A DNA stretch of 64,000 nt. Origin: Bacteroides sp. GTDB lineage: Bacteria; Bacteroidota; Bacteroidia; Bacteroidales; Bacteroidaceae. Where the stretch lies: contig SUXW01000012.1 of assembly GCA_015060765.1 (NCBI GenBank), positions 1-64,000 of the forward strand, given 5' to 3'. Below the pieces are notes generated by a model, which was given only the letters and a program-made list of their open reading frames with translations, was not told the origin of the DNA and ran no database searches. The position numbers were made by a program, and so were the translations under genes. Positions 1 to 64,000 of this stretch are shown here, piece by piece (within the stretch, counting starts at the first letter, position 1; each line of letters opens with the position of its first letter).

Positions 1-93
1 TCCTGGGTTGAGAACAAGTTGAACAACAGACCCAGAAAGAGGCTTGGTTATCTCACACCAAATGAGAAATTTAATTCAATATTAACAAATTAG
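1..93 (+). CDS. IS30-family transposase, C-terminal fragment (cut by window edge)
   Basis: The frame starting at base 1 is open to a TAG at 91-93 and reads VENKLNNRPRKRLGYLTPNE near its end. This is the characteristic C-terminus of IS30-family transposases, following the last acidic residue of the DDE domain. Only 30 codons are visible, so it cannot be told whether the full transposase upstream is intact. It is missing from the ORF track because it has no start inside the window. The neighbouring genes look chromosomal, so this is a lone insertion sequence abutting core DNA. Confidence 0.8.
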   Translation, partial: SWVENKLNNRPRKRLGYLTPNEKFNSILTN

Positions 94-125
94 AATTCGA
101 TTGCATTTGCAAGTTGAATTCGCCA
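94..125 (+). mobile_element. Probable right end of the IS30-family element
   Basis: Directly after the transposase stop lies an AT-rich stretch containing GCATTTGCAAGTTGAATTCG, about where the terminal inverted repeat of an IS30 element should be. The matching left end is outside the window, so the exact boundary and the target duplication cannot be read. Confidence 0.4.
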
Positions 126-172
126 ATGAAAGTGAATGCAGAATAAAGAAAAAAGGGGCAAGAGAAAAGGAT

Positions 173-1096
173 TCAGAGATAACACTTTCCTTGATAACTA
201 CCACGTTCACGCATCCGTTTCTTCACTTTATCAGTAAACTCATGATTCTTCAATCCCCAATCGGGGGCTATAAGCAATTCTTTTGGAGATTGGGAAACAA
301 AACGTTCCAACACCAAGTTGGGACGTAAATGTTCCACATAATCAATAACCAAATCTATGTATTCATCTGCCGTAAACAAATGGAAATCGGATGGTCCTTT
401 TTCGTATTCCATAGCCATACGAGTTCCTTTTATCAATTGCAACTGATGTAATTTCAACGTAGTAAGCGGAAGTTTTGATAAAATCCCAGCCTGTTTCATC
501 AACATTTCCTTAGTTTCTCCCGGTAAGCCAAGAATGATGTGAGCTCCAACACGGATTCCTCTTTCTGCCGTTCGACAAACAGTTTGGACCGCCTGTTCAA
601 ATGTATGTCCTCGATTGATGCGATGTAAAGTTTCATTATCAGTACTTTCAATACCATATTCCACTATAAGAAAAGTACGACGATTCAATTCTTCCAAATA
701 ATCGAGCAACTCCTCGGGCATGCAATCTGGACGAGTACCGATAACAATCCCCACCACATCGGGAACAGTCAATGCTTCTTCGTATTTTCGTTTTAGTTCC
801 TGCAACTCACCATACGTATTGGTATATGCCTGAAAATAAGCCAAGAACCTCATATCAGAATACTTACGAGCAAAAAAACGTTTCCCTTCTTCCAATTGTT
901 CCGTCACAGATTTGTCGGTATGGCAATAAGCCGGGTTAAACGTTTGATTGTTGCAATAGGTACACCCACCATACCCCACCGTACCATCACGATTTGGACA
1001 TGTGAATCCTGCATTCAAAGAAATCTTCTGTACTTTAAATGAAAAATGTTCCGACAAATAAGCAGAAAAGTCATAATATCGCGGAGAAACATCCAT
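173..1096 (-). CDS. Radical SAM protein, TIGR01212/YhcC-like family
   Basis: 307-residue protein of the YhcC/TIGR01212 radical SAM family. Near the N-terminus it has the family's spaced cluster motif CPNRDG...GGCTYC (Cys33, Cys45, Cys48), expected to hold a 4Fe-4S cluster that cleaves S-adenosylmethionine. IVIGTRPDC and LGLPGET in the barrel are also typical. Family members have no firmly established substrate; tRNA or cofactor modification has been suggested. The start at 1096 is supported by a TAnnTTTG promoter 35 bp upstream. The gene is transcribed divergently from the DPP IV gene and ends 80 bp from the IS30 tail, apparently undamaged. Length is normal for the family. Confidence 0.88.
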   Translation of the reverse strand: MDVSPRYYDFSAYLSEHFSFKVQKISLNAGFTCPNRDGTVGYGGCTYCNNQTFNPAYCHTDKSVTEQLEEGKRFFARKYSDMRFLAYFQAYTNTYGELQELKRKYEEALTVPDVVGIVIGTRPDCMPEELLDYLEELNRRTFLIVEYGIESTDNETLHRINRGHTFEQAVQTVCRTAERGIRVGAHIILGLPGETKEMLMKQAGILSKLPLTTLKLHQLQLIKGTRMAMEYEKGPSDFHLFTADEYIDLVIDYVEHLRPNLVLERFVSQSPKELLIAPDWGLKNHEFTDKVKKRMRERGSYQGKCYL

Positions 1097-1130
1097 TATC
1101 CCTAAAACCTAAAAATTATTTATATCAATG

Positions 1131-1138
1131 CAAAGATA
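1131..1138 (-). promoter_or_regulatory. Promoter -7 element for the radical SAM gene
   Basis: On the minus strand this reads TATCTTTG, a match to the Bacteroidetes -7 consensus TAnnTTTG. Confidence 0.55.
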
Positions 1139-1159
1139 GACAAATCCAAACAAAATCCA

Positions 1160-1167
1160 TATCTTTG
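1160..1167 (+). promoter_or_regulatory. Promoter -7 element for the DPP IV gene
   Basis: TATCTTTG, 35 bp before the DPP IV start codon. It matches the Bacteroidetes consensus TAnnTTTG and lies back-to-back with the radical SAM promoter. Confidence 0.6.
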
Positions 1168-1201
1168 CCTTCTGTTAAATCAAAGCAATTCCCATAAAAT
1201 T

Positions 1202-3403
1202 ATGAAGAAAGCAAGTATACTCCTCATCTTATGTATGGTTTGCTTGTTGGGACAAGCCCAACAAGTGACACTGAATGATGTTGCCCGCAGCGTCTATCGT
1301 ACCGAAGGTATTCAAGGCATCAAACCCATGATGGATGGTGAACATTACACACGCATCAGTCCTGATGGAAAGAAAATTGTTAAGTATTCATTCAAAACCG
1401 GCAAAGAAGTCGGTACCGTATTCGATGTTGAGACTGCACGCAACCATACACTCCGTTCATTCGACAATTACATCATGTCACCTGACGAAAGCAAGATTCT
1501 CATCCAAACGGAGACCAAGCCTATTTACCGTCGTTCTTTTACTGCGGTCTATTATATTTATAACGTGAGAAACAATACATTGGAACCGTTGTCAGAAAAT
1601 GGTCCTCAACAAGTTCCCTTGTTCTCACCGGATGGCAACCAAATTGCTTTTGTACGAGACAATAACCTCTATTTGGTAAAACTCCTTTTTGGGAACAGCG
1701 AATCGCAAGTAACCAAAGATGGTAAATTCAATGAAGTATTGAACGGTATTCCCGATTGGGTATATGAAGAAGAATTCGGTTTCAACCGCGCTTTTGACTT
1801 TAGTGCCGACAGTCAGATGCTGGCTTACATCCGTTTTGACGAGAGTCAGGTCCCCATGTACTCTTTCCCTTGGTACAAAGGGATGAAACCAGCTCTCAAC
1901 CAATACGAAATCTATCCCGGTAAATATGAATATAAATATCCAATGCCCGGAATTGACAATTCAAAAGTAACAGTACACACATTCGACATCAAATCGAGAG
2001 TAACTCGTAAGATGGACCTTCCGCTCGATATCGATGGATACATTCCCCGAATTAAGTTTACCGACAATCCGGAAGCATTGGCCATCATGACCCTAAATCG
2101 CCATCAAAACCGTTTTGACCTCTATCTGGCTAATCCGAGAAGTACGCTTTGTAAACTCATTATTCGCGATGAAGCAGAACAATATATCAAAGAAACAGCC
2201 TACGCCAACATTCAATTCTACCCCAATCACATCGTCATGATGAGCGAACGGGATGGATTCAACCATTTGTATTTATATACCGCAGGCGGCAATTTGGTTA
2301 AACAGATTACCCAAGGTAAATACGAAGTAAAAGATTTTTTAGGATGGGATGAAAAGAACAATGTATTCTATTACGAAAGCAACGAAGAGAGTCCACTCCG
2401 CTCCGCCATCTACAAAATAGACAACAAAGGAAAGAAAACCAAGTTGTCAACCCGTGAAGGTACCAATAATGCTATTTTCAGTAAAAATCAAAAATATTAC
2501 ATCAATACCTTTTCAAACATTACCACTCCTCCTGTCATTACTTTGAACGACAATACAGGCAAGGTGCTTACTACTTTAGTCGACAATAAAGCATTGATTA
2601 AAAAAGTAGCCTCCCTGAATATGCCCTCTAAAGAACTATTCACTTTTACAACGACCGATGGAGTGGAATTGAATGGATGGATGATGAAACCAATTAATTT
2701 CGATGCTAATAAAAAGTATCCCGTCATCCTTCACCAATACAGTGGTCCCGGTTCTCAAGAAGTGCTCGACACTTGGCGCATTGGAGCACGGAATGACGGC
2801 GGCATGTTCGAAGCCTATATGGCCAGTCAAGGATTCATCATGGTATGCGTAGACGGTCGAGGTACAGGTGGACGAGGAAGTGACTTTGAGAAATGCACAT
2901 ACATGAGTATCGGTGTCAAAGAAGCGCGCGACCAAGTAGAGACAGCCCTTTATTTAAGCAAATTGCCGTATGTAGACAATCAGAACATAGGTATATGGGG
3001 ATGGAGTTATGGAGGATATAATACATTGATGGCCATGAGTGAAGGAACTCCAGTATTCAAAGCAGGTGTTGCCATTGCTGCACCTACCGACTGGCGTTTT
3101 TATGATTCTGTTTATACAGAACGATTCATGCGAACCCCGAAAGAAAATATGGAAGGCTATAACGCTTCATCCGCCATACATCGCGTCGACAAGTTGCACG
3201 GTGAATTGCTTTTGATCCATGGTACAGCCGACGACAATGTACATCTTCGCAATGCATCCGAATACAGTGAAGCTTTAGTACAAGCCGACAAACAATTTGA
3301 CATGCATATCTATACCAACCGCAATCACGGTATACGAGGAGGCAATACGACCAAACATTTACTGACAAGAGTAACCAATTTTTTCATTGAACATTTGAAA
3401 TAA
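1202..3403 (+). CDS. Dipeptidyl peptidase IV, S9 family serine protease
   Basis: 733-residue exported prolyl dipeptidyl peptidase (S9B), which releases X-Pro or X-Ala dipeptides from peptide N-termini in the periplasm. Residues 1-19 form a signal peptide ending in GQAQ. An eight-bladed beta-propeller region follows (about 40-480; YSFPWYKG and DWVYEEEF are typical of DPP IV, the latter carrying the Glu pair that binds the substrate amino terminus). The C-terminal alpha/beta-hydrolase domain has the nucleophile in GWSYGGY (Ser602), then the Asp in HGTADDNV and the His in NRNHGI. All three catalytic residues are present and length is normal. It is monocistronic, with its own promoter and a strong terminator just downstream. 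In gut Bacteroides this enzyme is linked to proline-rich peptide use. Confidence 0.95.
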   Translation: MKKASILLILCMVCLLGQAQQVTLNDVARSVYRTEGIQGIKPMMDGEHYTRISPDGKKIVKYSFKTGKEVGTVFDVETARNHTLRSFDNYIMSPDESKILIQTETKPIYRRSFTAVYYIYNVRNNTLEPLSENGPQQVPLFSPDGNQIAFVRDNNLYLVKLLFGNSESQVTKDGKFNEVLNGIPDWVYEEEFGFNRAFDFSADSQMLAYIRFDESQVPMYSFPWYKGMKPALNQYEIYPGKYEYKYPMPGIDNSKVTVHTFDIKSRVTRKMDLPLDIDGYIPRIKFTDNPEALAIMTLNRHQNRFDLYLANPRSTLCKLIIRDEAEQYIKETAYANIQFYPNHIVMMSERDGFNHLYLYTAGGNLVKQITQGKYEVKDFLGWDEKNNVFYYESNEESPLRSAIYKIDNKGKKTKLSTREGTNNAIFSKNQKYYINTFSNITTPPVITLNDNTGKVLTTLVDNKALIKKVASLNMPSKELFTFTTTDGVELNGWMMKPINFDANKKYPVILHQYSGPGSQEVLDTWRIGARNDGGMFEAYMASQGFIMVCVDGRGTGGRGSDFEKCTYMSIGVKEARDQVETALYLSKLPYVDNQNIGIWGWSYGGYNTLMAMSEGTPVFKAGVAIAAPTDWRFYDSVYTERFMRTPKENMEGYNASSAIHRVDKLHGELLLIHGTADDNVHLRNASEYSEALVQADKQFDMHIYTNRNHGIRGGNTTKHLLTRVTNFFIEHLK

Positions 3404-3409
3404 TCATAC

Positions 3410-3447
3410 AGTGTCATTCCGAGGAAACGAAGGATGACACTTTTTTC
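3410..3447 (+). terminator. Intrinsic terminator after DPP IV
   Basis: GTGTCATTCC / GGATGACAC form a strong stem around a short loop, followed by TTTTTT. It sits just behind the DPP IV stop codon. Confidence 0.8.
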
Positions 3448-3463
3448 TTAAGTCTATGAACAA

Positions 3464-3500
3464 TCTTGCAATCTACTTGTTGACACTATATATTGCAAGA
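3464..3500. repeat. 9-bp inverted repeat upstream of the 144-aa hypothetical gene
   Basis: TCTTGCAAT and ATTGCAAGA are perfect inverted copies with 19 bp between them, ending 13 bp before the ATG at 3514. No run of T follows, so an operator or leader hairpin is more likely than a terminator. Confidence 0.45.
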
Positions 3501-3513
3501 TAGATTAATAGAT

Positions 3514-3948
3514 ATGAAAAGTCCCGATTTTACACCCAGTGAAAGTATGCCTATCATTAGAATTGCTCCAATCTGTAATGGTAAAGTCTATGTAATTCCC
3601 CACTCTGTTTCTCCAAAGATGGATATTCCATTCATGGAACAGACTGATATTGTCCCCGCAAAAGCGTCCAACAAATTGGCCAGACAACTCATGAAGAAAT
3701 ACGCTTCACAGATCAGTACCAGTGAACAACCGCGTTTCTGTGTTAGATACAATTCACCTGTCCATAAGGGTGAATCCATATATCTTTATATTCTTCCTTT
3801 AAAAAACGAAAAAGAGATTCATTTTGAGAACGGAGAATTCATTATTGCAGATGACATCACTACAGATGCCACTTTATACAGTCATTACTTACAAAAAGAA
3901 AGCGACCTACTCAGTATGGCCGCTGAACTATGGAACGATTATTTATAA
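3514..3948 (+). CDS. Conserved hypothetical protein, about 144 aa
   Basis: I do not recognise a confirmed family. The ORF track starts at a TTG (3493), but the ATG at 3514 (MKSPDFTPSE) is more natural. The protein is soluble with no signal peptide or membrane segment. It resembles the small Bacteroidetes proteins that carry a divergent NUDIX-like fold (alternating strands IRIAPICNGKVYVIP and SIYLYILPLKN), but no NUDIX box with its glutamates is visible, so hydrolase activity should not be assumed. Its stop codon overlaps the end of the convergent methylase gene by 10 bp. A 9-bp inverted repeat lies just upstream. Confidence 0.7.
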   Translation: MKSPDFTPSESMPIIRIAPICNGKVYVIPHSVSPKMDIPFMEQTDIVPAKASNKLARQLMKKYASQISTSEQPRFCVRYNSPVHKGESIYLYILPLKNEKEIHFENGEFIIADDITTDATLYSHYLQKESDLLSMAAELWNDYL

Positions 3949-4643
3949 ATCAAGAAAATACAAGGAATCTTAGACAAATCCGGGAGTTTGCCCTGCCATT
4001 CCTTTACCGTTTTGGTCTTAATGAACTCACCTTCGCACGTAATGTTTGCTGCAATACAAAGTTTGGTCTGCGGCCGACAATTCTTCAATATGTCTTCCAT
4101 CATCTTGTTATTGCGATAAGGTGTTTCAATAAACAATTGGGTTTGGTCCTCTGTATACACCCGTTGTTCCAGCATCTTAATGCGTTTGGCCCGTTCACCC
4201 GGTTCTATCGGTAAATAGCCATGAAAAGCAAAACTTTGTCCATTAAATCCAGACCCCATCACCGAAAGTATAATGGAAGAAGGTCCCACTAAAGGTACCA
4301 CCTTAAGATTCCGTCGCTGAGCTATAGCCACAACATCAGCACCAGGATCGGCAACAGCCGGACATCCGGCTTCAGATATAACCCCCATAGATTCTCCTGC
4401 TATCAAAGGTTTCAGATAACCCGATATTTCTTCGGGAGATGTATGTTTGTTCAAGACATAAAAAGTCAAGGTATCAATATCGATACTTTTTTCCACTTTT
4501 TTCAAGAAACGCCGGGCCGACCGTATATCTTCTACTATAAAATGTTTGATGCCCAATATAATTTCTTTATTATAGGCAGGTAAGACTTTTTCGATGGATG
4601 TATCACCAAGAGTAACAGGCAGCAGATAAAGAGCTGTTTCCAT
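3939..4643 (-). CDS. SAM-dependent methyltransferase, RsmI/tetrapyrrole methylase family
   Basis: 234-residue member of the tetrapyrrole-methylase fold family, close to RsmI (16S rRNA C1402 ribose 2'-O-methyltransferase). The SAM-site motifs are visible: GVISEAGCPAVADPG and VPLVGPSS, plus FHGYLP in the middle. RsmI is normally about 280 residues. This shorter form, starting METALYLLPVTLG, looks like the second, truncated paralogue common in Bacteroidales rather than RsmI itself, so the RNA target is uncertain. It has its own minus-strand promoter and is convergent with the small hypothetical gene. Confidence 0.85.
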   Translation of the reverse strand: METALYLLPVTLGDTSIEKVLPAYNKEIILGIKHFIVEDIRSARRFLKKVEKSIDIDTLTFYVLNKHTSPEEISGYLKPLIAGESMGVISEAGCPAVADPGADVVAIAQRRNLKVVPLVGPSSIILSVMGSGFNGQSFAFHGYLPIEPGERAKRIKMLEQRVYTEDQTQLFIETPYRNNKMMEDILKNCRPQTKLCIAANITCEGEFIKTKTVKEWQGKLPDLSKIPCIFLIYK

Positions 4644-4671
4644 AATTCAAATATTTGCAAATTTCGAAGAG

Positions 4672-4679
4672 CAAAGATA
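4672..4679 (-). promoter_or_regulatory. Promoter -7 element for the RsmI-like gene
   Basis: TATCTTTG on the minus strand, 29 bp before the start codon. Confidence 0.55.
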
Positions 4680-5010
4680 CAAAATATTTAAGAATTGTTT
4701 CTTTTACCCATACACTTTCGATTAAATCGTGCTATTTTGAACAATTATTACTAAAAAGTGTCATTTTTGCCCATCCTTATAACAAAAATTCTACTTTATC
4801 TGTCAATTACTCCACATTGTTATAATTCCTTTGGAATATATTTGCAATCGAATTAAGAGGTTTTTTCATAATATTTATTTAAGGTTAGAATTAGGTTAAA
4901 TGATTATTACTATCCCCGTAAAAAGCCCGTGAGGGTATTTTACGGGTTGGTAATAAAAAATCTTTTGATTCGACGACGAATACCGATTATTAATTCCAAA
5001 CAGATATACT
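4680..5010 (+). promoter_or_regulatory. Promoter and 5' leader of the GH28 operon
   Basis: This gene-free stretch of about 330 bp carries TATATTTG at 4837-4844, a good TAnnTTTG -7 element. It predicts a leader of about 160 nt before the GH28 start codon. Within the leader CCCGTAAAA (4915-4923) and TTTTACGGG (4938-4946) can form a 9-bp hairpin. No T-run follows immediately, so it may be a structural or regulatory leader rather than a terminator. No ORF or RNA gene was seen. Confidence 0.5.
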
Positions 5011-6627
5011 ATGATCAAAACATTCAAGAATGTAGGTTTATTCCTATTGGGCGTAACTACATTTACTTTGGCAGGATGTTGCAATCAGGTTTCCACACAA
5101 CCAGCAGAAGAATTGATTGACCCTGCCATTTATTCATCACTTCCATTCCAAATGGAGCAAGTACAGCAACCATCTTTCCCTGATTATTCTGTCAGCATCG
5201 TAGAATTCGGTGCCGTTGCAGATGGAAAGACATTAAATACCAAGGCTATCAATGACGCCATCAAGCATGTCAACGAAAAAGGCGGTGGCAAAGTTATCAT
5301 CCCAGCCGGTCTTTGGATTACAGGTCCTATCGAAATTTTAAGTAATGTCAATCTTTATACTGAAAAAAACTCTTTAGTACTTTTCAGTGCCGACCACTCT
5401 TTATATCCTATTATTAATACATCATTCGAAGGTTTGAACACCACTCGTTGTACTTCTCCATTGTGGTCTAAAGGAGCAGAAAACATAGCCATTACTGGTT
5501 ATGGTACATTCGATGGAAACGGTGATACTTGGCGTCCAACCAAGAAAGAAAAGCTCACCGAAAACCAATGGAAAAAATTGGTTGCATCAGGTGGTGTGGT
5601 GGATGAAGCCGGCCGTATTTGGTACCCCAGCAAGGCTGCTTTGGAAGGTTCCATCTTGTCTAAAGGTAACTTCAATGTTCCTCGTGGTGTAGAAACTCAA
5701 GAAGATTGGGAATATTTCCGCGACTGGTTGCGCCCTGTCTTGTTGAGCTTCATCAAGTGTAACAAAGTATTGTTGGAAGGTGTTACATTCAAGAACTCTC
5801 CGGCATGGTGTCTTCACCCATTGTCTTGTAACGACATCACTATCAACAAAGTTACCGTATCCAACCCATGGTATTCACAAAACGGCGATGCCCTTGACCT
5901 GGAATCCTGTAACCGTGCACTCATCATAAACAACTCGTTTGATGCTGGTGATGATGGTATCTGTATCAAGTCGGGTAAAGATAAGGACGGACGCGAACGC
6001 GGTGAACCTTGCCAGAATGTCATCGTTAAAAACAACGTTGTATTACATGGCCATGGCGGTTTCGTAGTAGGTAGCGAAATGTCAGGTGGTGTGAAGAACA
6101 TCTATGTAGACAATTGTACTTTCATGGGAACCGACGTCGGTCTTCGTTTCAAGAGTACTCGTGGTCGTGGTGGTGTAGTGGAAAATATCCATATCAGTAA
6201 CATCAACATGATAAACATTCCGAACGAAGCCTTGATCTTCAACCTCTTCTATGGCGGTAAGGGTCCGGGCGAAGCCGGTTATGATGACAACAAGGGCGCT
6301 GAAATAGTACCTCCTGTTACAGAAGAAACTCCTTGTTTCAAGGATATCTATATCAAGAATGTAACTTGTAATGGTGCCGGTAGAGCCGTATACTTCAACG
6401 GTCTTCCTGAAATGCGCATCACCAACATCAATATGGAAAACATGAACGTAACCAATGCCGGTCGCGGTATCGAACTCAGCCAAGCCGACGGTGTTACCAT
6501 CAACAACGTAAAAGTTTCCCTCAAAGGTGAAGGCAAGAATCTGAAGATGCAAAACGTAGCCAATGTTACCATCAACGGACAGAAATATGAAAATGTAGAT
6601 GAAAAAATTCAAGAATTGAACTTTTAA
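5011..6627 (+). CDS. Glycoside hydrolase family 28 lipoprotein (polygalacturonase-like)
   Basis: 538-residue secreted lipoprotein: signal peptide with lipobox TLAGC (Cys about 22), then a right-handed parallel beta-helix starting at VEFGAVADGKT. The GH28 signature residues are present in order: NGDALDLES (NxD), DAGDDGICIKSG (the catalytic Asp pair), HGHGGFVVGSE (His-Gly) and RFKSTRGRGG (the RIK motif, here RFK). GH28 enzymes hydrolyse alpha-1,4-galacturonosyl bonds of homogalacturonan or rhamnogalacturonan; exo or endo action cannot be told. Insertions around residues 160-240 suggest an exo or pocket-type active site (inference). It heads an apparent operon with DUF4861 and GH43 genes, separated from the next gene by 82 bp containing a strong hairpin. 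A paralogue lies at 17121. Confidence 0.93.
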   Translation: MIKTFKNVGLFLLGVTTFTLAGCCNQVSTQPAEELIDPAIYSSLPFQMEQVQQPSFPDYSVSIVEFGAVADGKTLNTKAINDAIKHVNEKGGGKVIIPAGLWITGPIEILSNVNLYTEKNSLVLFSADHSLYPIINTSFEGLNTTRCTSPLWSKGAENIAITGYGTFDGNGDTWRPTKKEKLTENQWKKLVASGGVVDEAGRIWYPSKAALEGSILSKGNFNVPRGVETQEDWEYFRDWLRPVLLSFIKCNKVLLEGVTFKNSPAWCLHPLSCNDITINKVTVSNPWYSQNGDALDLESCNRALIINNSFDAGDDGICIKSGKDKDGRERGEPCQNVIVKNNVVLHGHGGFVVGSEMSGGVKNIYVDNCTFMGTDVGLRFKSTRGRGGVVENIHISNINMINIPNEALIFNLFYGGKGPGEAGYDDNKGAEIVPPVTEETPCFKDIYIKNVTCNGAGRAVYFNGLPEMRITNINMENMNVTNAGRGIELSQADGVTINNVKVSLKGEGKNLKMQNVANVTINGQKYENVDEKIQELNF

Positions 6628-6637
6628 TCTTACCTTT

Positions 6638-6690
6638 GTTACTCCAAATTACAGCATAGATTATTATCCTTTGCTGTAATTTGGAGTAAC
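6638..6690 (+). terminator. 19-bp perfect hairpin between GH28 and DUF4861 genes
   Basis: GTTACTCCAAATTACAGCA is followed 15 bp later by its exact inverse complement. Only CATTTTAATATTTT follows, a weak T-tract. It could be a partial terminator, or an mRNA stabiliser or processing site giving the first gene more transcript than the rest. The next ATG is 19 bp away. Confidence 0.6.
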
Positions 6691-6709
6691 CATTTTAATA
6701 TTTTAAGCC

Positions 6710-7924
6710 ATGAAAAAACACTTACTCCTCTCTTTGATTCTCTGTATGGGAATCTCTATTCACGCCCAAAATGCAGAGAAAATTATTCAAGTAACCATCA
6801 ACAACGATTGGAAAGAAAGCAAGGTCGACGAGCCCATTGTTATTGATTTAAACGAGTTGGGACTCGACTTTACTGTCAAATCAGCTATTGTATGGAATGG
6901 TAATCAAGAAATACCATCTCAATTGGACGATATGAACGGCGATGCTCGCGCCGACGAATTGGCATTACTCGTTGATATGCCAGCCAAGTCATCCAAAGAC
7001 TTGCGCATAGTCCTGTCATCAGCCAAGAGCGACAAACAATACCCAGCACGTACCTATGCACAGATGATGGCATACGGACATAACAACAAATTGGCATACA
7101 TCTCTGGATTTTCCGCTCCAGGTACCGAAAACGTATATAGCTTTGTATATCACCACGGACCAGCTTTCGAAAGTGAATTGGTAGGTTATCGCATCTACTT
7201 CAACGAGAAGCAGACCGTCGATCCTTATAGCAAAGTACACAAGCGTCTAGAAATCAAAGAAACCCGTTTCTATCCTACTAAAGATCAATTGGCTGCAGGC
7301 TATGGAGACGATGCCTTGAAGGTATACAACAGTGGTGGTGTAGGTGCCTTGAAAGGTTGGGATGGTAAAGAAACCATGCACATCAAACCCGTTTTGAACC
7401 GTACCGAACGTGTTATTGCTTCAGGTCCTGTACGCGCCATTGTAGAAGTAGAAGTGCTTGCTTGGGAATATCAAGGCAAGGAACTCAACATGATCAACCG
7501 TTACACCCTTTATGGTGGTCACCGTGATATCCAAGTAGATGCATTATTCGATCGTCCATTGGACAAAGAAACCTTTGCAGCCGGGGTACAGATTTTGAAA
7601 GAAGGCGACCACATGACCGACCACGACGGATTGTTGGGTAGCTGGGGAACCGATTGGCCTGTAAACGATACCGTTTATCACAAGAAAGAAACGACAGGTA
7701 TGGGGACCTTCATACCCAAGGCTATCCGCGTAAAAGAAACTGAAGATACTTCGAACTATCTGTATACCATCCAAGCACCAGGCAAGCAAGGCATCCGTTA
7801 CTATACTACTTTCACCTCTATGAAGGAAAGTTTCGGCTACAAAGGAATGAAGGAATGGTTTGCTTATCTGAAGGACTGGAAGAAAGTGTTGGAACACCCT
7901 TGTAAAGTAACTATCAAGAAATAA
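6710..7924 (+). CDS. DUF4861 domain-containing exported protein
   Basis: 404 residues with a signal peptide ending SIHAQ (about residues 1-19). The rest resembles the DUF4861 family, a Bacteroidetes family regularly found in pectin-degradation loci: an N-terminal beta-sandwich (VTINNDWKESKVDEPIVIDL) and a larger all-beta domain with GGHRDIQVDALFDRPL. I know of no established activity; a lyase or carbohydrate-binding role is conceivable. It is followed after 14 bp by the GH43 gene, so the two are surely co-transcribed. Codon use and style match the flanking genes. Confidence 0.8.
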   Translation: MKKHLLLSLILCMGISIHAQNAEKIIQVTINNDWKESKVDEPIVIDLNELGLDFTVKSAIVWNGNQEIPSQLDDMNGDARADELALLVDMPAKSSKDLRIVLSSAKSDKQYPARTYAQMMAYGHNNKLAYISGFSAPGTENVYSFVYHHGPAFESELVGYRIYFNEKQTVDPYSKVHKRLEIKETRFYPTKDQLAAGYGDDALKVYNSGGVGALKGWDGKETMHIKPVLNRTERVIASGPVRAIVEVEVLAWEYQGKELNMINRYTLYGGHRDIQVDALFDRPLDKETFAAGVQILKEGDHMTDHDGLLGSWGTDWPVNDTVYHKKETTGMGTFIPKAIRVKETEDTSNYLYTIQAPGKQGIRYYTTFTSMKESFGYKGMKEWFAYLKDWKKVLEHPCKVTIKK

Positions 7925-7938
7925 AAACGAATAAGCAT

Positions 7939-9600
7939 ATGAAAAAAATAATGACTCTCTGCCTGTTGGGTGCAAGCTTTCTAACAGGAATTGCACAAAA
8001 CAGTGTATCAAAAACTTGGGTACCCGATTTAGGAAACGGAACCTACAAGAATCCGGTATTGTATGCCGATTATTCCGATCCGGACATTTGTCGCGTGGGC
8101 GATGACTATTATATGACTGCCTCCAGCTTCAACTGCTTGCCAGGTCTTCCTATTCTTCACTCCAAGGATTTGGTGAATTGGACCATCATCGGCCATGCAG
8201 TAGCCTCTTCATTGGCTCCTCATAGCAATACCCGTCCACAACATGGTAACCATATCTGGGCACCTTGTATCCGTCACCACAACGGTGAATTCTACATCTA
8301 TTGGGGTGATCCCGACCAAGGTGTATACATGGTAAAGACCAAAGACCCTAGAGGCACTTGGGAAGAACCCGTATTGGTAAAGGCAGCCAAGGGTATCATC
8401 GATACTACTCCTCTTTGGGATGAAGATGGCAAAGTATACTTGGCCCATGCTTATGCGGGTAGCCGTGCCGGTTTGAAGAGTGTGATTGCTGTATGCGAAA
8501 TGAATGCCGAAGGAACCAAGACCATCGGTCCTTCACGCATCATTTTCGACGGTCACGAAGCTCATCAGACATGCGAAGGTCCTAAGTTTTACAAGCGTAA
8601 TGGATACTATTACATCTTCCATCCAGCTGGTGGTGTTCCTACTGGTTGGCAAGTGGTGCTCCGTTCCAAGAATGTATATGGTCCATATGAATGGAAGACT
8701 GTATTGGCACAAGGAAATACTCCAGTCAATGGTCCTCACCAAGGTGGTTGGGTAGATACTCCGGAAGGTGAAGACTGGTTCATGCACTTCCAGGATGTAG
8801 GTGCTGCCGGCCGTTTGGTACACTTGCAACCAGTTAAGTGGGTGAACGATTGGCCTGTTATCGGCATTGACAAGGATGGTGATGGCTGTGGCGAACCTGT
8901 ATTGACTTACCAAAAGCCAAAGACAAGTGCCAAATACCCTATCTGCACTCCACAGGAAAGTGATGAATTCAACACCAACATCCTTGGCTTGCAATGGCAA
9001 TGGCATGGAAACATCAACGAAAAATGGCATTATTGCAATCCAACCGACGGTTACATCCGCCTCTATTCTCATCCGGTTCCTGAAGATTACAAAAGCCTTT
9101 GGGATGTATCCAACTTGCTGATGCAGAAAGTTCCAGCTCCAAGCTTCACTGCTACTACCAAGTTGAAATTCTCGCCCATTGAAAAGTACAAAGGCGAACG
9201 TGCCGGTTTGGTGGTAATGGGTATGGACTATGCTGCCCTGGCCATTGAAAATACAGAAAATGGGTTGGTTCTTTCTCAAGTAGAATGCTTGAAGGCCGAC
9301 AAGGGAAATACTGAAACTGTAAATGAATCGGTTACGCTCAAGAACAACGAAGTATATCTTCGTGCCAAGGTAACCACTACCGGTGAAAAAATCGGCAAGA
9401 GCGAAGGTGGTCACGATTTGGTAGTGAAGTGCCAAATGTACTATAGCACCAACGGTAAGAAGTTCCAGAAATTGGGTAAGGAATTCCAACTCAAAGAAGG
9501 CAAATGGATTGGTGCCAAAGTCGGTATATTCTGTACTCGTCCAGCTATCGTAACCAACGATGGTGGTTGGGCCGATGTAGACTGGTTCCGTATGGAATAA
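7939..9600 (+). CDS. Glycoside hydrolase family 43 (beta-xylosidase/arabinofuranosidase type)
   Basis: 553 residues: signal peptide to about residue 19 (TGIAQ), then a five-bladed propeller beginning YADYSDPDICRVGDDYYM, where the first Asp is the usual GH43 catalytic base. IIDTTPLWDEDGKVYL carries the middle Asp and EGPKFYKRNGYYYIF the general-acid Glu. From about residue 335 a beta-sandwich (ESDEFNTNILGLQWQW) matches the XynB C2-type concanavalin-like domain that completes the active site of many GH43 xylosidases. Likely substrates are xylose or arabinose side chains; subfamily and specificity cannot be fixed by eye. It is the last gene of the GH28-DUF4861-GH43 unit, closed by a strong terminator. 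No SusC/SusD pair is nearby. Confidence 0.92.
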   Translation: MKKIMTLCLLGASFLTGIAQNSVSKTWVPDLGNGTYKNPVLYADYSDPDICRVGDDYYMTASSFNCLPGLPILHSKDLVNWTIIGHAVASSLAPHSNTRPQHGNHIWAPCIRHHNGEFYIYWGDPDQGVYMVKTKDPRGTWEEPVLVKAAKGIIDTTPLWDEDGKVYLAHAYAGSRAGLKSVIAVCEMNAEGTKTIGPSRIIFDGHEAHQTCEGPKFYKRNGYYYIFHPAGGVPTGWQVVLRSKNVYGPYEWKTVLAQGNTPVNGPHQGGWVDTPEGEDWFMHFQDVGAAGRLVHLQPVKWVNDWPVIGIDKDGDGCGEPVLTYQKPKTSAKYPICTPQESDEFNTNILGLQWQWHGNINEKWHYCNPTDGYIRLYSHPVPEDYKSLWDVSNLLMQKVPAPSFTATTKLKFSPIEKYKGERAGLVVMGMDYAALAIENTENGLVLSQVECLKADKGNTETVNESVTLKNNEVYLRAKVTTTGEKIGKSEGGHDLVVKCQMYYSTNGKKFQKLGKEFQLKEGKWIGAKVGIFCTRPAIVTNDGGWADVDWFRME

Positions 9601-9635
9601 CCTTGTCAGTTGTAAGATTGTAAGTTGTCAATAGG

Positions 9636-9675
9636 AAAGTGCCACTTTACGAAATGTAAAGTGGCACTTTATTCA
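9636..9675 (+). terminator. Terminator of the GH28-DUF4861-GH43 operon
   Basis: AAAGTGCCACTTTAC gaaat GTAAAGTGGCACTTT is a 15-bp perfect stem with a 5-nt loop, ending in T residues. Confidence 0.8.
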
Positions 9676-9761
9676 TTCTAATATCTTGTTAAATAGTGTC
9701 ATTCCTCGAACATTCGTTTTCGCGATGTGTTAATCCATCAAAATCATTTAAACAAGATGTT

Positions 9762-10841
9762 ATGGATTCAAGATTATCAACATTCCTTCTGGCAGCTTCC
9801 TGTATGACTTTCCAAATACCTGCTTCAGCCTGTACCGGTATCACATTAAAGAGTAAGGATGGTTCCACCATTGCAGCACGTACCATTGAATGGGCAGAAA
9901 GCGTAATGAAGACCATGTATGTAGTTGTTCCTCAAAAACACGAATTACAATCGCTCACCCCTTCCGGAAAAGACGGATTAAAATTTAAGGCCCAACATGG
10001 ATTCATCGGTTTGGCGGTCGAGCAAGAAGAATTCATTGTGGAAGGGATTAACGAGAAAGGACTTTCTGCAGGTCTATTCTACTTTCCCAATTATGGTAAA
10101 TACCCTTCCTACGATGCTACCCAAAAAGACAAAAGCCTCTCCGACTTCCAATTGGTTTCGTATGTACTCGCTGAATGCAGTTCTTTAGACGAAGTAAAAG
10201 AGGCATTGTCCGACGTACGCGTCATCAATATTGACCCTCGTTCATCAACGGTACATTGGCGATTTACAGAACCTTCGGGGAAACAAATGATTTTAGAAAT
10301 CGTAAATGAAGTCATGCATTTTTACGATAATCCTTTAGGAGTGTTTACCAATTCGCCCGGGATAGAATGGCATTGGACCAATCTAAACAACTATATCAAC
10401 CTGCAACCCGGAACATTACCCGAACACAATTTCGGTCCGTTGGAAATGAAATCCTTTGGACATGGAAGTGGGCTACTTGGACTTCCCGGTGATTTCACTC
10501 CCCCTTCCCGATTTGTCCGTGCCACTTTTTTCCAACTGACTGCGCCACAACAGCCCGACGCCCGAAGAAGTGTAATTCAGGCATTCCATATATTGAATAA
10601 TTTCGACATACCGACAGGAAGCGAGCAACCTTGGGGAAAAGCATCTGCCGATGTTCCAAGTGCGACACAATTCACGGTGGCATCAGACACCCAAAATCGG
10701 ATGATTTATTATCGCACGATGTATAATAGCAGCATACGTTGTATCGACCTGAAAGCCATCGATTTCAACAAAGTCAGATACCACACCAAACCTTTGGATG
10801 AAATAAAAGAACAACCGATAGAAATGATAACAATCAAATAA
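9762..10841 (+). CDS. Linear amide C-N hydrolase (choloylglycine hydrolase / penicillin V acylase family)
   Basis: 359-residue exported Ntn-hydrolase. The track's start is a GTG at 9696, but the ATG at 9762 gives a clean signal peptide ending ASA-C. Cleavage before that Cys would expose the catalytic N-terminal nucleophile. The family Arg follows in AARTIEW, then the Asn-type motif TNSPGIEW and the Arg in PSRFVRAT. At the position that is Asp in classical bile salt hydrolases (RTxDW) this protein has Glu (RTIEW). It may hydrolyse conjugated bile salts, penicillin V or acyl-homoserine lactones; the substrate is not predictable from sequence alone. It is monocistronic, between the GH43 terminator and the DUF1847 gene. 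Confidence 0.87.
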   Translation: MDSRLSTFLLAASCMTFQIPASACTGITLKSKDGSTIAARTIEWAESVMKTMYVVVPQKHELQSLTPSGKDGLKFKAQHGFIGLAVEQEEFIVEGINEKGLSAGLFYFPNYGKYPSYDATQKDKSLSDFQLVSYVLAECSSLDEVKEALSDVRVINIDPRSSTVHWRFTEPSGKQMILEIVNEVMHFYDNPLGVFTNSPGIEWHWTNLNNYINLQPGTLPEHNFGPLEMKSFGHGSGLLGLPGDFTPPSRFVRATFFQLTAPQQPDARRSVIQAFHILNNFDIPTGSEQPWGKASADVPSATQFTVASDTQNRMIYYRTMYNSSIRCIDLKAIDFNKVRYHTKPLDEIKEQPIEMITIK

Positions 10842-10887
10842 GACATTGTTATTTGCCCCTTTTCATTCATTATCCACAAAAAGAAAC

Positions 10888-10895
10888 TATATTTG
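10888..10895 (+). promoter_or_regulatory. Promoter -7 element for the DUF1847 gene
   Basis: TATATTTG, 33 bp before the ATG at 10929. Confidence 0.55.
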
Positions 10896-10928
10896 TACTT
10901 CCAATAATTATTGAAGTACAGATATAAT

Positions 10929-11567
10929 ATGGAGAAAGAACAAGTAACTATTCATAGTTGTGTAGATTGCGGCACTCAAAATTGCAAGTTCAAGACTCGT
11001 ACTTATCCCGAATTCTGCCCAACTACCCAGTTAAAGGAGGAGGACCTGCAATGGGCTTTGGAACGATATCAGGAAGAACGGAACCATAACATTATGGTAG
11101 CCAGTGCGGAAGTGGAATACGAAGGATATTGCCAATGGACGAGAGTGCAAGAGATCATGGAATTTGCCAAAAAGATTGGAGCACGAAAAATAGGTATAGC
11201 CAACTGCATCGGACTCATTAACGAAGCACGAATCTTTGCCAAGATACTTCGTTCCAACGGATTTGAAGTTTATTCCGTCATCTGCAAAGTTGCCGGTAAA
11301 GCCAAATCATCCATCGGCATTCCTTCCCGATGTGAAGAGATAGGTGCTGCCATGTGTAACCCTATTTTGCAAGCACGCCTATTGAATGAAGCGAAAACCG
11401 ATTTGAATGTAGTCATCGGTCTTTGCGTAGGCCACGACAGTTTGTTCTACAAATATTCCGATGCCTACGTCACAACATTGGTAACAAAAGACAGGGTGAC
11501 GGGCAACAATCCTGCTGCCGCTCTCTATACCGCCCAGTCCTATTATAAAAAGAAGTTCGGAGTGTAA
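10929..11567 (+). CDS. DUF1847 domain-containing cysteine-rich protein
   Basis: 212 residues from the ATG at 10929; the track's TTG at 10911 lies too close to the promoter to be the start. The N-terminus has a cysteine cluster (SCVDCGTQNCKF... and EFCPTTQ) likely to bind metal or an Fe-S cluster. A Rossmann-like body contains further conserved Cys (ANCIGL, CKVAGKAK, GLCVGHDS). This matches the DUF1847 family of anaerobes, whose function is unknown as far as I know. The last codons and the stop lie inside a 50-bp palindrome shared with the end of murF. Confidence 0.85.
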   Translation: MEKEQVTIHSCVDCGTQNCKFKTRTYPEFCPTTQLKEEDLQWALERYQEERNHNIMVASAEVEYEGYCQWTRVQEIMEFAKKIGARKIGIANCIGLINEARIFAKILRSNGFEVYSVICKVAGKAKSSIGIPSRCEEIGAAMCNPILQARLLNEAKTDLNVVIGLCVGHDSLFYKYSDAYVTTLVTKDRVTGNNPAAALYTAQSYYKKKFGV

Positions 11568-11590
11568 CCTCCGAACTTCTTTTTATAATA
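11541..11590. terminator. Bidirectional terminator shared by DUF1847 gene and murF
   Basis: TATTATAAAAAGAAGTTCGGAG, a 6-nt loop, then its exact inverse complement: a 22-bp perfect palindromic stem flanked by A-run and T-run so it can end transcription in both directions. The stop codons of both convergent genes fall within it. Confidence 0.85.
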
Positions 11591-12887
11591 TATCTTTCAG
11601 CTGACTAAGTTTCATGCTATTCGAACCTTTAATCAGGATATATTTCCCTTGTAAATTTTCGGTTTCCACCATGACCTTTACCTCCTCTACATCTTGATAA
11701 TGTTCATACGAAGAACCGGCTCTTCCAAATTCACTTCCTACCAGGATTACTCGTTCAAAAGCACATTCCTCGAGTTGTGAAAGCACTTTCTGATGTTCCT
11801 CCAAACTGCTTTCCCCCAATTCTTTCATATCTCCCAAGATGACCATCTTGTGTGGTACATCCATCAGACGGAAATTTTCCAAAGCAGCCGCCATACTGGT
11901 TGGATTGGCATTATAAGCATCGACAATCAATTTATTGCGGTCCGTTTCAGTCAGTTGCGAACGGTTGTTGCTCGGAATATAATTATTCAAAGCTATACAT
12001 ATGGATGTTTCCGGCACTCCAAAATAACGACCTACAGCTATAGCCGCAAGCGCATTCTTTATATTATACGAACCTATCAAATGAGTGCTGACTTCGTAAG
12101 ACCGACCATCATGTTCCCATTCAAATGCAAGGAAAGGAGCACAAGCGCTCAAATTGCCCTTGACAAACAAATTCTCGTGGTTGTCCACACCATACCCCTT
12201 CACTTTCATACCTTTTGATATCTGGCATAAAATTTCATTGTCTTTATCCAAAAACACCAAGGCATCTTCTCGGGTTCGTAAATAATCGTATAGTTCGCCT
12301 TTCGTTTTGATTACTCCATCAAAAGAACCAAAACCTTCCAAATGAGCCTTACCCACATTCGTAATCAATCCGCAATCCGGTTCTACAATATGGACCAATG
12401 TATGGATTTCACCAGGATGGTTGGCCCCCATTTCAATAACAGCCAATTCATGTTCCTTTTTCAAACGAAGCAAAGTCAAAGGAACCCCTATGTGATTATT
12501 CAAATTCCCTTGAGTGTAAAGGACATTGTATTTTTGTTGCAATACCGTTGCAATCAATTCTTTGGTTGTCGTTTTTCCATTCGTACCTGTAATCCCTATA
12601 ATTCGGGTACCCAAGCGACGACGATGCTCATTGGCCAAATCCTGCAATGCCTTCAAACAATCATCCACTAACAGGAAACGGGAATCCCCTTCTTCTACAT
12701 ATTCTTTTTCATCTATCACTACATAGCGGCATCCCTTTTCCAGCGCCTGCTTTGCAAAAGCATTTCCATTAAAGGTTTCCCCCTTCAAGGCTACAAACAT
12801 AGAACCCATCGGGCAATGACGGCTGTCAGTGGTCACCACGCCACATTCCTCAAAACATTTATAGATTATTGATGTCTCCATTTCCAT
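11583..12887 (-). CDS. murF: UDP-N-acetylmuramoyl-tripeptide--D-alanyl-D-alanine ligase
   Basis: Adds D-Ala-D-Ala to the UDP-MurNAc-tripeptide, the last cytoplasmic step of peptidoglycan precursor synthesis. From the start at 12887 (MEMETSII) the protein is 434 residues. The track's longer start at 12983 would run through the promoter region. Mur ligase domains are in order: N-terminal substrate domain (TTDSR, FVALKGETFNGN), ATP domain with P-loop GITGTNGKTTTKE, EMGANHPGEI, and the C-terminal domain with YNANPTSM. Unlike in many bacteria it is not in a dcw cluster but stands alone, divergent from folP. Confidence 0.95.
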   Translation of the reverse strand: MEMETSIIYKCFEECGVVTTDSRHCPMGSMFVALKGETFNGNAFAKQALEKGCRYVVIDEKEYVEEGDSRFLLVDDCLKALQDLANEHRRRLGTRIIGITGTNGKTTTKELIATVLQQKYNVLYTQGNLNNHIGVPLTLLRLKKEHELAVIEMGANHPGEIHTLVHIVEPDCGLITNVGKAHLEGFGSFDGVIKTKGELYDYLRTREDALVFLDKDNEILCQISKGMKVKGYGVDNHENLFVKGNLSACAPFLAFEWEHDGRSYEVSTHLIGSYNIKNALAAIAVGRYFGVPETSICIALNNYIPSNNRSQLTETDRNKLIVDAYNANPTSMAAALENFRLMDVPHKMVILGDMKELGESSLEEHQKVLSQLEECAFERVILVGSEFGRAGSSYEHYQDVEEVKVMVETENLQGKYILIKGSNSMKLSQLKDIL

Positions 12888-12906
12888 ACTTTGAATAATA
12901 TGGCGA

Positions 12907-12914
12907 CAAATATA
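12907..12914 (-). promoter_or_regulatory. Promoter -7 element for murF
   Basis: TATATTTG on the minus strand, 20 bp before the murF start. It supports the shorter murF start. Confidence 0.55.
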
Positions 12915-12959
12915 ATTGAAAAAAAATTCCCAAAATAAGAAAAACTCAATTATTCTGCT

Positions 12960-12967
12960 TACTTTTG
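12960..12967 (+). promoter_or_regulatory. Promoter -7 element for folP-cdaA
   Basis: TACTTTTG, 28 bp before the ATG at 12995. It overlaps the TTG used by the ORF track, which argues for the ATG. Confidence 0.55.
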
Positions 12968-12994
12968 TCAAAATCAAAATCAACGAGTGAACAA

Positions 12995-13852
12995 ATGCAG
13001 ACAGATAACCTTCGATTCATTAATGTCAACGGTAAGCTGATGGATTTAACCCATCCGCAAGTGATGGGTATATTAAACGTCACTCCCGACTCTTTTTATG
13101 CCTTCAGCCGAAAGCAGACAGAGGACGATATGATTGGACGTATCCTTCAAATAAAGGAAGAAGGAGGTTCTTTCATTGATATAGGTGCCTACTCTTCCCG
13201 ACCGGGTGCTACGCATTTGTCTGCAGAAGAAGAAATGAATCGTCTACGTATCGGTTTGCAACTGATTGGCCGCTATGCCCCGGATATGCCCGTATCGGTA
13301 GATACTTTCCGCGCGGATATAGCCAAGATATGTGTAAAAGAATATGGCGCTTCCATCATTAATGACATATCTGCCGGGAACATGGATGAAAATATGTTTT
13401 CTACCATCGCCCAATTAGGAGTCCCCTACATCATCATGCACATGCAAGGTACTCCTCAAGACATGCAGAAGAATCCGCATTACGACCATTTTTTGAAAGA
13501 AGTGTTCTATTATTTCTCTGAAAAAATTCAAGAATTGCGAGATTTGGGAGTAAAAGACATTCTGATAGATCCCGGATTCGGCTTTGGAAAAACATTGGAA
13601 CACAATTACCAGTTGATGAATCATTTGGAAGAATTCCAATTATTTGAACTCCCCATTCTGATTGGTATATCACGAAAATCCATGATATCAAAAGTATTAG
13701 GAGGGGGGCCCGAAGAAGCATTGAACGGCACCACAGCCCTGCATGCCATCGCATTACAAAAAGGAGCCTCCATATTAAGGGTGCACGATGTAAAGGAAGC
13801 GGTGGAAACCATAAAGATTATAGAAAAAATGAAAGCCTGTGCGGCTTTTTAA
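12995..13852 (+). CDS. folP: Dihydropteroate synthase
   Basis: 285 residues from the ATG at 12995. It condenses 6-hydroxymethyl-dihydropterin diphosphate with p-aminobenzoate to dihydropteroate in folate synthesis and is the sulfonamide target. TIM-barrel motifs are all present: GILNVTPDSFY (loop 1), DIGAYSSRPGA (loop 2), PVSVDTFRADIA, IINDISAGNMD, DPGFGFGKTLEHN and GISRKSM near the C-terminus. It is followed after 21 bp by cdaA, a pairing regularly seen in Bacteroidetes. Confidence 0.96.
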   Translation: MQTDNLRFINVNGKLMDLTHPQVMGILNVTPDSFYAFSRKQTEDDMIGRILQIKEEGGSFIDIGAYSSRPGATHLSAEEEMNRLRIGLQLIGRYAPDMPVSVDTFRADIAKICVKEYGASIINDISAGNMDENMFSTIAQLGVPYIIMHMQGTPQDMQKNPHYDHFLKEVFYYFSEKIQELRDLGVKDILIDPGFGFGKTLEHNYQLMNHLEEFQLFELPILIGISRKSMISKVLGGGPEEALNGTTALHAIALQKGASILRVHDVKEAVETIKIIEKMKACAAF

Positions 13853-13873
13853 CCTCATAATATAGAAAAAGAT

Positions 13874-14644
13874 ATGTTTTTAGATTACGGCATAAAAGAC
13901 CTGATTGACATTTTATTGGTAGCCTATCTGCTCTATCAAACATACCGTTTGATGAAGGATTCCGGATCCATCAACATCTTCATCGGAATACTCGTATTTA
14001 TAGGTTGTTGGCTGATTGTATCCCAAGTTCTGGAAATGAGATTATTAGGTTCCATTTTTGACAAATTGGTCAGTGTGGGTGTACTTGCCCTCATCATACT
14101 TTTCCAAGATGAAATCCGCAAATTTCTGGTCACACTGGGCTCACACAAAAGATTAGGCAGTTTCTTCCGGTTCCTGACAAAAACCAAACAGAAGAAAGTG
14201 GAAAAGGCCGACATCATGCCTATCGTTATGGCCTGCATGAGCATGAGCAAAGGAAAGATTGGAGCCTTGATTGTTATCGAGAAGGACATGCCTCTGAATG
14301 AAATCATCCATACGGGTGAAAAAATCCACGCAGATATCAACCAGCGATTAATTGAGAGCATATTTTTCAAGAATAGTCCGTTGCACGATGGTGCTATGGT
14401 AATCAGCCACATGCATATAGAAGCTGCCGGATGCATCCTCCCTGTATCACACGACTTGAATATCCCTAAAGAATTAGGTCTACGCCATCGGGCTGCTTTA
14501 GGAGTTTCTCAAGAAACCGATGCCTTGGCCATTATTGTATCCGAAGAAACCGGAAGCATATCAGTAGCCTACAAAGGACAGTTCCACCTTCACCTCACTC
14601 CGGAAGAACTGGAACGTATTTTGACGAAGGAAAAACAACAATAG
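13874..14644 (+). CDS. cdaA: Diadenylate cyclase CdaA (c-di-AMP synthase)
   Basis: 256-residue membrane diadenylate cyclase, making cyclic di-AMP from two ATP. The N-terminal 90 residues contain three hydrophobic segments (LIDILLVAYLLYQTYRL, INIFIGILVFIGCWLIV, LVSVGVLALIILF). The DAC domain follows, with the catalytic DGA motif in SPLHDGAMVI and the RHR motif in LGLRHRAALGVS, both intact. This is the CdaA (YbbP/DacA) architecture. In Firmicutes the gene is followed by cdaR and glmM; here it sits behind folP. It implies c-di-AMP signalling, probably for osmotic or cell-wall control, in this organism. Confidence 0.95.
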   Translation: MFLDYGIKDLIDILLVAYLLYQTYRLMKDSGSINIFIGILVFIGCWLIVSQVLEMRLLGSIFDKLVSVGVLALIILFQDEIRKFLVTLGSHKRLGSFFRFLTKTKQKKVEKADIMPIVMACMSMSKGKIGALIVIEKDMPLNEIIHTGEKIHADINQRLIESIFFKNSPLHDGAMVISHMHIEAAGCILPVSHDLNIPKELGLRHRAALGVSQETDALAIIVSEETGSISVAYKGQFHLHLTPEELERILTKEKQQ

Positions 14645-14744
14645 GAACAGTCTATTTGCACATATCTGCTCAACAACATGTATTTTTTAGAATATTAGAC
14701 TAAAATATTCCCGTTATTTGCAATGTTGATATAGCAAAATTGCC

Positions 14745-14752
14745 TACTTTTG
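14745..14752 (+). promoter_or_regulatory. Promoter -7 element for pta-ackA
   Basis: TACTTTTG, 47 bp before the pta start. Confidence 0.55.
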
Positions 14753-14799
14753 CATTATGAAAAACATTGTTCCGGAATGAACATCTAAAAATATACATT

Positions 14800-15807
14800 A
14801 TGGATTTAATTTCTCAAATTGTAGAACGTGCGAAAGCTAACAAACAACGCATCGTTCTTCCTGAAGGTACCGAAGAACGTACCCTTAAAGCTGCCGACCA
14901 ACTTTTGGCAGACGAAGTAGCCAATCTTATCCTTATCGGTAATCCGGACGAAATCAACGGACTCGCCAATCAATGGGGATTGAAAAACATTCATAAGGCT
15001 ACTATCATTGATCCGGAAGATCATCCTAAGAAAGAAGAATATGCACAATTGTTGTGTGAACTTCGTAAAAAGAAAGGCATGACCATAGAGGAAGCCCGCA
15101 AATTAGTGGTAAATCCGCTTTATTTGGGTTGCTTGATCATCAAGGCAGGTGATGCCGACGGTCAGTTGGCCGGTGCCAAGAACACAACCGGCGACGTACT
15201 TCGTCCAGCCTTGCAGATTATCAAGACATCACCGGGTATCACATGCGTATCAGGTGCCATGCTGATGGTTACCCAAGCTTCTGAATACGGTGATAACGGT
15301 GTAGTAGTAATGGGCGACGTAGCTGTTACTCCAATGCCAGACGCCAACCAATTGGCACAGATCGCCGTTTGCACCGCACAAACAGCCAAGGCTGTAGCTG
15401 GTATGGATCCACGTGTAGCTATGTTGAGTTTTTCATCCAAGGGTTCAGCCAAACATGAAGTAGTGGACAAGGTACTTGAAGCTCTTGCTATCGCTAAGGA
15501 GATGGCTCCAGAAGTGAAGATTGACGGTGAATTGCAAGCCGATGCCGCTTTGGTTCCACACATCGGACAAAGCAAGGCTCCAGGTTCTGAAATAGCAGGT
15601 AAAGCAAACGTATTGGTTGTTCCTTGTTTGGAAGTTGGTAACATTGCCTATAAGTTGGTAGAACGTTTAGGACATGCTACAGCTATCGGTCCTATCCTCC
15701 AAGGTATTGCACGTCCGGTAAACGACTTGTCAAGAGGTTGTTCTATCGATGACATTTACAAAATGGTTGCCATTACAGCCAACCAGGCCATTGCAGCTAA
15801 AGCATAA
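14800..15807 (+). CDS. pta: Phosphate acetyltransferase
   Basis: 335 residues, starting at ATG 14800 (MDLISQIVERAKANK), not at the upstream TTG of the track. It interconverts acetyl-CoA and acetyl phosphate in acetate fermentation. Typical motifs are IVLPEGTEERTLKAA at the N-terminus, LAGAKNTTGDVLRPALQIIKT and the PTA/PTB-type SFSSKGSAKH and GELQADAALVP. It is the short catalytic form without the regulatory DRTGG domain. ackA starts 25 bp downstream in the same operon. Confidence 0.96.
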   Translation: MDLISQIVERAKANKQRIVLPEGTEERTLKAADQLLADEVANLILIGNPDEINGLANQWGLKNIHKATIIDPEDHPKKEEYAQLLCELRKKKGMTIEEARKLVVNPLYLGCLIIKAGDADGQLAGAKNTTGDVLRPALQIIKTSPGITCVSGAMLMVTQASEYGDNGVVVMGDVAVTPMPDANQLAQIAVCTAQTAKAVAGMDPRVAMLSFSSKGSAKHEVVDKVLEALAIAKEMAPEVKIDGELQADAALVPHIGQSKAPGSEIAGKANVLVVPCLEVGNIAYKLVERLGHATAIGPILQGIARPVNDLSRGCSIDDIYKMVAITANQAIAAKA

Positions 15808-15832
15808 TCAGCAACAATTAATAAATATTCAA

Positions 15833-17032
15833 ATGAAAATATTAGTTCTCAATTGCGGTAGTTCTTCCATCAAATATAAATTGTTTGACATGACTACCAA
15901 AGAAGTTTTGGCACAAGGAGGTATTGAAAAAATCGGATTGACCGGTTCTTTCTTGAAACTTACTTTGCCAAACGGTGAAAAGAAAATCTTAGAAAAGGAC
16001 ATACCTGAACATACTGCCGGCATCGAATTTATATTGGACACACTGACCAATGCTGAATACGGTGCCATCCAATCTTTGGAAGAAATCAATGCAGTAGGTC
16101 ACCGCATGGTACACGGTGGTGAACGTTTCAGCGAATCTGTTTTGTTGACCAAGGAAGTATTGGATGCTTTCGCTGCTTGCAACGATTTGGCTCCACTTCA
16201 CAACCCAGCCAACTTAAAGGGTGTCAATGCCGTATCTGCCATTCTTCCCAATGTACCTCAAGTAGGTGTATTCGATACAGCATTCCACCAGACTATGCCG
16301 AATTATGCATACATGTATGCCATTCCATACGAATTATACGAAAAGTACGGCGTACGCCGTTACGGTTTCCACGGAACATCACATCGTTATGTTTCACAAC
16401 GTGTATGCCAATATTTGGGTATTCCAACCGAAGGTTCCAAAATCATCACTTGCCACATCGGAAACGGTGGTTCTATCTCGGCTGTTAAAGACGGAAAATG
16501 TATCGACACCAGCATGGGACTTACTCCATTGGAAGGTCTAATCATGGGTACTCGAAGCGGTGATATCGACGGAGGTGCTGTTACATTCATCATGGAAAAG
16601 GAAGGATTGACTCCAACCGGCATATCCAATTTATTGAACAAGAAGAGTGGTGTACTCGGTGTATCAGGCGTATCCAGCGACATGCGTGAATTGGATGCTG
16701 CTTGTCAGGCAGGCAACCCACGCGCCCAATTGGCAGAAAAGATGTATTATTATCGCATCAAGAAATATGTAGGTTCTTATGCTGCTGCTATGGGTGGTGT
16801 AGATGTTATCCTCTTCACTGGTGGTGTAGGTGAAAACCAATCACAATGCCGCGAAGCCGTTTGCGACGGTTTGCAATTCATCGGTGTTGAATTGGATAAA
16901 GACATGAACAACAAGATTCATGGTGACGAAGCCATCATTTCCACTCCTGAATCAAAGGTAAAGGTAGTGGTTATTCCAACCGACGAAGAAATGATGATTG
17001 CCAGCGATACATTGGCTATCTTGAACAAGTAA
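15833..17032 (+). CDS. ackA: Acetate kinase
   Basis: 399 residues, starting at ATG 15833 (MKILVLNCGSSSIKY); the track's earlier start overlaps pta. It converts acetyl phosphate plus ADP to acetate plus ATP, the energy-yielding last step of acetate production. Signature motifs are present: NCGSSSIKYKLF, VGHRMVHGG (substrate Arg), RRYGFHGTSHRYV, HIGNGGSISA and FTGGVGEN. Length is normal. A strong terminator lies just after the gene. Confidence 0.97.
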   Translation: MKILVLNCGSSSIKYKLFDMTTKEVLAQGGIEKIGLTGSFLKLTLPNGEKKILEKDIPEHTAGIEFILDTLTNAEYGAIQSLEEINAVGHRMVHGGERFSESVLLTKEVLDAFAACNDLAPLHNPANLKGVNAVSAILPNVPQVGVFDTAFHQTMPNYAYMYAIPYELYEKYGVRRYGFHGTSHRYVSQRVCQYLGIPTEGSKIITCHIGNGGSISAVKDGKCIDTSMGLTPLEGLIMGTRSGDIDGGAVTFIMEKEGLTPTGISNLLNKKSGVLGVSGVSSDMRELDAACQAGNPRAQLAEKMYYYRIKKYVGSYAAAMGGVDVILFTGGVGENQSQCREAVCDGLQFIGVELDKDMNNKIHGDEAIISTPESKVKVVVIPTDEEMMIASDTLAILNK

Positions 17033-17049
17033 TTTCCAAGGTATAAAAA

Positions 17050-17087
17050 CAAGTGGGTGTGTCTATGCACATCCACTTATTTTTTTA
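17050..17087 (+). terminator. Terminator after ackA
   Basis: AAGTGGGTGTG / CACATCCACTT stem followed by a run of T. Confidence 0.75.
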
Positions 17088-17120
17088 TCTATAAATTTAT
17101 ACTTACTAAAACATAGAACT

Positions 17121-18533
17121 ATGATAAGAAAAACGCTAACCGTTTTGGGGCTGTTACTCTGTACAGTATCATGTACCCAAAAGCCAGATGTGATGACCGA
17201 AGCTTTTGCACAAGCCGAAGCTATTGTAAATGCAATCAAACAGCCCGTATTTCCTGATAGTACCTTTTTGATTACCGACTTTGGTGCTGTAGAAGGCGAT
17301 TCAACTGCTCTTTACCACGAAAGCATCAACAACGCTATTCTGGCCTGCCACAATGCAGGAGGCGGCAAAGTGGTGGTACCTCAAGGTACATTCTATACAG
17401 GCCCTATCACCCTGTTGAGCCATGTAAACCTACACATCGAGAAAGGTGCCACTTTGAAATTCTCTACCAACCCTACCGACTATTTCCCGGCCGTACTCAG
17501 CCGTTGGGAAGGGATTGATTGTTACAATGCCCATCCGCTGATTTATGCATATCAGGCCGAGAACATTGCACTCACCGGCGAAGGAACACTCGACGGACAA
17601 GGAAGCAAGACCGACTGGTGGTACATGAAAGGCGGACGCCATACCATAGAAGGTATGCCCGACCAAATTACCAGCGGTGGTCGTGCCCGTCTGTTCGGTG
17701 CAGCAGAAAACGGAATCCCGGTAGAAGAACGTATCATGACTCCAGCCGATGCACTTCGCCCTCCGTTTGTCAGCTTCATGAATTGTACCAGCGCCCTCAT
17801 CGAAGGAGTCTATATCACCAACTCTCCTTTCTGGGTGATTCATCCTATCTTCTGTCAGGACCTGATTGTACGCGGTGTCAGAATCAACAGCCACGGGCCC
17901 AACAACGACGGTTGCGACCCCGAATCCTGTAAGAATGTATTAATTGAAAATTGCGTGTTCGATACAGGCGACGATTGCATTGCCATCAAGAGCGGACGCA
18001 ACAATGACGGCCGTAAATGGAATATCCCCAGCGAGAACATCGTTGTACGCCGTTGCCAGATGAAGGACGGACACGGAGGTGTAGTGGTAGGAAGTGAAAT
18101 TTCGGGTGGATACCGCAACCTCTACGTCGAAGATTGTGAAATGGACAGTCCCAACCTGGACCGTGTAGTACGTATCAAGACCAACGCTTGCCGCGGTGGA
18201 GTGATTGAAAACCTCTTTGTACGCAATGTCCACGTGAACGAATGTAACGAGGCAGTGATGCGCATCAATCTGCTTTACGAGCCCAACGAAGACTGTAATG
18301 CCGCCTTCCCACCCGTTGTACGCAACGTATACCTGAGCAATGTTACCTCGCAGAAGAGCAAGTATGGCATCATTATCGACGGATTTGAAGACAAGGCCAA
18401 TGTCTACAACATTCATGTAACCGATTGCGAATTCAATAATGTAAGCAAAGGCAACACCCGCATATCGGGCATGACCGAAAACATCTGTTTGGATAACTTA
18501 AAGATAAACGGTGAAGTCGTTGCGCTTCAATGA
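17121..18533 (+). CDS. Glycoside hydrolase family 28 lipoprotein (second copy)
   Basis: 470-residue lipoprotein: signal ending CTVSC (lipid Cys about 18), then a beta-helix starting ITDFGAVEGDST. GH28 catalytic signatures are complete: NNDGCDPES (NxD), DTGDDCIAIKSG (Asp pair), GHGGVVVGSE and VVRIKTNACRGG (classical RIK). It is therefore the more canonical of the two GH28 enzymes here. NNDGCDPESC is typical of Bacteroidetes exo-polygalacturonases, so release of single galacturonate units is plausible (inference). It is about 68 residues shorter than the paralogue at 5011 and stands alone between ackA and a dehydrogenase-like gene. Confidence 0.93.
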   Translation: MIRKTLTVLGLLLCTVSCTQKPDVMTEAFAQAEAIVNAIKQPVFPDSTFLITDFGAVEGDSTALYHESINNAILACHNAGGGKVVVPQGTFYTGPITLLSHVNLHIEKGATLKFSTNPTDYFPAVLSRWEGIDCYNAHPLIYAYQAENIALTGEGTLDGQGSKTDWWYMKGGRHTIEGMPDQITSGGRARLFGAAENGIPVEERIMTPADALRPPFVSFMNCTSALIEGVYITNSPFWVIHPIFCQDLIVRGVRINSHGPNNDGCDPESCKNVLIENCVFDTGDDCIAIKSGRNNDGRKWNIPSENIVVRRCQMKDGHGGVVVGSEISGGYRNLYVEDCEMDSPNLDRVVRIKTNACRGGVIENLFVRNVHVNECNEAVMRINLLYEPNEDCNAAFPPVVRNVYLSNVTSQKSKYGIIIDGFEDKANVYNIHVTDCEFNNVSKGNTRISGMTENICLDNLKINGEVVALQ

Positions 18534-18591
18534 AAAAAGTGCGAAAATATCCTTGATTACCAATATATTTAGGAAGAAGCATTTTTTCTTC

Positions 18592-18599
18592 TAAATTTG
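18592..18599 (+). promoter_or_regulatory. Promoter -7 element very close to the 18605 start codon
   Basis: TAAATTTG ends only 5 bp before the ATG at 18605. If it is used, transcription would begin at or next to the start codon, giving a leaderless or nearly leaderless mRNA. Confidence 0.45.
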
Positions 18600-18604
18600 T
18601 ACGT

Positions 18605-19498
18605 ATGATGAACAAATTCAAAAAATTAGTGTCTATCGAACCGGTGAGTTTGATTCCACAAGCCGAAGAGAAACTGAAGACCTTGGCCGATGAAGTGGTG
18701 ATGTACCCCGATGTCCCGATGGATGAAGACGAAATAGCGGCCCGCATAGGCGATGCCGATGCGGTACTACTGAGCTACACTTCGCGCCTCACCGCCAACA
18801 GTATGAAACAATGCCCCAACATCCGCTATGTAGGGATGTGCTGTTCGTTGTATTCGCCGGAGAGTGCCAATGTAGACATCCGCTATGCAGAAGCCAATGG
18901 CATTACCGTAACCGGTATCCGCGACTATGGCGATGAAGGAGTGGTAGAATATGTAGTGAGTGAATTGGTACGCTGCCTGCACGGTTTCGGACAAGAAGCA
19001 TGGGAAGGCATACCACGCGAAATAACCGGGCTGAAAGTGGGTGTGGTAGGACTGGGTAAATCGGGCGGCATGATTGCCGATGCCATGAAATTCTTCGGAG
19101 CCAAGATTGCCTATTTTGCCCGTAGCGAAAAGGAAGCAGCCAAAGCAAAGGGCTACCGTTTCTTGCCGCTTTGCGAGTTGTTGGCCGAAAGTGACGTGGT
19201 TTTCTGTTGCCTCAACAAGAATACCGTACTATTGCACGAACAGGAATTCCAGTGCTTGGGCAACCACAAGATTCTTTTCAATACCGGACTTTCACCCGCA
19301 TGGGATGAAGCGCCCTTCCTGAAATGGTTGGAGAAGGACAACCTTTGCTATTGCGATACATTGGGAGCATTGGGCAAGGAAGACTTGCTTTCACACCCCC
19401 ACGTGCATTGCGTCAATGTTTCGACCGGCCGTACCAGTCAAGCCTTCGTTCGCTTAAGCGAAAAGGTATTGGCAAACATCGAAGGCTTTCTGGGGTAA
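18605..19498 (+). CDS. D-2-hydroxyacid dehydrogenase-like protein, atypical active site
   Basis: 297 residues with the fold of D-isomer-specific 2-hydroxyacid dehydrogenases. An N-terminal half-domain (DADAVLLSYTSRLTANSM) is followed by the NAD-binding domain with GVVGLGKSGGMIADAM. The three catalytic positions look changed. Where family members have NxxRG the protein reads FNTGLSPAWDE, the Glu region reads CDTLGALGKED, and the usual TPHxA is replaced by HCVNVSTGRT. It may therefore be a divergent enzyme or a binding protein; I did not align it formally. Start MMNKF at 18605 or 18608. It lies between GH28 and the convergent aspartate-dehydrogenase-like gene. Confidence 0.78.
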   Translation: MMNKFKKLVSIEPVSLIPQAEEKLKTLADEVVMYPDVPMDEDEIAARIGDADAVLLSYTSRLTANSMKQCPNIRYVGMCCSLYSPESANVDIRYAEANGITVTGIRDYGDEGVVEYVVSELVRCLHGFGQEAWEGIPREITGLKVGVVGLGKSGGMIADAMKFFGAKIAYFARSEKEAAKAKGYRFLPLCELLAESDVVFCCLNKNTVLLHEQEFQCLGNHKILFNTGLSPAWDEAPFLKWLEKDNLCYCDTLGALGKEDLLSHPHVHCVNVSTGRTSQAFVRLSEKVLANIEGFLG

Positions 19499-19516
19499 AC
19501 TAGTATAACAAAAGAT

Positions 19517-20308
19517 TTAGACAAACACGATTGGGGAACATAAGTTCCTCAACGTGTTCACTACCGACCAACCGGCTATTTCGGCGGTAGCACTATACAC
19601 GTCGACTACAGCATGAACCTGTTCATTGCGTATTTCTACACGTTGGGTATCCCCTTTGAAGCCAGGTGTAGATTGCATGGTAACCTGCATTTGTTGGGGA
19701 CCAACCGATGCCCGTGATGCCGCAACGGTTACGTTGACTTTGGTAGGGAACATCTTGATGGCTTCCGAAGCTGTACCTTGAAAAACCGTACGTTGTTCCG
19801 TTTGCAATGAATCATCATAGACAGAAGTTCCACGCAAAGCATCAGGTCCCTTTTCATTAAAGAAACAAGCCTTTGCACCCCCCATCAAGGTTGCGGTCTG
19901 CAACACATCAAACCCACCTGTCGCACCCGAAACGATATATACATGCGCATTATTCTCTCTGGCTGTTCTTGTCACTTCATCATAAAAATCATCATCTGCA
20001 AAAGCCCCGATGGAAAGAGTGACAATAGAAACGCCTTGTTTCAATGCAGGTAAAGCACATTCATACATAGCGGCAGGCGAAGCAGTTTCCACCAAATAAT
20101 CAGGGTGCAAAGCCAATAGTTCGCTCCAAGAAGCGACAGCCTTACAATCATACCCTCCCTTACAGATTTTTTCGGCTAAAGATGCTGCCTTTTCCATTGA
20201 ACGTGAATATACGCCTACAATTTCATATTCGGGCAATAATCCTTGCAAAGAAGCGTTTGCCACTATATTTGCCAATTTTCCACAACCAACAATAACTATT
20301 TTTTTCAT
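19517..20308 (-). CDS. Aspartate dehydrogenase-like protein (NadX/DUF108 family)
   Basis: 263 residues, starting at 20308 (MKKIVIVGCGKLANIV), with an N-terminal Rossmann nucleotide motif and a second domain that resembles L-aspartate dehydrogenase: VETASPAAMYE, VTLSIGAFAD, IVSGATGGFDVLQ and the C-terminal NTLRNL. The enzyme would oxidise L-aspartate to iminoaspartate, the first step of NAD synthesis in organisms lacking nadB, or run a related reaction on another amino acid. No other nad gene is adjacent, so the role is inferred from family only. The longer track start lies in the promoter region. Convergent with the 2-hydroxyacid-dehydrogenase-like gene, 18 bp apart. Confidence 0.8.
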   Translation of the reverse strand: MKKIVIVGCGKLANIVANASLQGLLPEYEIVGVYSRSMEKAASLAEKICKGGYDCKAVASWSELLALHPDYLVETASPAAMYECALPALKQGVSIVTLSIGAFADDDFYDEVTRTARENNAHVYIVSGATGGFDVLQTATLMGGAKACFFNEKGPDALRGTSVYDDSLQTEQRTVFQGTASEAIKMFPTKVNVTVAASRASVGPQQMQVTMQSTPGFKGDTQRVEIRNEQVHAVVDVYSATAEIAGWSVVNTLRNLCSPIVFV

Positions 20309-20331
20309 AACGAATTCACATTTGATTGTTG

Positions 20332-20339
20332 CAAAGATA
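20332..20339 (-). promoter_or_regulatory. Promoter -7 element for the aspartate-dehydrogenase-like gene
   Basis: TATCTTTG on the minus strand, 24 bp before the start codon at 20308. Confidence 0.55.
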
Positions 20340-20448
20340 CGTTTTATTTTCCAAAACCGACAGAATCCCCCATCATCCATCTCTACGGGCACACAAAAAA
20401 AAGAACAAAACAGTTCGTTATTATAGGGAACATTTTATAAAAAACGTA

Positions 20449-20456
20449 TATCTTTG
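20449..20456 (+). promoter_or_regulatory. Promoter -7 element for the SGNH hydrolase gene
   Basis: TATCTTTG, 27 bp before the start codon at 20484. Confidence 0.55.
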
Positions 20457-20483
20457 TAGGAACAGTCACTATAATCGTTTCTC

Positions 20484-21230
20484 ATGAAAAAATTACTGCT
20501 ACTTTTATTCATTGCATTTGGCGTTACACTATCGCACGCCAATGGAATCAGAATTTTGTTCATAGGCGACTCCATTACCGACGGAGGTTGGGGAAGAAGT
20601 GGTGGAGACATGCGATCTTCCCAAGAGCGCAACCTATGGGATTTGAACCACATCTACGGACATAGCTACATGTTCTTGTGCGCAGCCTATTACCAAAGCG
20701 CTTTTCCTGAAAAGGAACTCCAATTCTACAACAGGGGAATCAGTGGCAATACCCTGAACGATTTATCTACACGTTGGGAAGAAGATGCCATTGCCTTACA
20801 TCCCGACGTTATCTCCATCCTTGTAGGTACCAATGATGTAGACGCATCATTAGCGAATGATTCGTTTGATAGTCAAGTTTGGGAAAAAGAATACCGTGCC
20901 CTATTGGACAAAACCATTCAGCACAATCCGAATGTCAAATTGGTATTATGCACTCCATTTACAGCCGAGACGGGACGATTGAAAGGTTCATCCAATTACA
21001 GGATACGAGAATCACGTATACAAACTTGCGCAGACATTATCGAACGCCTGGCCAATGACTATCGTGCCATACTCGTTACCTATCACACTCTTTTCAATCA
21101 TCTCCTGAAAGAATATCCCATTCAAGAAGGTCAATATTGGATATGGGATGGAATACACCCTACCCCTGCCGGTCATCAACGCATGGCCGACTTATGGATT
21201 GAAAATACCAAAGAATTCCTGGGCCATTAA
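20484..21230 (+). CDS. Secreted SGNH/GDSL-type esterase
   Basis: 248 residues: signal peptide to about residue 19 (LSHA), then the four SGNH blocks. Block I is FIGDSITDGG (Ser nucleophile), block II RGISGNTLNDL (oxyanion Gly), block III VGTNDVD (oxyanion Asn) and block V DGIHPTPAGHQ (Asp and His). It is a complete lipase/acylhydrolase active site. In this pectin-oriented context it could remove acetyl groups from plant polysaccharide, but the fold serves many esters. It is followed 66 bp later by the L-galactose operon; co-transcription is possible but not shown. Confidence 0.9.
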   Translation: MKKLLLLLFIAFGVTLSHANGIRILFIGDSITDGGWGRSGGDMRSSQERNLWDLNHIYGHSYMFLCAAYYQSAFPEKELQFYNRGISGNTLNDLSTRWEEDAIALHPDVISILVGTNDVDASLANDSFDSQVWEKEYRALLDKTIQHNPNVKLVLCTPFTAETGRLKGSSNYRIRESRIQTCADIIERLANDYRAILVTYHTLFNHLLKEYPIQEGQYWIWDGIHPTPAGHQRMADLWIENTKEFLGH

Positions 21231-21296
21231 AGATGGGTACACCAACCGATTTCAATCGTCTTTAAATATAATAATTACTATCTAAATACATCGAAT

Positions 21297-22229
21297 ATGA
21301 ATTATTACGAAATAGGGAAAACAGGTTTGAAGGTATCCAACCTTAGTTTTGGAGCTTCTTCTTTAGGAGGAGTTTTCCACAACATCCGTGAAACCGAAGG
21401 TATTCAAGCAGTCTTTACTGCCATTGAAAGAGGTATGAATTTCATCGATGTTTCACCATATTACGGCCATTACAAGGCCGAGACCGTATTGGGTAAGGCC
21501 CTTAAGGAAATTCAGCGTGACAAATACATTCTTTCTACCAAAGTTGGCCGATACGGAAAAGACGGTGTCAATACATGGGACTATTCCGCTCAACGCGCTA
21601 CCGACAGTGTATACGAAAGCATGGAACGTCTGAATATTGACTATATCGACATCATCAACGTACACGATGTAGAGTTTGCCGATTTGAACCAAGTGGTAAA
21701 CGAAACTTTGCCCGCCTTGGTTGCCTTACGGGAAAAAGGAGTAGTGGGACACGTAGGCATCACCGATCTGCAATTGGAAAACCTCAAGTGGGTTATCGAC
21801 CATTCTCCAGCCGGTACAGTAGAATCTGTATTGAGTTTCTGCCACTATTGCTTGTGCGATGACAAATTAGCCGATTTCTTGGATTACTTCGAAGAACGTG
21901 GTATCGGCATCATCAATGCCTCCCCTCTTTCCATGGGATTATTGTCACAACGAGGAGTACCCGATTGGCATCCGGCTCCCAAGCCATTGGTTGAAGCTTG
22001 TCAAAAAGCCGTACAACACTGTTTATCCAAGAACTATCCTATCGAGAAATTGGCAATCCAATATGCTGTAAGCAATCCACGCATCGCTACTACCCTATTC
22101 AGCTCTGCCAATCCGCAAAATGTCATCAAGAACATTGAGTTTGCAGAAGAGCCAATTGACTGGCAATTGGTACAGGAAGTACAGGATATTATCGGCGACC
22201 AGAAACGGGTTAGTTGGGCCAATTCATAA
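21297..22229 (+). CDS. Aldo/keto reductase, probable L-galactose dehydrogenase
   Basis: 310-residue aldo/keto reductase with the barrel motifs NFIDVSPYYGHYKAE (catalytic Asp and Tyr), LSTKVGRYG (Lys) and INVHDVEF (His), and a C-terminal NAD(P) site. Gene order aldo/keto reductase, COG3618 amidohydrolase, zinc dehydrogenase equals that of the L-galactose pathway characterised in Bacteroides vulgatus (Bvu0219, Bvu0220, Bvu0222), where the first enzyme oxidises L-galactose to L-galactono-1,5-lactone. Assignment to that step is by context. An L-fucose or related 6-deoxysugar dehydrogenase role would look much the same. The next gene starts 9 bp downstream. Confidence 0.85.
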   Translation: MNYYEIGKTGLKVSNLSFGASSLGGVFHNIRETEGIQAVFTAIERGMNFIDVSPYYGHYKAETVLGKALKEIQRDKYILSTKVGRYGKDGVNTWDYSAQRATDSVYESMERLNIDYIDIINVHDVEFADLNQVVNETLPALVALREKGVVGHVGITDLQLENLKWVIDHSPAGTVESVLSFCHYCLCDDKLADFLDYFEERGIGIINASPLSMGLLSQRGVPDWHPAPKPLVEACQKAVQHCLSKNYPIEKLAIQYAVSNPRIATTLFSSANPQNVIKNIEFAEEPIDWQLVQEVQDIIGDQKRVSWANS

Positions 22230-22238
22230 GTTAGAGTC

Positions 22239-23162
22239 ATGAACTATCAGATTATTGATGCGCATGCCCATTTGTGGCTGAAACAAGACACGGTAGTCGA
22301 TGGTCTTCCCATCCGTACCTTAGAAAATGGGCGTTCCCTTTTCATGGGAGAAATACGCCAAATGGTTCCTCCGTTCATGATCGACGGTGTGAACAGTGCA
22401 GAGGTGTTTCTGTCCAACATGGACTATGCACAAGTCTCCGCAGCAGTCATCACACAAGAATTTATTGACGGAATTCAAAACGATTATTTATGGGAGGTAG
22501 TCAACCGTTACCCCAACCGTTTCTTGGTATGCGGCATGTGTGAATTCCGCAAGCCCGGTTTCTTACCTCATGCCAAAGAACTGATTGAACAAGGATTCCG
22601 AGCCATCAAAATCCCCGCCCAACGTTTGCTGCTCCCCGAAGGTCGGATCTGTCTGACCAACGACGAAATGATGCAATTGTTCCATCTGATGGAAGAACGG
22701 GATATCCTTCTCTCCATCGATTTGGCCGATGGTGACTTGCAGGTAGGCGAAATGAAAGAGATTATACAGGAATGTCCCAACTTGAGAATAGCAATCGGAC
22801 ATTTCGGTATGGTTACCCGTCAAGGATGGGAAGAACAGATCAAACTGGCCCGTTATGAAAATGTCAGAATAGAATCGGGTGGAATCACCTGGTTGTTCAA
22901 CGATGAATTCTATCCATTCCAAGGGGCTATACGAGCCATCCGACAAGCAGCCGATTGGGCAGGAATGGAAAAGCTGATGTGGGGATCGGACTATCCACGC
23001 ACCATCACTGCCATCACTTATCGGATGTCATACGACTTTATCTGTAAGAGCAATGAACTTACAGAAGAAGAAAAAAGAATGTTCTTAGGCAACAATGCCA
23101 AAAAGTTCTACGGATTCAAGAATCTGATAGAACTTCCCTATATTAAGAATATGTCAGAGTAA
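22239..23162 (+). CDS. Amidohydrolase family protein, probable L-galactono-lactone lactonase (COG3618)
   Basis: 307-residue TIM-barrel amidohydrolase of the COG3618 lactonase group: IIDAHAHLWL at the first strand, IDLADGDLQ, AIGHFGMVTRQ and WGSDYPRT near the C-terminus carrying the catalytic Asp. This group hydrolyses sugar lactones such as fuconolactone and galactonolactone. Placed between the aldo/keto reductase and the zinc dehydrogenase, it should open L-galactono-1,5-lactone to L-galactonate, as in B. vulgatus. Tight spacing on both sides (9 and 23 bp) shows one operon. Confidence 0.86.
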   Translation: MNYQIIDAHAHLWLKQDTVVDGLPIRTLENGRSLFMGEIRQMVPPFMIDGVNSAEVFLSNMDYAQVSAAVITQEFIDGIQNDYLWEVVNRYPNRFLVCGMCEFRKPGFLPHAKELIEQGFRAIKIPAQRLLLPEGRICLTNDEMMQLFHLMEERDILLSIDLADGDLQVGEMKEIIQECPNLRIAIGHFGMVTRQGWEEQIKLARYENVRIESGGITWLFNDEFYPFQGAIRAIRQAADWAGMEKLMWGSDYPRTITAITYRMSYDFICKSNELTEEEKRMFLGNNAKKFYGFKNLIELPYIKNMSE

Positions 23163-23185
23163 TCAGAGTAAAATTAACATCGAAT

Positions 23186-24205
23186 ATGAAAGCAATCCAA
23201 ATTCCAGCTACTAACGAAATGCAAGTGGTAGCGATTGACAAACCTGTTGCAAAGGCAGGAGAAGTTTTGGTAAAGATCCACTACGTAGGTTTCTGCGGTT
23301 CCGACCTCAATACCTTTTTGGGTAAGAACCCGATGGTAAAGATGCCGGTTATCCCTGGTCATGAGATTGGAGCGGTCATCGAAGAAGTAGGCGAAGGTGT
23401 ACCTTCCACCTTGACACCCGGTATGATTGTTACCGTCAATCCATATACCAATTGTGGAAAGTGTGCTTCTTGCCGTAACCGCCGTTTCAATGCTTGTGAA
23501 CACAACGAAACATTGGGCGTGCAACGTAATGGTGCCATGGCAGAATATCTGGTTCTTCCATGGGAAAAGATTATCCCGGCAACCGGTATCAGTCCACGTG
23601 ATTGTGCCTTGATTGAACCGATGAGTGTAGGTTTCCATGCTGTAAGCAACGGTCAGGTTACTGATATAGATACTGTTATGGTTATTGGTTGCGGTATGGT
23701 AGGTATGGGTGCCATCATCCGTGCATCCTTGCGAGGAGCTACCGTCATAGCTGTCGACTTGGATGATGAAAAATTGGCATTGGCCAAAGAAGTCGGTGCT
23801 ACCTATGCCATCAACTCCATGAAAGAAGATGTACACGAACGTCTGCAAGAAATAACCGAAGGCTTCGGTGTAGATGTAGTGATTGAAGCCGTGGGAAGTC
23901 CGATAACCTACAACATGGCCATCAATGAAGTAGCCTTCACCGGTCGGGTAGTATTCATCGGTTATGCCAAGTCGGAAGTTGCTTTCCAAACTAAACTCTT
24001 TGTACAGAAAGAACTTTGCATCCGCGGCTCACGCAATGCGTTGCCCGAAGATTTCCGTGCCGTAATCCGATATTTGAAAGGCAGGGATTTCCCGTATGCT
24101 AAATTCATTAGTAAGACAGCAACTCCGGAAACGGCCATCGAAGCCATGCAAGAATGGGCATCCGCTCCTCAGAAGGTATTCCGCATTTTAGTGGATTTCC
24201 AATAA
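23186..24205 (+). CDS. Zinc-dependent alcohol dehydrogenase, probable L-galactonate 5-dehydrogenase
   Basis: 339-residue medium-chain dehydrogenase. The catalytic zinc Cys is in GFCGSDLNT, GHEIGAVIEEVG carries the His/Glu, the structural zinc is bound by CGKCASCRNRRFNAC, and the cofactor site is VIGCGMVGMGA with an acidic residue (VDLDDE) after strand 2, favouring NAD. By comparison with B. vulgatus it would oxidise L-galactonate to D-tagaturonate, which enters the galacturonate route (UxaB/UxaA). It is the last gene of the trio and ends at a bidirectional hairpin shared with lpxH. Confidence 0.87.
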   Translation: MKAIQIPATNEMQVVAIDKPVAKAGEVLVKIHYVGFCGSDLNTFLGKNPMVKMPVIPGHEIGAVIEEVGEGVPSTLTPGMIVTVNPYTNCGKCASCRNRRFNACEHNETLGVQRNGAMAEYLVLPWEKIIPATGISPRDCALIEPMSVGFHAVSNGQVTDIDTVMVIGCGMVGMGAIIRASLRGATVIAVDLDDEKLALAKEVGATYAINSMKEDVHERLQEITEGFGVDVVIEAVGSPITYNMAINEVAFTGRVVFIGYAKSEVAFQTKLFVQKELCIRGSRNALPEDFRAVIRYLKGRDFPYAKFISKTATPETAIEAMQEWASAPQKVFRILVDFQ

Positions 24206-24212
24206 AGGAAAA

Positions 24213-24242
24213 AAGAAAGCCAACTTCAAAGTTGGCTTTCTC
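24213..24242. terminator. Bidirectional terminator between the L-galactose operon and lpxH
   Basis: AGAAAGCCAAC ttcaaa GTTGGCTTTCT forms a perfect stem with A-run on one side and T-rich sequence on the other. The lpxH stop codon lies in the loop. Confidence 0.75.
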
Positions 24243-25002
24243 CTTCTATATACTGTTCCAGGAACATATTCTCTCCATCAAAGACTGCATACGAGAATTC
24301 TTGTATCCAATCACCCAATATCAGCATTCTCGAAGTATGGCTAAGCATCAGGTCGAGCATGATGTGCCGATGCCCGTAAACAAAGAAATTGACTTCCGGA
24401 TTTTTCTTCAGGTATTCTTTGGAGTAGATCACCAACGGTTCTTCCTTTTCTCCCATATATTCCGGTTCCTTACCGTCCACACGCTTCAGGCGACTATGTT
24501 TTGCCCATTCCAAACCAAAGTCTATACTCCATCGAGGATGAATCATTGAGAATAAAGTCTGCAAAGTTTTGCTATGAAACATAGTCCGTATCAGTTTGAA
24601 CTTCCAATCCTTGTCTCCCAATCCGTCGCCGTGTGCCAGATAGAACTCCTTCCCGTAAATTTCACAATTCAAAGGCTGTCGATGAAGGATTACTCCACAT
24701 TCCTTTTCCAAATAATCCCCGCACCATATATCGTGGTTACCGATAAAGAAATGCACTTCCACTCCCCTATCAGTCAGTTCGGCTATCTTTCCCAAAAAAC
24801 GGGTAAAGCCTTTAGGTACCACCATTTTGAATTCGTACCAGAAGTCGAACATATCCCCCAACATATACACCGCCGCCGCATTATCCTTGATACTATCCAG
24901 GAAATTTACCAAACGACGTTCTTGCGTGCGAGCATGAGGGATGGCACGAGAACCCAAATGGGCATCGGATATGAAATAGACATTCTTCATAGACTTATCC
25001 AT
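24226..25002 (-). CDS. lpxH: UDP-2,3-diacylglucosamine diphosphatase (LpxH-type metallophosphoesterase)
   Basis: 258 residues from the start at 25002 (MDKSMKNVYF). It hydrolyses UDP-2,3-diacylglucosamine to lipid X in lipid A synthesis, acting at the inner face of the inner membrane. The calcineurin-like metal site is complete: FISDAHLGS (DxH), LGDMFDFW (GDxxD), FIGNHD (GNHD), LAHGDG and YGHRH. Its start codon shares one base with the stop of the upstream SufT-like gene (TAATG), pointing to translational coupling; a second Met lies at 24990. The longer track start lies inside the upstream gene. Confidence 0.9.
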   Translation of the reverse strand: MDKSMKNVYFISDAHLGSRAIPHARTQERRLVNFLDSIKDNAAAVYMLGDMFDFWYEFKMVVPKGFTRFLGKIAELTDRGVEVHFFIGNHDIWCGDYLEKECGVILHRQPLNCEIYGKEFYLAHGDGLGDKDWKFKLIRTMFHSKTLQTLFSMIHPRWSIDFGLEWAKHSRLKRVDGKEPEYMGEKEEPLVIYSKEYLKKNPEVNFFVYGHRHIMLDLMLSHTSRMLILGDWIQEFSYAVFDGENMFLEQYIEGESQL

Positions 25003-25331
25003 TAAAGGAATCCTAATTCCAATTTTGCTTCTTCGGTCATCATGTCCTTGTTCCATTCCGGTTCAAAGACTAAATTCACCATAGCCGACGATACTCCTTC
25101 GACCGATTCTATCTTCTGACGAACATCCTCCATGATGAAATCGGCCGCCGGACAATTGGGAGCCGTCAATGTCATATCGATCACCGCTTCTCCATCGTCC
25201 TGCAAGTCGATTTTATAAATCAGCCCCAAGTCGTATACATTTACCGGAATTTCCGGATCGAACACCGTCTTGAGCATTGCAATGATTCTTTCTTCTATCT
25301 GCAAACGAACTTCTGCATCCATTGTTTTCAT
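25002..25331 (-). CDS. SufT/MIP18-like iron-sulfur assembly factor (DUF59)
   Basis: 109 residues. The DUF59 core reads VFDPEIPVNVYDLGLIY and continues with MTLTAPNCPAADF, where the Cys is the conserved one in SufT/Fe-S carrier proteins. It probably helps load Fe-S clusters onto target proteins. Start choice is between 25331 (MKTMDAE) and 25322 (MDAEVR). The promoter TATCTTTG at 25344-25351 would give a very short leader for the first. It is co-transcribed with lpxH through a TAATG junction, although the two have no obvious shared pathway. Confidence 0.88.
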   Translation of the reverse strand: MKTMDAEVRLQIEERIIAMLKTVFDPEIPVNVYDLGLIYKIDLQDDGEAVIDMTLTAPNCPAADFIMEDVRQKIESVEGVSSAMVNLVFEPEWNKDMMTEEAKLELGFL

Positions 25332-25343
25332 TATTTGTTCCTG

Positions 25344-25351
25344 CAAAGATA
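25344..25351 (-). promoter_or_regulatory. Promoter -7 element for the SufT-like gene and lpxH
   Basis: TATCTTTG on the minus strand just upstream of the SufT-like start. Confidence 0.5.
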
Positions 25352-25428
25352 CTTATTTTTCTGATACGGGAATAAAAACAAATACAGATAGTCTCCAATA
25401 GCTAACAAATCTTAATAATGTTTCATCT

Positions 25429-25442
25429 ACTATTAAAATAGT
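25429..25442. promoter_or_regulatory. Candidate BlaI-type operator
   Basis: ACTATT aa AATAGT is a perfect 6-bp inverted repeat with a 2-bp spacer, 56 bp upstream of the blaI-like start. It is close to the -33 region of the promoter-like TACTTTCG at 25465-25472. BlaI/MecI repressors bind short dyads of this kind and usually repress their own operon; the binding itself is inference. Confidence 0.4.
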
Positions 25443-25497
25443 TGTAAACAAAAATAAGGTGGTCTACTTTCGTAAGCAGAACAAAAAATAAGAAGAT

Positions 25498-25917
25498 ATG
25501 GACATTGATACCAAACATCGAAGCCTCACCAAGTCGGAATTGCACTTGATGAATCTCTTGTGGGATAAAGAAGAAGCCACCGTCAACGAACTGGTGGAAA
25601 TGATGCCTGAACCCCGTCCGGCCTACACTACAGTACTTACCGTGATGCGTGTGTTGACTCAAAAAGGGATTGTAAAAGCTACCCCAAAAGGAAAAGCAAA
25701 CGTCTACACCCCCATCATGACACGTGAGGAGTACACCAAAGGATTTATGGAAGAAACCCGCAATACCCTTTTCAAAGGATCCCTTTCGTCCTTTTTTCTA
25801 TTCTTTGCCGAGCACGAACGATTGGCCTCCGATGAAGTGGAAAAAATTATCTCCCTATTAAAGAAGAATCAGAAAAAGGGGCACAATGAAGTAACAAACA
25901 AAAGTCAACTATTATAA
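25498..25917 (+). CDS. BlaI/MecI/CopY-family transcriptional repressor
   Basis: 139-residue winged-helix repressor: LTKSELHLMNLLWDKEEATV...YTTVLTVMRVLTQKG is the recognition-helix region of the BlaI family, followed by a dimerisation tail with many Lys/Glu. Repressors of this family are cleaved when the partner M56 protease senses a signal. That partner is encoded two genes downstream (26905). Gap to the next gene is 10 bp. No beta-lactamase gene is nearby, so the regulated function is probably something else. Confidence 0.92.
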   Translation: MDIDTKHRSLTKSELHLMNLLWDKEEATVNELVEMMPEPRPAYTTVLTVMRVLTQKGIVKATPKGKANVYTPIMTREEYTKGFMEETRNTLFKGSLSSFFLFFAEHERLASDEVEKIISLLKKNQKKGHNEVTNKSQLL

Positions 25918-25927
25918 ACCAATAATT

Positions 25928-26887
25928 ATGAAAGCAAATCTATTCATAAAAAGCACAGTCTGGATACTGACCTTTTTGGTCGGCAATCTTTTCATGGAAG
26001 GAAAAGCAGTCAATGTTACAACCAACGAAGACGACGATCCGTACAAGGAATTCGTTTCTCCCCAATGGGGATTGAAATGTCCCGAAGGATACATCCGGCT
26101 GACCGAATTCAAGGCACAGGCCCAATCGTCTACCACCGCCAAGATGTATTATGACCAATTGATGAAGTGCATCAGCAAGGCCAAAGCCAAGCGACAGAAG
26201 ATGTTGGCAAAGGCATACCGCAAGAAACAGGCTCGTTTTGTAGAAGTGGAAGCCAAGGCTATGAAGGAAACAACCAAATACTTCAAACGCGCAGGAATCG
26301 AAATGCTCGATTTAGGTGCTTACCGCTTGCCCGACGGAACCATCGTGATAGAAGACGACAAGCACACGCTGACTCCCCAACCGGTGACCTACCAGGCCAT
26401 AGCCAAGAGCAAAGCTCCCATCATGGAACGCGACAAGTCACCCAACTACGATGCACATAATGAACAGACATGGCCTATCTATACTGGTGTGGAAACCGTA
26501 TCTACCAAATATATCGACCATAAACCGGAAGTCTATCGCGGAGAAAACTGCACCTATGTAGTGACATACAGGCTGATAGGTTTTGATTACCATTGGTTCC
26601 ATCCTAGTTCCGAAAGTGCATTGGTAGACACAGAAACAGGCGACCGCTACATGGTGCGCTACATGGAGCATTATGCTTTGGACACTTATCATTGGATTCA
26701 CGGACAACGAGGACAAGTAATACGCCGTGTAGCTGTTTATCCGCCTCTACCGGAGCATATCAAGAAAATTGATTTGGTTCCCGGAGAAATTCCTGCGGCC
26801 GACCGCCTGGGCAATGTAGCTCCCCATCGAGAATATAACAACTTGGAAGTTAAAGCAGAGATGCCATCCTCAAATACCATCTACTAA
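25928..26887 (+). CDS. Exported protein of unknown function within the blaI-blaR1-like operon
   Basis: I do not recognise the family. 319 residues with a signal peptide (hydrophobic STVWILTFLVGNLF, probable cleavage after KA, about residue 27). The mature protein starts with an acidic stretch, then a Lys/Ala/Gln-rich, probably helical region (AKAKRQKMLAKAYRKKQ) at about residues 80-120. A beta-rich half follows, with HNEQTWPIYTGVETVSTKYI and RYMEHYALDTYHWIHGQRG. No catalytic motif is apparent. It lies between the BlaI-like repressor and the M56 protease with gaps of 10 and 17 bp, so it is surely part of the same operon. It could be a ligand-binding or accessory sensor component, or the operon's output. 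Confidence 0.75.
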   Translation: MKANLFIKSTVWILTFLVGNLFMEGKAVNVTTNEDDDPYKEFVSPQWGLKCPEGYIRLTEFKAQAQSSTTAKMYYDQLMKCISKAKAKRQKMLAKAYRKKQARFVEVEAKAMKETTKYFKRAGIEMLDLGAYRLPDGTIVIEDDKHTLTPQPVTYQAIAKSKAPIMERDKSPNYDAHNEQTWPIYTGVETVSTKYIDHKPEVYRGENCTYVVTYRLIGFDYHWFHPSSESALVDTETGDRYMVRYMEHYALDTYHWIHGQRGQVIRRVAVYPPLPEHIKKIDLVPGEIPAADRLGNVAPHREYNNLEVKAEMPSSNTIY

Positions 26888-26904
26888 ACCTTAACTATGA
26901 CATT

Positions 26905-29532
26905 ATGGAAGCATACTATCCTATTTTGTTGGTAGCAGGCCGTTTCGCGATAGCTACAGGTCTGCTGATGGCGCTCTATTGGCTAGTCTGGCGCAAGCAA
27001 GCCACTTATCGTGCCAAGCGCATGTATCTGCTCACTCTACCCATCGTAGCCCTACTCATTGCTTTGGTTCGGATGGAAGTATACAAGCCCGCCCCGGTAG
27101 TAATCACCGTAAAGCAAACGAAACAAGTTTCTCTCCCTTCCCCCAAGGAAGAGACCAGTCACCGCACTATAGAAACCTTGCCGATGGAGAGAGTGGTGCG
27201 CCCAACAAGCGAGTTGCAAACAGAACAACCCCAAAACGCTTGGTTCAACCAAACGAATGTTCTTGCTTTAGCCTATACCTTTATTATTATACTCCTGTTC
27301 GTTCCGTTTACCGTCAGTCTTGTCCAACTTCATCTTCTACTCAAGAATTTGAACATCGAAAGAGACGAAGAGAACAACATCTACATCCTGACCGGTACGG
27401 CCGTCAAGGCTCCTTTTTCGTTCTACCGTAACATCTATCTACCTCAATACCTGACAGAGACACAACGACGCATGATTCTTGCCCATGAGCGGTCACACAT
27501 TCTGCACCGCCATTACATAGACGTATGGGTGATCGAAATTGTGACACGCTTATTGTGGTGGAATCCCTTCCTATGGTGGACCCGTTCCGAATTACGTAAC
27601 GTGCACGAATTCGAAGCCGATAGTGATGTATTGGCTATGGGTGAAAATGTATCGGCCTACCAAGCCATTCTGATTGAAGAAGTACTGAACGGAGACATTG
27701 TAATCACCAATGGATTCAATCATTCCTTCATCCGTCGCCGGTTTATTGAAATGTTACAAACTACCAACCAGCACATGAGTATGTGGAGAAAAGCCGGTAC
27801 AGGAACTTGGATAGCCTTGGTGGTAGCATTGATGTGTTGTACCGTGGGCGAAGCAGAAACCATCTATCGTACAACGGTTAGCCAACCTACATTCAGCACG
27901 AGCCCTAAAGTATCTTCTGCAACCAAAGCGACAACCGAAACGCAACCGGAAGAGTCATCCTTGCTTGCCCATTTGGACGTGATGCTGGACGATACGCTTG
28001 TCGTCGTACCTGTAGATAGCGGTTCACAGACTTCGGATGCTATCGGGTATGCCTTGCCATTCAATCAAAGTCTCAAGGACATCATTCCTTTATTGGGTAA
28101 AGAACAAGCTGATGCTTTAGGAAGTTTGCTAAACGCTTTGGGCTCTCTCCAAGAAATAAGTCCCGAACAATACGAAGCATGGCAGAAAGAATCTTCTGAC
28201 AGATTACCCAACCTTGATGATATTAACGGCCGTGTGAAGTGGATTAAGGATGATTTGAATAACCATTTTACTGATGCCATCAATAATTTGTTATTCCAGT
28301 TAACGCGTGCTCAGATAAGTGGATTGGTAAATACCGGATTGATAGATTCGTTAGGTACTGAAAAGTTTTCACAACCTGTATCAAATTTGCCTCAGACGTT
28401 CGACGCTCAAAGAAAAATGGTGGGTGAATTCATATTTGAATGGTGTATCTATCATAAAGATGTAACATCCGAAGAATATCAGGAGCTTAAAAAAATGATT
28501 TCTAATCCGGAACTATTACCAAGTTTGGAAGAACATAACAAGGATATAAGAGAAAGGCATGAGAAACACGTAAGCTATCTTCTGATGCAGATTAATAAGA
28601 TGGACGAATCTATAGGTAAACAATTGGAAAACTATATTGCCCAATATGGCATCCGTCCTGAAGAGGAATACATGGAACTGTCCATTACGTACAAAGATGG
28701 TAGGGAAGTGATATACCAAAAAGAGGGTAATCGTTTCTCCACACGTGAAGTTCATGAACACAGTCATTCAATCTTCCCATTTTACGAAAAGGCTATCAAA
28801 GCCAAGGAAAACGAATTTGTGATTGAAGGTTTTGTGGATGAGAACATTACCGATTCGTGCTATCTCATCTACTTGGCCGATGAGCATTTCAAGATTCAAG
28901 ATGAGCCAGCAGATACGGTACCGGTGGTAAACAAGCGGTTCACCTACGTTCTCAAAACCAACAAGATGACAGCCGGACGTCTCCGTTGCATCTTCCCTGG
29001 TGGAGAAATCTGCGAAGCATCGATAAATTTATTCTTTGTTCCGGGCGAAACCGTACAACTCTATGTACATAATGGTCATTATAGTTTGGATAAATCGCAA
29101 AGTTATGCAGAAAAGATAAATAAAGCCATGAGTGTCATCAGAGAAGAAACCCGCTGGGAATCGCCCCATCTACCGAAAATAAAAGGCAAAGTATGGAAAG
29201 AGATTTCCGAAGATTTTGATCCACTTCTGGATGTGAGGGAAGTATATTTCAATGATAAAGAAACAGTTTTACGAATTGCATGCAGACAATATACGGAAAA
29301 CATGAACATCAGCAAAGATGCGTATCTTGTGGATAACAAAGGTAACAAGTATTGTCTAAAACATGCATTGATGGGGAATGTAGATTCCAACAATGATCAG
29401 GAAGTCCGCATTTTCGGTGGTTACTTTGCTTTCGAGTCGGTTCCTGATGATGTCAAATCGCTTACTTTCAAAGATAGAGGAACTACCATCAAGCGCATCA
29501 AAGAAGCCAAGAAAGGAAAGATAATTTACTAA
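26905..29532 (+). CDS. BlaR1-like M56 metalloprotease with a large non-penicillin-binding C-terminal region
   Basis: 875 residues. The N-terminal 300 form the M56 membrane protease: hydrophobic segments at about 8-30, 40-55, 115-140 and 295-312. The zinc motif is LAHERSHILHRH (His194-Glu195-His198), with the distal Glu in EFEADSDVLA. Instead of the penicillin-binding domain of BlaR1/MecR1, about 550 extracytoplasmic residues follow: a Thr/Ser-rich linker, a mostly helical part (370-590), and a beta-rich part resembling DUF4369 (EFVIEGFVDENITDSCYLIY, about 630-710). No SxxK/KTG motifs are seen. It probably senses an envelope signal other than beta-lactams and cleaves the BlaI-like repressor. 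A perfect 17-bp hairpin follows. Confidence 0.85.
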   Translation: MEAYYPILLVAGRFAIATGLLMALYWLVWRKQATYRAKRMYLLTLPIVALLIALVRMEVYKPAPVVITVKQTKQVSLPSPKEETSHRTIETLPMERVVRPTSELQTEQPQNAWFNQTNVLALAYTFIIILLFVPFTVSLVQLHLLLKNLNIERDEENNIYILTGTAVKAPFSFYRNIYLPQYLTETQRRMILAHERSHILHRHYIDVWVIEIVTRLLWWNPFLWWTRSELRNVHEFEADSDVLAMGENVSAYQAILIEEVLNGDIVITNGFNHSFIRRRFIEMLQTTNQHMSMWRKAGTGTWIALVVALMCCTVGEAETIYRTTVSQPTFSTSPKVSSATKATTETQPEESSLLAHLDVMLDDTLVVVPVDSGSQTSDAIGYALPFNQSLKDIIPLLGKEQADALGSLLNALGSLQEISPEQYEAWQKESSDRLPNLDDINGRVKWIKDDLNNHFTDAINNLLFQLTRAQISGLVNTGLIDSLGTEKFSQPVSNLPQTFDAQRKMVGEFIFEWCIYHKDVTSEEYQELKKMISNPELLPSLEEHNKDIRERHEKHVSYLLMQINKMDESIGKQLENYIAQYGIRPEEEYMELSITYKDGREVIYQKEGNRFSTREVHEHSHSIFPFYEKAIKAKENEFVIEGFVDENITDSCYLIYLADEHFKIQDEPADTVPVVNKRFTYVLKTNKMTAGRLRCIFPGGEICEASINLFFVPGETVQLYVHNGHYSLDKSQSYAEKINKAMSVIREETRWESPHLPKIKGKVWKEISEDFDPLLDVREVYFNDKETVLRIACRQYTENMNISKDAYLVDNKGNKYCLKHALMGNVDSNNDQEVRIFGGYFAFESVPDDVKSLTFKDRGTTIKRIKEAKKGKIIY

Positions 29533-29561
29533 ACAATCAGGAAAAAGTCAGAACGCTATTT

Positions 29562-29600
29562 ATAAACCTATCGTTTACGAGACGTAAACGATAGGTTTAT
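29562..29600 (+). terminator. 17-bp perfect hairpin after the M56 protease gene
   Basis: ATAAACCTATCGTTTAC gagac and its exact inverse complement. There is no T-run on the plus side (GCATCAC follows), so it may be a weak terminator or a 3'-end stabiliser. A partial extra copy (AATAGGTTT) lies 11 bp further on. Confidence 0.55.
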
Positions 29601-29655
29601 GCATCACAAACAATAGGTTTCTACATTACTTTGTTTATATCTCCAAAATATAAAC

Positions 29656-29663
29656 TAACTTTG
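29656..29663 (+). promoter_or_regulatory. Promoter -7 element for the DNA alkylation repair gene
   Basis: TAACTTTG, 11 bp before ATG 29675, implying a very short 5' leader. Confidence 0.5.
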
Positions 29664-29674
29664 TATGCAGAATT

Positions 29675-30415
29675 ATGATGATAGAAGAAAGACTTACCCC
29701 ACTCATCTGTGAACGGTTCCTGAACGAAGAGAAATACCGCCAAGGACACATTCGGATAGTCAATGCATTATCCGGAAGAAGAATATTGGGACTGCATTTG
29801 CCCGAAATGAAACAAGTAGCCAAGGAGCTTGCCAAAGAATCCGATATCCGAGAAACACTTCATCGTTTCGAGTCGGCATACCAAAACGACCGATTCGGAC
29901 TGGCGTATGAAGAAACGTTGATTTGGGGATTGGCCATCAATGCACTGAAATGTACAAAAGAAGAACGATTGTCTTTTTTACAATCCTACATTCCCGTACT
30001 CGACAATTGGGCGGTGTGCGATTCGTTCTGTTGCAATGCCAAATGGGCCATTAAAATACCTTCCAATGAACTATGGTCTTTTCTTCTTCCTTATTACCAA
30101 AGTAAAAAGGAGTTCGAAGTACGGTTTGCCATCATAATGTCGATGTGCTATCTGATGAACGAAGAATGGCTCCCAACCGTTTTTCATCAGTTGGAAACCA
30201 TTCCTCTATCTGCCATACATACCGAATATGCCCTACCGAATCCTCCGTATTATGTACGAATGGGAATGGCTTGGCTACTGGCCACGGCATTAGCCAAATA
30301 TCCAGAAGAAACCCGTGCATTCATGAACCACACTTCCTTACCGGAAGACGTAAAGCGGTTGTATGTACGCAAGTCAAGGGAATCGTTCCGTACCCGGAAC
30401 GTTTCCCCTTATTAA
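29675..30415 (+). CDS. DNA alkylation repair protein (AlkC/AlkD HEAT-like family)
   Basis: 246-residue all-helical protein of the AlkD family of DNA glycosylases that remove N3- or N7-alkylated purines. It is built of helical HEAT-like repeats. The family core is PVLDNWAVCDSFCCNAKWAIK, where the Trp and Asp correspond to the catalytic WxxxD pair of AlkD. Start at 29675 or 29678 (MM). Monocistronic; it converges with the GH43-like gene with no space between the two stops. Length is normal. Confidence 0.9.
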   Translation: MMIEERLTPLICERFLNEEKYRQGHIRIVNALSGRRILGLHLPEMKQVAKELAKESDIRETLHRFESAYQNDRFGLAYEETLIWGLAINALKCTKEERLSFLQSYIPVLDNWAVCDSFCCNAKWAIKIPSNELWSFLLPYYQSKKEFEVRFAIIMSMCYLMNEEWLPTVFHQLETIPLSAIHTEYALPNPPYYVRMGMAWLLATALAKYPEETRAFMNHTSLPEDVKRLYVRKSRESFRTRNVSPY

Positions 30416-32509
30416 TTATTTCTTCTTTTCAAAAGTAATCTTGTAAGTCTTTACCATACCCTTGTAGTCGCAATCGTAAGCTATGGAGCCGTCACGGGTA
30501 GTCATGCTTATCTTGACTTCCGGATTATCTGCCGACACTTCTACAACAGGCCATGCACTACCGGTTACAGGCACCTTCACTTCGTAAAGTTTCACGTCTA
30601 CCAAACCGTTTTGGTTAGTCGAGCGTACCGGATGAACCGGTGTTTCCACCCATTGTCCGTTGGCCTTGAAGCGTACTTGCGGAACTTTCGGACCTTCAAC
30701 ATCCTTGTTCTTGGAACTGAAACCCAATCCCATCAAATCAAACAAGCCTTCGCCTTCAGCACCTTCGGCTACCAGGAAGATAGCGTGCTTCTTGCCCAAG
30801 CCATCTACATACTTAGCTACATCGAGTTTGAAACGAGTCAGCTCTTGAGGCGAACCAGCCGGAACAACGATTTCACCAATCTTCTTTCCCTTCCAAATCT
30901 TGTTGGCCCAAGGACCATCCAACCATACATTAATCTTGAATGCCTTGTCGGTCTTCGGAGTAAGGAAAAGGTTCAAAGCTGTCTTGTTTCCTCTCTTGGT
31001 TCCTTCGAATGGTTTCAGACCTTTCTGAGCAGCCTTCAATCCACCGAAACCGAAGTATTTATAACCGATAATCTGTCCGTTCTTCACGGTTCCTACCGGC
31101 ATGTTATTATCCCAAATATCCCAAGAATCCTGTTGCAGACCGATATCCGACAAATAACAAGCAATACCTGCCGAATAATACTTATAAGGGTCGAGTCCGT
31201 AGATGTGGAAACCTTCGGAAGTCACTTCAGCACCCTTGTATTCGTTGCCTTGCTTGTCTTTAGCTGTCCACAAATTGCCTTTGGTATACGGATCGTATGC
31301 ACGGATACGTACTTCACCTCCATCGGCAACCAACGCTTCGTCCCATTCAATGAACACAGGAGCGACTACCGGCTGACGGGCATTGCCAAAACCACGTGGA
31401 GCACGATGATAGAACACATACCATTGGTCATTGATGTATTCAATACTACCGTGTGTATTATGTCCTGAATAAGAAGTCTGCAATGAAGAACCATCTTCGT
31501 TCAAAATCGGTGCACGAGAGTCAACCAACACACCACCACTCTTCCAAGGGCCCAACGGCGAATCAGCATATGCATAACGCAAAGCCGAGTTGGTACTACT
31601 CAAACCATAATCAGGACCTGAATAACCGCTATACACCCATACATACTTGTTGCCTACCTTGCGAATTGAAGCCGCTTCGAAGAAATTGAAACGTCCCAAA
31701 TCCTCACCTTCATAAACGGCAGGATACTTGGTACCTTCAGGATCTCTTAACACACCATAACGGAGGCTAGAAGGAATGAACGGACTGTGAACCTTTGTAC
31801 CCGGGCGAACGGAATACATGGTATTCGGGTCGAGCTCAGCCGCATTGGAATGTTGGAAACCCCAGAATCCGTAAGCACGGAAACCTGTTTCATAATCCGG
31901 ATCATTCGGATCGGTAATATAGTCGATGTATACTGAGGGGTCGAATCCCATGGTACTTCCTGGAACGGTGCCTCTACCATCCCAAGTGACATTGACCGGT
32001 TCGAACGGGCCATCGGGACGGTTGCTCTTTGCTACCATCGCCTCGCGTCCGAAACCGCGGCTATGTGGATAGAGGTAATATTCTTTCTTGCCATCCTTGC
32101 GTTTCACTTCTACCAAATCGGGAGCATACATCACATCCCACTGGCCGTCGATAGGATAAGTAAAGATAGGACCTTCATCGCGCCAATTGGTCAGGTCTTC
32201 AACCGGTGCCGACCATGCACGGATATCCGGTCCGCAATAACTGGTCAGACGCAAGTCGTGTGAACCGATGATATAGATACGATACTTGCCTGGATTATCA
32301 GGATCTTCAAACACACGAGGTTCACCATCGGGCAAGTGTTCCCACAACGGTAAATAAGGATTCACACCACCTTCGAAAGATTTCTTGTCGTAAGGTTCCT
32401 GTTTTACAACGGCTTTGCGTTGTCCTCTCCAACCTTGTCGGCGTTGGCTAAATGCAGAACCAACCACCAAGAATGAAAGAACAAACAAAAGGATTGATAC
32501 TCTTTTCAT
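30416..32509 (-). CDS. Secreted GH43-like glycoside hydrolase with C-terminal accessory region
   Basis: 697 residues. Signal peptide to about residue 22 (GSAFSQ), a basic linker, and then a five-bladed propeller (about 50-410) with the acidic positions of GH43 in MYAPDLVEV, GFDPSVYID and FEAASIRKVGNKYVW, and a late SGHNTHGSIEYI. The C-terminal part (about 420-697) is beta-rich and resembles carbohydrate-binding or galactose-binding-like domains. The likely reaction is removal of arabinofuranosyl, xylosyl or galactosyl units from plant polysaccharide. I cannot assign a subfamily. It is unlike the GH43 at 7939, so the two are not recent duplicates. Transcribed alone from a TAnnTTTG promoter. 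Confidence 0.85.
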   Translation of the reverse strand: MKRVSILLFVLSFLVVGSAFSQRRQGWRGQRKAVVKQEPYDKKSFEGGVNPYLPLWEHLPDGEPRVFEDPDNPGKYRIYIIGSHDLRLTSYCGPDIRAWSAPVEDLTNWRDEGPIFTYPIDGQWDVMYAPDLVEVKRKDGKKEYYLYPHSRGFGREAMVAKSNRPDGPFEPVNVTWDGRGTVPGSTMGFDPSVYIDYITDPNDPDYETGFRAYGFWGFQHSNAAELDPNTMYSVRPGTKVHSPFIPSSLRYGVLRDPEGTKYPAVYEGEDLGRFNFFEAASIRKVGNKYVWVYSGYSGPDYGLSSTNSALRYAYADSPLGPWKSGGVLVDSRAPILNEDGSSLQTSYSGHNTHGSIEYINDQWYVFYHRAPRGFGNARQPVVAPVFIEWDEALVADGGEVRIRAYDPYTKGNLWTAKDKQGNEYKGAEVTSEGFHIYGLDPYKYYSAGIACYLSDIGLQQDSWDIWDNNMPVGTVKNGQIIGYKYFGFGGLKAAQKGLKPFEGTKRGNKTALNLFLTPKTDKAFKINVWLDGPWANKIWKGKKIGEIVVPAGSPQELTRFKLDVAKYVDGLGKKHAIFLVAEGAEGEGLFDLMGLGFSSKNKDVEGPKVPQVRFKANGQWVETPVHPVRSTNQNGLVDVKLYEVKVPVTGSAWPVVEVSADNPEVKISMTTRDGSIAYDCDYKGMVKTYKITFEKKK

Positions 32510-32553
32510 TTTCTTCAGATTTACAGGGTTAAAAATTCAACAATTCTTTTTAA

Positions 32554-32561
32554 CAAAGGTA
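32554..32561 (-). promoter_or_regulatory. Promoter -7 element for the GH43-like gene
   Basis: TACCTTTG on the minus strand, 44 bp before the start codon. Confidence 0.5.
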
Positions 32562-32599
32562 GAAAAAACTACACTATAATCACATTGCCCCAGTCTCCA

Positions 32600-32663
32600 A
32601 AAGGTTTGTATACGTTACATGAGACAAATTAGAGGTTACCAAAACCTTTGCTGATGTTACATG
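32600..32663. repeat. Repeated GTTACATGA motif upstream of the GH43-like gene
   Basis: GTTACATGA occurs at 32614-32622 and 32655-32663, 41 bp apart (four helical turns). AAAAGGTTTG and AAAACCTTTG flank the first copy as imperfect inverted copies. The position upstream of a glycosidase promoter suggests binding sites for a sugar-responsive regulator; this is inference. Confidence 0.35.
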
Positions 32664-32718
32664 ATATAAAATTCTGTTATTTCCATGTGGAAAATTTCAT
32701 CATTCCAATTACATATTA

Positions 32719-32726
32719 TATCTTTG
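32719..32726 (+). promoter_or_regulatory. Promoter -7 element for the thiamine operon
   Basis: TATCTTTG immediately upstream of the TPP riboswitch, so that transcription begins with the aptamer. Confidence 0.6.
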
Positions 32727-32735
32727 CAACGAATA

Positions 32736-32825
32736 CAAAGGGGTGCCTTCCTCCATGAAGGAAAGGCTGAGATTACACCCTCGAACCTGAAGCAGTTAGT
32801 ACTGCCGTAGGAATTGTGGATATCA
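32736..32825 (+). ncRNA. TPP riboswitch (THI element)
   Basis: The conserved thiamine pyrophosphate aptamer is readable: AAAGGGGTGC, GGCTGAGATTACACCC, CGAACCTGAAGCAGTTAGT and ACTGCCGTAGGAATTGT. The variable P3-like stem is CCTTCCTCCATGAAGG. It lies about 93 nt upstream of thiS. GTGTCCATATAGACATGC and a T-run (GTTTTTTTGG) after the aptamer could serve as expression platform for transcription termination. High TPP should switch off the whole thi operon. Confidence 0.95.
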
Positions 32826-32917
32826 AATATGTTACGCGTGTCCATATAGACATGCGTTTTTTTGGCTCAACCAAAACACTTCTTTGTAGTTCAGTAACTC
32901 ATTAATTGAAAAGAGCT

Positions 32918-33115
32918 ATGAAACTGAAAGTAAACGATCAGGAAGTGGAAACAGGAGCCATCAATCTCCTTGAACTTTCCCAAGAACTTGAACTGCCATC
33001 TGCAGGTGTAGCCGTAGCAGTAAACCAACGCATGATTCCCCGCACCGAATGGAAAACATTTACCTTGAACGACGGTGATAATATCCTTATCATCAAAGCT
33101 GTTTGTGGAGGATAA
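32918..33115 (+). CDS. thiS: Sulfur carrier protein ThiS
   Basis: 65-residue ubiquitin-like sulfur carrier. The C-terminus is the required Gly-Gly (AVCGG), which is adenylated by ThiF and converted to the thiocarboxylate that donates sulfur to the thiazole ring. Starting at ATG 32918 (MKLKVNDQ) is preferred over the track's upstream start. First gene of the operon, 4 bp before thiE. Confidence 0.95.
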   Translation: MKLKVNDQEVETGAINLLELSQELELPSAGVAVAVNQRMIPRTEWKTFTLNDGDNILIIKAVCGG

Positions 33116-33119
33116 GACA

Positions 33120-33746
33120 ATGGTACAATTTATTACACATTATACCGACAAGTATTCCTACCTTGATTCGGTACGCATCGCCTTGGACGGAGGGTGCCAA
33201 TGGATTCAGTTGCGCATGAAAGAAACGGATGCAAACACCTTGTTGGAAACCGCTATCCAAACGCAACAATTATGTAAAGCCTACCATGCCACCTTTATCA
33301 TCGATGATCAGGTAGAATTAGTCAAACAGATTGAAGCCGATGGTGTACATCTTGGTAAAAACGACATGCCTATTGCCGAAGCGCGGAAAATTCTTGGCAA
33401 TAACTTCATCATCGGTGGTACAGCCAACACGTTCGAAGATATACGGATGCACTACAAAGCAGGTGCAGATTATATCGGTTGCGGACCTTTCCGGTTCACG
33501 ACCACCAAGAAAAACCTATCCCCCATTCTCGGACTGAAAGGTTATGCCGACATTGTATCGCAAATGCGAAAAGAAAATATCAACTTACCTATCGTAGCCA
33601 TTGGAGGCATTACAAAGGAAGACATCCCTTCGTTAATGGGAACCGGCATCACAGGTATTGCCATCAGCGGTAGTATTCTCCGTTCTGAAAATCCTATTGA
33701 AGAAATGAAAGAAATTCAAAACATAATACAATCATGGAAAATTTAA
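33120..33746 (+). CDS. thiE: Thiamine phosphate synthase
   Basis: 208 residues. It joins HMP diphosphate and thiazole phosphate to thiamine phosphate. Motifs: WIQLRMKE (diphosphate-binding Arg/Lys), [44 protein letters not shown] and [10 protein letters not shown]. All are intact, favouring ThiE over the non-catalytic TenI-type homologue. The track's start at 33075 overlaps thiS; ATG 33120 is correct. The end overlaps thiG by 13 bp. Confidence 0.92.
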
Positions 33747-34510
33747 TCATTGCCGGACGTGAATTCAATTCACGCCTATTCTTGGGAACCGGAAAGTTCC
33801 CCAACAACCATCTGATGAAAGATGCCATTACAGTTTCAGCAACCGAAATGGTAACCGTTGCTATGAAACGAGTGGAACTGAACAACAAGGAAGACGATTT
33901 ATTAAACCATATTCTAAGCCCTAACATTCAGTTACTCCCCAACACTTCAGGAGTACGAACGGCAGAAGAAGCGATTTTTGCTGCACAGATGGCCCGTGAA
34001 GCTTTCGGCACCAACTGGCTGAAACTGGAAATCCATCCCGACCCGAAATATCTGCTCCCCGACTCCATCGAAACATTGAAAGCTACCGAACAGTTGGTAA
34101 AGTTGGGATTTGTAGTGCTTCCCTATTGTCAAGCGGACCCTACCCTATGCAAACAATTAGAAGAAGCTGGTGCCGCTACCGTAATGCCACTTGGAGCCCC
34201 TATCGGGACCAACAAAGGATTACAAACCAAAGAGTTTCTACGCATCATCATTGAGCAAGCCCATATACCCGTTGTAGTGGATGCAGGTATCGGCGCTCCT
34301 AGTCATGCCGCCGAAGCAATGGAGATGGGCGCATCAGCCTGTCTGGTTAATACCGCCATTGCCGTTGCCGGTAATCCCGTAGAAATGGCTACCGCCTTTA
34401 AAGAAGCCGTCATTGCAGGCCGTCGGGCTTATGAAGCTGGATTAGGAAGTACAAGTCGCTACATGGTAGCATCGGCCTCATCGCCGCTAACCGCCTTTTT
34501 AAATGAATAA
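33734..34510 (+). CDS. thiG: Thiazole synthase
   Basis: 258-residue TIM-barrel enzyme that assembles the thiazole phosphate from deoxyxylulose 5-phosphate, dehydroglycine (from ThiH) and ThiS thiocarboxylate. Recognised by [64 protein letters not shown] and AYEAG near the end. Overlaps thiE and lies 3 bp from thiC. Normal length. Confidence 0.97.
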
Positions 34511-36088
<1,578 letters not shown>

Positions 36089-36093
36089 ATACT

Positions 36094-37218
36094 ATGTTCA
36101 GCGAGGAAATCAAAAAGTATTCGTGGAATGAAACCACGAAACAAATATACACCAAAACCGATACCGATGTGCGACGCGCTTTGTCCAAGGAATATTGTAC
36201 GGTAGATGATTTTATGGCACTCATCTCACCGGCTGCCATTCCTTATCTGGAAGAGATGGCATCATTAAGCAAACACTACACCGAAGAACGATTCGGTCGG
36301 ACCATGTCGCTCTTCATTCCGCTTTATCTCACCAATTCGTGTGCCAACTCATGCGTGTATTGTGGTTTTCACATCAGTAATCCCATGCCACGCACCATTC
36401 TCACTTTTGATGAAATGGAAAATGAATACAAGGCTATCAAGCAACTCGGCCCGTTCGAAAACATCCTCCTGGTTACAGGCGAGAACCCCGCCAAAGCCGG
36501 TGTCCCTTATTTGAGCAAGGCACTCGACATTGCCAAGAAATATTTTGCCAACCTGAAAATAGAAGTAATGCCCCTCAATACCGAAGAATACAGAGAACTG
36601 ATTGGACATGGATTGAATGGGGTGATTTGTTTTCAAGAGACCTATCATGCTGAACGGTATAACATCTATCACCCACGGGGTATGAAATCGAAATTCGATT
36701 GGCGTGTCAATGCACCCGATCGTATGGGAGAAGCCGGTGTCCATTCCATCGGTATGGGAGTACTCATCGGGCTGGAAGATTGGCGGACGGATATTACTTT
36801 TCTGGCATATCATTTACGCTATCTTCAACGAAAATATTGGCGTACCAAGTATAGTGTGAATTTTCCCCGTATGCGCCCGGCCGAGAACGGCGGATTTCAA
36901 CCGAATGTCATTATGAGCGACAAGGAACTTGCCCAACTCACTTTTGCCATGCGCATCTTCGATCACGATGTAGACATTTCATACTCCACTCGTGAAACGC
37001 CTTTCATTCGCGACCACATGGCAAGTTTAGGTGTTACCACCATGAGCGCTGAGAGCAAAACCGAGCCAGGAGGTTACTACACTTATCCGCAGGCCTTGGA
37101 ACAATTTGCCGTAAGCGATGAACGAACGGCCAAAGAAGTAAGCAAGCGTTTGAAGGATTTGGGACTGGAACCGGTATGGAAAGATTGGGATACAAGTTTT
37201 GATTACAAGGAAAAATGA
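36094..37218 (+). CDS. thiH: 2-iminoacetate synthase (tyrosine lyase)
   Basis: 374-residue radical SAM enzyme that cleaves tyrosine to dehydroglycine and p-cresol, supplying the thiazole C-N unit in anaerobes. The cluster motif is CANSCVYCGF (CxxxCxxC), preceded by SLFIPLYLTN. Further family features are VTGENP, CFQETYHAERY and RMRPAENGGFQP. The stop overlaps the thiF start by 4 bp (ATGA), consistent with coupled translation. Confidence 0.96.
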   Translation: MFSEEIKKYSWNETTKQIYTKTDTDVRRALSKEYCTVDDFMALISPAAIPYLEEMASLSKHYTEERFGRTMSLFIPLYLTNSCANSCVYCGFHISNPMPRTILTFDEMENEYKAIKQLGPFENILLVTGENPAKAGVPYLSKALDIAKKYFANLKIEVMPLNTEEYRELIGHGLNGVICFQETYHAERYNIYHPRGMKSKFDWRVNAPDRMGEAGVHSIGMGVLIGLEDWRTDITFLAYHLRYLQRKYWRTKYSVNFPRMRPAENGGFQPNVIMSDKELAQLTFAMRIFDHDVDISYSTRETPFIRDHMASLGVTTMSAESKTEPGGYYTYPQALEQFAVSDERTAKEVSKRLKDLGLEPVWKDWDTSFDYKEK

Positions 37219-37910
37219 AAGATAGATACCACCGCCAAACGCTCCTTTCTGAAATTGGCGAGAAAGGACAAAATAAATTGATGCATACCCGTGCACTTAT
37301 TGTAGGTGTAGGAGGACTGGGGTGTCCCATCGCTCTTTACCTTACTGGTGCCGGAGTGGGTCATATCGGCCTCGTCGATAACGACATCGTATCGCTTAGC
37401 AATCTGCACCGCCAAGTATTGTATGATGAATCGGACATCGGCCAATCTAAAGTCGAAAGTGCCGTACGACATCTTCACAAGAAAAACAATGAAATTGAAC
37501 TCATCGCCTATCCAGTGCGTTTAACCAAAGACAATGCAGAACAATTGATTGCTTCATACGACTTTGTCATAGACGGATGCGACAATGCCGCTACCCGATA
37601 TCTGCTTTCCGATGTTTGCGAGAAACAGCAAAAGCCATATGTCTATGCCGCCATAGGTGCTTTTCAAGGACAGATAGGCATATTTTGTTACCGCAAAGGA
37701 GCACCGACCTATCGCACTCTTTTTCCCGATGAAGAAGCCATAAACTTCATCGAAACCGAGAAAGGTGTAGTTGGTACGACTCCCGCCGTAGTCGGAAGCT
37801 TGGTCGCCAATGAAGTATTGAAACTGATTGCCGGATATGGGAACCCACTTCTCGGAAAGCTTCTATTTATTGATTTACTTACGCTTGATATACAAAAAAT
37901 TGATTTGTAA
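37215..37910 (+). CDS. thiF: ThiF-like ThiS adenylyltransferase, short form without zinc cysteines
   Basis: 231-residue E1-like enzyme expected to adenylate the ThiS C-terminus. The nucleotide site is VGVGGLGCPIALYLTGAGVG, followed by LVDNDIVSLSNLHRQVLYDESDIG (catalytic Arg and metal Asp, with VIDGCDNAATR later). The CxxC zinc pairs of E. coli ThiF/MoeB are absent, and the position of the ThiF active-site Cys before the final GVxG motif reads ETEKGVVG. Adenylation should still work; an acyl-disulfide step on the enzyme would not. Position in the operon makes thiF the best name. Confidence 0.88.
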   Translation: MKDRYHRQTLLSEIGEKGQNKLMHTRALIVGVGGLGCPIALYLTGAGVGHIGLVDNDIVSLSNLHRQVLYDESDIGQSKVESAVRHLHKKNNEIELIAYPVRLTKDNAEQLIASYDFVIDGCDNAATRYLLSDVCEKQQKPYVYAAIGAFQGQIGIFCYRKGAPTYRTLFPDEEAINFIETEKGVVGTTPAVVGSLVANEVLKLIAGYGNPLLGKLLFIDLLTLDIQKIDL

Positions 37911-37934
37911 AATCTGTATAAACTTAAAACGGTT

Positions 37935-38732
37935 ATGAAAACTCCAACTATCGTATTGACCATTGCCGGTTCTGATTCATCTGGAGGTGCCGGTATTCAA
38001 GCCGACATCAAGACTATTTCCGCCTTGGGAAGCTATGCCGCATCGGTAATCACTTCCGTTACTGCACAGAATACACTTGGCGTACAAGGTATCCACCCTA
38101 TCCCTATGGATATGGTCCGTCAACAAATCATTTCCGTCATGGACGACTTGCAACCACAAGCCATCAAGATAGGAATGGTATGCAATGGTGACATTGCGGT
38201 AACTATTGCTGAAAGCATCAAGAAATACCAACCGAAATGGGTTATCTACGACCCCGTCATGGTTTCCACTTCCGGCAGTAAGCTGATGACCGACGATACC
38301 ATCGACTGCATCCGTCGGAAATTGATACCCCAAGTTACCCTAATCACGCCCAACCTGCACGAAGCCCGCATCCTTTGGGGACGCGAAATTACGTGCATCG
38401 ACGAAATGGAAAAGGGAGCCGAAGCATTAGGAAAAGAATATGGTTGTTCCGTCCTGATCAAAGGTGGACATTTAGAGAAAGGTGGAATGTGCGATATTCT
38501 TTATGATGCCAACGAAGCTCGAATTTTTCGTTATGATGCCCCTAAAATCGAGAGCCATAATTTACATGGAACCGGTTGCACCCTCTCGTCGGCCATTGCT
38601 ACCAAACTATCCCAAGGGCACTCCCTAAAAGAAGCCATTGCTCTAGCTAAGGATTATGTAACAAAAGTGATTGATACCGCCAAGGATATACAAATAGGAA
38701 ATGGATACGGTCCGTTGTGGCATTTTATATAA
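37935..38732 (+). CDS. thiD: Hydroxymethylpyrimidine / phosphomethylpyrimidine kinase
   Basis: 265-residue ribokinase-family kinase phosphorylating HMP and HMP phosphate. N-terminal TIAGSDSSGGAGIQADIKT, VYDPVMVSTSG-like IYDPVMVSTSGSKL, TPNLHEARIL and the C-terminal anion hole HGTGCTLSSAIA (catalytic Asp is replaced by the usual Cys of ThiD-type kinases). Last gene of the thi operon, ended by a hairpin terminator shared with oadB. Confidence 0.96.
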   Translation: MKTPTIVLTIAGSDSSGGAGIQADIKTISALGSYAASVITSVTAQNTLGVQGIHPIPMDMVRQQIISVMDDLQPQAIKIGMVCNGDIAVTIAESIKKYQPKWVIYDPVMVSTSGSKLMTDDTIDCIRRKLIPQVTLITPNLHEARILWGREITCIDEMEKGAEALGKEYGCSVLIKGGHLEKGGMCDILYDANEARIFRYDAPKIESHNLHGTGCTLSSAIATKLSQGHSLKEAIALAKDYVTKVIDTAKDIQIGNGYGPLWHFI

Positions 38733-38735
38733 GAC

Positions 38736-38764
38736 AAAAGCCAGTCTGTCGACTGGCTTTTATC
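38736..38764. terminator. Bidirectional terminator between thiD and oadB
   Basis: AAAAGCCAGTC tgtc GACTGGCTTTT: an 11-bp perfect stem with 4-nt loop and T-run on either side. Confidence 0.85.
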
Positions 38765-38785
38765 ATCTTTTATGACGAAAACAAA

Positions 38786-40027
38786 TTATCCTAAGAACGA
38801 AATCAGCACACCGGCTGCTACGGCCGAACCGATAACGCCCGAAATATTACTTGCCATACAATAGTTCAACACATGGTTTTTGGGGTCGTACTTGGTAGCA
38901 ATTTCATTAGCTACACGACTTGCCATAGGAACCGCACTTAAGCCAGTTGCACCAATAAGTGGATTGATTTTCTGCTTGCTAAACAGATTGAACACCTTTA
39001 CCAACATAATACCGGCAGCGATAGACAATCCAAAAGCAAAGAAACCACCAATTACGATTCCAATAGTTGTCCAGTTCAAAAATGCATCTACTGTCATGGT
39101 AGCACCTACACAAAGTCCCAAGAAAATAGTAGCCGCATTCATGATACTGTTGGATGCCGCATCAAACAAGCGACTGGTATCGCTACCAATTTCCTTAATC
39201 AAATTACCAAACATCAGCATACCAATCAATGGAACTGCCGTAGGCACGAACAACGCCACTACAGTAGTTACCGCAATTGGGAAAATAATTTTCAGTACAC
39301 GAAGGTTCTTGATTTCAATCGGTTTACCGGCTTTCTTTTCTTCCTGACGCATATTAATCATCAATTCCTTTTTGGTACAAGTAAGTTTCACTACCAACGG
39401 AATAATAACCGGCACCAATGCCATATACGAATAAGCAGCAATAGCAATCGGCCCCAATAAATGCGGAGCCAACTTGATGGTAGTAAAGATAGCGGTCGGG
39501 CCATCCGCTCCACCAATAATACCTAATGAAGCCCCTTCTTGCAAAGTAAAGAATCCTGATCCTACAGCGATAAGCAATACGGTAAAGATTCCGAACTGTG
39601 CAGCTGCACCAAAGACACTCAAACGTAAATTACGAAGCATTGGGCCAAAATCAGTCATAGCTCCTACCCCCATAAAGATAACGGGTGGAAGAAAACCTGT
39701 CTTGATGAGCATGTAATAAATAAAGTTCATCAAGCCCAATTCATGAGCGATTTCGTGCAAAGGCATCTCCCAAATGATTTTTCTCGTACCGTTGGCCAAA
39801 GTTACATATCCCTCAGAGTCGGCCTGGATCACCCCCATTTCCCCACCTGGGAAATTGGCGATAAGCACACCGAAGGCTATGGGTACCAACAGCAACGGCT
39901 CATAATGCTTCACTATACCCAAGTACAATAGTACAAAGGCCAGCAAATACATGATGAGGAACGACGGATCGGCAGCAATGTTGCTGAACGCCGTCATATC
40001 AAACAGTTTACCAAATATATCTTCCAT
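38786..40027 (-). CDS. oadB: Na+-translocating decarboxylase beta subunit (oxaloacetate decarboxylase type)
   Basis: 413-residue polytopic membrane subunit that pumps Na+ outward when carboxybiotin is decarboxylated. Many hydrophobic helices; signatures are LLIALGVG-like SGFFTLQEG, IIGGADGPTAIFTT (Na+-site Asp region) and the C-terminal GLSAVPMASRVAN. Its start shares one base with the stop of the alpha gene (TAATG). The substrate in vivo (oxaloacetate or methylmalonyl-CoA) is set by the alpha subunit, which here is of oxaloacetate type. Confidence 0.93.
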   Translation of the reverse strand: MEDIFGKLFDMTAFSNIAADPSFLIMYLLAFVLLYLGIVKHYEPLLLVPIAFGVLIANFPGGEMGVIQADSEGYVTLANGTRKIIWEMPLHEIAHELGLMNFIYYMLIKTGFLPPVIFMGVGAMTDFGPMLRNLRLSVFGAAAQFGIFTVLLIAVGSGFFTLQEGASLGIIGGADGPTAIFTTIKLAPHLLGPIAIAAYSYMALVPVIIPLVVKLTCTKKELMINMRQEEKKAGKPIEIKNLRVLKIIFPIAVTTVVALFVPTAVPLIGMLMFGNLIKEIGSDTSRLFDAASNSIMNAATIFLGLCVGATMTVDAFLNWTTIGIVIGGFFAFGLSIAAGIMLVKVFNLFSKQKINPLIGATGLSAVPMASRVANEIATKYDPKNHVLNYCMASNISGVIGSAVAAGVLISFLG

Positions 40028-41889
40028 TATAATACCTTCATTAATACGTCGTCTTCAGATACTGAATCTCCCGAGTTGGCACAAATAGCGGTAATGGTTC
40101 CGTCAAATTCAGCACGAATAGCATTGTAGGTCTTCATAGCCTCTACGTAACAGATCACATCTCCGGCAGCCACTTTGTCGCCAACCTTCTTCGGAGTTTC
40201 CTGTGCATTCTTCACCAAGAAGAACTTACCCTCCAATGGAGACAAGACATCCTTTCCTTCTCCTATTGGAGCAGTCGGAGCATTGGATGCAACAGGAGCA
40301 GCGCCAGCCAATTCAGCAGGATCAACAGCACCATAGGCCACCGTTACACGATAAGCCTGTCCGTTCACATCTACGGTCAGTACTTTCGGTTTATTGTCGG
40401 CTGCATCTGCCGGAGCCGAAGCATTAGCTATGTCATCCCGACGTTTCTTCACATCTGCCAGGAAGTCCTCCTTGGCCTTGCCACTCTTATAAGCCTCATA
40501 TTGAGCTGGATGCATAGCATATTCAAAGAGTTCTTCATCGTCTTCACCTCTATCCCACTGTTTTTCGAGCATCATCTTCTTGTATTTTTCCAATTGATCA
40601 GGATAGTTGTCCTGCGGATCACCTTCGTAGAACTTGCGACCTTCACGTACAGCCTTGTCTATGATTTCAGGAGCCAATTCGCCCGGCAATCGTCCCGCCT
40701 TGCCCAAGATCATATCCCAAATATCATCGGCTATCATACCCCAACGCGGCTTGCCTTTTTCGAGTGCCATCACATTCATCATAGCCAGATTCTTTACATA
40801 CTGACTGAACGGAGTCACCAATGGAGGATAACCCACGCGAGGCCATACATAAGCCACTTCGTCGAACAGTTTGATGAGGAGTTCGTCTTGTGTCATGAAC
40901 GGCAAGTTACGCTTTGCCTTATACTTGTTGATGGATTCGAGGTTGGTTTCCAAATCGGCCATCAAACTTCCCATCATACCTCCCGGCAACCCTGGAGCAA
41001 TCAGCAACGAATTCATCAGGCGGTTCTTCGGACTGATGTACAATCCCAAGAAATCGTCCATGAATTCCTGAACCAAAGAGCGTACCTTCATGTAGGCTTC
41101 CATATTTATTTCCGGCACTTTGAATCCGGCATCCTTCAACATGGCTTGCACGCTGATAACATCGGCATGACCTGTGCCCCATGAGAGCGGTTCCATACCT
41201 ACATCCACATAATCACAACCCGCCTTACATACTTCCAGAATAGAAGCCATGTTAAAGCCAGGTCCTGCATGTGAGTGATACTGAATAGGGATATTCTTGA
41301 TCTCCTTGATTCCCGCCACAATCTTTCCGAGGAACGCAGGACGACCAATACCTGCCATATCCTTAATACAAATTTCATCGGCACCAGCTTCAATCAATTG
41401 CTTGGCCATATTGATGTAATACTCTACGGTATGCACCGGCGAATAAGTGATGGAAAGTGCACATTGCGAAATCATACCCGCCTCGTGTGCATAAGTGATA
41501 GAAGGAATGATATTACGGACATCATTCAATCCACAGAAGGTACGAGTAATATCAGTACCCTGTACTTTTTTCACTTTGTAGAACAATTTACGGACATCTG
41601 CAGGAACAGGACTCATTCGGAGACCGTTCAAAGCACGGTCGAGCATATGAGTCTGAATACCTGCTTCATGAAATGGCTTGGTCCATTCACGGACAGCCTT
41701 ATTGGGATTTTCTCCAAACAATAAATTGACTTGTTCAAAGCCACCGCCATTGGTTTCTACACGGGCAAAACAACCCATTTCAATGATAGCGGGAGCTACT
41801 TTAATCAATTGGTCCACACGCGGAACATATTTCCCGGCACTTTGCCACATGTCGCGAAAGACCAAACTAAATTTTACTTCTCTTTCCAT
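40027..41889 (-). CDS. oadA: Oxaloacetate decarboxylase alpha subunit / biotin-dependent carboxyltransferase
   Basis: 620 residues: an N-terminal carboxyltransferase TIM barrel (about 1-300) with FRDMWQS, ICIKDMAGIGRPAF (the Lys that is carbamylated is nearby), and PIQYHSHAGPG. A conserved middle domain (about 310-500) follows, then an Ala/Pro linker and a C-terminal biotinyl domain with EAMKTYN, whose Lys carries biotin. The first motif reads MW instead of the usual AHQS/QSL. It transfers CO2 from oxaloacetate to biotin, which is then decarboxylated by the beta subunit to pump Na+. In Bacteroides this operates between pyruvate and oxaloacetate/succinate. Confidence 0.93.
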   Translation of the reverse strand: MEREVKFSLVFRDMWQSAGKYVPRVDQLIKVAPAIIEMGCFARVETNGGGFEQVNLLFGENPNKAVREWTKPFHEAGIQTHMLDRALNGLRMSPVPADVRKLFYKVKKVQGTDITRTFCGLNDVRNIIPSITYAHEAGMISQCALSITYSPVHTVEYYINMAKQLIEAGADEICIKDMAGIGRPAFLGKIVAGIKEIKNIPIQYHSHAGPGFNMASILEVCKAGCDYVDVGMEPLSWGTGHADVISVQAMLKDAGFKVPEINMEAYMKVRSLVQEFMDDFLGLYISPKNRLMNSLLIAPGLPGGMMGSLMADLETNLESINKYKAKRNLPFMTQDELLIKLFDEVAYVWPRVGYPPLVTPFSQYVKNLAMMNVMALEKGKPRWGMIADDIWDMILGKAGRLPGELAPEIIDKAVREGRKFYEGDPQDNYPDQLEKYKKMMLEKQWDRGEDDEELFEYAMHPAQYEAYKSGKAKEDFLADVKKRRDDIANASAPADAADNKPKVLTVDVNGQAYRVTVAYGAVDPAELAGAAPVASNAPTAPIGEGKDVLSPLEGKFFLVKNAQETPKKVGDKVAAGDVICYVEAMKTYNAIRAEFDGTITAICANSGDSVSEDDVLMKVL

Positions 41890-41919
41890 GTTAAAATACT
41901 GAGTTTTTTCTTTTACGGA

Positions 41920-42174
41920 TTACAACTTCTCAATCTTCACTACTTGTCCTTTTCCAGCTGTCAGGATGTCGACAGCTGCCTTAATGGCATCCATAGCGCC
42001 AGCATCAGCTGTCGGAGCAACGGCCGAAACCTTCTTCTTCGGAGCCTCTTCGGGTGCGAACTTATTCACTATGGCAATCAGTCCCTTACCCAAGTAGATA
42101 ACGATGAGGAGAATGACAAAAACAGTAGCCATACCAACCACCATTAACATCAATGCAACTTCCAAATTCTCCAT
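41920..42174 (-). CDS. oadG: Oxaloacetate decarboxylase gamma-like subunit
   Basis: 84-residue single-span membrane protein: N-terminal helix LMLMVVGMATVFVILLIVIYL, then a short charged, Ala-rich cytoplasmic tail (APEEAPKKKVSAVAP). This is the OadG pattern; the gamma subunit anchors alpha to beta. First gene of the oad operon, 30 bp before oadA, with its own promoter upstream. Confidence 0.88.
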   Translation of the reverse strand: MENLEVALMLMVVGMATVFVILLIVIYLGKGLIAIVNKFAPEEAPKKKVSAVAPTADAGAMDAIKAAVDILTAGKGQVVKIEKL

Positions 42175-42235
42175 AAAGTTTTTATTATCAATTCATTCTA
42201 AAATATTCACAAATCACAAAAGCAAAAATTGCGTT

Positions 42236-42243
42236 CAAATATA
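42236..42243 (-). promoter_or_regulatory. Promoter -7 element for the oad operon
   Basis: TATATTTG on the minus strand, 62 bp before the oadG start. Confidence 0.5.
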
Positions 42244-42316
42244 CATTTTTTTCATGATAGTTTATCATAATTAAATCACAAAATATATTAAATCGTCAGT
42301 ATTCCGAATAAATATG

Positions 42317-42324
42317 TATCTTTG
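42317..42324 (+). promoter_or_regulatory. Promoter -7 element for the phosphoglycolate phosphatase gene
   Basis: TATCTTTG, 20 bp before the start codon. Confidence 0.55.
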
Positions 42325-42344
42325 CAGAAGAAAAAACAAAGTCT

Positions 42345-42992
42345 ATGAAGAAACTTGTCATATTCGACCTTGACGGTACCCTATTGAATACCATCGCCGA
42401 CCTTGCAGCCTCTACCAATCAAGCCCTGCAACATTTCGGTTACCCGACACATTCCACCGAAGCCTATCGCTTCTTTGTGGGCAATGGCATCAACAAATTG
42501 TTTGAACGGGCACTTCCCGAAGAAGAACGCACGGAAGAGAACGTCCTCCGTATCCGCTCCCGTTTTATACCTTATTATAATGAGCACAATGCCGTATTCA
42601 GCACCCCCTACCCCGGTATTCCAGAATTGCTGCATACCCTTCAAGAAAAAGGTATCCTATTGGCAGTTGCTTCCAACAAATACCAATTGGCTACAGAAAA
42701 GTTGATTGCACATTATTTTCCCACCATCCCATTCATTCAAGTATTGGGGCAACGCGAAGGTGTTCCCATCAAGCCCGACCCAACCATCGTAAACGACATT
42801 CTGGCGACTACCGAACTGAACAACAACGATGTGCTTTATGTAGGCGATTCGGGAGTAGATATGCAAACCGCCCGGAATGCAGGAGTAGATGCCATCGGTG
42901 TTTCCTGGGGGTTCCGTCCCCGCACGGAACTGGAGCCACTTCAACCGTTGGCTATCATCGACAAAGCAGAAGATTTGTTGGGATTCATCTAA
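42345..42992 (+). CDS. HAD-family phosphatase, probable phosphoglycolate phosphatase
   Basis: 215 residues with the HAD nucleophile motif FDLDGTLLNT, motif II AVASNK, the motif III Lys in GVPIKPDP and motif IV YVGDSGVDMQTARNAG. The helical cap between them is of the Gph type (C1). It probably removes phosphate from 2-phosphoglycolate formed by DNA repair or side reactions; other HAD substrates cannot be excluded. It converges with the DUF4435 gene with 3 bp between stops. Confidence 0.88.
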   Translation: MKKLVIFDLDGTLLNTIADLAASTNQALQHFGYPTHSTEAYRFFVGNGINKLFERALPEEERTEENVLRIRSRFIPYYNEHNAVFSTPYPGIPELLHTLQEKGILLAVASNKYQLATEKLIAHYFPTIPFIQVLGQREGVPIKPDPTIVNDILATTELNNNDVLYVGDSGVDMQTARNAGVDAIGVSWGFRPRTELEPLQPLAIIDKAEDLLGFI

Positions 42993-42995
42993 ACA

Positions 42996-43994
42996 TCATC
43001 CCATTCTTTTCAGAAATTCCCTGATATCATTCTCTATTTTCTTGTAGAGAGGAGACTCTTTGTATCCGTCCTGCTTACGAAGTACGACATCTATACCCAA
43101 CAAACTGCGTTCATAACAAGTCAGTTCGTTGCGGTATTGGGTATTATGCATGGCCAATGCCTTGATTTCCGTTTCACGTTCCCTACGCAACGTCGTACAG
43201 ACAGGCCCCAACAATTTCAGCGTAACACTCTCCATGATGTGATGTCCTTGAATAAACATATAAGTCGTTTCGGGAGTAACGCCCAAATATTCGAATTCGG
43301 CCTTCAATGATTCGATTTCATTCAGTGCATGAGCATATCTCTTCTCCAGATTCTTCACTTTATTGTTTACCCGTTTTGCCATTTGGGCAAGACACTCTTC
43401 AGGTCGACGGATATTGACATGATCAAGACGTACATAAGAGCAGAATTCCATCAATGGGAAACCATTAAGGTCACGTTTCCGATAAAACCATACCGACCAT
43501 ACAAACAACGGATAAGCAATTTGCGAATACATCCGCATGAATCCTTCATAATCCACCAACTGATGATCGTTCAGTGTAGCCATGACACAAGCCTCATGAA
43601 GTGCACCGGCATAACACTGATAATTCTCTATGGCATAAGCATAAGTCTGAAACACGAAACGACTGTTGTTGATTTGTCGTGAAGTAGAAGTAGTCTGTTG
43701 CAACAAATAATCATAATCGCTATCCACACATGCCACCATATTCACACCCAAGCGGGCACCCAAATCATTCATCAACACCGACTTCTTTCCTTTCTGAAGG
43801 TTTTTCTTGGAAGGGAGCATTACTTCAAAATAACAATGTTCGTCTTCGAAATCAGCAAACACCGATCGCCAGAAAGCGATATCATCATAGCTTTCCACAT
43901 AAGCTATGATTTTCTTCTTCGCCTTCTTGGGTTTCAGTTTGTTGGCCGCTCCCAAATATAAAGAACACAGATTATCCGACAATCGCTTTCCCAT
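42996..43994 (-). CDS. DUF4435 protein, TOPRIM-type (AriB-like)
   Basis: 332 residues of the DUF4435 family, which has a TOPRIM nuclease fold. IIAYVESYDDIAFWRSVF gives the catalytic Glu (about 34), and MVACVDSDYDYLL the Asp-x-Asp (91/93). AYAIENYQCY is the conserved SIENYL-like segment, and a helical region (about 190-250) and GHHIMESV follow. DUF4435 proteins paired with an ABC-type ATPase form the PARIS anti-phage system (AriB with AriA). Here the ATPase gene lies directly upstream, 9 bp away, in one operon. Metal ligands look intact, so nuclease activity is plausible. Core-like surroundings could mean a housekeeping relative. Confidence 0.82.
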   Translation of the reverse strand: MGKRLSDNLCSLYLGAANKLKPKKAKKKIIAYVESYDDIAFWRSVFADFEDEHCYFEVMLPSKKNLQKGKKSVLMNDLGARLGVNMVACVDSDYDYLLQQTTSTSRQINNSRFVFQTYAYAIENYQCYAGALHEACVMATLNDHQLVDYEGFMRMYSQIAYPLFVWSVWFYRKRDLNGFPLMEFCSYVRLDHVNIRRPEECLAQMAKRVNNKVKNLEKRYAHALNEIESLKAEFEYLGVTPETTYMFIQGHHIMESVTLKLLGPVCTTLRRERETEIKALAMHNTQYRNELTCYERSLLGIDVVLRKQDGYKESPLYKKIENDIREFLKRMG

Positions 43995-44003
43995 ACCTCT
44001 CTA

Positions 44004-44834
44004 TTATTCAACGATGTCAGTAATGTCGGTCACTTCGGTCACAGCATCCATCCAGCCATCCATAATCATGGCAGGCGAATGAGTGGTAAGGATAATCTGT
44101 ACATTAGGATTCAAGCTACGAATCAGTCCGATGAGTCGTTGTTGCCATTCCACATGCAACGACACTTCAGGCTCATCCATAAACATCACTCCGCTACGAT
44201 TGTCTTGCACCAATACCGTAAGCAAGATAACAAGCATTTGCTTCTCTCCAGCCGAAAGTTGGTAAGGATAAAGCAAATCGCCGTCCTGTTCAAAACGGAT
44301 TTCATTGCTCTTGCGTACAATCATCTTTCCTGTTTCGCCGAAAAGTTCATCCACCAAATCCTGGAATTTCGTCTTGGGCTGTGAAAGTTGCGCCGCCTTC
44401 AACTGGTCTTCGGGATTTCCGGAAGTCAAACATTCTATGATGCGGTTGCCGATATTCACCTGATAGTCCAGATAACGACGTTGAAGCTGGTATAGTTGCC
44501 AGTCGAGTTCTGTCTTCACATTCTTGTCTGCCATTTTTTCCAGCAAGTCGGAATGAATGAGCGGACGGTCAAAGCTCCGAATCACATCGTAATGGATATA
44601 AGTAGCATCTTCGGGCGAGAAAACCAGCTTCACTCCATTGGTTGCTTCACTATGGAGCGATCCCCCTTTCAAATCATCCAACGAATGTACCGAACGGTTC
44701 AGAATGGTACTCTTTCCAATACCATTTACCCCACTCAGGATATTCACTTCGGGATTCAGTTCCCATGAAATGTTCTTACGGCCCCAAAGCCCTTTGATTT
44801 CGATACGCTTGATGTAATCCGCCTGCTTTTTCAT
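44004..44834 (-). CDS. ABC-type AAA ATPase paired with DUF4435 (AriA-like)
   Basis: 276-residue soluble ATPase of the SMC/Rad50/OLD-like group. Walker A is SGVNGIGKST (about 34-43), the ABC signature YQLSAGEKQM (about 187-196), Walker B GVMFMDEPEVSLH and the switch His TTHSPAMI. There is no membrane domain, and the middle insertion (about 75-170) is short and helical. Known AriA proteins of PARIS are clearly longer, so this is a compact version. Operon promoter TACCTTTG lies 23 bp upstream, and the DUF4435 gene follows after 9 bp. Confidence 0.85.
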   Translation of the reverse strand: MKKQADYIKRIEIKGLWGRKNISWELNPEVNILSGVNGIGKSTILNRSVHSLDDLKGGSLHSEATNGVKLVFSPEDATYIHYDVIRSFDRPLIHSDLLEKMADKNVKTELDWQLYQLQRRYLDYQVNIGNRIIECLTSGNPEDQLKAAQLSQPKTKFQDLVDELFGETGKMIVRKSNEIRFEQDGDLLYPYQLSAGEKQMLVILLTVLVQDNRSGVMFMDEPEVSLHVEWQQRLIGLIRSLNPNVQIILTTHSPAMIMDGWMDAVTEVTDITDIVE

Positions 44835-44856
44835 AATGTACGAATGTTTCTTTTAG

Positions 44857-44864
44857 CAAAGGTA
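44857..44864 (-). promoter_or_regulatory. Promoter -7 element for the ATPase-DUF4435 operon
   Basis: TACCTTTG on the minus strand, 23 bp before the ATPase start. Confidence 0.55.
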
Positions 44865-44885
44865 AAAAAATAAAAAAGAAACAAC

Positions 44886-44893
44886 TACTTTTG
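44886..44893 (+). promoter_or_regulatory. Promoter -7 element for the DMT transporter gene
   Basis: TACTTTTG, 23 bp before the start codon at 44917. Confidence 0.55.
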
Positions 44894-44916
44894 CACCGTT
44901 TTTTAAGGCAAATTGT

Positions 44917-45849
44917 ATGAAGATTCAGAAATATCAGGCACATCTGGCACTTTTGGGTGCAGCTATATTGTGGGGATTGATGTCTCCAGTCGGTAAGACT
45001 GCTATGGAAAACGGCATTTCAGGCATATCATTAGCCACGTTCCGAATGACAGGTGGAGCCGTATGTTTCTGGTTGGCTTCCCTCTTTTCCAAGCAGGAGA
45101 CCGTCCGTCCGAACGACCTGCTGGGAATGTTCTTTGCCGCCCTGTTTGGCATTGTATGCAATCAGGGATGTTTCACTTTCGGGCTGTCCATCACCTCTCC
45201 CATCGACGCCTCCATCATTACTACAACGGCACCTATCGCCACCATGATCATTGCCGCCATATACCTGAAGGAACCGATTACGGGGAAAAAGGTGACTGGA
45301 GTCTTTTTAGGTTCCATCGGTGCATTGATTCTGATAGTAAGCAGTGCAGGAACGGCCAGCGGCAGAGAAGGGAACATATGGGGAGATTTGTTATGCCTCA
45401 CCGCACAAGTCAGTTTTTCATGCTATCTGGTCTTCTTCAAGAATCTGATATCCAAATACAGCATATTCACTTTAATGAAATGGATGTTCACTTATGCCGC
45501 CATCTGTTTCATTCCATTCTCGTACCACGAAGTATCCACCCTACAATTTCAGGAAATCCCCCTCTTCGCCTGGTATTGCGTAGCATTCGTCATACTTGGA
45601 GGTACCTTCTTTGCCTACATCCTGATGATGATGGGACAAAAGACTTTGCGACCTACCGTCATCAGCATGTACAACTACATCCAACCGATTGTAGGCACCA
45701 CTGTTTCTGTATGGCTGGGATTGGGAACTTTCGGTATCGCCAAAGGGATAGCCGTGGTACTGGTCTTTACCGGAGTCTATATTGTTACGCAAAGCAAGAG
45801 CCGCGAGCAGATGCTGGCCGAGGAGAACGGAATCAATCCCTCAGAGTAA
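44917..45849 (+). CDS. EamA/DMT-family transporter
   Basis: 310-residue inner-membrane transporter with about ten hydrophobic helices in two EamA repeats (LALLGAAILWGLMSPVGKTAMENG in the first, WGDLLCLTAQVSFSCYLVFFKNL in the second). Family members export amino acids, nucleobases or other metabolites; the substrate cannot be read. It faces the SO_0444-type gene with only 6 bp between stops. Confidence 0.9.
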   Translation: MKIQKYQAHLALLGAAILWGLMSPVGKTAMENGISGISLATFRMTGGAVCFWLASLFSKQETVRPNDLLGMFFAALFGIVCNQGCFTFGLSITSPIDASIITTTAPIATMIIAAIYLKEPITGKKVTGVFLGSIGALILIVSSAGTASGREGNIWGDLLCLTAQVSFSCYLVFFKNLISKYSIFTLMKWMFTYAAICFIPFSYHEVSTLQFQEIPLFAWYCVAFVILGGTFFAYILMMMGQKTLRPTVISMYNYIQPIVGTTVSVWLGLGTFGIAKGIAVVLVFTGVYIVTQSKSREQMLAEENGINPSE

Positions 45850-45855
45850 CGATAT

Positions 45856-47097
45856 TTACTCCATTTCGAAGCCGATGCTTTCCACCGCTTGCCTTACGGC
45901 CTCTTTATCAGCCTTACCATAAACTACGGTTCTTCCTGTCGGGAGATCTACCTCTACCCGTTCCACACCTTCCACCTTCAAGATAGCCTTTTCCACATTA
46001 TTACGACAATGATTGCAGGTCATGCCCTTGACTGTAGTTACCCACTGGTTTTCCGAACCACCGCATGAGCAGCCTGCGTGACAAGTACAGGCCTCCGGCT
46101 TGCGATAACGTTGGACAAAAGCATTCAGCAGCAACAGAGCCAACAAGATGGTACAACCCACATTAAACCAGGAAATCCCCTCTTCGTGGCATGCATGGAT
46201 TTTTGCCAGCGGAGCGACAAACCATTCGCGGGGCAGCAAGTAATCGATACCCAAGCCAAAAAGAATGGCACCGCTCACAATGGACAACAGATATAAAGCC
46301 AATGTCCTTTTCCCCATCACCTTGCTGATGACCAGCATGGAAGCCACATTCACTGCGGGTCCGGCCATAAGCAGCACCAATGCCGTACCCGGCGAAAGAC
46401 CCTTCAACATCAAAGCGATGGCTATGGGAATAGACCCTGTAGCACATAGATACATGGGAATGGCAAATGCCAGAACCAACAACATACTGAGAAGCGGTTT
46501 GTCGGCAAAGACGGCAAAAAACGAATCGGGAACAAATACAGTAATGAGTCCCGCTACTACCAATCCCATCACCAACCATTTACCTATATCCTGCATCATT
46601 TCCACAAAAGCATAACGGAAAGCCGACTTTATTTTTTGTCCGAACGACAACCCCTCTTGCTGTTCTGTCGATGCTGCAACCACAGGCTTTTCCTCCACCC
46701 CTTCTTTCTCGTCAAAACGGTTGACCAGGCATCCCCCCATCAACGAAGTGGCCAAGGCCACCAACGGACGAAGCAAGGCAAAAGGCAATCCCATCAGCGA
46801 ATAAGTGGCAAAGATGGAATCCACGCCCGTTTGCGGAGTCGAAATCAAGAACGATACAGTAGCTCCTCTCGATGCCCCTTCCTTACGCAACGACATGGCA
46901 GTAGGAATCACACCACACGAGCACAACGGCAAAGGAATGCCAAGCAAGGCAGCATTCAGCACCGAGCGAAACGAACTTCCGCCCAAATAACGGCGGTACA
47001 ATGTATTGGGAACAAAAGCGTGCATCACTCCTGCCAGGAAGAAACCCAGCAACAAATACGGAGCCATGCTATTGATCAATTCGAATATCTCTCTCAT
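45856..47097 (-). CDS. SO_0444-type metal efflux permease with C-terminal HMA domain
   Basis: 413 residues from MREIFELI (start 47097; the track's start overlaps the MATE gene). The permease part (about 1-340) has the DUF318/ArsP-like pattern: LLGIPLPLCSCGVIPTAMSL with the paired Cys, STPQTGVDSI, CATGSIPIAIAL and a second helical bundle. A Cys/His-rich linker (CTCHAGCSC) leads to a heavy-metal-associated domain with MTCNHCRNNVE (about 350-413). This matches the SO_0444 family of Cu/Zn efflux permeases. The fused HMA domain and the Cys-rich linker probably deliver the metal ion. Its promoter lies in the end of the MATE gene. Confidence 0.87.
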   Translation of the reverse strand: MREIFELINSMAPYLLLGFFLAGVMHAFVPNTLYRRYLGGSSFRSVLNAALLGIPLPLCSCGVIPTAMSLRKEGASRGATVSFLISTPQTGVDSIFATYSLMGLPFALLRPLVALATSLMGGCLVNRFDEKEGVEEKPVVAASTEQQEGLSFGQKIKSAFRYAFVEMMQDIGKWLVMGLVVAGLITVFVPDSFFAVFADKPLLSMLLVLAFAIPMYLCATGSIPIAIALMLKGLSPGTALVLLMAGPAVNVASMLVISKVMGKRTLALYLLSIVSGAILFGLGIDYLLPREWFVAPLAKIHACHEEGISWFNVGCTILLALLLLNAFVQRYRKPEACTCHAGCSCGGSENQWVTTVKGMTCNHCRNNVEKAILKVEGVERVEVDLPTGRTVVYGKADKEAVRQAVESIGFEME

Positions 47098-47110
47098 AAC
47101 GTTTTTAGTT

Positions 47111-48451
47111 TTATACCACAAATTTACGATGTTTCTTCATCCAAACAAAAACTCCTACACAAATTATGACCGAGACAACCGATCCTGTCACCGTAGCAAG
47201 CCCCATAGGGAACAAGGTAGTGGGATACATAATGGAAGCCAAATAAGCCAACGGAACACGAGCCACTACAATGGACACAGCATTATGGATAAACGAAATG
47301 ATGGACCACCCACAAGCGCAGAAGAAACCACTGAAACAGAAATGAATACCCGCAAATACACAATCCCATACATACCCCTGCAAATATTGGCAACCTTGAA
47401 CAATGACCTGCGGGTCGTCGGTAAACAGGCCGACCGCCTTCTCGGGGAATATCTGCATGATGATAGAAAAGAACGTACCGAAACCGATAACGATGCAATT
47501 GGCATACCAAAGGGTACGGATGGCACGATCCAGTTTGCCAGCCCCCAGATTTTGGGCCGAAACAGTAGAAACCGTAGACAGCATGGACGAAGGGATGAGG
47601 AACAGAATACCAATTATCTTTTCAACAATCCCTACTGCTGCCGCATCATTCAGTCCTCGCTGGTTGGCTATGATAGTAATGATAATGAATCCCACTTGAA
47701 CAAATCCGTCCTGCAAAGCCACAGGTACCCCTATATTCAATATCTTCCCCATGACAGCCCTTTGTGGTTTCAAGTCGGACCGACTGATACGGATACCCGA
47801 ATCCCCCCGGTTCATGGCTATCAAAGCAACAACAACACTTACCGTCTGCGAAAGCGTGGTAGCCCAAGCCGCTCCGGCAGCTCCCATATCAAAATAACCT
47901 ATCAACAGATAATCGAGTAGAACATTCACTACACAAGCTATAGCAATGAAGTACATCGGACTTTTGGAATCCCCCATACCCCGATAGATGGAAGCGATGA
48001 TGTTATAAGCAACAATGAAAGGAATCCCAATAAAGCAGATAGTGAGATACGAAGTAGTCTCGGTAGCAGCCTCAACGGGAGTAGACATCAGTGAAACAAT
48101 ATCACCTACCCATCCCACCAAGCCGGCCGCCATCAGCAACGAAAACACCATAAATAGGGTTACGGTATTCCCCACTACCCGTTTGGTACGCGCCACATCG
48201 TTTGCTCCGACCGATTGTGCCGTTGTCACGGTAGTCCCCATAGCCAGCCCCACCACAATAACCGTTACCATGTGCATCACTTGGCTACCGATAGAAACAG
48301 CCGTGATACTGCTCACCCCACAATACTGCCCCACTACAAACAAATCGGCCAATCCATAGAGTGTCTGCAGAAAGTAAGACAACAAGTATGGCAAGGAAAA
48401 CGAAACGATGTTTCCCATAATGCTGCCGTTGGTAAGGTTTTTACTTTTCAT
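47111..48451 (-). CDS. MATE-family multidrug/metabolite exporter
   Basis: 446 residues with twelve predicted helices in two MATE repeats. The N-terminal segment is NIVSFSLPYLLSYFLQTLYGLADLFVVGQYCG and the second half begins ILNIGVPVALQDGFVQVGFIIITIIANQRG. An Na+ or H+ driven exporter of cationic compounds; substrate unknown. Transcribed from TATTTTTG at 48477-48484 and possibly reading through into the metal permease 13 bp downstream. Confidence 0.92.
   Translation of the reverse strand: MKSKNLTNGSIMGNIVSFSLPYLLSYFLQTLYGLADLFVVGQYCGVSSITAVSIGSQVMHMVTVIVVGLAMGTTVTTAQSVGANDVARTKRVVGNTVTLFMVFSLLMAAGLVGWVGDIVSLMSTPVEAATETTSYLTICFIGIPFIVAYNIIASIYRGMGDSKSPMYFIAIACVVNVLLDYLLIGYFDMGAAGAAWATTLSQTVSVVVALIAMNRGDSGIRISRSDLKPQRAVMGKILNIGVPVALQDGFVQVGFIIITIIANQRGLNDAAAVGIVEKIIGILFLIPSSMLSTVSTVSAQNLGAGKLDRAIRTLWYANCIVIGFGTFFSIIMQIFPEKAVGLFTDDPQVIVQGCQYLQGYVWDCVFAGIHFCFSGFFCACGWSIISFIHNAVSIVVARVPLAYLASIMYPTTLFPMGLATVTGSVVSVIICVGVFVWMKKHRKFVV
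47119..47126 (-). promoter_or_regulatory. Possible promoter -7 element for the metal permease inside the MATE gene end
   Basis: TAAATTTG on the minus strand, 22 bp before the permease start codon at 47097. Confidence 0.4.
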
Positions 48452-48476
48452 CTGTTCTGTTTACCAATTTTCGCGG

Positions 48477-48484
48477 CAAAAATA
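48477..48484 (-). promoter_or_regulatory. Promoter -7 element for the MATE gene
   Basis: TATTTTTG on the minus strand, 26 bp before the start codon. Confidence 0.5.
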
Positions 48485-48525
48485 GTCATTATGGTCCGTT
48501 CTTTGAAATTTGAGAGGTGGAAAAT

Positions 48526-48568
48526 GATGAAAAACAAAAGAAGTCCAGCCCATCACGGGCTGAACTTC
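48526..48568 (-). terminator. Terminator after the repeat lipoprotein gene
   Basis: On the minus strand, a 12-bp GAAGTTCAGCCC / GGGCTGGACTTC stem (one mismatch), then TTTTGTTTTTC. It ends the fimbrillin-like gene before the MATE promoter. Confidence 0.75.
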
Positions 48569-48622
48569 ACACTGACAAATCATTTTGATTAATTTGTCTT
48601 CTATCTAATCCTCGCAAATAAA

Positions 48623-49280
48623 TTAATTCAATAAATTCGTAGCAGAAGTATACGTAGTATTGTTCACCGTATTAGCATTTCCTACACCCCAATCATTAAC
48701 CTGAATCTTGATGCCATTTGACTCAAATGTGCAATTATCTTCCTTATAAGTAACGTTGCAACCTCCTGTTTCACCACCAACATAGATATTATGCCAACCG
48801 CCAGTACACTTGAATGTACCTGCATTAACAGAACCGGTAGAACCGTTGTTGTAAGAAACATTAGTAAATACTGATTCGAAAGAACCACCGTTGATGGTCA
48901 AAACAGGAGTTCCGTCTCCAAAGTTATTTGAATTTATCAACGCTTTTTCTGAAGAAGTATTCTTATAGGAACCACCTTCAATTGTAGTTTCTCCATCATA
49001 TACATTGTTAATGGCGTTTTCTACAGACTCAATATCGCAATTGATGGTCAATGTACCGTTGTTCTGAATACCAACTTGGGTAGATGTAATTTTACCATTC
49101 TTTACTTCCAAGTTTGCTGTATTCTTTATACCCGGATAACCGCTCTGTGGAGTGAAGGCCAAAGTATAACCATTCAAATCAAGAACCAAATCCTTTTCAA
49201 CCTTAATTAATGCACTGACATTTGATATATTAGTACCCAAAGCAACTTCACCGCCAGCAGCGATAGCTGTTCTCAAAGCT
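48623..49280 (-). repeat. Intragenic repeat, copy A (C-terminal)
   Basis: Second, C-terminal copy of a 672-bp direct repeat. CCAACTTGGG at 49071 and CCAGTACACT at 48801 recur exactly 672 bp further at 49743 and 49473. Blocks of DNA in the middle of the unit are almost unchanged between copies. Confidence 0.85.
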
Positions 49281-51322
49281 GTTTCTGTAGATGCAAAATA
49301 GATGTTATGAGCTCCTGTATATTCAACGTTGTTCAAAGTGTTCTTGTTTCCTTCTACACCCCAATTGTTAACCTGAATATTGATGCCATTTGATTCAAAG
49401 GAACAATTTTCAGCATCGTAAGTAACATTACATCCTCCTTCAGAACCACCGACATAGATATTGTGCCAGCCGCCAGTACACTTGAATGTACCACCATTGA
49501 CTGTACCCGTTGAACCATTGTTGTAAGAAACATTAGTAAATACTGATTCGAAAGAACCTTCAGCGATGTTTAAGACAGGGGATCCATTTCCATGATTGTC
49601 GGAATAGATAAGAGCCGATTCGGTATCAGTATTCTTGTAAGTACCACCATTGATTGTTGTTTCACCATCATATACATTGTTGATTGCATTGAAAACAGAT
49701 TCAATATCGCAATTAATAGTCAATGTACCGTTATTCTGAATACCAACTTGGGTAGATGTAATTTTACCATTCTTTACTTCCAAGTTCGCTGTATTCTTGA
49801 TACCCGGATAACCGCTCTGTGGAGTGAAGGCCAAAGTATAACCGTTCAAATCAAGAACCAAATCCTTTTCAACCTTAATTAATTCGCTTATATTCAAAAC
49901 ATCGCCTGTTAAAGTATAGCTACCACCATCAGCGATAGCTTGACGCAAATCATATTCAGCAGCAGATACGATTTTAATATTTTCTGTTTCCGCAATAGAA
50001 GTAGTTGCATCCGCTTCTAAAATAAGATAAATCACACCACCAGTTGCATTGGTCAAGCTTCCTATCGTTGCATTTTTATGAAGACGCACATTACCACCAT
50101 TGATAGTCAAATTGGTTATGCTTGCACCTTCATTAACAATTAAGGTATGTTCTGCAGTTGTTGCTTGCAAATCAGCTATCTTACCATTAATATATACTGT
50201 AGTATTAGGCAAATCAATATTCAACTTAGCTACAGCTTCTTCTGGTAAAGTCAAATTCAATGTTTTGATAGGATTATCACCAGTTGTAGACGAAGCATCT
50301 TCTATCGAAATTTCATTTTCATAAGAAATACTTTCTATTGCGATTGAAAGGTTTTGTTCGTCACTTTCTTGGCCAGGGATAAGAATAGTTGTAACTGTTT
50401 CTGATTCTGGTATAGCTGAAATAACTACCTCTTCGGCACCTTCTTGCAATGCTTTATTGGCTGCAGCTACACCTTCTACAGTTTCACTCTCACCGCCACC
50501 TGTAATTTCCTTTTTACCGATTGTACCTTTCTTTTGAGCACGACGGACTACTTTTTGGTTTTCCCAATAGCCCCATGCAAATGCTTCATCACCATTTTTA
50601 AGTGTTACATTAATAACGGGATAGTCTCCCACAGGAGCCGGGATATAAAAGACACCAGAAGCATTTGCTGTTGCATTCTTAAAAGAAATGATAACTTGAT
50701 CGTCACCCGCTGTTGTTGCCGCAGTTTCCAATATCGGTTCATCATCAGTCAAATCCGCTTCGAAATCACCTGCAATTCGCTTTCCATCAGTTTTAAAAAT
50801 AAACTGCATATCATCACCTACAGGAAGGTTATGGACATAAATTTTGAATACACCACCCAAATGTTTGAATGATACACCACCATTTTCCAATGCTCCCCAC
50901 ATTGCAATGTTAAAGCTATTTTCTTTTTCTCCAATTACTTCACCGTAATCATAAGATGAAGGCAGATTAAAAGTCAATTCGCCTCCAGATGTCAAATCAT
51001 GATTAGTTGAATATGGATAAATGGCATAATTACCAAAAGAAAGATTGGTAGTAATTTCAAAATTACCTGATGATTTACCACCGTCGCCTTCTTTCAATGT
51101 CATAGGAAGAACTTCATTATTACTCATCAAAGCACCAATCTTATCTGCTTCATGCCAGAAAAAAGAACCGTCAGATTCCATACCAGCACGCGATCCTACC
51201 AATTCACTTTCAGTAGAAACTTTCAAAGTCTTAATACTTGAACCTTGTTCAAACAAATCTTCATTATTACATGCCGTAAAAATACCAGCACATAAAATAA
51301 TACCAAATAATTTTGTTTTCAT
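48623..51322 (-). CDS. Fimbrillin-like lipoprotein with two near-identical beta-helix repeats
   Basis: 899-residue surface lipoprotein. Signal peptide with lipobox FTAC (Cys about 18). Residues about 30-275 resemble the fimbrillin/Mfa-like domain (GSFFWHEADKIGALMS, SFKHLGGVFKIYVHN). A linker of beta strands follows (about 280-450), then two repeats of 224 residues (about 455-680 and 680-899). Each contains LVLDLNGYTLAFTP, GIQNNGTLTINCDIES and FKCTGGWHNIYVGG, typical of a right-handed beta-helix. The repeats are nearly identical over long stretches at DNA level. It is probably an adhesin or glycan-binding surface protein; no enzyme motif is seen. A 40-residue ORF precedes it by 18 bp. Confidence 0.85.
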   Translation of the reverse strand: MKTKLFGIILCAGIFTACNNEDLFEQGSSIKTLKVSTESELVGSRAGMESDGSFFWHEADKIGALMSNNEVLPMTLKEGDGGKSSGNFEITTNLSFGNYAIYPYSTNHDLTSGGELTFNLPSSYDYGEVIGEKENSFNIAMWGALENGGVSFKHLGGVFKIYVHNLPVGDDMQFIFKTDGKRIAGDFEADLTDDEPILETAATTAGDDQVIISFKNATANASGVFYIPAPVGDYPVINVTLKNGDEAFAWGYWENQKVVRRAQKKGTIGKKEITGGGESETVEGVAAANKALQEGAEEVVISAIPESETVTTILIPGQESDEQNLSIAIESISYENEISIEDASSTTGDNPIKTLNLTLPEEAVAKLNIDLPNTTVYINGKIADLQATTAEHTLIVNEGASITNLTINGGNVRLHKNATIGSLTNATGGVIYLILEADATTSIAETENIKIVSAAEYDLRQAIADGGSYTLTGDVLNISELIKVEKDLVLDLNGYTLAFTPQSGYPGIKNTANLEVKNGKITSTQVGIQNNGTLTINCDIESVFNAINNVYDGETTINGGTYKNTDTESALIYSDNHGNGSPVLNIAEGSFESVFTNVSYNNGSTGTVNGGTFKCTGGWHNIYVGGSEGGCNVTYDAENCSFESNGINIQVNNWGVEGNKNTLNNVEYTGAHNIYFASTETALRTAIAAGGEVALGTNISNVSALIKVEKDLVLDLNGYTLAFTPQSGYPGIKNTANLEVKNGKITSTQVGIQNNGTLTINCDIESVENAINNVYDGETTIEGGSYKNTSSEKALINSNNFGDGTPVLTINGGSFESVFTNVSYNNGSTGSVNAGTFKCTGGWHNIYVGGETGGCNVTYKEDNCTFESNGIKIQVNDWGVGNANTVNNTTYTSATNLLN
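49295..49952 (-). repeat. Intragenic repeat, copy B (N-terminal)
   Basis: First copy of the 672-bp (224-codon) repeat. It differs from copy A mainly in the loops after the GGETTIxGG-type turn, while the LVLDLNGYTLAF to INCDIES block is nearly identical, as expected from recent duplication or gene conversion. Confidence 0.85.
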
Positions 51323-51340
51323 AATGTCTCAGATTTAAAT

Positions 51341-51463
51341 TTACATATCGACATCTCCCAATCCACCTTCACCTTCACCAGTAGCACTACCAGCAAAACC
51401 TTTTTCCACTTCCACTTCGATAACCTCTACCTGTGGAACCACATACAAACTTTCCTTTTCCAT
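51341..51463 (-). CDS. Small conserved-looking ORF upstream of the fimbrillin-like gene (40 aa)
   Basis: Too short for the ORF track. The minus strand reads MEKESLYVVPQVEVIEVEVE and ends in a Gly/Glu-rich tail with ATGEGEG, 40 residues, TAA at 51341. It resembles the small MEKxxYxxPxVEVxEVExExGF proteins I know to recur next to surface-lipoprotein genes in Bacteroides. There is no signal peptide or membrane segment. The gap to the lipoprotein gene is 18 bp, so the two should be translated from one mRNA. Function unknown. Confidence 0.72.
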   Translation of the reverse strand: MEKESLYVVPQVEVIEVEVEKGFAGSATGEGEGGLGDVDM

Positions 51464-51800
51464 AATCTTATAACATTTTAATTACGGCCTTGGGCTCCTC
51501 TATCAAGGCACAATAAAAAAATAAGCGTGAGGAGTCTATTTTTGTTTATCCTTTCATCAGGCTCTCGCATTGCCTTTGCAGTAGATAAACAACAGACGCC
51601 CACGCCCATTTATAGTGATAGCATACCTATACAGTGATGCCAAGGTATATAAACGTATACGTGAGCGCTATTGTTAACCATCTTCACTGCATTGTCAAAT
51701 TTGCGAGATTTGATGAAAGAAGATAAGTTTCAATAACGCTATTCCAATAAGTTAAAGCATCCGGCTACTCCAAGCCGAACTACAAGGCAAATATAGAGAT
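51464..51800 (-). promoter_or_regulatory. Promoter and long 5' leader of the surface-protein operon
   Basis: TATATTTG on the minus strand at 51788-51795 is a good -7 element. It predicts a leader of about 320 nt before the 40-residue ORF. No ORF, riboswitch signature or clear terminator was recognised in this leader. Such length leaves room for regulation by RNA structure or a leader peptide. Confidence 0.45.
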
Positions 51801-51915
51801 TAATATCATAATCACAAAACAATCGCTGTTTTTTTTCATTAAAGCAAAACGACAGACCGAAACGTCATGATAATGAAACATCAACCTAAAATGCACAACC
51901 TAAATGAAAACATAC

Positions 51916-52121
51916 ATTTAGTTTGGATTTCGGTCGCACAAAAACGAGGAAAATATATTATTTTTTTGATTTCGGTTGTGATGAAAAAGAAAACATACAT
52001 TTAGTTTGGGCTTCGGTCGTGCAGAAAAGGGAAAAACACATTTAGTTTGGACTTCGGTCATGCAAAAAAAGGGAAAAAACATTTAGTTTTGATTTCGGTC
52101 GTGACGAAAAGACGAAAAACA
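51916..52121. repeat. Five tandem copies of a 41-bp repeat
   Basis: ATTTAGTTTGG starts at 51916, 51999 and 52040, and a variant (ATTTAGTTTTG) at 52081. A degenerate 42-bp copy fills 51957-51998, so the period is 41 bp. Each unit has a core TTTGGATTTCGGTCGTG followed by an A/G-rich half. The array lies between the divergent promoters of the surface-protein operon (51788) and the DUF6261-like gene (52196). Copies differ at several positions, so this is an aged array rather than a recent slippage product. Confidence 0.85.
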
Positions 52122-52195
52122 TTACAACAAGAATTATTTACTTACATTTTTATAAATTTTCATCAAAATCACTTGACAAATCATATTATTTGCTT

Positions 52196-52203
52196 TATCT
52201 TTG
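52196..52203 (+). promoter_or_regulatory. Promoter -7 element for the 270-aa hypothetical gene
   Basis: TATCTTTG with TTGACA about 18 bp upstream. It implies a leader of about 115 nt before the ATG at 52327. Confidence 0.5.
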
Positions 52204-52326
52204 CGACAAGAGACGAAATGAGACGCGTCAAATAGAAAAAGCTATTTCCCTCCCTTTTAAAGTTTGTCCAACTTGTTTCGCTCTCCCACAATTAACTTAA
52301 TTCATTAACCAACAAAACCAAACGAG

Positions 52327-53139
52327 ATGTTTTTAAAGAAATTAACGTATCAAGCTAATTTGAGCATCGTGGAACTCGACCAATTCTTGTCCGAGTTCTT
52401 GAGAATTTTTAACAGTCCAATTGACGAACCTACTGTGGAAGACAGAGAAGAGCTATTGAACGATGTTTGTTTAAAAAACAAAGGCCGGTTTTTCGAAGAG
52501 GCTTTGACTGCATACGAACGATGCATCAAGCGAGTGCGGAAAATGGACCAGACTGAAACGATGACGCAGACAAGTAAAAAACGATTGAGACTATTGTCCG
52601 GTCACATTAGCTACATCTGCGCTTGCGAGACCGACAACAACGAAGAGGTATCGGCTGCCGCATTGTCGTACAAGCCCGTTATCGATGAATTCAGAGGGTA
52701 CTCCAGATTGACGTCATCGGCTCAAAGTACACACATCCGCCGATACATCCTCACCCTACGTAGTGAAAAATACGCGGAAGCATTTGCCAAACTGGATTTG
52801 GAAGAGCGCACCAACGAACTGGAAGAAACCAACGAAAAGTACATCCAACTGGCTTCGGAACGCGCAGCGGAACAGGAAATGATACCCGAATCGCCCAGCA
52901 AAATGCGAAACCAATGCATAAAGGCGTACCGCTACTTGGTAGACATCATCAACTTTGCGCTGCAGAACAACAAGTTCTTCCACTATGATGAAATGGCCAT
53001 ACAACTTGCAGGGATTACACAGAATGCGCAAGAGCTCATCAACCGCCGCCGCAATGTTTCGGAAACGGAAGAGGATACCGAAAACCAAGAAAATACCGTA
53101 ACCGGACAACCGGAAGGTAGTACTGATAAGGTATCGTAA
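52327..53139 (+). CDS. Bacteroidales hypothetical protein, DUF6261-like
   Basis: 270 residues, mostly helical and charged, without signal peptide or membrane segment. It resembles the DUF6261 family, multi-copy proteins of unknown function in Bacteroides. Features are the N-terminal MFLKKLTYQANLSIVELDQF, a middle helical region with repeated Lys/Glu (ERTNELEETNEKYIQLASERAAEQE, probable coiled coil), KAYRYLVDIINFALQ, and an acidic, disordered C-terminus (ETEEDTENQENTVTGQ). Family membership is by appearance only. It is monocistronic, with the 41-bp repeat array upstream and a hairpin terminator downstream. Confidence 0.75.
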   Translation: MFLKKLTYQANLSIVELDQFLSEFLRIFNSPIDEPTVEDREELLNDVCLKNKGRFFEEALTAYERCIKRVRKMDQTETMTQTSKKRLRLLSGHISYICACETDNNEEVSAAALSYKPVIDEFRGYSRLTSSAQSTHIRRYILTLRSEKYAEAFAKLDLEERTNELEETNEKYIQLASERAAEQEMIPESPSKMRNQCIKAYRYLVDIINFALQNNKFFHYDEMAIQLAGITQNAQELINRRRNVSETEEDTENQENTVTGQPEGSTDKVS

Positions 53140-53149
53140 TAAAACTATA

Positions 53150-53185
53150 AAAGAACGCTCAAAACCGGGGCGTTCTTTTTCTATC
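53150..53185 (+). terminator. Terminator after the 270-aa hypothetical gene
   Basis: AAGAACGC ... GCGTTCTT stem with loop TCAAAACCGGG and T-run. Confidence 0.75.
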
Positions 53186-53199
53186 TAAAGAGAATGAAC

Positions 53200-53207
53200 T
53201 ATCTTTG
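53200..53207 (+). promoter_or_regulatory. Promoter -7 element for the SF1 helicase gene
   Basis: TATCTTTG. It overlaps the TTG used as start by the ORF track, so the ATG at 53223 is the correct start. Confidence 0.55.
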
Positions 53208-53222
53208 CAGAAAATCATCATC

Positions 53223-55112
53223 ATGAGCAAGAACAGTCTACATACCCCGTCGGTCATCGCACAGCTTCAACAACAGGAGTTGTTGTTGCGCATGGAGTAT
53301 GATTACGAAAAGGAGACTTTCCGCCAACAGACGGAAGCCATGGGGATAGGACGAAAAGTGAAACGGGGCATGTGCTGGTTCCCTCTGTCGGTGGGAAGGA
53401 GTTATTACAACTCGCTCAACCAACTGACGGTGGAGGTGGAACGTAGGGAAGACAAGGATATAGAGCATGTGTTCGAGTTTGGCAAACCGGTATGTTTCTT
53501 TGCGCAAGATGGCTCGGAGAAGTTACACTACTTCAATTTTACCGCCACGGTGAACTATGTGGACGAAGACCGTATGGTGGTGATTCTACCCGGAGCATCG
53601 GCACTGATGGATATTCAGAATGCCGAACGCTTGGGCGTACAACTTTATTTCGACGAGACCAGTTACCGGCTGATGTTCGAAGCATTGAGGGAGGTTATCA
53701 AGGCAAATGGAAACCGGTTGGCAGAACTGCGCGACATTTTTCATGGCACGCAGAAGACATCGACTTTCCGTTTCGGTCCTACCCGCTTCCCGTGGCTCAA
53801 TCCTACGCAGGAAGAAGCGGTAAACAAGGTGATGACGGCCAAGGATGTGGCCATCGTACACGGTCCTCCGGGTACGGGGAAGACCACCACCCTTGTAGAA
53901 GCCATCTATGAAACGCTGCACAGAGAAAACCAAGTGCTGGTCTGTGCACAGAGCAACATGGCGGTGGATTGGATCAGTGAGAAATTGGTCGACAGGGGTG
54001 TTCCCGTACTACGCATCGGTAATCCTACCCGTGTAAACGACAAGATGCTTTCGTTTACCTACGAACGGAGGTTTGAAGCCCATCCCGACTATCCTCAGTT
54101 GTGGAGTATCCGCAAGGCTATCCGCGAACTGCATGCCAATAGCCGAAAAGGGGCCAGCAGAGAAAACATCCGTCAGAAGATCAATTCACTGAAAGACCGC
54201 GCCACAGAACTGGAAATACGCATCAACGAAGCCTTGTTTAGCGAAGCAAGAGTCATTTCGTGCACCTTGGTCAGCTCGGCCAACCGTATCCTGATGGGGC
54301 AGAAATTCGGCACACTCTTCATAGACGAAGCCGCACAAGCATTGGAAGCGGCCTGCTGGATAGCCATCCGCAAGGCCGACCGCGTGGTATTGGCCGGCGA
54401 TCATTGTCAGTTACCACCTACCATCAAATGCATGGAAGCCATGCGGGGCGGACTGGACAAGACGCTGATGCAACACATTGTGCACAACAAGCCCGAAGTG
54501 GTTTCGTTGCTGAAAGTGCAATACCGCATGAACGACGAAATCATGCGGTTCTCGTCCGATTGGTTCTACCACGGGCAACTCACCTCGGCTCCCGAAGTGA
54601 AATACCGGAGCATTCTGGACTACGACACCCCGATGGTATGGGTGAATACGGAGGGAATGGATTGCAACGAAGAGTTTGTAGGCGAAAGTTTCGGACGTAT
54701 CAACAAGCAGGAAGCGGCACTATGCATCGAAAAACTGAAAAAATACATCACCAAGATAGGGAAAGAACGGTTGTTGGAAGAGCGTATAGACTTCGGAGTC
54801 ATCTCACCCTACAAGGCCCAGGTACAATACCTGCGACAACTCATCAAGAAAGATGCTTTCTTCAAACCTTTCCGGCCGTTCATCACCATCAACACCGTCG
54901 ACGGGTTCCAAGGACAAGAGCGCGACGTAATTCTCATCAGCCTGGTTCGTGCCAATGAGGATGGACAGATAGGATTCTTGAATGATTTAAGGCGCATGAA
55001 TGTAGCGATTACTCGCGCCCGGATGAAGCTCATCATCCTTGGAGATGCCTCTACACTGACCAAGCATCCGTTTTACAAGAAGTTATTTGATTATATCTTA
55101 CAACTTACTTAA
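53223..55112 (+). CDS. SF1 helicase of the IGHMBP2/UPF1 type
   Basis: 629 residues from ATG 53223. An N-terminal OB/beta-barrel region (about 30-190) is followed by two RecA-like domains. Superfamily 1 motifs are complete: I GPPGTGKTTT, Ia CAQSNMAVDW, II FIDEAAQALEAA, III LAGDHCQLPPT, IV LKVQYRMNDEIM, V VDGFQGQERDVILIS and VI RRMNVAITRARMKL. It would unwind DNA or RNA. Bacterial members are common in Bacteroides but poorly studied. The 3' end overlaps the convergent thioesterase gene by 15 bp. Confidence 0.92.
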   Translation: MSKNSLHTPSVIAQLQQQELLLRMEYDYEKETFRQQTEAMGIGRKVKRGMCWFPLSVGRSYYNSLNQLTVEVERREDKDIEHVFEFGKPVCFFAQDGSEKLHYFNFTATVNYVDEDRMVVILPGASALMDIQNAERLGVQLYFDETSYRLMFEALREVIKANGNRLAELRDIFHGTQKTSTFRFGPTRFPWLNPTQEEAVNKVMTAKDVAIVHGPPGTGKTTTLVEAIYETLHRENQVLVCAQSNMAVDWISEKLVDRGVPVLRIGNPTRVNDKMLSFTYERRFEAHPDYPQLWSIRKAIRELHANSRKGASRENIRQKINSLKDRATELEIRINEALFSEARVISCTLVSSANRILMGQKFGTLFIDEAAQALEAACWIAIRKADRVVLAGDHCQLPPTIKCMEAMRGGLDKTLMQHIVHNKPEVVSLLKVQYRMNDEIMRFSSDWFYHGQLTSAPEVKYRSILDYDTPMVWVNTEGMDCNEEFVGESFGRINKQEAALCIEKLKKYITKIGKERLLEERIDFGVISPYKAQVQYLRQLIKKDAFFKPFRPFITINTVDGFQGQERDVILISLVRANEDGQIGFLNDLRRMNVAITRARMKLIILGDASTLTKHPFYKKLFDYILQLT

Positions 55113-55469
55113 AAACCGTTCCCTATCCACAACAAAACGGATGTGGGTTCCTTCTCCTATCACATCGCCTTTACTATCGGTGGCACGGATGGCAAACGTC
55201 AGTTTTCTTCCTTCCACCTCCATCAGTTCGGCCGTGGCCTGCACCGTTTCGCCAATGGCCGAAGGCTTGATATGCGTGGTATTGATCATTCCGCCAACGG
55301 TAGTGGAGCCTTCCGGCAAATGAGGAGCCACCGCCTTCATCGCCGCATTTTCCATTAATGCCACCAAAGTAGGTGTAGCAAGTACATGCATATCGCCACT
55401 TCCCATTTCGAGAGCGGTATGCGACATTTCGGCCGTTAAAACCGATGTATAAGTCAATCCTTTTTCCAT
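55098..55469 (-). CDS. Hotdog-fold thioesterase (FlK/PaaI-like)
   Basis: 123 residues, starting at 55469 (MEKGLTYTSVL); the longer track start overlaps the neighbouring gene. Hotdog motifs are visible: the Thr/Glu pair in ATPTLVALMENAAMKA, VGGMINTTHIKPSAIGETV, and EGTHIRFVVD. The arrangement resembles fluoroacetyl-CoA thioesterase FlK and related small acyl-CoA thioesterases. Natural substrates unknown. Its promoter TATCTTTG lies at 55491-55498. Confidence 0.85.
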   Translation of the reverse strand: MEKGLTYTSVLTAEMSHTALEMGSGDMHVLATPTLVALMENAAMKAVAPHLPEGSTTVGGMINTTHIKPSAIGETVQATAELMEVEGRKLTFAIRATDSKGDVIGEGTHIRFVVDRERFLSKL

Positions 55470-55490
55470 ACTCTTTTGTTTAAATTGCAA

Positions 55491-55498
55491 CAAAGATA
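55491..55498 (-). promoter_or_regulatory. Promoter -7 element for the thioesterase gene
   Basis: TATCTTTG on the minus strand, 22 bp before the start codon. Confidence 0.55.
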
Positions 55499-55532
55499 AT
55501 CTATTTTCTTGGGGACTAACAGATTTTTCCGC

Positions 55533-55540
55533 TATATTTG
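55533..55540 (+). promoter_or_regulatory. Promoter -7 element for the histidine-kinase-like gene
   Basis: TATATTTG, 19 bp before the ATG at 55560. Confidence 0.55.
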
Positions 55541-55559
55541 CATCCAAACAGATAAAGAA

Positions 55560-56963
55560 ATGAAGAAAATACTATTCATATTGTCACTTGCTTTCTATAC
55601 GATGGCAGGACAAGCCCAATCATCAAGTCTCAGACAAACAGTAGAAGAAGGTATAAAGACCAGCATCAAGCAGACCGAAAACCGAGAATGGAAAGAGGCA
55701 TTTGCCACTTGCCGACAAATGGATGCCCTGATTTATGCCGAAGAGCAAAAAACGGGTAAAGCCGCTCCCGATTTACATTATTTGGTCACCAAGGAACGTC
55801 TGCGCATGTATATGCGGTCGAACAACAACGAACGGAGCAAGACCCAATTGGAACAAATGGCCGTCTATGTAGAGCAAGCCCAATCGGATGCCTTACAAGA
55901 AGACTTGTTGATGAGTCAGGCCGGTTATTACCAAAAGTTTGGAATGACCGACAAGAGTCTGCAATGCTACAAGCAGTTGATTCTAAAGCAAACGGCAGGA
56001 AAAGACGAAGCCGCCATTGATGCCTGCTACCAAGATATGTTGAAACAAGCCGAAGCAAGCAACAACGCAAGTCTCACCAGTGCCATGAACAAGCTATATG
56101 CCCATTGGCAAGATTCCATCCGAACCGCCAAAGCTGCTCAGGAACTACAAACGCTGAAAGACGACTACACCCTTTCGCAAAACACGCTTAAGGAAAAGGA
56201 AGAGAAAATCAGTACCCAACAGGGAGTCATTGTCATTCTCTGTATCCTGGCCGTTGCATTGGCAGGTGCTCTATTGTTCCTTTTTGGTATGATGGTCAAG
56301 AATATGGCACAAGCCAAAAAACTGAAAAAGAGTCTAGCCATCGCCAATGAGAACAACGGACAGAAGAGTCGGTTCATCCAAAATATCAGCAAACAGATAA
56401 CACCTTCGTTGGAAGCCATCGAGAAAGCACCGAACCAATCCAAAAAACACATTGAGGGCCTGAAGGCCTTGATGGAGCATACCCAACGGTATATGGAACT
56501 GGAAACCACACGTGAAGAGCGCTACGAACTGAAGGAGTTGAACATCAACACGCTCTGCGAACGCATCATGAATCAGACAAAAGAGCAGTTCAAGCCCGAA
56601 GTATCCGCCGTACTCAACGTACCGCGTGTCAATATCCGCACCCATGCCGAAGCATTGGAAAGCATCCTGACCTATTTATTGGGAAATGCGGCACTTCATA
56701 CGGAAACAGGAAAAATCACATTGGAATTCAAGAAAAGGAGTGCACACACCGGCCAGTTCATTGTAACCGATACCGGTTCCGGAATCCCCGAAGAAAAACG
56801 AAGCAATCTGTTCAAACCGTTTGCCGAAGTACACGATCTGACTACAGGCGACGGATTGGGATTGCCTACCTGTAGTCTTATAGCCTATAAGTTGAACGGT
56901 ACCTTACGGTTGGATGAAGAATACAAGAAAGGCACTCGTTTTGTACTGGAACTTCATTCCTGA
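55560..56963 (+). CDS. Histidine-kinase-like sensor with Lys replacing the phosphoacceptor His
   Basis: 467 residues from ATG 55560. Signal peptide (ending GQAQ), a helical TPR-like periplasmic part to about 200, a coiled coil, one membrane span (GVIVILCILAVALAGALLFLFGM, about 220-243), then a cytoplasmic HisKA-like helix and a HATPase domain. The helix reads RFIQNISKQITPSL, where kinases have NxSHExRTPL; the His is Lys (about 278). ATP-site boxes look usable: N box LLGNAALHT, G1 DTGSGIP, G2 GDGLGLPTC. It may be a non-phosphorylating regulator or phosphatase, or use another residue. No response regulator is adjacent. Stop is 2 bp from the mscS stop. Confidence 0.85.
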   Translation: MKKILFILSLAFYTMAGQAQSSSLRQTVEEGIKTSIKQTENREWKEAFATCRQMDALIYAEEQKTGKAAPDLHYLVTKERLRMYMRSNNNERSKTQLEQMAVYVEQAQSDALQEDLLMSQAGYYQKFGMTDKSLQCYKQLILKQTAGKDEAAIDACYQDMLKQAEASNNASLTSAMNKLYAHWQDSIRTAKAAQELQTLKDDYTLSQNTLKEKEEKISTQQGVIVILCILAVALAGALLFLFGMMVKNMAQAKKLKKSLAIANENNGQKSRFIQNISKQITPSLEAIEKAPNQSKKHIEGLKALMEHTQRYMELETTREERYELKELNINTLCERIMNQTKEQFKPEVSAVLNVPRVNIRTHAEALESILTYLLGNAALHTETGKITLEFKKRSAHTGQFIVTDTGSGIPEEKRSNLFKPFAEVHDLTTGDGLGLPTCSLIAYKLNGTLRLDEEYKKGTRFVLELHS

Positions 56964-56965
56964 CA

Positions 56966-58156
56966 TTATCCTTTCAGCATCTGCAAATCCAAGCCGGTAG
57001 GACTTTGGAATACTTTCAGGCCGAATTTGGGAAGTACCGCCAACAGGTGGTCGAACACTTCGGCCTGTAGACGTTCGTAGGGTATCCATTCGGTACCATC
57101 GGAAAAGAAATAGAGTTCTATAGGCAAGCCTTCGGCGGTAGGTTGCAATTGACGGATCATCAACGTCATCTGTTGACTTACCTTAGGATGCGTACGTAGA
57201 TATTGTTCCAGATAATGACGGAATACATAGAGGTTGACTTCCTCGTTCCCCGTCGCCACGAAATTATCCATCCATTTTTCAGAACGGAAGGCCTCCATTT
57301 CGGCCGGGGTACAAAAGCGCACGGTATGCATGTCGATGTTGATGGAACGCTTTACCCGTCGGCCACCGCTTTCTCTCATCCCACGCCAGTTCTGGAACGA
57401 ATCATTGACCAATGCATAGGGCGGAATTGTAGAAATGGTCTTGTCCCAATTCTGTACCTTTACCGTGGTCAGTGTCACTTCCAACACACTACCGTCGGCT
57501 CCATACTTGGGCATAGAAATCCAATCGCCCGGACGAAGCATATCATTGGCGGAGAGTTGCACACCGGCAACAAGTCCCATAATCGTATCTTTAAATACCA
57601 ACGAAAGGATAGCGGCCGAAGCACCCAGACCGGTAAGAATGGTTACCGGATCCTTGTCAATCAACGTGCTGATGACAATGATGACTCCCACACAGATCAC
57701 AATCAATTTGAGCATTTGATAAAATCCTTTCATGGAGTGTTCTTTCAGTCTTTCGTGTTCGCTGGAAATAGTGTAGAGCGAAGTAAGGAAAGAGCAGACA
57801 AGACGGACCGATACGATGGTGATATACACCCAGCACAATTTCATGATGAATGCAAGGGTCACCGTTTCGCCTTGGAAAGCAAAAGGAATCAACGTGGTAA
57901 TGATGACCGGAGGGACCAAATGGCACAGATTATTCAATACCTTGTCATTAAACAGATAGTCGTCCCATCTGTTGTGTGTCTTGGAGGTTATTTTCCTGAT
58001 GGAAGTGACCAGAACCCGTCGGCATATCCAATCGGCCAACCAAGCCAGCAACAAGATTCCAACTACCATAACGATACGATGTACCAGTTCCAAATCACTT
58101 GGTTGTACGCCCCATTGACGCAACCATCCTATCAATGTATTGTTTATTGTATCCAT
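56966..58156 (-). CDS. MscS-family mechanosensitive ion channel
   Basis: 396 residues. Four or five membrane helices in the first 170 residues (VMVVGILLLAWLADWICRR, VTLAFIMKLCWVYITIVSVRL, LIVICVGVIIVISTLID). The pore-lining helix is GASAAILSLVFKDTIMGLVAGVQLSANDMLRPGDWI, then the MscS beta domain (VLEVTLTTVKVQNWDKTISTIPPYALVNDSFQNW). It probably opens under membrane tension to release solutes in osmotic downshock. The YbdG-like C-terminal region has a shorter extension. Divergent from uvrA. Confidence 0.93.
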   Translation of the reverse strand: MDTINNTLIGWLRQWGVQPSDLELVHRIVMVVGILLLAWLADWICRRVLVTSIRKITSKTHNRWDDYLFNDKVLNNLCHLVPPVIITTLIPFAFQGETVTLAFIMKLCWVYITIVSVRLVCSFLTSLYTISSEHERLKEHSMKGFYQMLKLIVICVGVIIVISTLIDKDPVTILTGLGASAAILSLVFKDTIMGLVAGVQLSANDMLRPGDWISMPKYGADGSVLEVTLTTVKVQNWDKTISTIPPYALVNDSFQNWRGMRESGGRRVKRSINIDMHTVRFCTPAEMEAFRSEKWMDNFVATGNEEVNLYVFRHYLEQYLRTHPKVSQQMTLMIRQLQPTAEGLPIELYFFSDGTEWIPYERLQAEVFDHLLAVLPKFGLKVFQSPTGLDLQMLKG

Positions 58157-58175
58157 TTTTCAATCATATTTGGTG

Positions 58176-58183
58176 CAAATATA
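58176..58183 (-). promoter_or_regulatory. Promoter -7 element for the mscS gene
   Basis: TATATTTG on the minus strand, 20 bp before the start codon. Confidence 0.55.
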
Positions 58184-58216
58184 CGAAAAACAAGAACAAT
58201 TACCGACAAGTTTCCT

Positions 58217-58224
58217 TATCTTTG
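58217..58224 (+). promoter_or_regulatory. Promoter -7 element for uvrA
   Basis: TATCTTTG, 25 bp before the ATG at 58249. It excludes the long track start, which overlaps mscS. Confidence 0.6.
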
Positions 58225-58248
58225 CACATTCCATTAAAAGCAAGCAGC

Positions 58249-61044
58249 ATGAGTGAAAGCAAATATATATCCATCAAAGGAGCCCGGGTCAACAATCTGA
58301 AAAATATAGATGTAGACATTCCCCGAGGGAAATTAGTGGTAGTAACCGGATTATCCGGTTCCGGGAAATCGTCATTGGCTTTCGACACGCTCTATGCTGA
58401 AGGCCAACGCCGCTATGTAGAAAGTCTCAGTAGTTATGCCCGCCAATTTTTGGGAAGGATGGGCAAGCCCGAATGCGACTTTATCAAAGGTATTCCTCCA
58501 GCTATCGCCATCGAGCAGAAGGTTTCGAGTCGGAACCCTCGTTCTACCGTCGGCACATCGACTGAAATATATGAATATGTAAGGCTGCTCTTTGCCCGTA
58601 TAGGCAAAACCTATTCGCCCATTAGCGGTCAGCTGGTCAAGAAACATTCCGCCGAAGACATCACCCAATGCATGTTGTCCTTTCCGCAAGGTACCCGTTT
58701 CCTGGTACTCACCCCCATCCATCTACGCGAAGGACGCACGATGGCAGAGCAATTGGGCATTGATTTGAAACAAGGATTTACCCGTGTAGAGGTAAACCGT
58801 GAAATCATGCGGATAGAAGATTACCTGATGCAATTGCAAGCAGAAGGCGAAGAAAAGAAAGCAAACGTGAATCTATTGGTCGACCGCATGACGGTCAGCT
58901 CCGACCCAAGTAGCATCAGTCGTCTGACAGATTCCATAGAAACGGCCATGTACGAGGGAAATGGAGTATGTATGCTACGTTTTCTAAATGCGGACGGTAG
59001 TACCCAGCTCTTCACTTTCAGCACCCAATTCGAAGCCGATGGAATTACGTTCGAAGAACCGAGCGACCAGATGTTTTCATTCAATTCTCCCATCGGCGCC
59101 TGCCCCACTTGTGAGGGATTCGGCAAGATTATCGGTATTGATGAACATCTGGTAATCCCCAATCGCGCACTGAGTGTATACGATGGAGCAGTCATGTGCT
59201 GGAGAGGTGAAAAAATGAGTGAATGGCTCAAGGAATTCATCCACGAAGCACCCGCTCATGATTTTCCCATCTTTACGCCCTATTACGAGCTGACTCAGGA
59301 GCAGAAGGATTATTTGTGGCATGGACCGAGAAACAAGGCCTGTATTGACTCCTTCTTCAAAATGTTGGAAGAGAATCAATACAAGATACAATATCGGGTT
59401 ATGTTGGCACGATACCGGGGCAAGACCGAATGTCCGACTTGTCACGGTACCCGCTTGAAAAAAGAAGCAAGTTATGTAAAGATAGGCGGAAAATCCATCA
59501 ATGAGTTGGTGAATCTACCTATTTACGAGTTGAAGGAATTTTTCCGTACCCTTACCTTGGATGAGCATGACGCCGCGGTAGGCAAGCGTCTACTCACGGA
59601 AATCAACAACCGTCTGAATTTCATGATGGATGTAGGTCTGGGATACCTCACGCTGAACCGATTGAGCAATTCATTGTCGGGTGGTGAGAGCCAGCGCATC
59701 AACTTGGCCACTTCGTTAGGAAGCAGCCTTGTGGGCTCCCTCTATATATTGGACGAGCCGAGTATCGGACTTCATAGTCGGGATACCGACCGCCTCATCA
59801 AAGTGCTCCGACAATTACAACAATTGGGCAACACCGTTGTTGTGGTGGAACACGATGAGGAAATTATCCGGGCCGCCGACTACATCATCGACATCGGTCC
59901 CAAGGCCGGACGATTGGGTGGAAACGTTGTCTATCAAGGAGATATGAAAGATTTGCAAAAGGGAAGTGACAGCTACACGGTGCGCTACTTACTTGGCGAA
60001 GAAACCATTCCCCTCCCCGTTGCATACCGTCCATGGAACAATTACATCGAAGTGAAGGGAGCACGCGAAAACAATCTGAAAGGCATCGATGTACGCTTCC
60101 CGCTCAATGTCATGACCGTGGTGACCGGTGTGAGCGGATCGGGCAAGAGTACTTTGGTACGCGATGTATTCTATCGCGCACTGAAACGGGAATATAGTGA
60201 GAGCAGTGAGCGCCCGGGCGAACACCTATCATTGGAAGGCGACATCAAGATGGTGAAGAACATTGAGTTCGTCGACCAGAATCCGATTGGCAAATCCACC
60301 CGAAGCAATCCCGTGACCTATGTCAAAGCATACGACGAAATTCGGAAATTGTATGCCGAGCAACCGCTTGCCAAACAGATGGGATACGGTGCAGGGCACT
60401 TCTCTTTCAACACCGAAGGCGGCCGTTGCGAAGAATGTAAGGGCGAAGGTACCATCACCGTAGAAATGCAATTCATGGCCGACTTGGTTTTGGAATGCGA
60501 GAGTTGCCACGGAAAACGATTCAAGAGCGATACACTCGAAATCAAGTTTCATGGACAAAGCATTTACGACATATTGGAAATGACCGTCAACCAAGCCATC
60601 GAATTCTTTACGGAGCATAAGCAGAACAAGATTGTGAAACGCCTGCGTCCGTTACAAGAAGTAGGATTGGGATATGTCAAGTTGGGGCAATCGTCATCCA
60701 CGCTTTCAGGAGGTGAAAATCAACGCGTAAAACTGGCCTATTTCCTCAGTATCGAGAAAAGCGATCCAACCATCTTTGTATTCGACGAGCCTACTACCGG
60801 ACTCCATTTCCACGACATCAAGAAATTGCTTGAAGCATTCGATGCACTCATCGAACGAGGACATACCATCCTCATTATCGAGCACAACATGGATGTCATC
60901 AAGTGCGCCGATCACATCATCGACCTTGGACCGGAAGGCGGAGAAAAAGGAGGTAATCTGGTTATTGCCGGAACGCCCACCGAAGTGGCGGAATGTGCGT
61001 TATCGTATACCGGACAGTTCTTGAAGGAAAAGTTGATGCAATAA
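58249..61044 (+). CDS. uvrA: Excinuclease ABC subunit A
   Basis: 931 residues from ATG 58249 ([11 protein letters not shown]). Damage-recognition ATPase of nucleotide excision repair. Two ABC cassettes: Walker [21 protein letters not shown] and [14 protein letters not shown], signatures [12 protein letters not shown] and [12 protein letters not shown], Walker [12 protein letters not shown] and [11 protein letters not shown]. Two zinc-binding Cys sets are visible, ACPTCEGFG with ECPTCHGTR and RCEECKGEG with [10 protein letters not shown]. The first E. coli-type CxxCG site (after LFARIG) is replaced by YSPISG. Several bacterial UvrA proteins lack this site, so function is probably normal. Confidence 0.95.
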
Positions 61045-61062
61045 TTCCACTATCAATAAATA

Positions 61063-61103
61063 CGGGAGGGTACACCAGAATCTATCGGTATACCCTCCCG
61101 CAT
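61063..61103. terminator. Bidirectional terminator between uvrA and the beta-barrel gene
   Basis: CGGGAGGGTACACC / GGTATACCCTCCCG, a 14-bp stem with one mismatch around a 10-nt loop. The flanks are AT-rich but no long T-run is present. Confidence 0.65.
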
Positions 61104-61119
61104 AATTTATGGGAAACAA

Positions 61120-61611
61120 TCAGAAGTACAAGCCAAAGCCTATCTTGAAGCCCAACTTACTATACTGGGATGTTTCGTCCAAGCTCAAGTCGTAATACAC
61201 GGCAGGTTCTACCGTCAAGTTACGTCCCAAGAAAAAGGCATATCCCACTTCAGGAGTGAGACAAACCAGATGCTTGCGGAAGTCCCCGGCAGTAAGATGC
61301 TTATAGCTCATGCCCAATCCGCCATATACACCACAAGTGGCAAAATAATAGCGCGCTTGTGCTCCGAGGCTTGTTTCGTCCATTCCATGTTCAACATACT
61401 GACCTTTGAAATTCAACAAAAGAGACACATTGTCGGCTACAAAAGCACCACCCGTCAAAGCAAATCCAAAGTTTGTCCCTTCACTTTTGCTATGCGACAA
61501 GTCCAATCCCGTCAACGATGCATTCACATACCACACATCCTTTTCGAACTGAGCGTTCGCATTCAATGTTGCCGCCAATACCAGCAACAAGCTCAATAAT
61601 ACTTTCTTCAT
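61120..61611 (-). CDS. Outer-membrane beta-barrel protein
   Basis: 163 residues with a signal peptide ending LNANA (about 1-20), then alternating amphipathic strands (ALTGGAFVADNVSLLLNFKGQY, GLGMSYKHL) and a C-terminal aromatic residue (FGLYF), the usual outer-membrane sorting signal. It looks like an eight-stranded OmpW/OMP_b-brl type barrel; role unknown. It is 11 bp downstream of the small membrane protein gene and thus likely in the cstA operon. Confidence 0.85.
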   Translation of the reverse strand: MKKVLLSLLLVLAATLNANAQFEKDVWYVNASLTGLDLSHSKSEGTNFGFALTGGAFVADNVSLLLNFKGQYVEHGMDETSLGAQARYYFATCGVYGGLGMSYKHLTAGDFRKHLVCLTPEVGYAFFLGRNLTVEPAVYYDLSLDETSQYSKLGFKIGFGLYF

Positions 61612-61622
61612 TTTCTCTAAAT

Positions 61623-61859
61623 TTAGTTAGGGTTGTTTTTATATGTTTCCTCAATTTCTTTATTGCGTTTTTCCATCATTTTCTCCTTTTTGCGGAGTAC
61701 CCACCAAAGCAACACGATGACAACGTACGACATGCCAATGGTAGCCCACTTCTCCGTCTCGCTAATCTCCGAGTTACGGGGCAAGAAGTAGATAGCCATT
61801 CCCGTGGTATACAGGAACAGGATAAAAGGCATCCAGAAAGATTTCTTAAATTTCCTCAT
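61623..61859 (-). CDS. Small membrane protein linked to CstA
   Basis: 78 residues with two membrane helices (FWMPFILFLYTTGMAIYF and WATIGMSYVVIVLLWWVL) and a very basic C-terminal tail (KKEKMMEKRNKEIEE). The start overlaps the cstA stop by 4 bp (ATGA), so translation is coupled. It is probably an accessory subunit of the CstA permease; I know no named family with certainty. Confidence 0.78.
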   Translation of the reverse strand: MRKFKKSFWMPFILFLYTTGMAIYFLPRNSEISETEKWATIGMSYVVIVLLWWVLRKKEKMMEKRNKEIEETYKNNPN

Positions 61860-63289
61860 AAACGTTTTTGGGATTCTTTGTTATACCATACGATAAACCA
61901 GACAAGTGCAACCAGCAGACAAACCCCGCCCATGCCATAAGACACGCCTTGTGGGAGTGACAATCCTTCGGGAGCAATGCATATATAGGTAGAGCAGACC
62001 AGAGTCATGAACAACGCCGGCAACAATGTGATATAGAAATTCTTCTTCTCACGTACCAGATATACGGTAATGGCCCACAAGGTAAATACCGACAAAGTCT
62101 GGTTGCACCAAGCAAAATATCGCCAGATAATCTTAAAACCATCCGCATCGCTCAAGCTATATACCAGCACACCGATCGTAAGCAAGAAAAGAGGGATACA
62201 GATCAGCAAACGTTTGGCAATGGGGCGTTGGTCGATATGAAGGAAATCGGCCGCGATGAGACGAGCCGAACGAAGTGCCGTATCCCCACTGGTAATCGGA
62301 GCCGCCACAATACCCAAGATAGCCAATATACCGCCAAAGGTTCCCAACCATTCATTGGATATGCGCGTAGCCACCGCGGCACCCGAGAAAGCTTTGCCGG
62401 TAAGTTGGTCGACAATACCATTTTCCTGAAAGAAATAGGTAGCGGCGGCCGCCCAAATCAAAGCCACCACACCTTCGGCAACCATAGCTCCATAAAATAT
62501 AGGCCGACAATGCTTTTCATGCTTCATACAACGAGCCATCAAAGGCGATTGAGTCGCATGAAATCCACTGATGGCTCCACATGCTATGGAAATGAACATC
62601 ATTGGGAAAATAGGGTTCGTTTCATACTTGGTACCAAAACCATTCCACATTTCGGGTAAATCCGGGTTCTTTACATAAAGCATCACCAGGATACCCCCTG
62701 CCATAAACAACAAGGCAACGGCAAAGAGAGGATAGACCTTACCGATAATCTTGTCTACCGGCATCAGAGTCGCCAACACATAATAAAGGAAGATGACGAT
62801 AATCCAGAAATAGGCATCCATCCAATCGGGCGTCATACCGGCAATAAGTTCCGCCGGTCCGCTAACAAACACGGCTCCGACAAGAATCATCAGAATCATG
62901 GTAAAGATGGTCATGACCTTCTTGGTAGTCAGTCCAAGGTAACGGCCCACTATTTCAGGCAAACTTTCCCCTCCGTTACGGATGGACAAAGCACCCGAAA
63001 AAAAATCGTGTACAGCACCGGCAAAAATAGTACCCAATACAATCCACAAATAAGAAGCCGTACCGAATTGGGCTCCCATAATCGCACCGAATATAGGCCC
63101 CAGTCCGGCAATGTTCAAGAACTGGATCATAAAGATTTTCCATGTAGGCAAAGGAATATAGTCCACTCCATCTGCCATAGTTACGGCCGGCGTCTTTCGG
63201 TTGTCAGGGCCAAAGATGCGGTCCACATACTTGCCATAAATGAAATATCCACCTATAAGCAATAATAGAGCTAATGTAAATGTTATCAT
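61856..63289 (-). CDS. CstA-family carbon starvation protein (peptide/pyruvate permease)
   Basis: 477-residue inner-membrane permease with about twelve helices and the CstA signatures: FGPDNRKTPAVTMADGVDYIP, NIAGLGPIFGAIMGAQFG, HDFFSGALSIRNGGESLPEI and APITSGDTALRSARLIAADF. CstA/BtsT relatives import peptides or pyruvate when carbon is scarce. Shorter than E. coli CstA (about 700 residues), as is usual in Bacteroidetes. First gene of a likely three-gene unit with the small membrane and beta-barrel proteins. Confidence 0.9.
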   Translation of the reverse strand: MITFTLALLLLIGGYFIYGKYVDRIFGPDNRKTPAVTMADGVDYIPLPTWKIFMIQFLNIAGLGPIFGAIMGAQFGTASYLWIVLGTIFAGAVHDFFSGALSIRNGGESLPEIVGRYLGLTTKKVMTIFTMILMILVGAVFVSGPAELIAGMTPDWMDAYFWIIVIFLYYVLATLMPVDKIIGKVYPLFAVALLFMAGGILVMLYVKNPDLPEMWNGFGTKYETNPIFPMMFISIACGAISGFHATQSPLMARCMKHEKHCRPIFYGAMVAEGVVALIWAAAATYFFQENGIVDQLTGKAFSGAAVATRISNEWLGTFGGILAILGIVAAPITSGDTALRSARLIAADFLHIDQRPIAKRLLICIPLFLLTIGVLVYSLSDADGFKIIWRYFAWCNQTLSVFTLWAITVYLVREKKNFYITLLPALFMTLVCSTYICIAPEGLSLPQGVSYGMGGVCLLVALVWFIVWYNKESQKRL

Positions 63290-63315
63290 AACAACATGTA
63301 TTTCTTTTATCGGTA

Positions 63316-63323
63316 CAAATGTA
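63316..63323 (-). promoter_or_regulatory. Promoter -7 element for the cstA operon
   Basis: TACATTTG on the minus strand, 27 bp before the cstA start. Confidence 0.5.
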
Positions 63324-63344
63324 ACGAATTAATCGGGAACTTAT

Positions 63345-63352
63345 TATCTTTG
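63345..63352 (+). promoter_or_regulatory. Promoter -7 element for the GHL10 gene
   Basis: TATCTTTG, 18 bp before the ATG at 63371. Confidence 0.55.
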
Positions 63353-63370
63353 CAACAAATTAAAAAGAAG

Positions 63371-64000
63371 ATGCGTATACATTTCCTAACCTTTCTGCTA
63401 TTCATCCTGGTTGCCATGCCCCTTGCTTCCCAACCGAAGCATGAAATCCGAGCCACGTGGATTACCACCCTCGGCGGAATGGACTGGCCCCGCCAGAAAG
63501 CGACCAACGCGGAAAGCATCCGAAAGCAACAACAAGAACTTTGCGACATATTGGACCGATTGAAAGAAGCTCATTTCAATACCATCTTGTTCCAAACACG
63601 ATTAAGAGGCAATTTGATTTATCCATCTTCCATCGAGACCTTTCCCGAGTCCCTGACGGGGAAAACGGGGCGCAATCCCGGATACGATCCGCTTGCATTC
63701 GCCATTGAAGAATGTCATAAACGAGGAATGGAACTACATGCATGGATTGTCACCATTCCCATTGGAAATGCCCGCCAAGTACGTCTACTAGGTAAAAAAT
63801 CGATAGTACAGAAGAACCGCAAGATCTGCAAGCAATTCAAAGGCTCCTGGTACCTGGATCCCGGACATCCCGAAACGGGCGATTACCTGAGCAACATTGT
63901 CCGCGAAATAACATCCAAGTACGACATCGACGGTATTCATTTTGATTACATCCGCTATCCGGAACAAGGAGAGCGTTTCCCCGACAACGACACCTATCGG
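63371..64000 (+). CDS. GHL10/DUF187-family glycoside hydrolase-like protein, N-terminal part (cut by window edge)
   Basis: Missing from the ORF track because the frame stays open to the window end. 210 codons: signal peptide (MRIHFLTFLLFILVAMPLAS), then EIRATWITTLGGMDWPR, DRLKEAHFNTILFQTRLRGN and DIDGIHFDYIRYP. These are the strands of the (beta/alpha)8 barrel of the DUF187/GHL10 (YngK-like) family, with a plausible catalytic Asp in DGIHFDY. Members are thought to act on cell-wall or exopolysaccharide glycans. The C-terminal half lies outside the window. Confidence 0.88.
   Translation, partial: MRIHFLTFLLFILVAMPLASQPKHEIRATWITTLGGMDWPRQKATNAESIRKQQQELCDILDRLKEAHFNTILFQTRLRGNLIYPSSIETFPESLTGKTGRNPGYDPLAFAIEECHKRGMELHAWIVTIPIGNARQVRLLGKKSIVQKNRKICKQFKGSWYLDPGHPETGDYLSNIVREITSKYDIDGIHFDYIRYPEQGERFPDNDTYR

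Follow-up and report, generated by a model that had tools for sequence, protein, structure and literature searches.

Introduction

PARIS is an accessory immune system in which a hexamer of the ATPase AriA sequesters AriB, and its anti-phage activity is triggered by anti-restriction proteins. PARIS is called from sequence where an AAA_15/AAA_21 ATPase gene and a DUF4435 gene are adjacent (PMC9122126), and the system has been reported in 5.2% of genomes (PMC9122126). During tRNA cleavage, the anticodon loop is held by AriB residues K60 and K64, which lie 34 and 38 residues after E26 (PMC12409363). A further group of related ATPases, namely PtuA of Septu and retrons, GajA of Gabija and other OLD-type ABC ATPases, is associated with HNH or helicase proteins, or with a fused TOPRIM domain, in the PtuA/GajA-type systems (PMC12839542). 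Our literature search returned nothing specific to an ATPase–DUF4435 pair in Bacteroides.

An operon for an ATPase and a DUF4435 protein

We analyzed a 64,000-nucleotide stretch of DNA from Bacteroides sp. (the window). Its open reading frames include an ATPase gene followed, after a gap of 9 bp, by a DUF4435 gene, both on the minus strand (42996-44834). The features of the locus are as follows.

44004..44834, minus strand: AriA-like (OLD/ABC-type) ATPase, 276 aa (ORF; PADLOC AriA; AF2 fold match)
44709..44732, minus strand: Walker A GVNGIGKS, ATPase residues 35-42 (sequence; orthologue alignment)
44244..44258, minus strand: ABC signature LSAGE, ATPase residues 193-197 (LSAGEK in the sequence; L193, G196 and E197 in 53/53 orthologues)
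44172..44177, minus strand: Walker B Asp220-Glu221 (DEPE) of the ATPase (53/53 orthologues)
44079..44081, minus strand: switch histidine His252 of the ATPase (53/53 orthologues)
42996..43994, minus strand: AriB-like DUF4435 TOPRIM protein, 332 aa (ORF; Pfam DUF4435; PADLOC AriB; AF2 fold match)
43893..43895, minus strand: TOPRIM catalytic Glu34 of the DUF4435 protein, equivalent to AriB E26 (47/47 core orthologues; 16/16 rows of family f95, see below)
43716..43724, minus strand: TOPRIM Asp91-x-Asp93 of the DUF4435 protein (47/47 core, 16/16 f95 rows)
43623..43631, minus strand: I-E-N motif, DUF4435 residues 122-124 (N124 in 47/47, E123 in 46/47; aligned to AriB GHS(I/L)EN)
44856..44864, minus strand: Bacteroides-type -7 promoter element TACCTTTGC (TA and TTT unchanged across the 16 aligned loci of the genus)
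44882..44884, minus strand: -33 TTG promoter element, with a spacer of 17 bases to the -7 element (most of the 16 loci have a TTG-like triplet here)
44917..45849, plus strand: EamA/DMT exporter, the head-to-head neighbor, given as context and outside the system (EamA cluster in 48 of ~100 loci)

The DUF4435 protein matched Pfam PF14491 with 179.8 bits (9.6e-53; cut-off 27), and the ATPase matched AAA_21 with 73.8 bits (cut-off 27) and AAA_15 with 65.4 bits (cut-off 32.1). In the Walker A motif, G35, G38, G40 and K41 were found in all 53 ATPase orthologues, with serine at position 42 in 43 of them and threonine in 10. A single Bacteroides-type promoter, TTG-N17-TAccTTTGC, is predicted from the sequence directly upstream of the ATPase gene, and its TA..TTT core is kept in 16/16 aligned loci of the genus. 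E. coli-type sigma-70 promoters at the pair scored no higher than in shuffled sequences, and an Rfam scan of 42000-46000 gave no RNA element. The reading frames, motifs, Pfam matches and conserved promoter together identify a real operon, and the ATPase and the DUF4435 protein are thus encoded in one operon with intact active sites. An earlier note on this DNA, made from the letters alone, had given the same coordinates, 276-aa ATPase, DUF4435 partner and 9-bp gap, which the reading frames bear out; its Walker A, LSAGE, Walker B, switch histidine and E34/D91/D93 are present and, but for the S/T at Walker A position 42, invariant (53 ATPase and 47 DUF4435 orthologues), and its single promoter is the one described above.

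Relationship to PARIS AriA and AriB

In both sequence and predicted fold, PARIS AriA and AriB are the solved structures closest to the pair, in agreement with the homology that the earlier note had claimed and that PADLOC models, profile search and fold search all back. The ATPase matched nearly the whole PADLOC AriA model PDLC04164 (253 positions) with 192.6 bits, and the DUF4435 protein matched the AriB models PDLC02983 (208.5 bits) and PDLC04165 (120 bits). A PDB search with a profile of 53 ATPase orthologues retrieved AriA (5e-22), with 46 N-terminal and 78 C-terminal positions as the only aligned parts; since only these two blocks align, 138 residues of the ATPase stand for ~313 of E. coli AriA. 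Comparison of predicted structures, which the earlier note had proposed, gave a match for each protein. The best PDB match of the ATPase model (AF2, pLDDT 85) was AriA 8v45 (E 1.4e-11, TM-score ~0.6), and the sole significant match of the DUF4435 model (AF2, pLDDT 88) was AriB 8ux9_A (E 2e-4, TM-score ~0.45). A PDB sequence search with the DUF4435 protein gave no match, also when run with a profile. Canonical AriB relatives taken from plasmids have VE, E-N and G-H motifs in common with it, and a profile-profile alignment with AriB, significant by E-value though of low probability, sets VE on VE. In all 47 core rows a K/R-G-K-K motif, with R accepted at position 68 or 71, follows Glu34 by 34-37 residues, in a region where the profile alignment to AriB is weak.

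The pair resembles E. coli-type PARIS (PDB 8ux9, 8v45, 8v46) in having an ATPase gene followed by a DUF4435/TOPRIM gene, in the Walker A, ABC signature, Walker B and switch histidine of the ATPase, and in the TOPRIM acids VE..D and D-x-(D/E) with the shared E-N motif. It differs in that AriA has 464 aa and the ATPase 276 aa, the central region of AriA being largely absent, and in that AriB has D-R-E where the DUF4435 protein has D-S-D. PtuA, GajA and other OLD-type ABC ATPases share the ATPase core with weaker sequence and fold matches, but the partner here is a DUF4435 protein whose sole significant fold match is AriB.

The earlier note had seen the novelty in an unusually small ATPase and had proposed a minimal PARIS variant on that ground. 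Neither point is supported: one of the AriA models in PADLOC has only 253 positions, so that the size of the ATPase is unexceptional, and small size was ruled out as the novelty. Compact PARIS is a known PADLOC type (AriA PDLC04164, AriB PDLC04165), which the pair resembles in an ATPase of ~240-280 aa, a near-full model match and a DUF4435 partner, and a textbook compact pair occurs in the same genome (locus L017, G000:C31; PADLOC AriA 369.5 and AriB 398.4 bits). It lies in the following island.

G000:C31:76000-88000, 650-11326: defense island L017 with HerA, SIR2, the compact PARIS pair and an HKD+SNF2-type helicase (PADLOC)

The pair studied here, which we call the core pair, scored 193/120 bits against these models, in contrast to 370-389/398-400 for the accessory pairs L017 and L033, and the tree places the DUF4435 proteins of accessory compact PARIS apart from those of the core pair. 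The AriB of L017 was found in 11/121 Bacteroidaceae genomes. Accessory copies are sporadic, the one examined (L017) sits in a defense island, and their dN/dS was 0.05-0.16 in the few pairs compared. What is unusual in the core pair is its distribution, not its size.

Distribution and constraint in Bacteroidaceae

Using one genome per species, we found a DUF4435 orthologue in 388/399 genomes of the family (~97%), in 22/22 genera and normally as one copy; a few of the 388, for example G044, match by a divergent DUF4435 copy only. The ATPase orthologue was present in 114/121 genomes of the family and in 16/16 genera. Named matches include Phocaeicola, Bacteroides, Paraprevotella, Mediterranea and Prevotellaceae, from which the family (f1) would be Bacteroidaceae in the broad GTDB sense. 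The figure of ~97% differs from the 5.2% of genomes reported for PARIS (PMC9122126), and the core pair, in 388/399 genomes and among ordinary neighbors, does not show the sporadic distribution of an accessory PARIS cassette. The earlier note had set against its own reading the case of a strictly syntenic pair in nearly all Bacteroidales; near-universality was found within Bacteroidaceae only, as matches across the order were confined to 28/296 genomes and synteny is partial.

The core DUF4435 rows of the family form one clade (96) in a quick-method tree with long branches elsewhere. Among unsaturated pairs, dN/dS was 0.02-0.07 for the core DUF4435 protein and 0.003-0.06 for the ATPase (few pairs, simple counting method, several comparisons saturated in dS). 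The core pair is under strong purifying selection, with dN/dS mostly below 0.07.

Losses mostly affected both genes. DUF4435, too, is missing from six of the seven genomes (of 121) that have no ATPase orthologue; the seventh, G067, retains DUF4435 with no strong ATPase match. All seven genomes of genus g19 without the pair have a similar divergent MscS, and the five g19 loci read keep MscS and AraC while pair and EamA are absent, which looks like one clade-wide loss.

Where both genes were called among the ~100 loci read, the ATPase gene precedes the DUF4435 gene on the same strand, usually within 60 bp. The EamA/DMT gene was present in 48 of ~100 loci read, mostly directly beside the ATPase gene and head-to-head with it. 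Other neighbors identified by eye were MscS, MeaB, AraC and a helicase (MscS, MeaB and DMT also by annotation), and synteny beyond EamA is lineage-specific. Flanks unlike a defense island, as the earlier note had described them, agree with a PADLOC scan of five neighbors of the core pair, in which no defense gene was found. At two loci (L136, L139) the ATPase and DUF4435 genes are separated by an extra opposite-strand gene that, by eye, resembles a lipoprotein gene. At two others (L053/L054; G211 and G417, genus g21) a divergent pair stands beside EamA, with an ATPase ~46% identical, 258 aa long and shortened in its central region. Its position at the usual EamA site is possibly due to replacement in situ.

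A nuclease kept without the ATPase in a second family

In a second family (f95, possibly Muribaculaceae) a DUF4435 protein with 34-41% identity was found in 78/80 genomes and 16/16 genera. Glu34, Asp91, Asp93, Glu123-Asn124 and Gly250-His251 were intact in 16/16 rows checked. The ATPase profile gave a strong match in only ~11/80 of these genomes, absence meaning no profile match at E <= 1e-12, so that another ATPase could substitute. Where present, the ATPase was adjacent (e.g., G701, G711) or unlinked (G702, G715, G721, G706), and it was unlinked in two genera. In the same kind of tree (quick method, long branches elsewhere), the DUF4435 rows of f95 form one clade (98) and the ATPase-less rows among them another (85), consistent with a single ATPase loss and long retention of the nuclease afterwards. 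As f95 kept the nuclease after loss of the ATPase, the nuclease would have a selected job independent of this ATPase. Deleting ariA alone from E. coli PARIS is non-toxic (PMC9122126), and loss of the ATPase therefore need not have harmed at once. A simple toxin restrained by a dedicated antitoxin does not readily explain why DUF4435 was retained without the ATPase. We sought a conserved neighbor for the solitary f95 DUF4435 gene and found none. In another family, f89, most genera showed an all-or-none pattern of the pair.

Interpretation

A near-universal pair, and a nuclease kept without its partner, suggest that the role is fixed or housekeeping and not one of optional defense. Retention, intact chemistry and strong constraint point to a fixed role for the pair, and we put about even weight on a fixed, vertically inherited and probably domesticated or housekeeping PARIS-type module whose role is kept in essentially all Bacteroidaceae, with a role of the nuclease beyond the pair. 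In its favor are the counts (388/399 and 114/121, against 11/121 for the accessory copy), the single clade, the low dN/dS, the ordinary neighbors and the lack of phage relatives, as well as the mostly joint losses of the two genes, the f95 nuclease kept with its motif residues intact, and the fold matches to AriA and AriB. Against it, some solitary f95 DUF4435 pairs have a higher dN/dS of 0.08-0.33, and another ATPase might serve the solitary nuclease. The earlier note had also offered a housekeeping ancestor of PARIS. Of this, a housekeeping relative (near-universal, single-copy, vertical and constrained, with the nuclease alone in f95) fits better than a minimal variant; as to ancestry, either the core pair or accessory PARIS may be the older.

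By analogy with AriB biochemistry (PMC12409363), the pair would act as an ATP-gated TOPRIM RNase, probably on tRNA. The ATPase would dimerize around ATP and gate the DUF4435 nuclease, an internal or infection-derived signal would presumably free it, and the freed nuclease may then use two-metal TOPRIM chemistry to cut a structured RNA, with tRNA as the likeliest target, and so slow translation. We infer a stress or housekeeping role for such an activity. More broadly, AriB-like TOPRIM nucleases may have a conserved cellular function in a large clade of gut Bacteroidales (e.g., regulated tRNA cleavage or tRNA quality control), for which one family would use a compact AriA and the other would not, and accessory PARIS may be an offshoot or relative of a housekeeping RNase; we hold this extension tentatively, as somewhat short of an even chance.

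The main and serious rival is a core immune guard, that is, bona fide PARIS fixed in the family, in which the compact AriA would sense a widespread phage protein and release an AriB-like tRNase, aborting the infection. We regard this as a real possibility, though on balance a doubtful one. Universality is compatible with immunity, as a guard can become fixed. Components and gene order are those of PARIS, both active sites are intact and the best matches are AriA and AriB; all three Pfam scores exceed their cut-offs across a 9-bp gap, so that both PADLOC and the sequence rule of PMC9122126 would call the pair PARIS. Two genomes carry a DUF4435 gene split by a frameshift (pseudogene or sequencing error) beside an intact ATPase gene (L044 in G267, L037 in G343), a toxin-antitoxin-like pattern. 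However, the pair is near-universal and strongly constrained, unlike the accessory PARIS of the same genomes, the five neighbors scanned were free of defense genes, and the nuclease persists without the ATPase across most of f95.

The two genes might also be separable: DUF4435 would be an ordinary enzyme of RNA or DNA processing, the adjacent ATPase a lineage-specific regulator or loader, and the resemblance to PARIS would then reflect shared superfamily ancestry only. DUF4435 alone is core in f95, where the ATPase can be unlinked, and G067 provides a similar case in Bacteroidaceae. We nevertheless consider this unlikely: in Bacteroidaceae essentially every locus read has the two genes side by side, and they are almost always lost together, and the ATPase was found without DUF4435 only in G197, at a contig end, and in G356, as a sporadic-type copy.

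With PARIS components present as a near-universal, constrained pair in Bacteroidaceae, and with the nuclease as a core gene lacking its ATPase in a related family, gene deletion in tractable Bacteroides can test directly whether the role is immunity or housekeeping, and which of the two is older. Automated defense annotation will label the core pair as PARIS in nearly every Bacteroidaceae genome.

Mobility and further observations

The reading as an ordinary, sporadic PARIS cassette placed among chromosomal genes by chance, which the PADLOC AriA/AriB matches would allow, is most improbable and is refuted at family level by the DUF4435 (388/399) and ATPase (114/121) counts, as well as by the single clade, single copy, conserved promoter and neighbor, and the lack of a convincing mobile copy in phage and plasmid collections. 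Among 50,697 phage records there was no relative of the pair, and the sole plasmid-record match inspected showed its usual chromosomal neighborhood. One viral contig (L159, IMGVR_UViG_2595699002_000001, 4988-7017) encodes a related pair of ATPase (339 aa) and DUF4435 protein (338 aa), the latter 31% identical. The core pair was rejected as a mobile element on these three results.

Two further genes of the window, both on the minus strand, have unusual architectures. One (45856-47121) encodes a single protein in which an ArsP-type permease carries a heavy-metal-associated (HMA) domain at its C-terminus. The other (48623-51322) encodes an 899-aa probable lipoprotein, as judged by eye, with a long, near-identical internal duplication in its C-terminal half.
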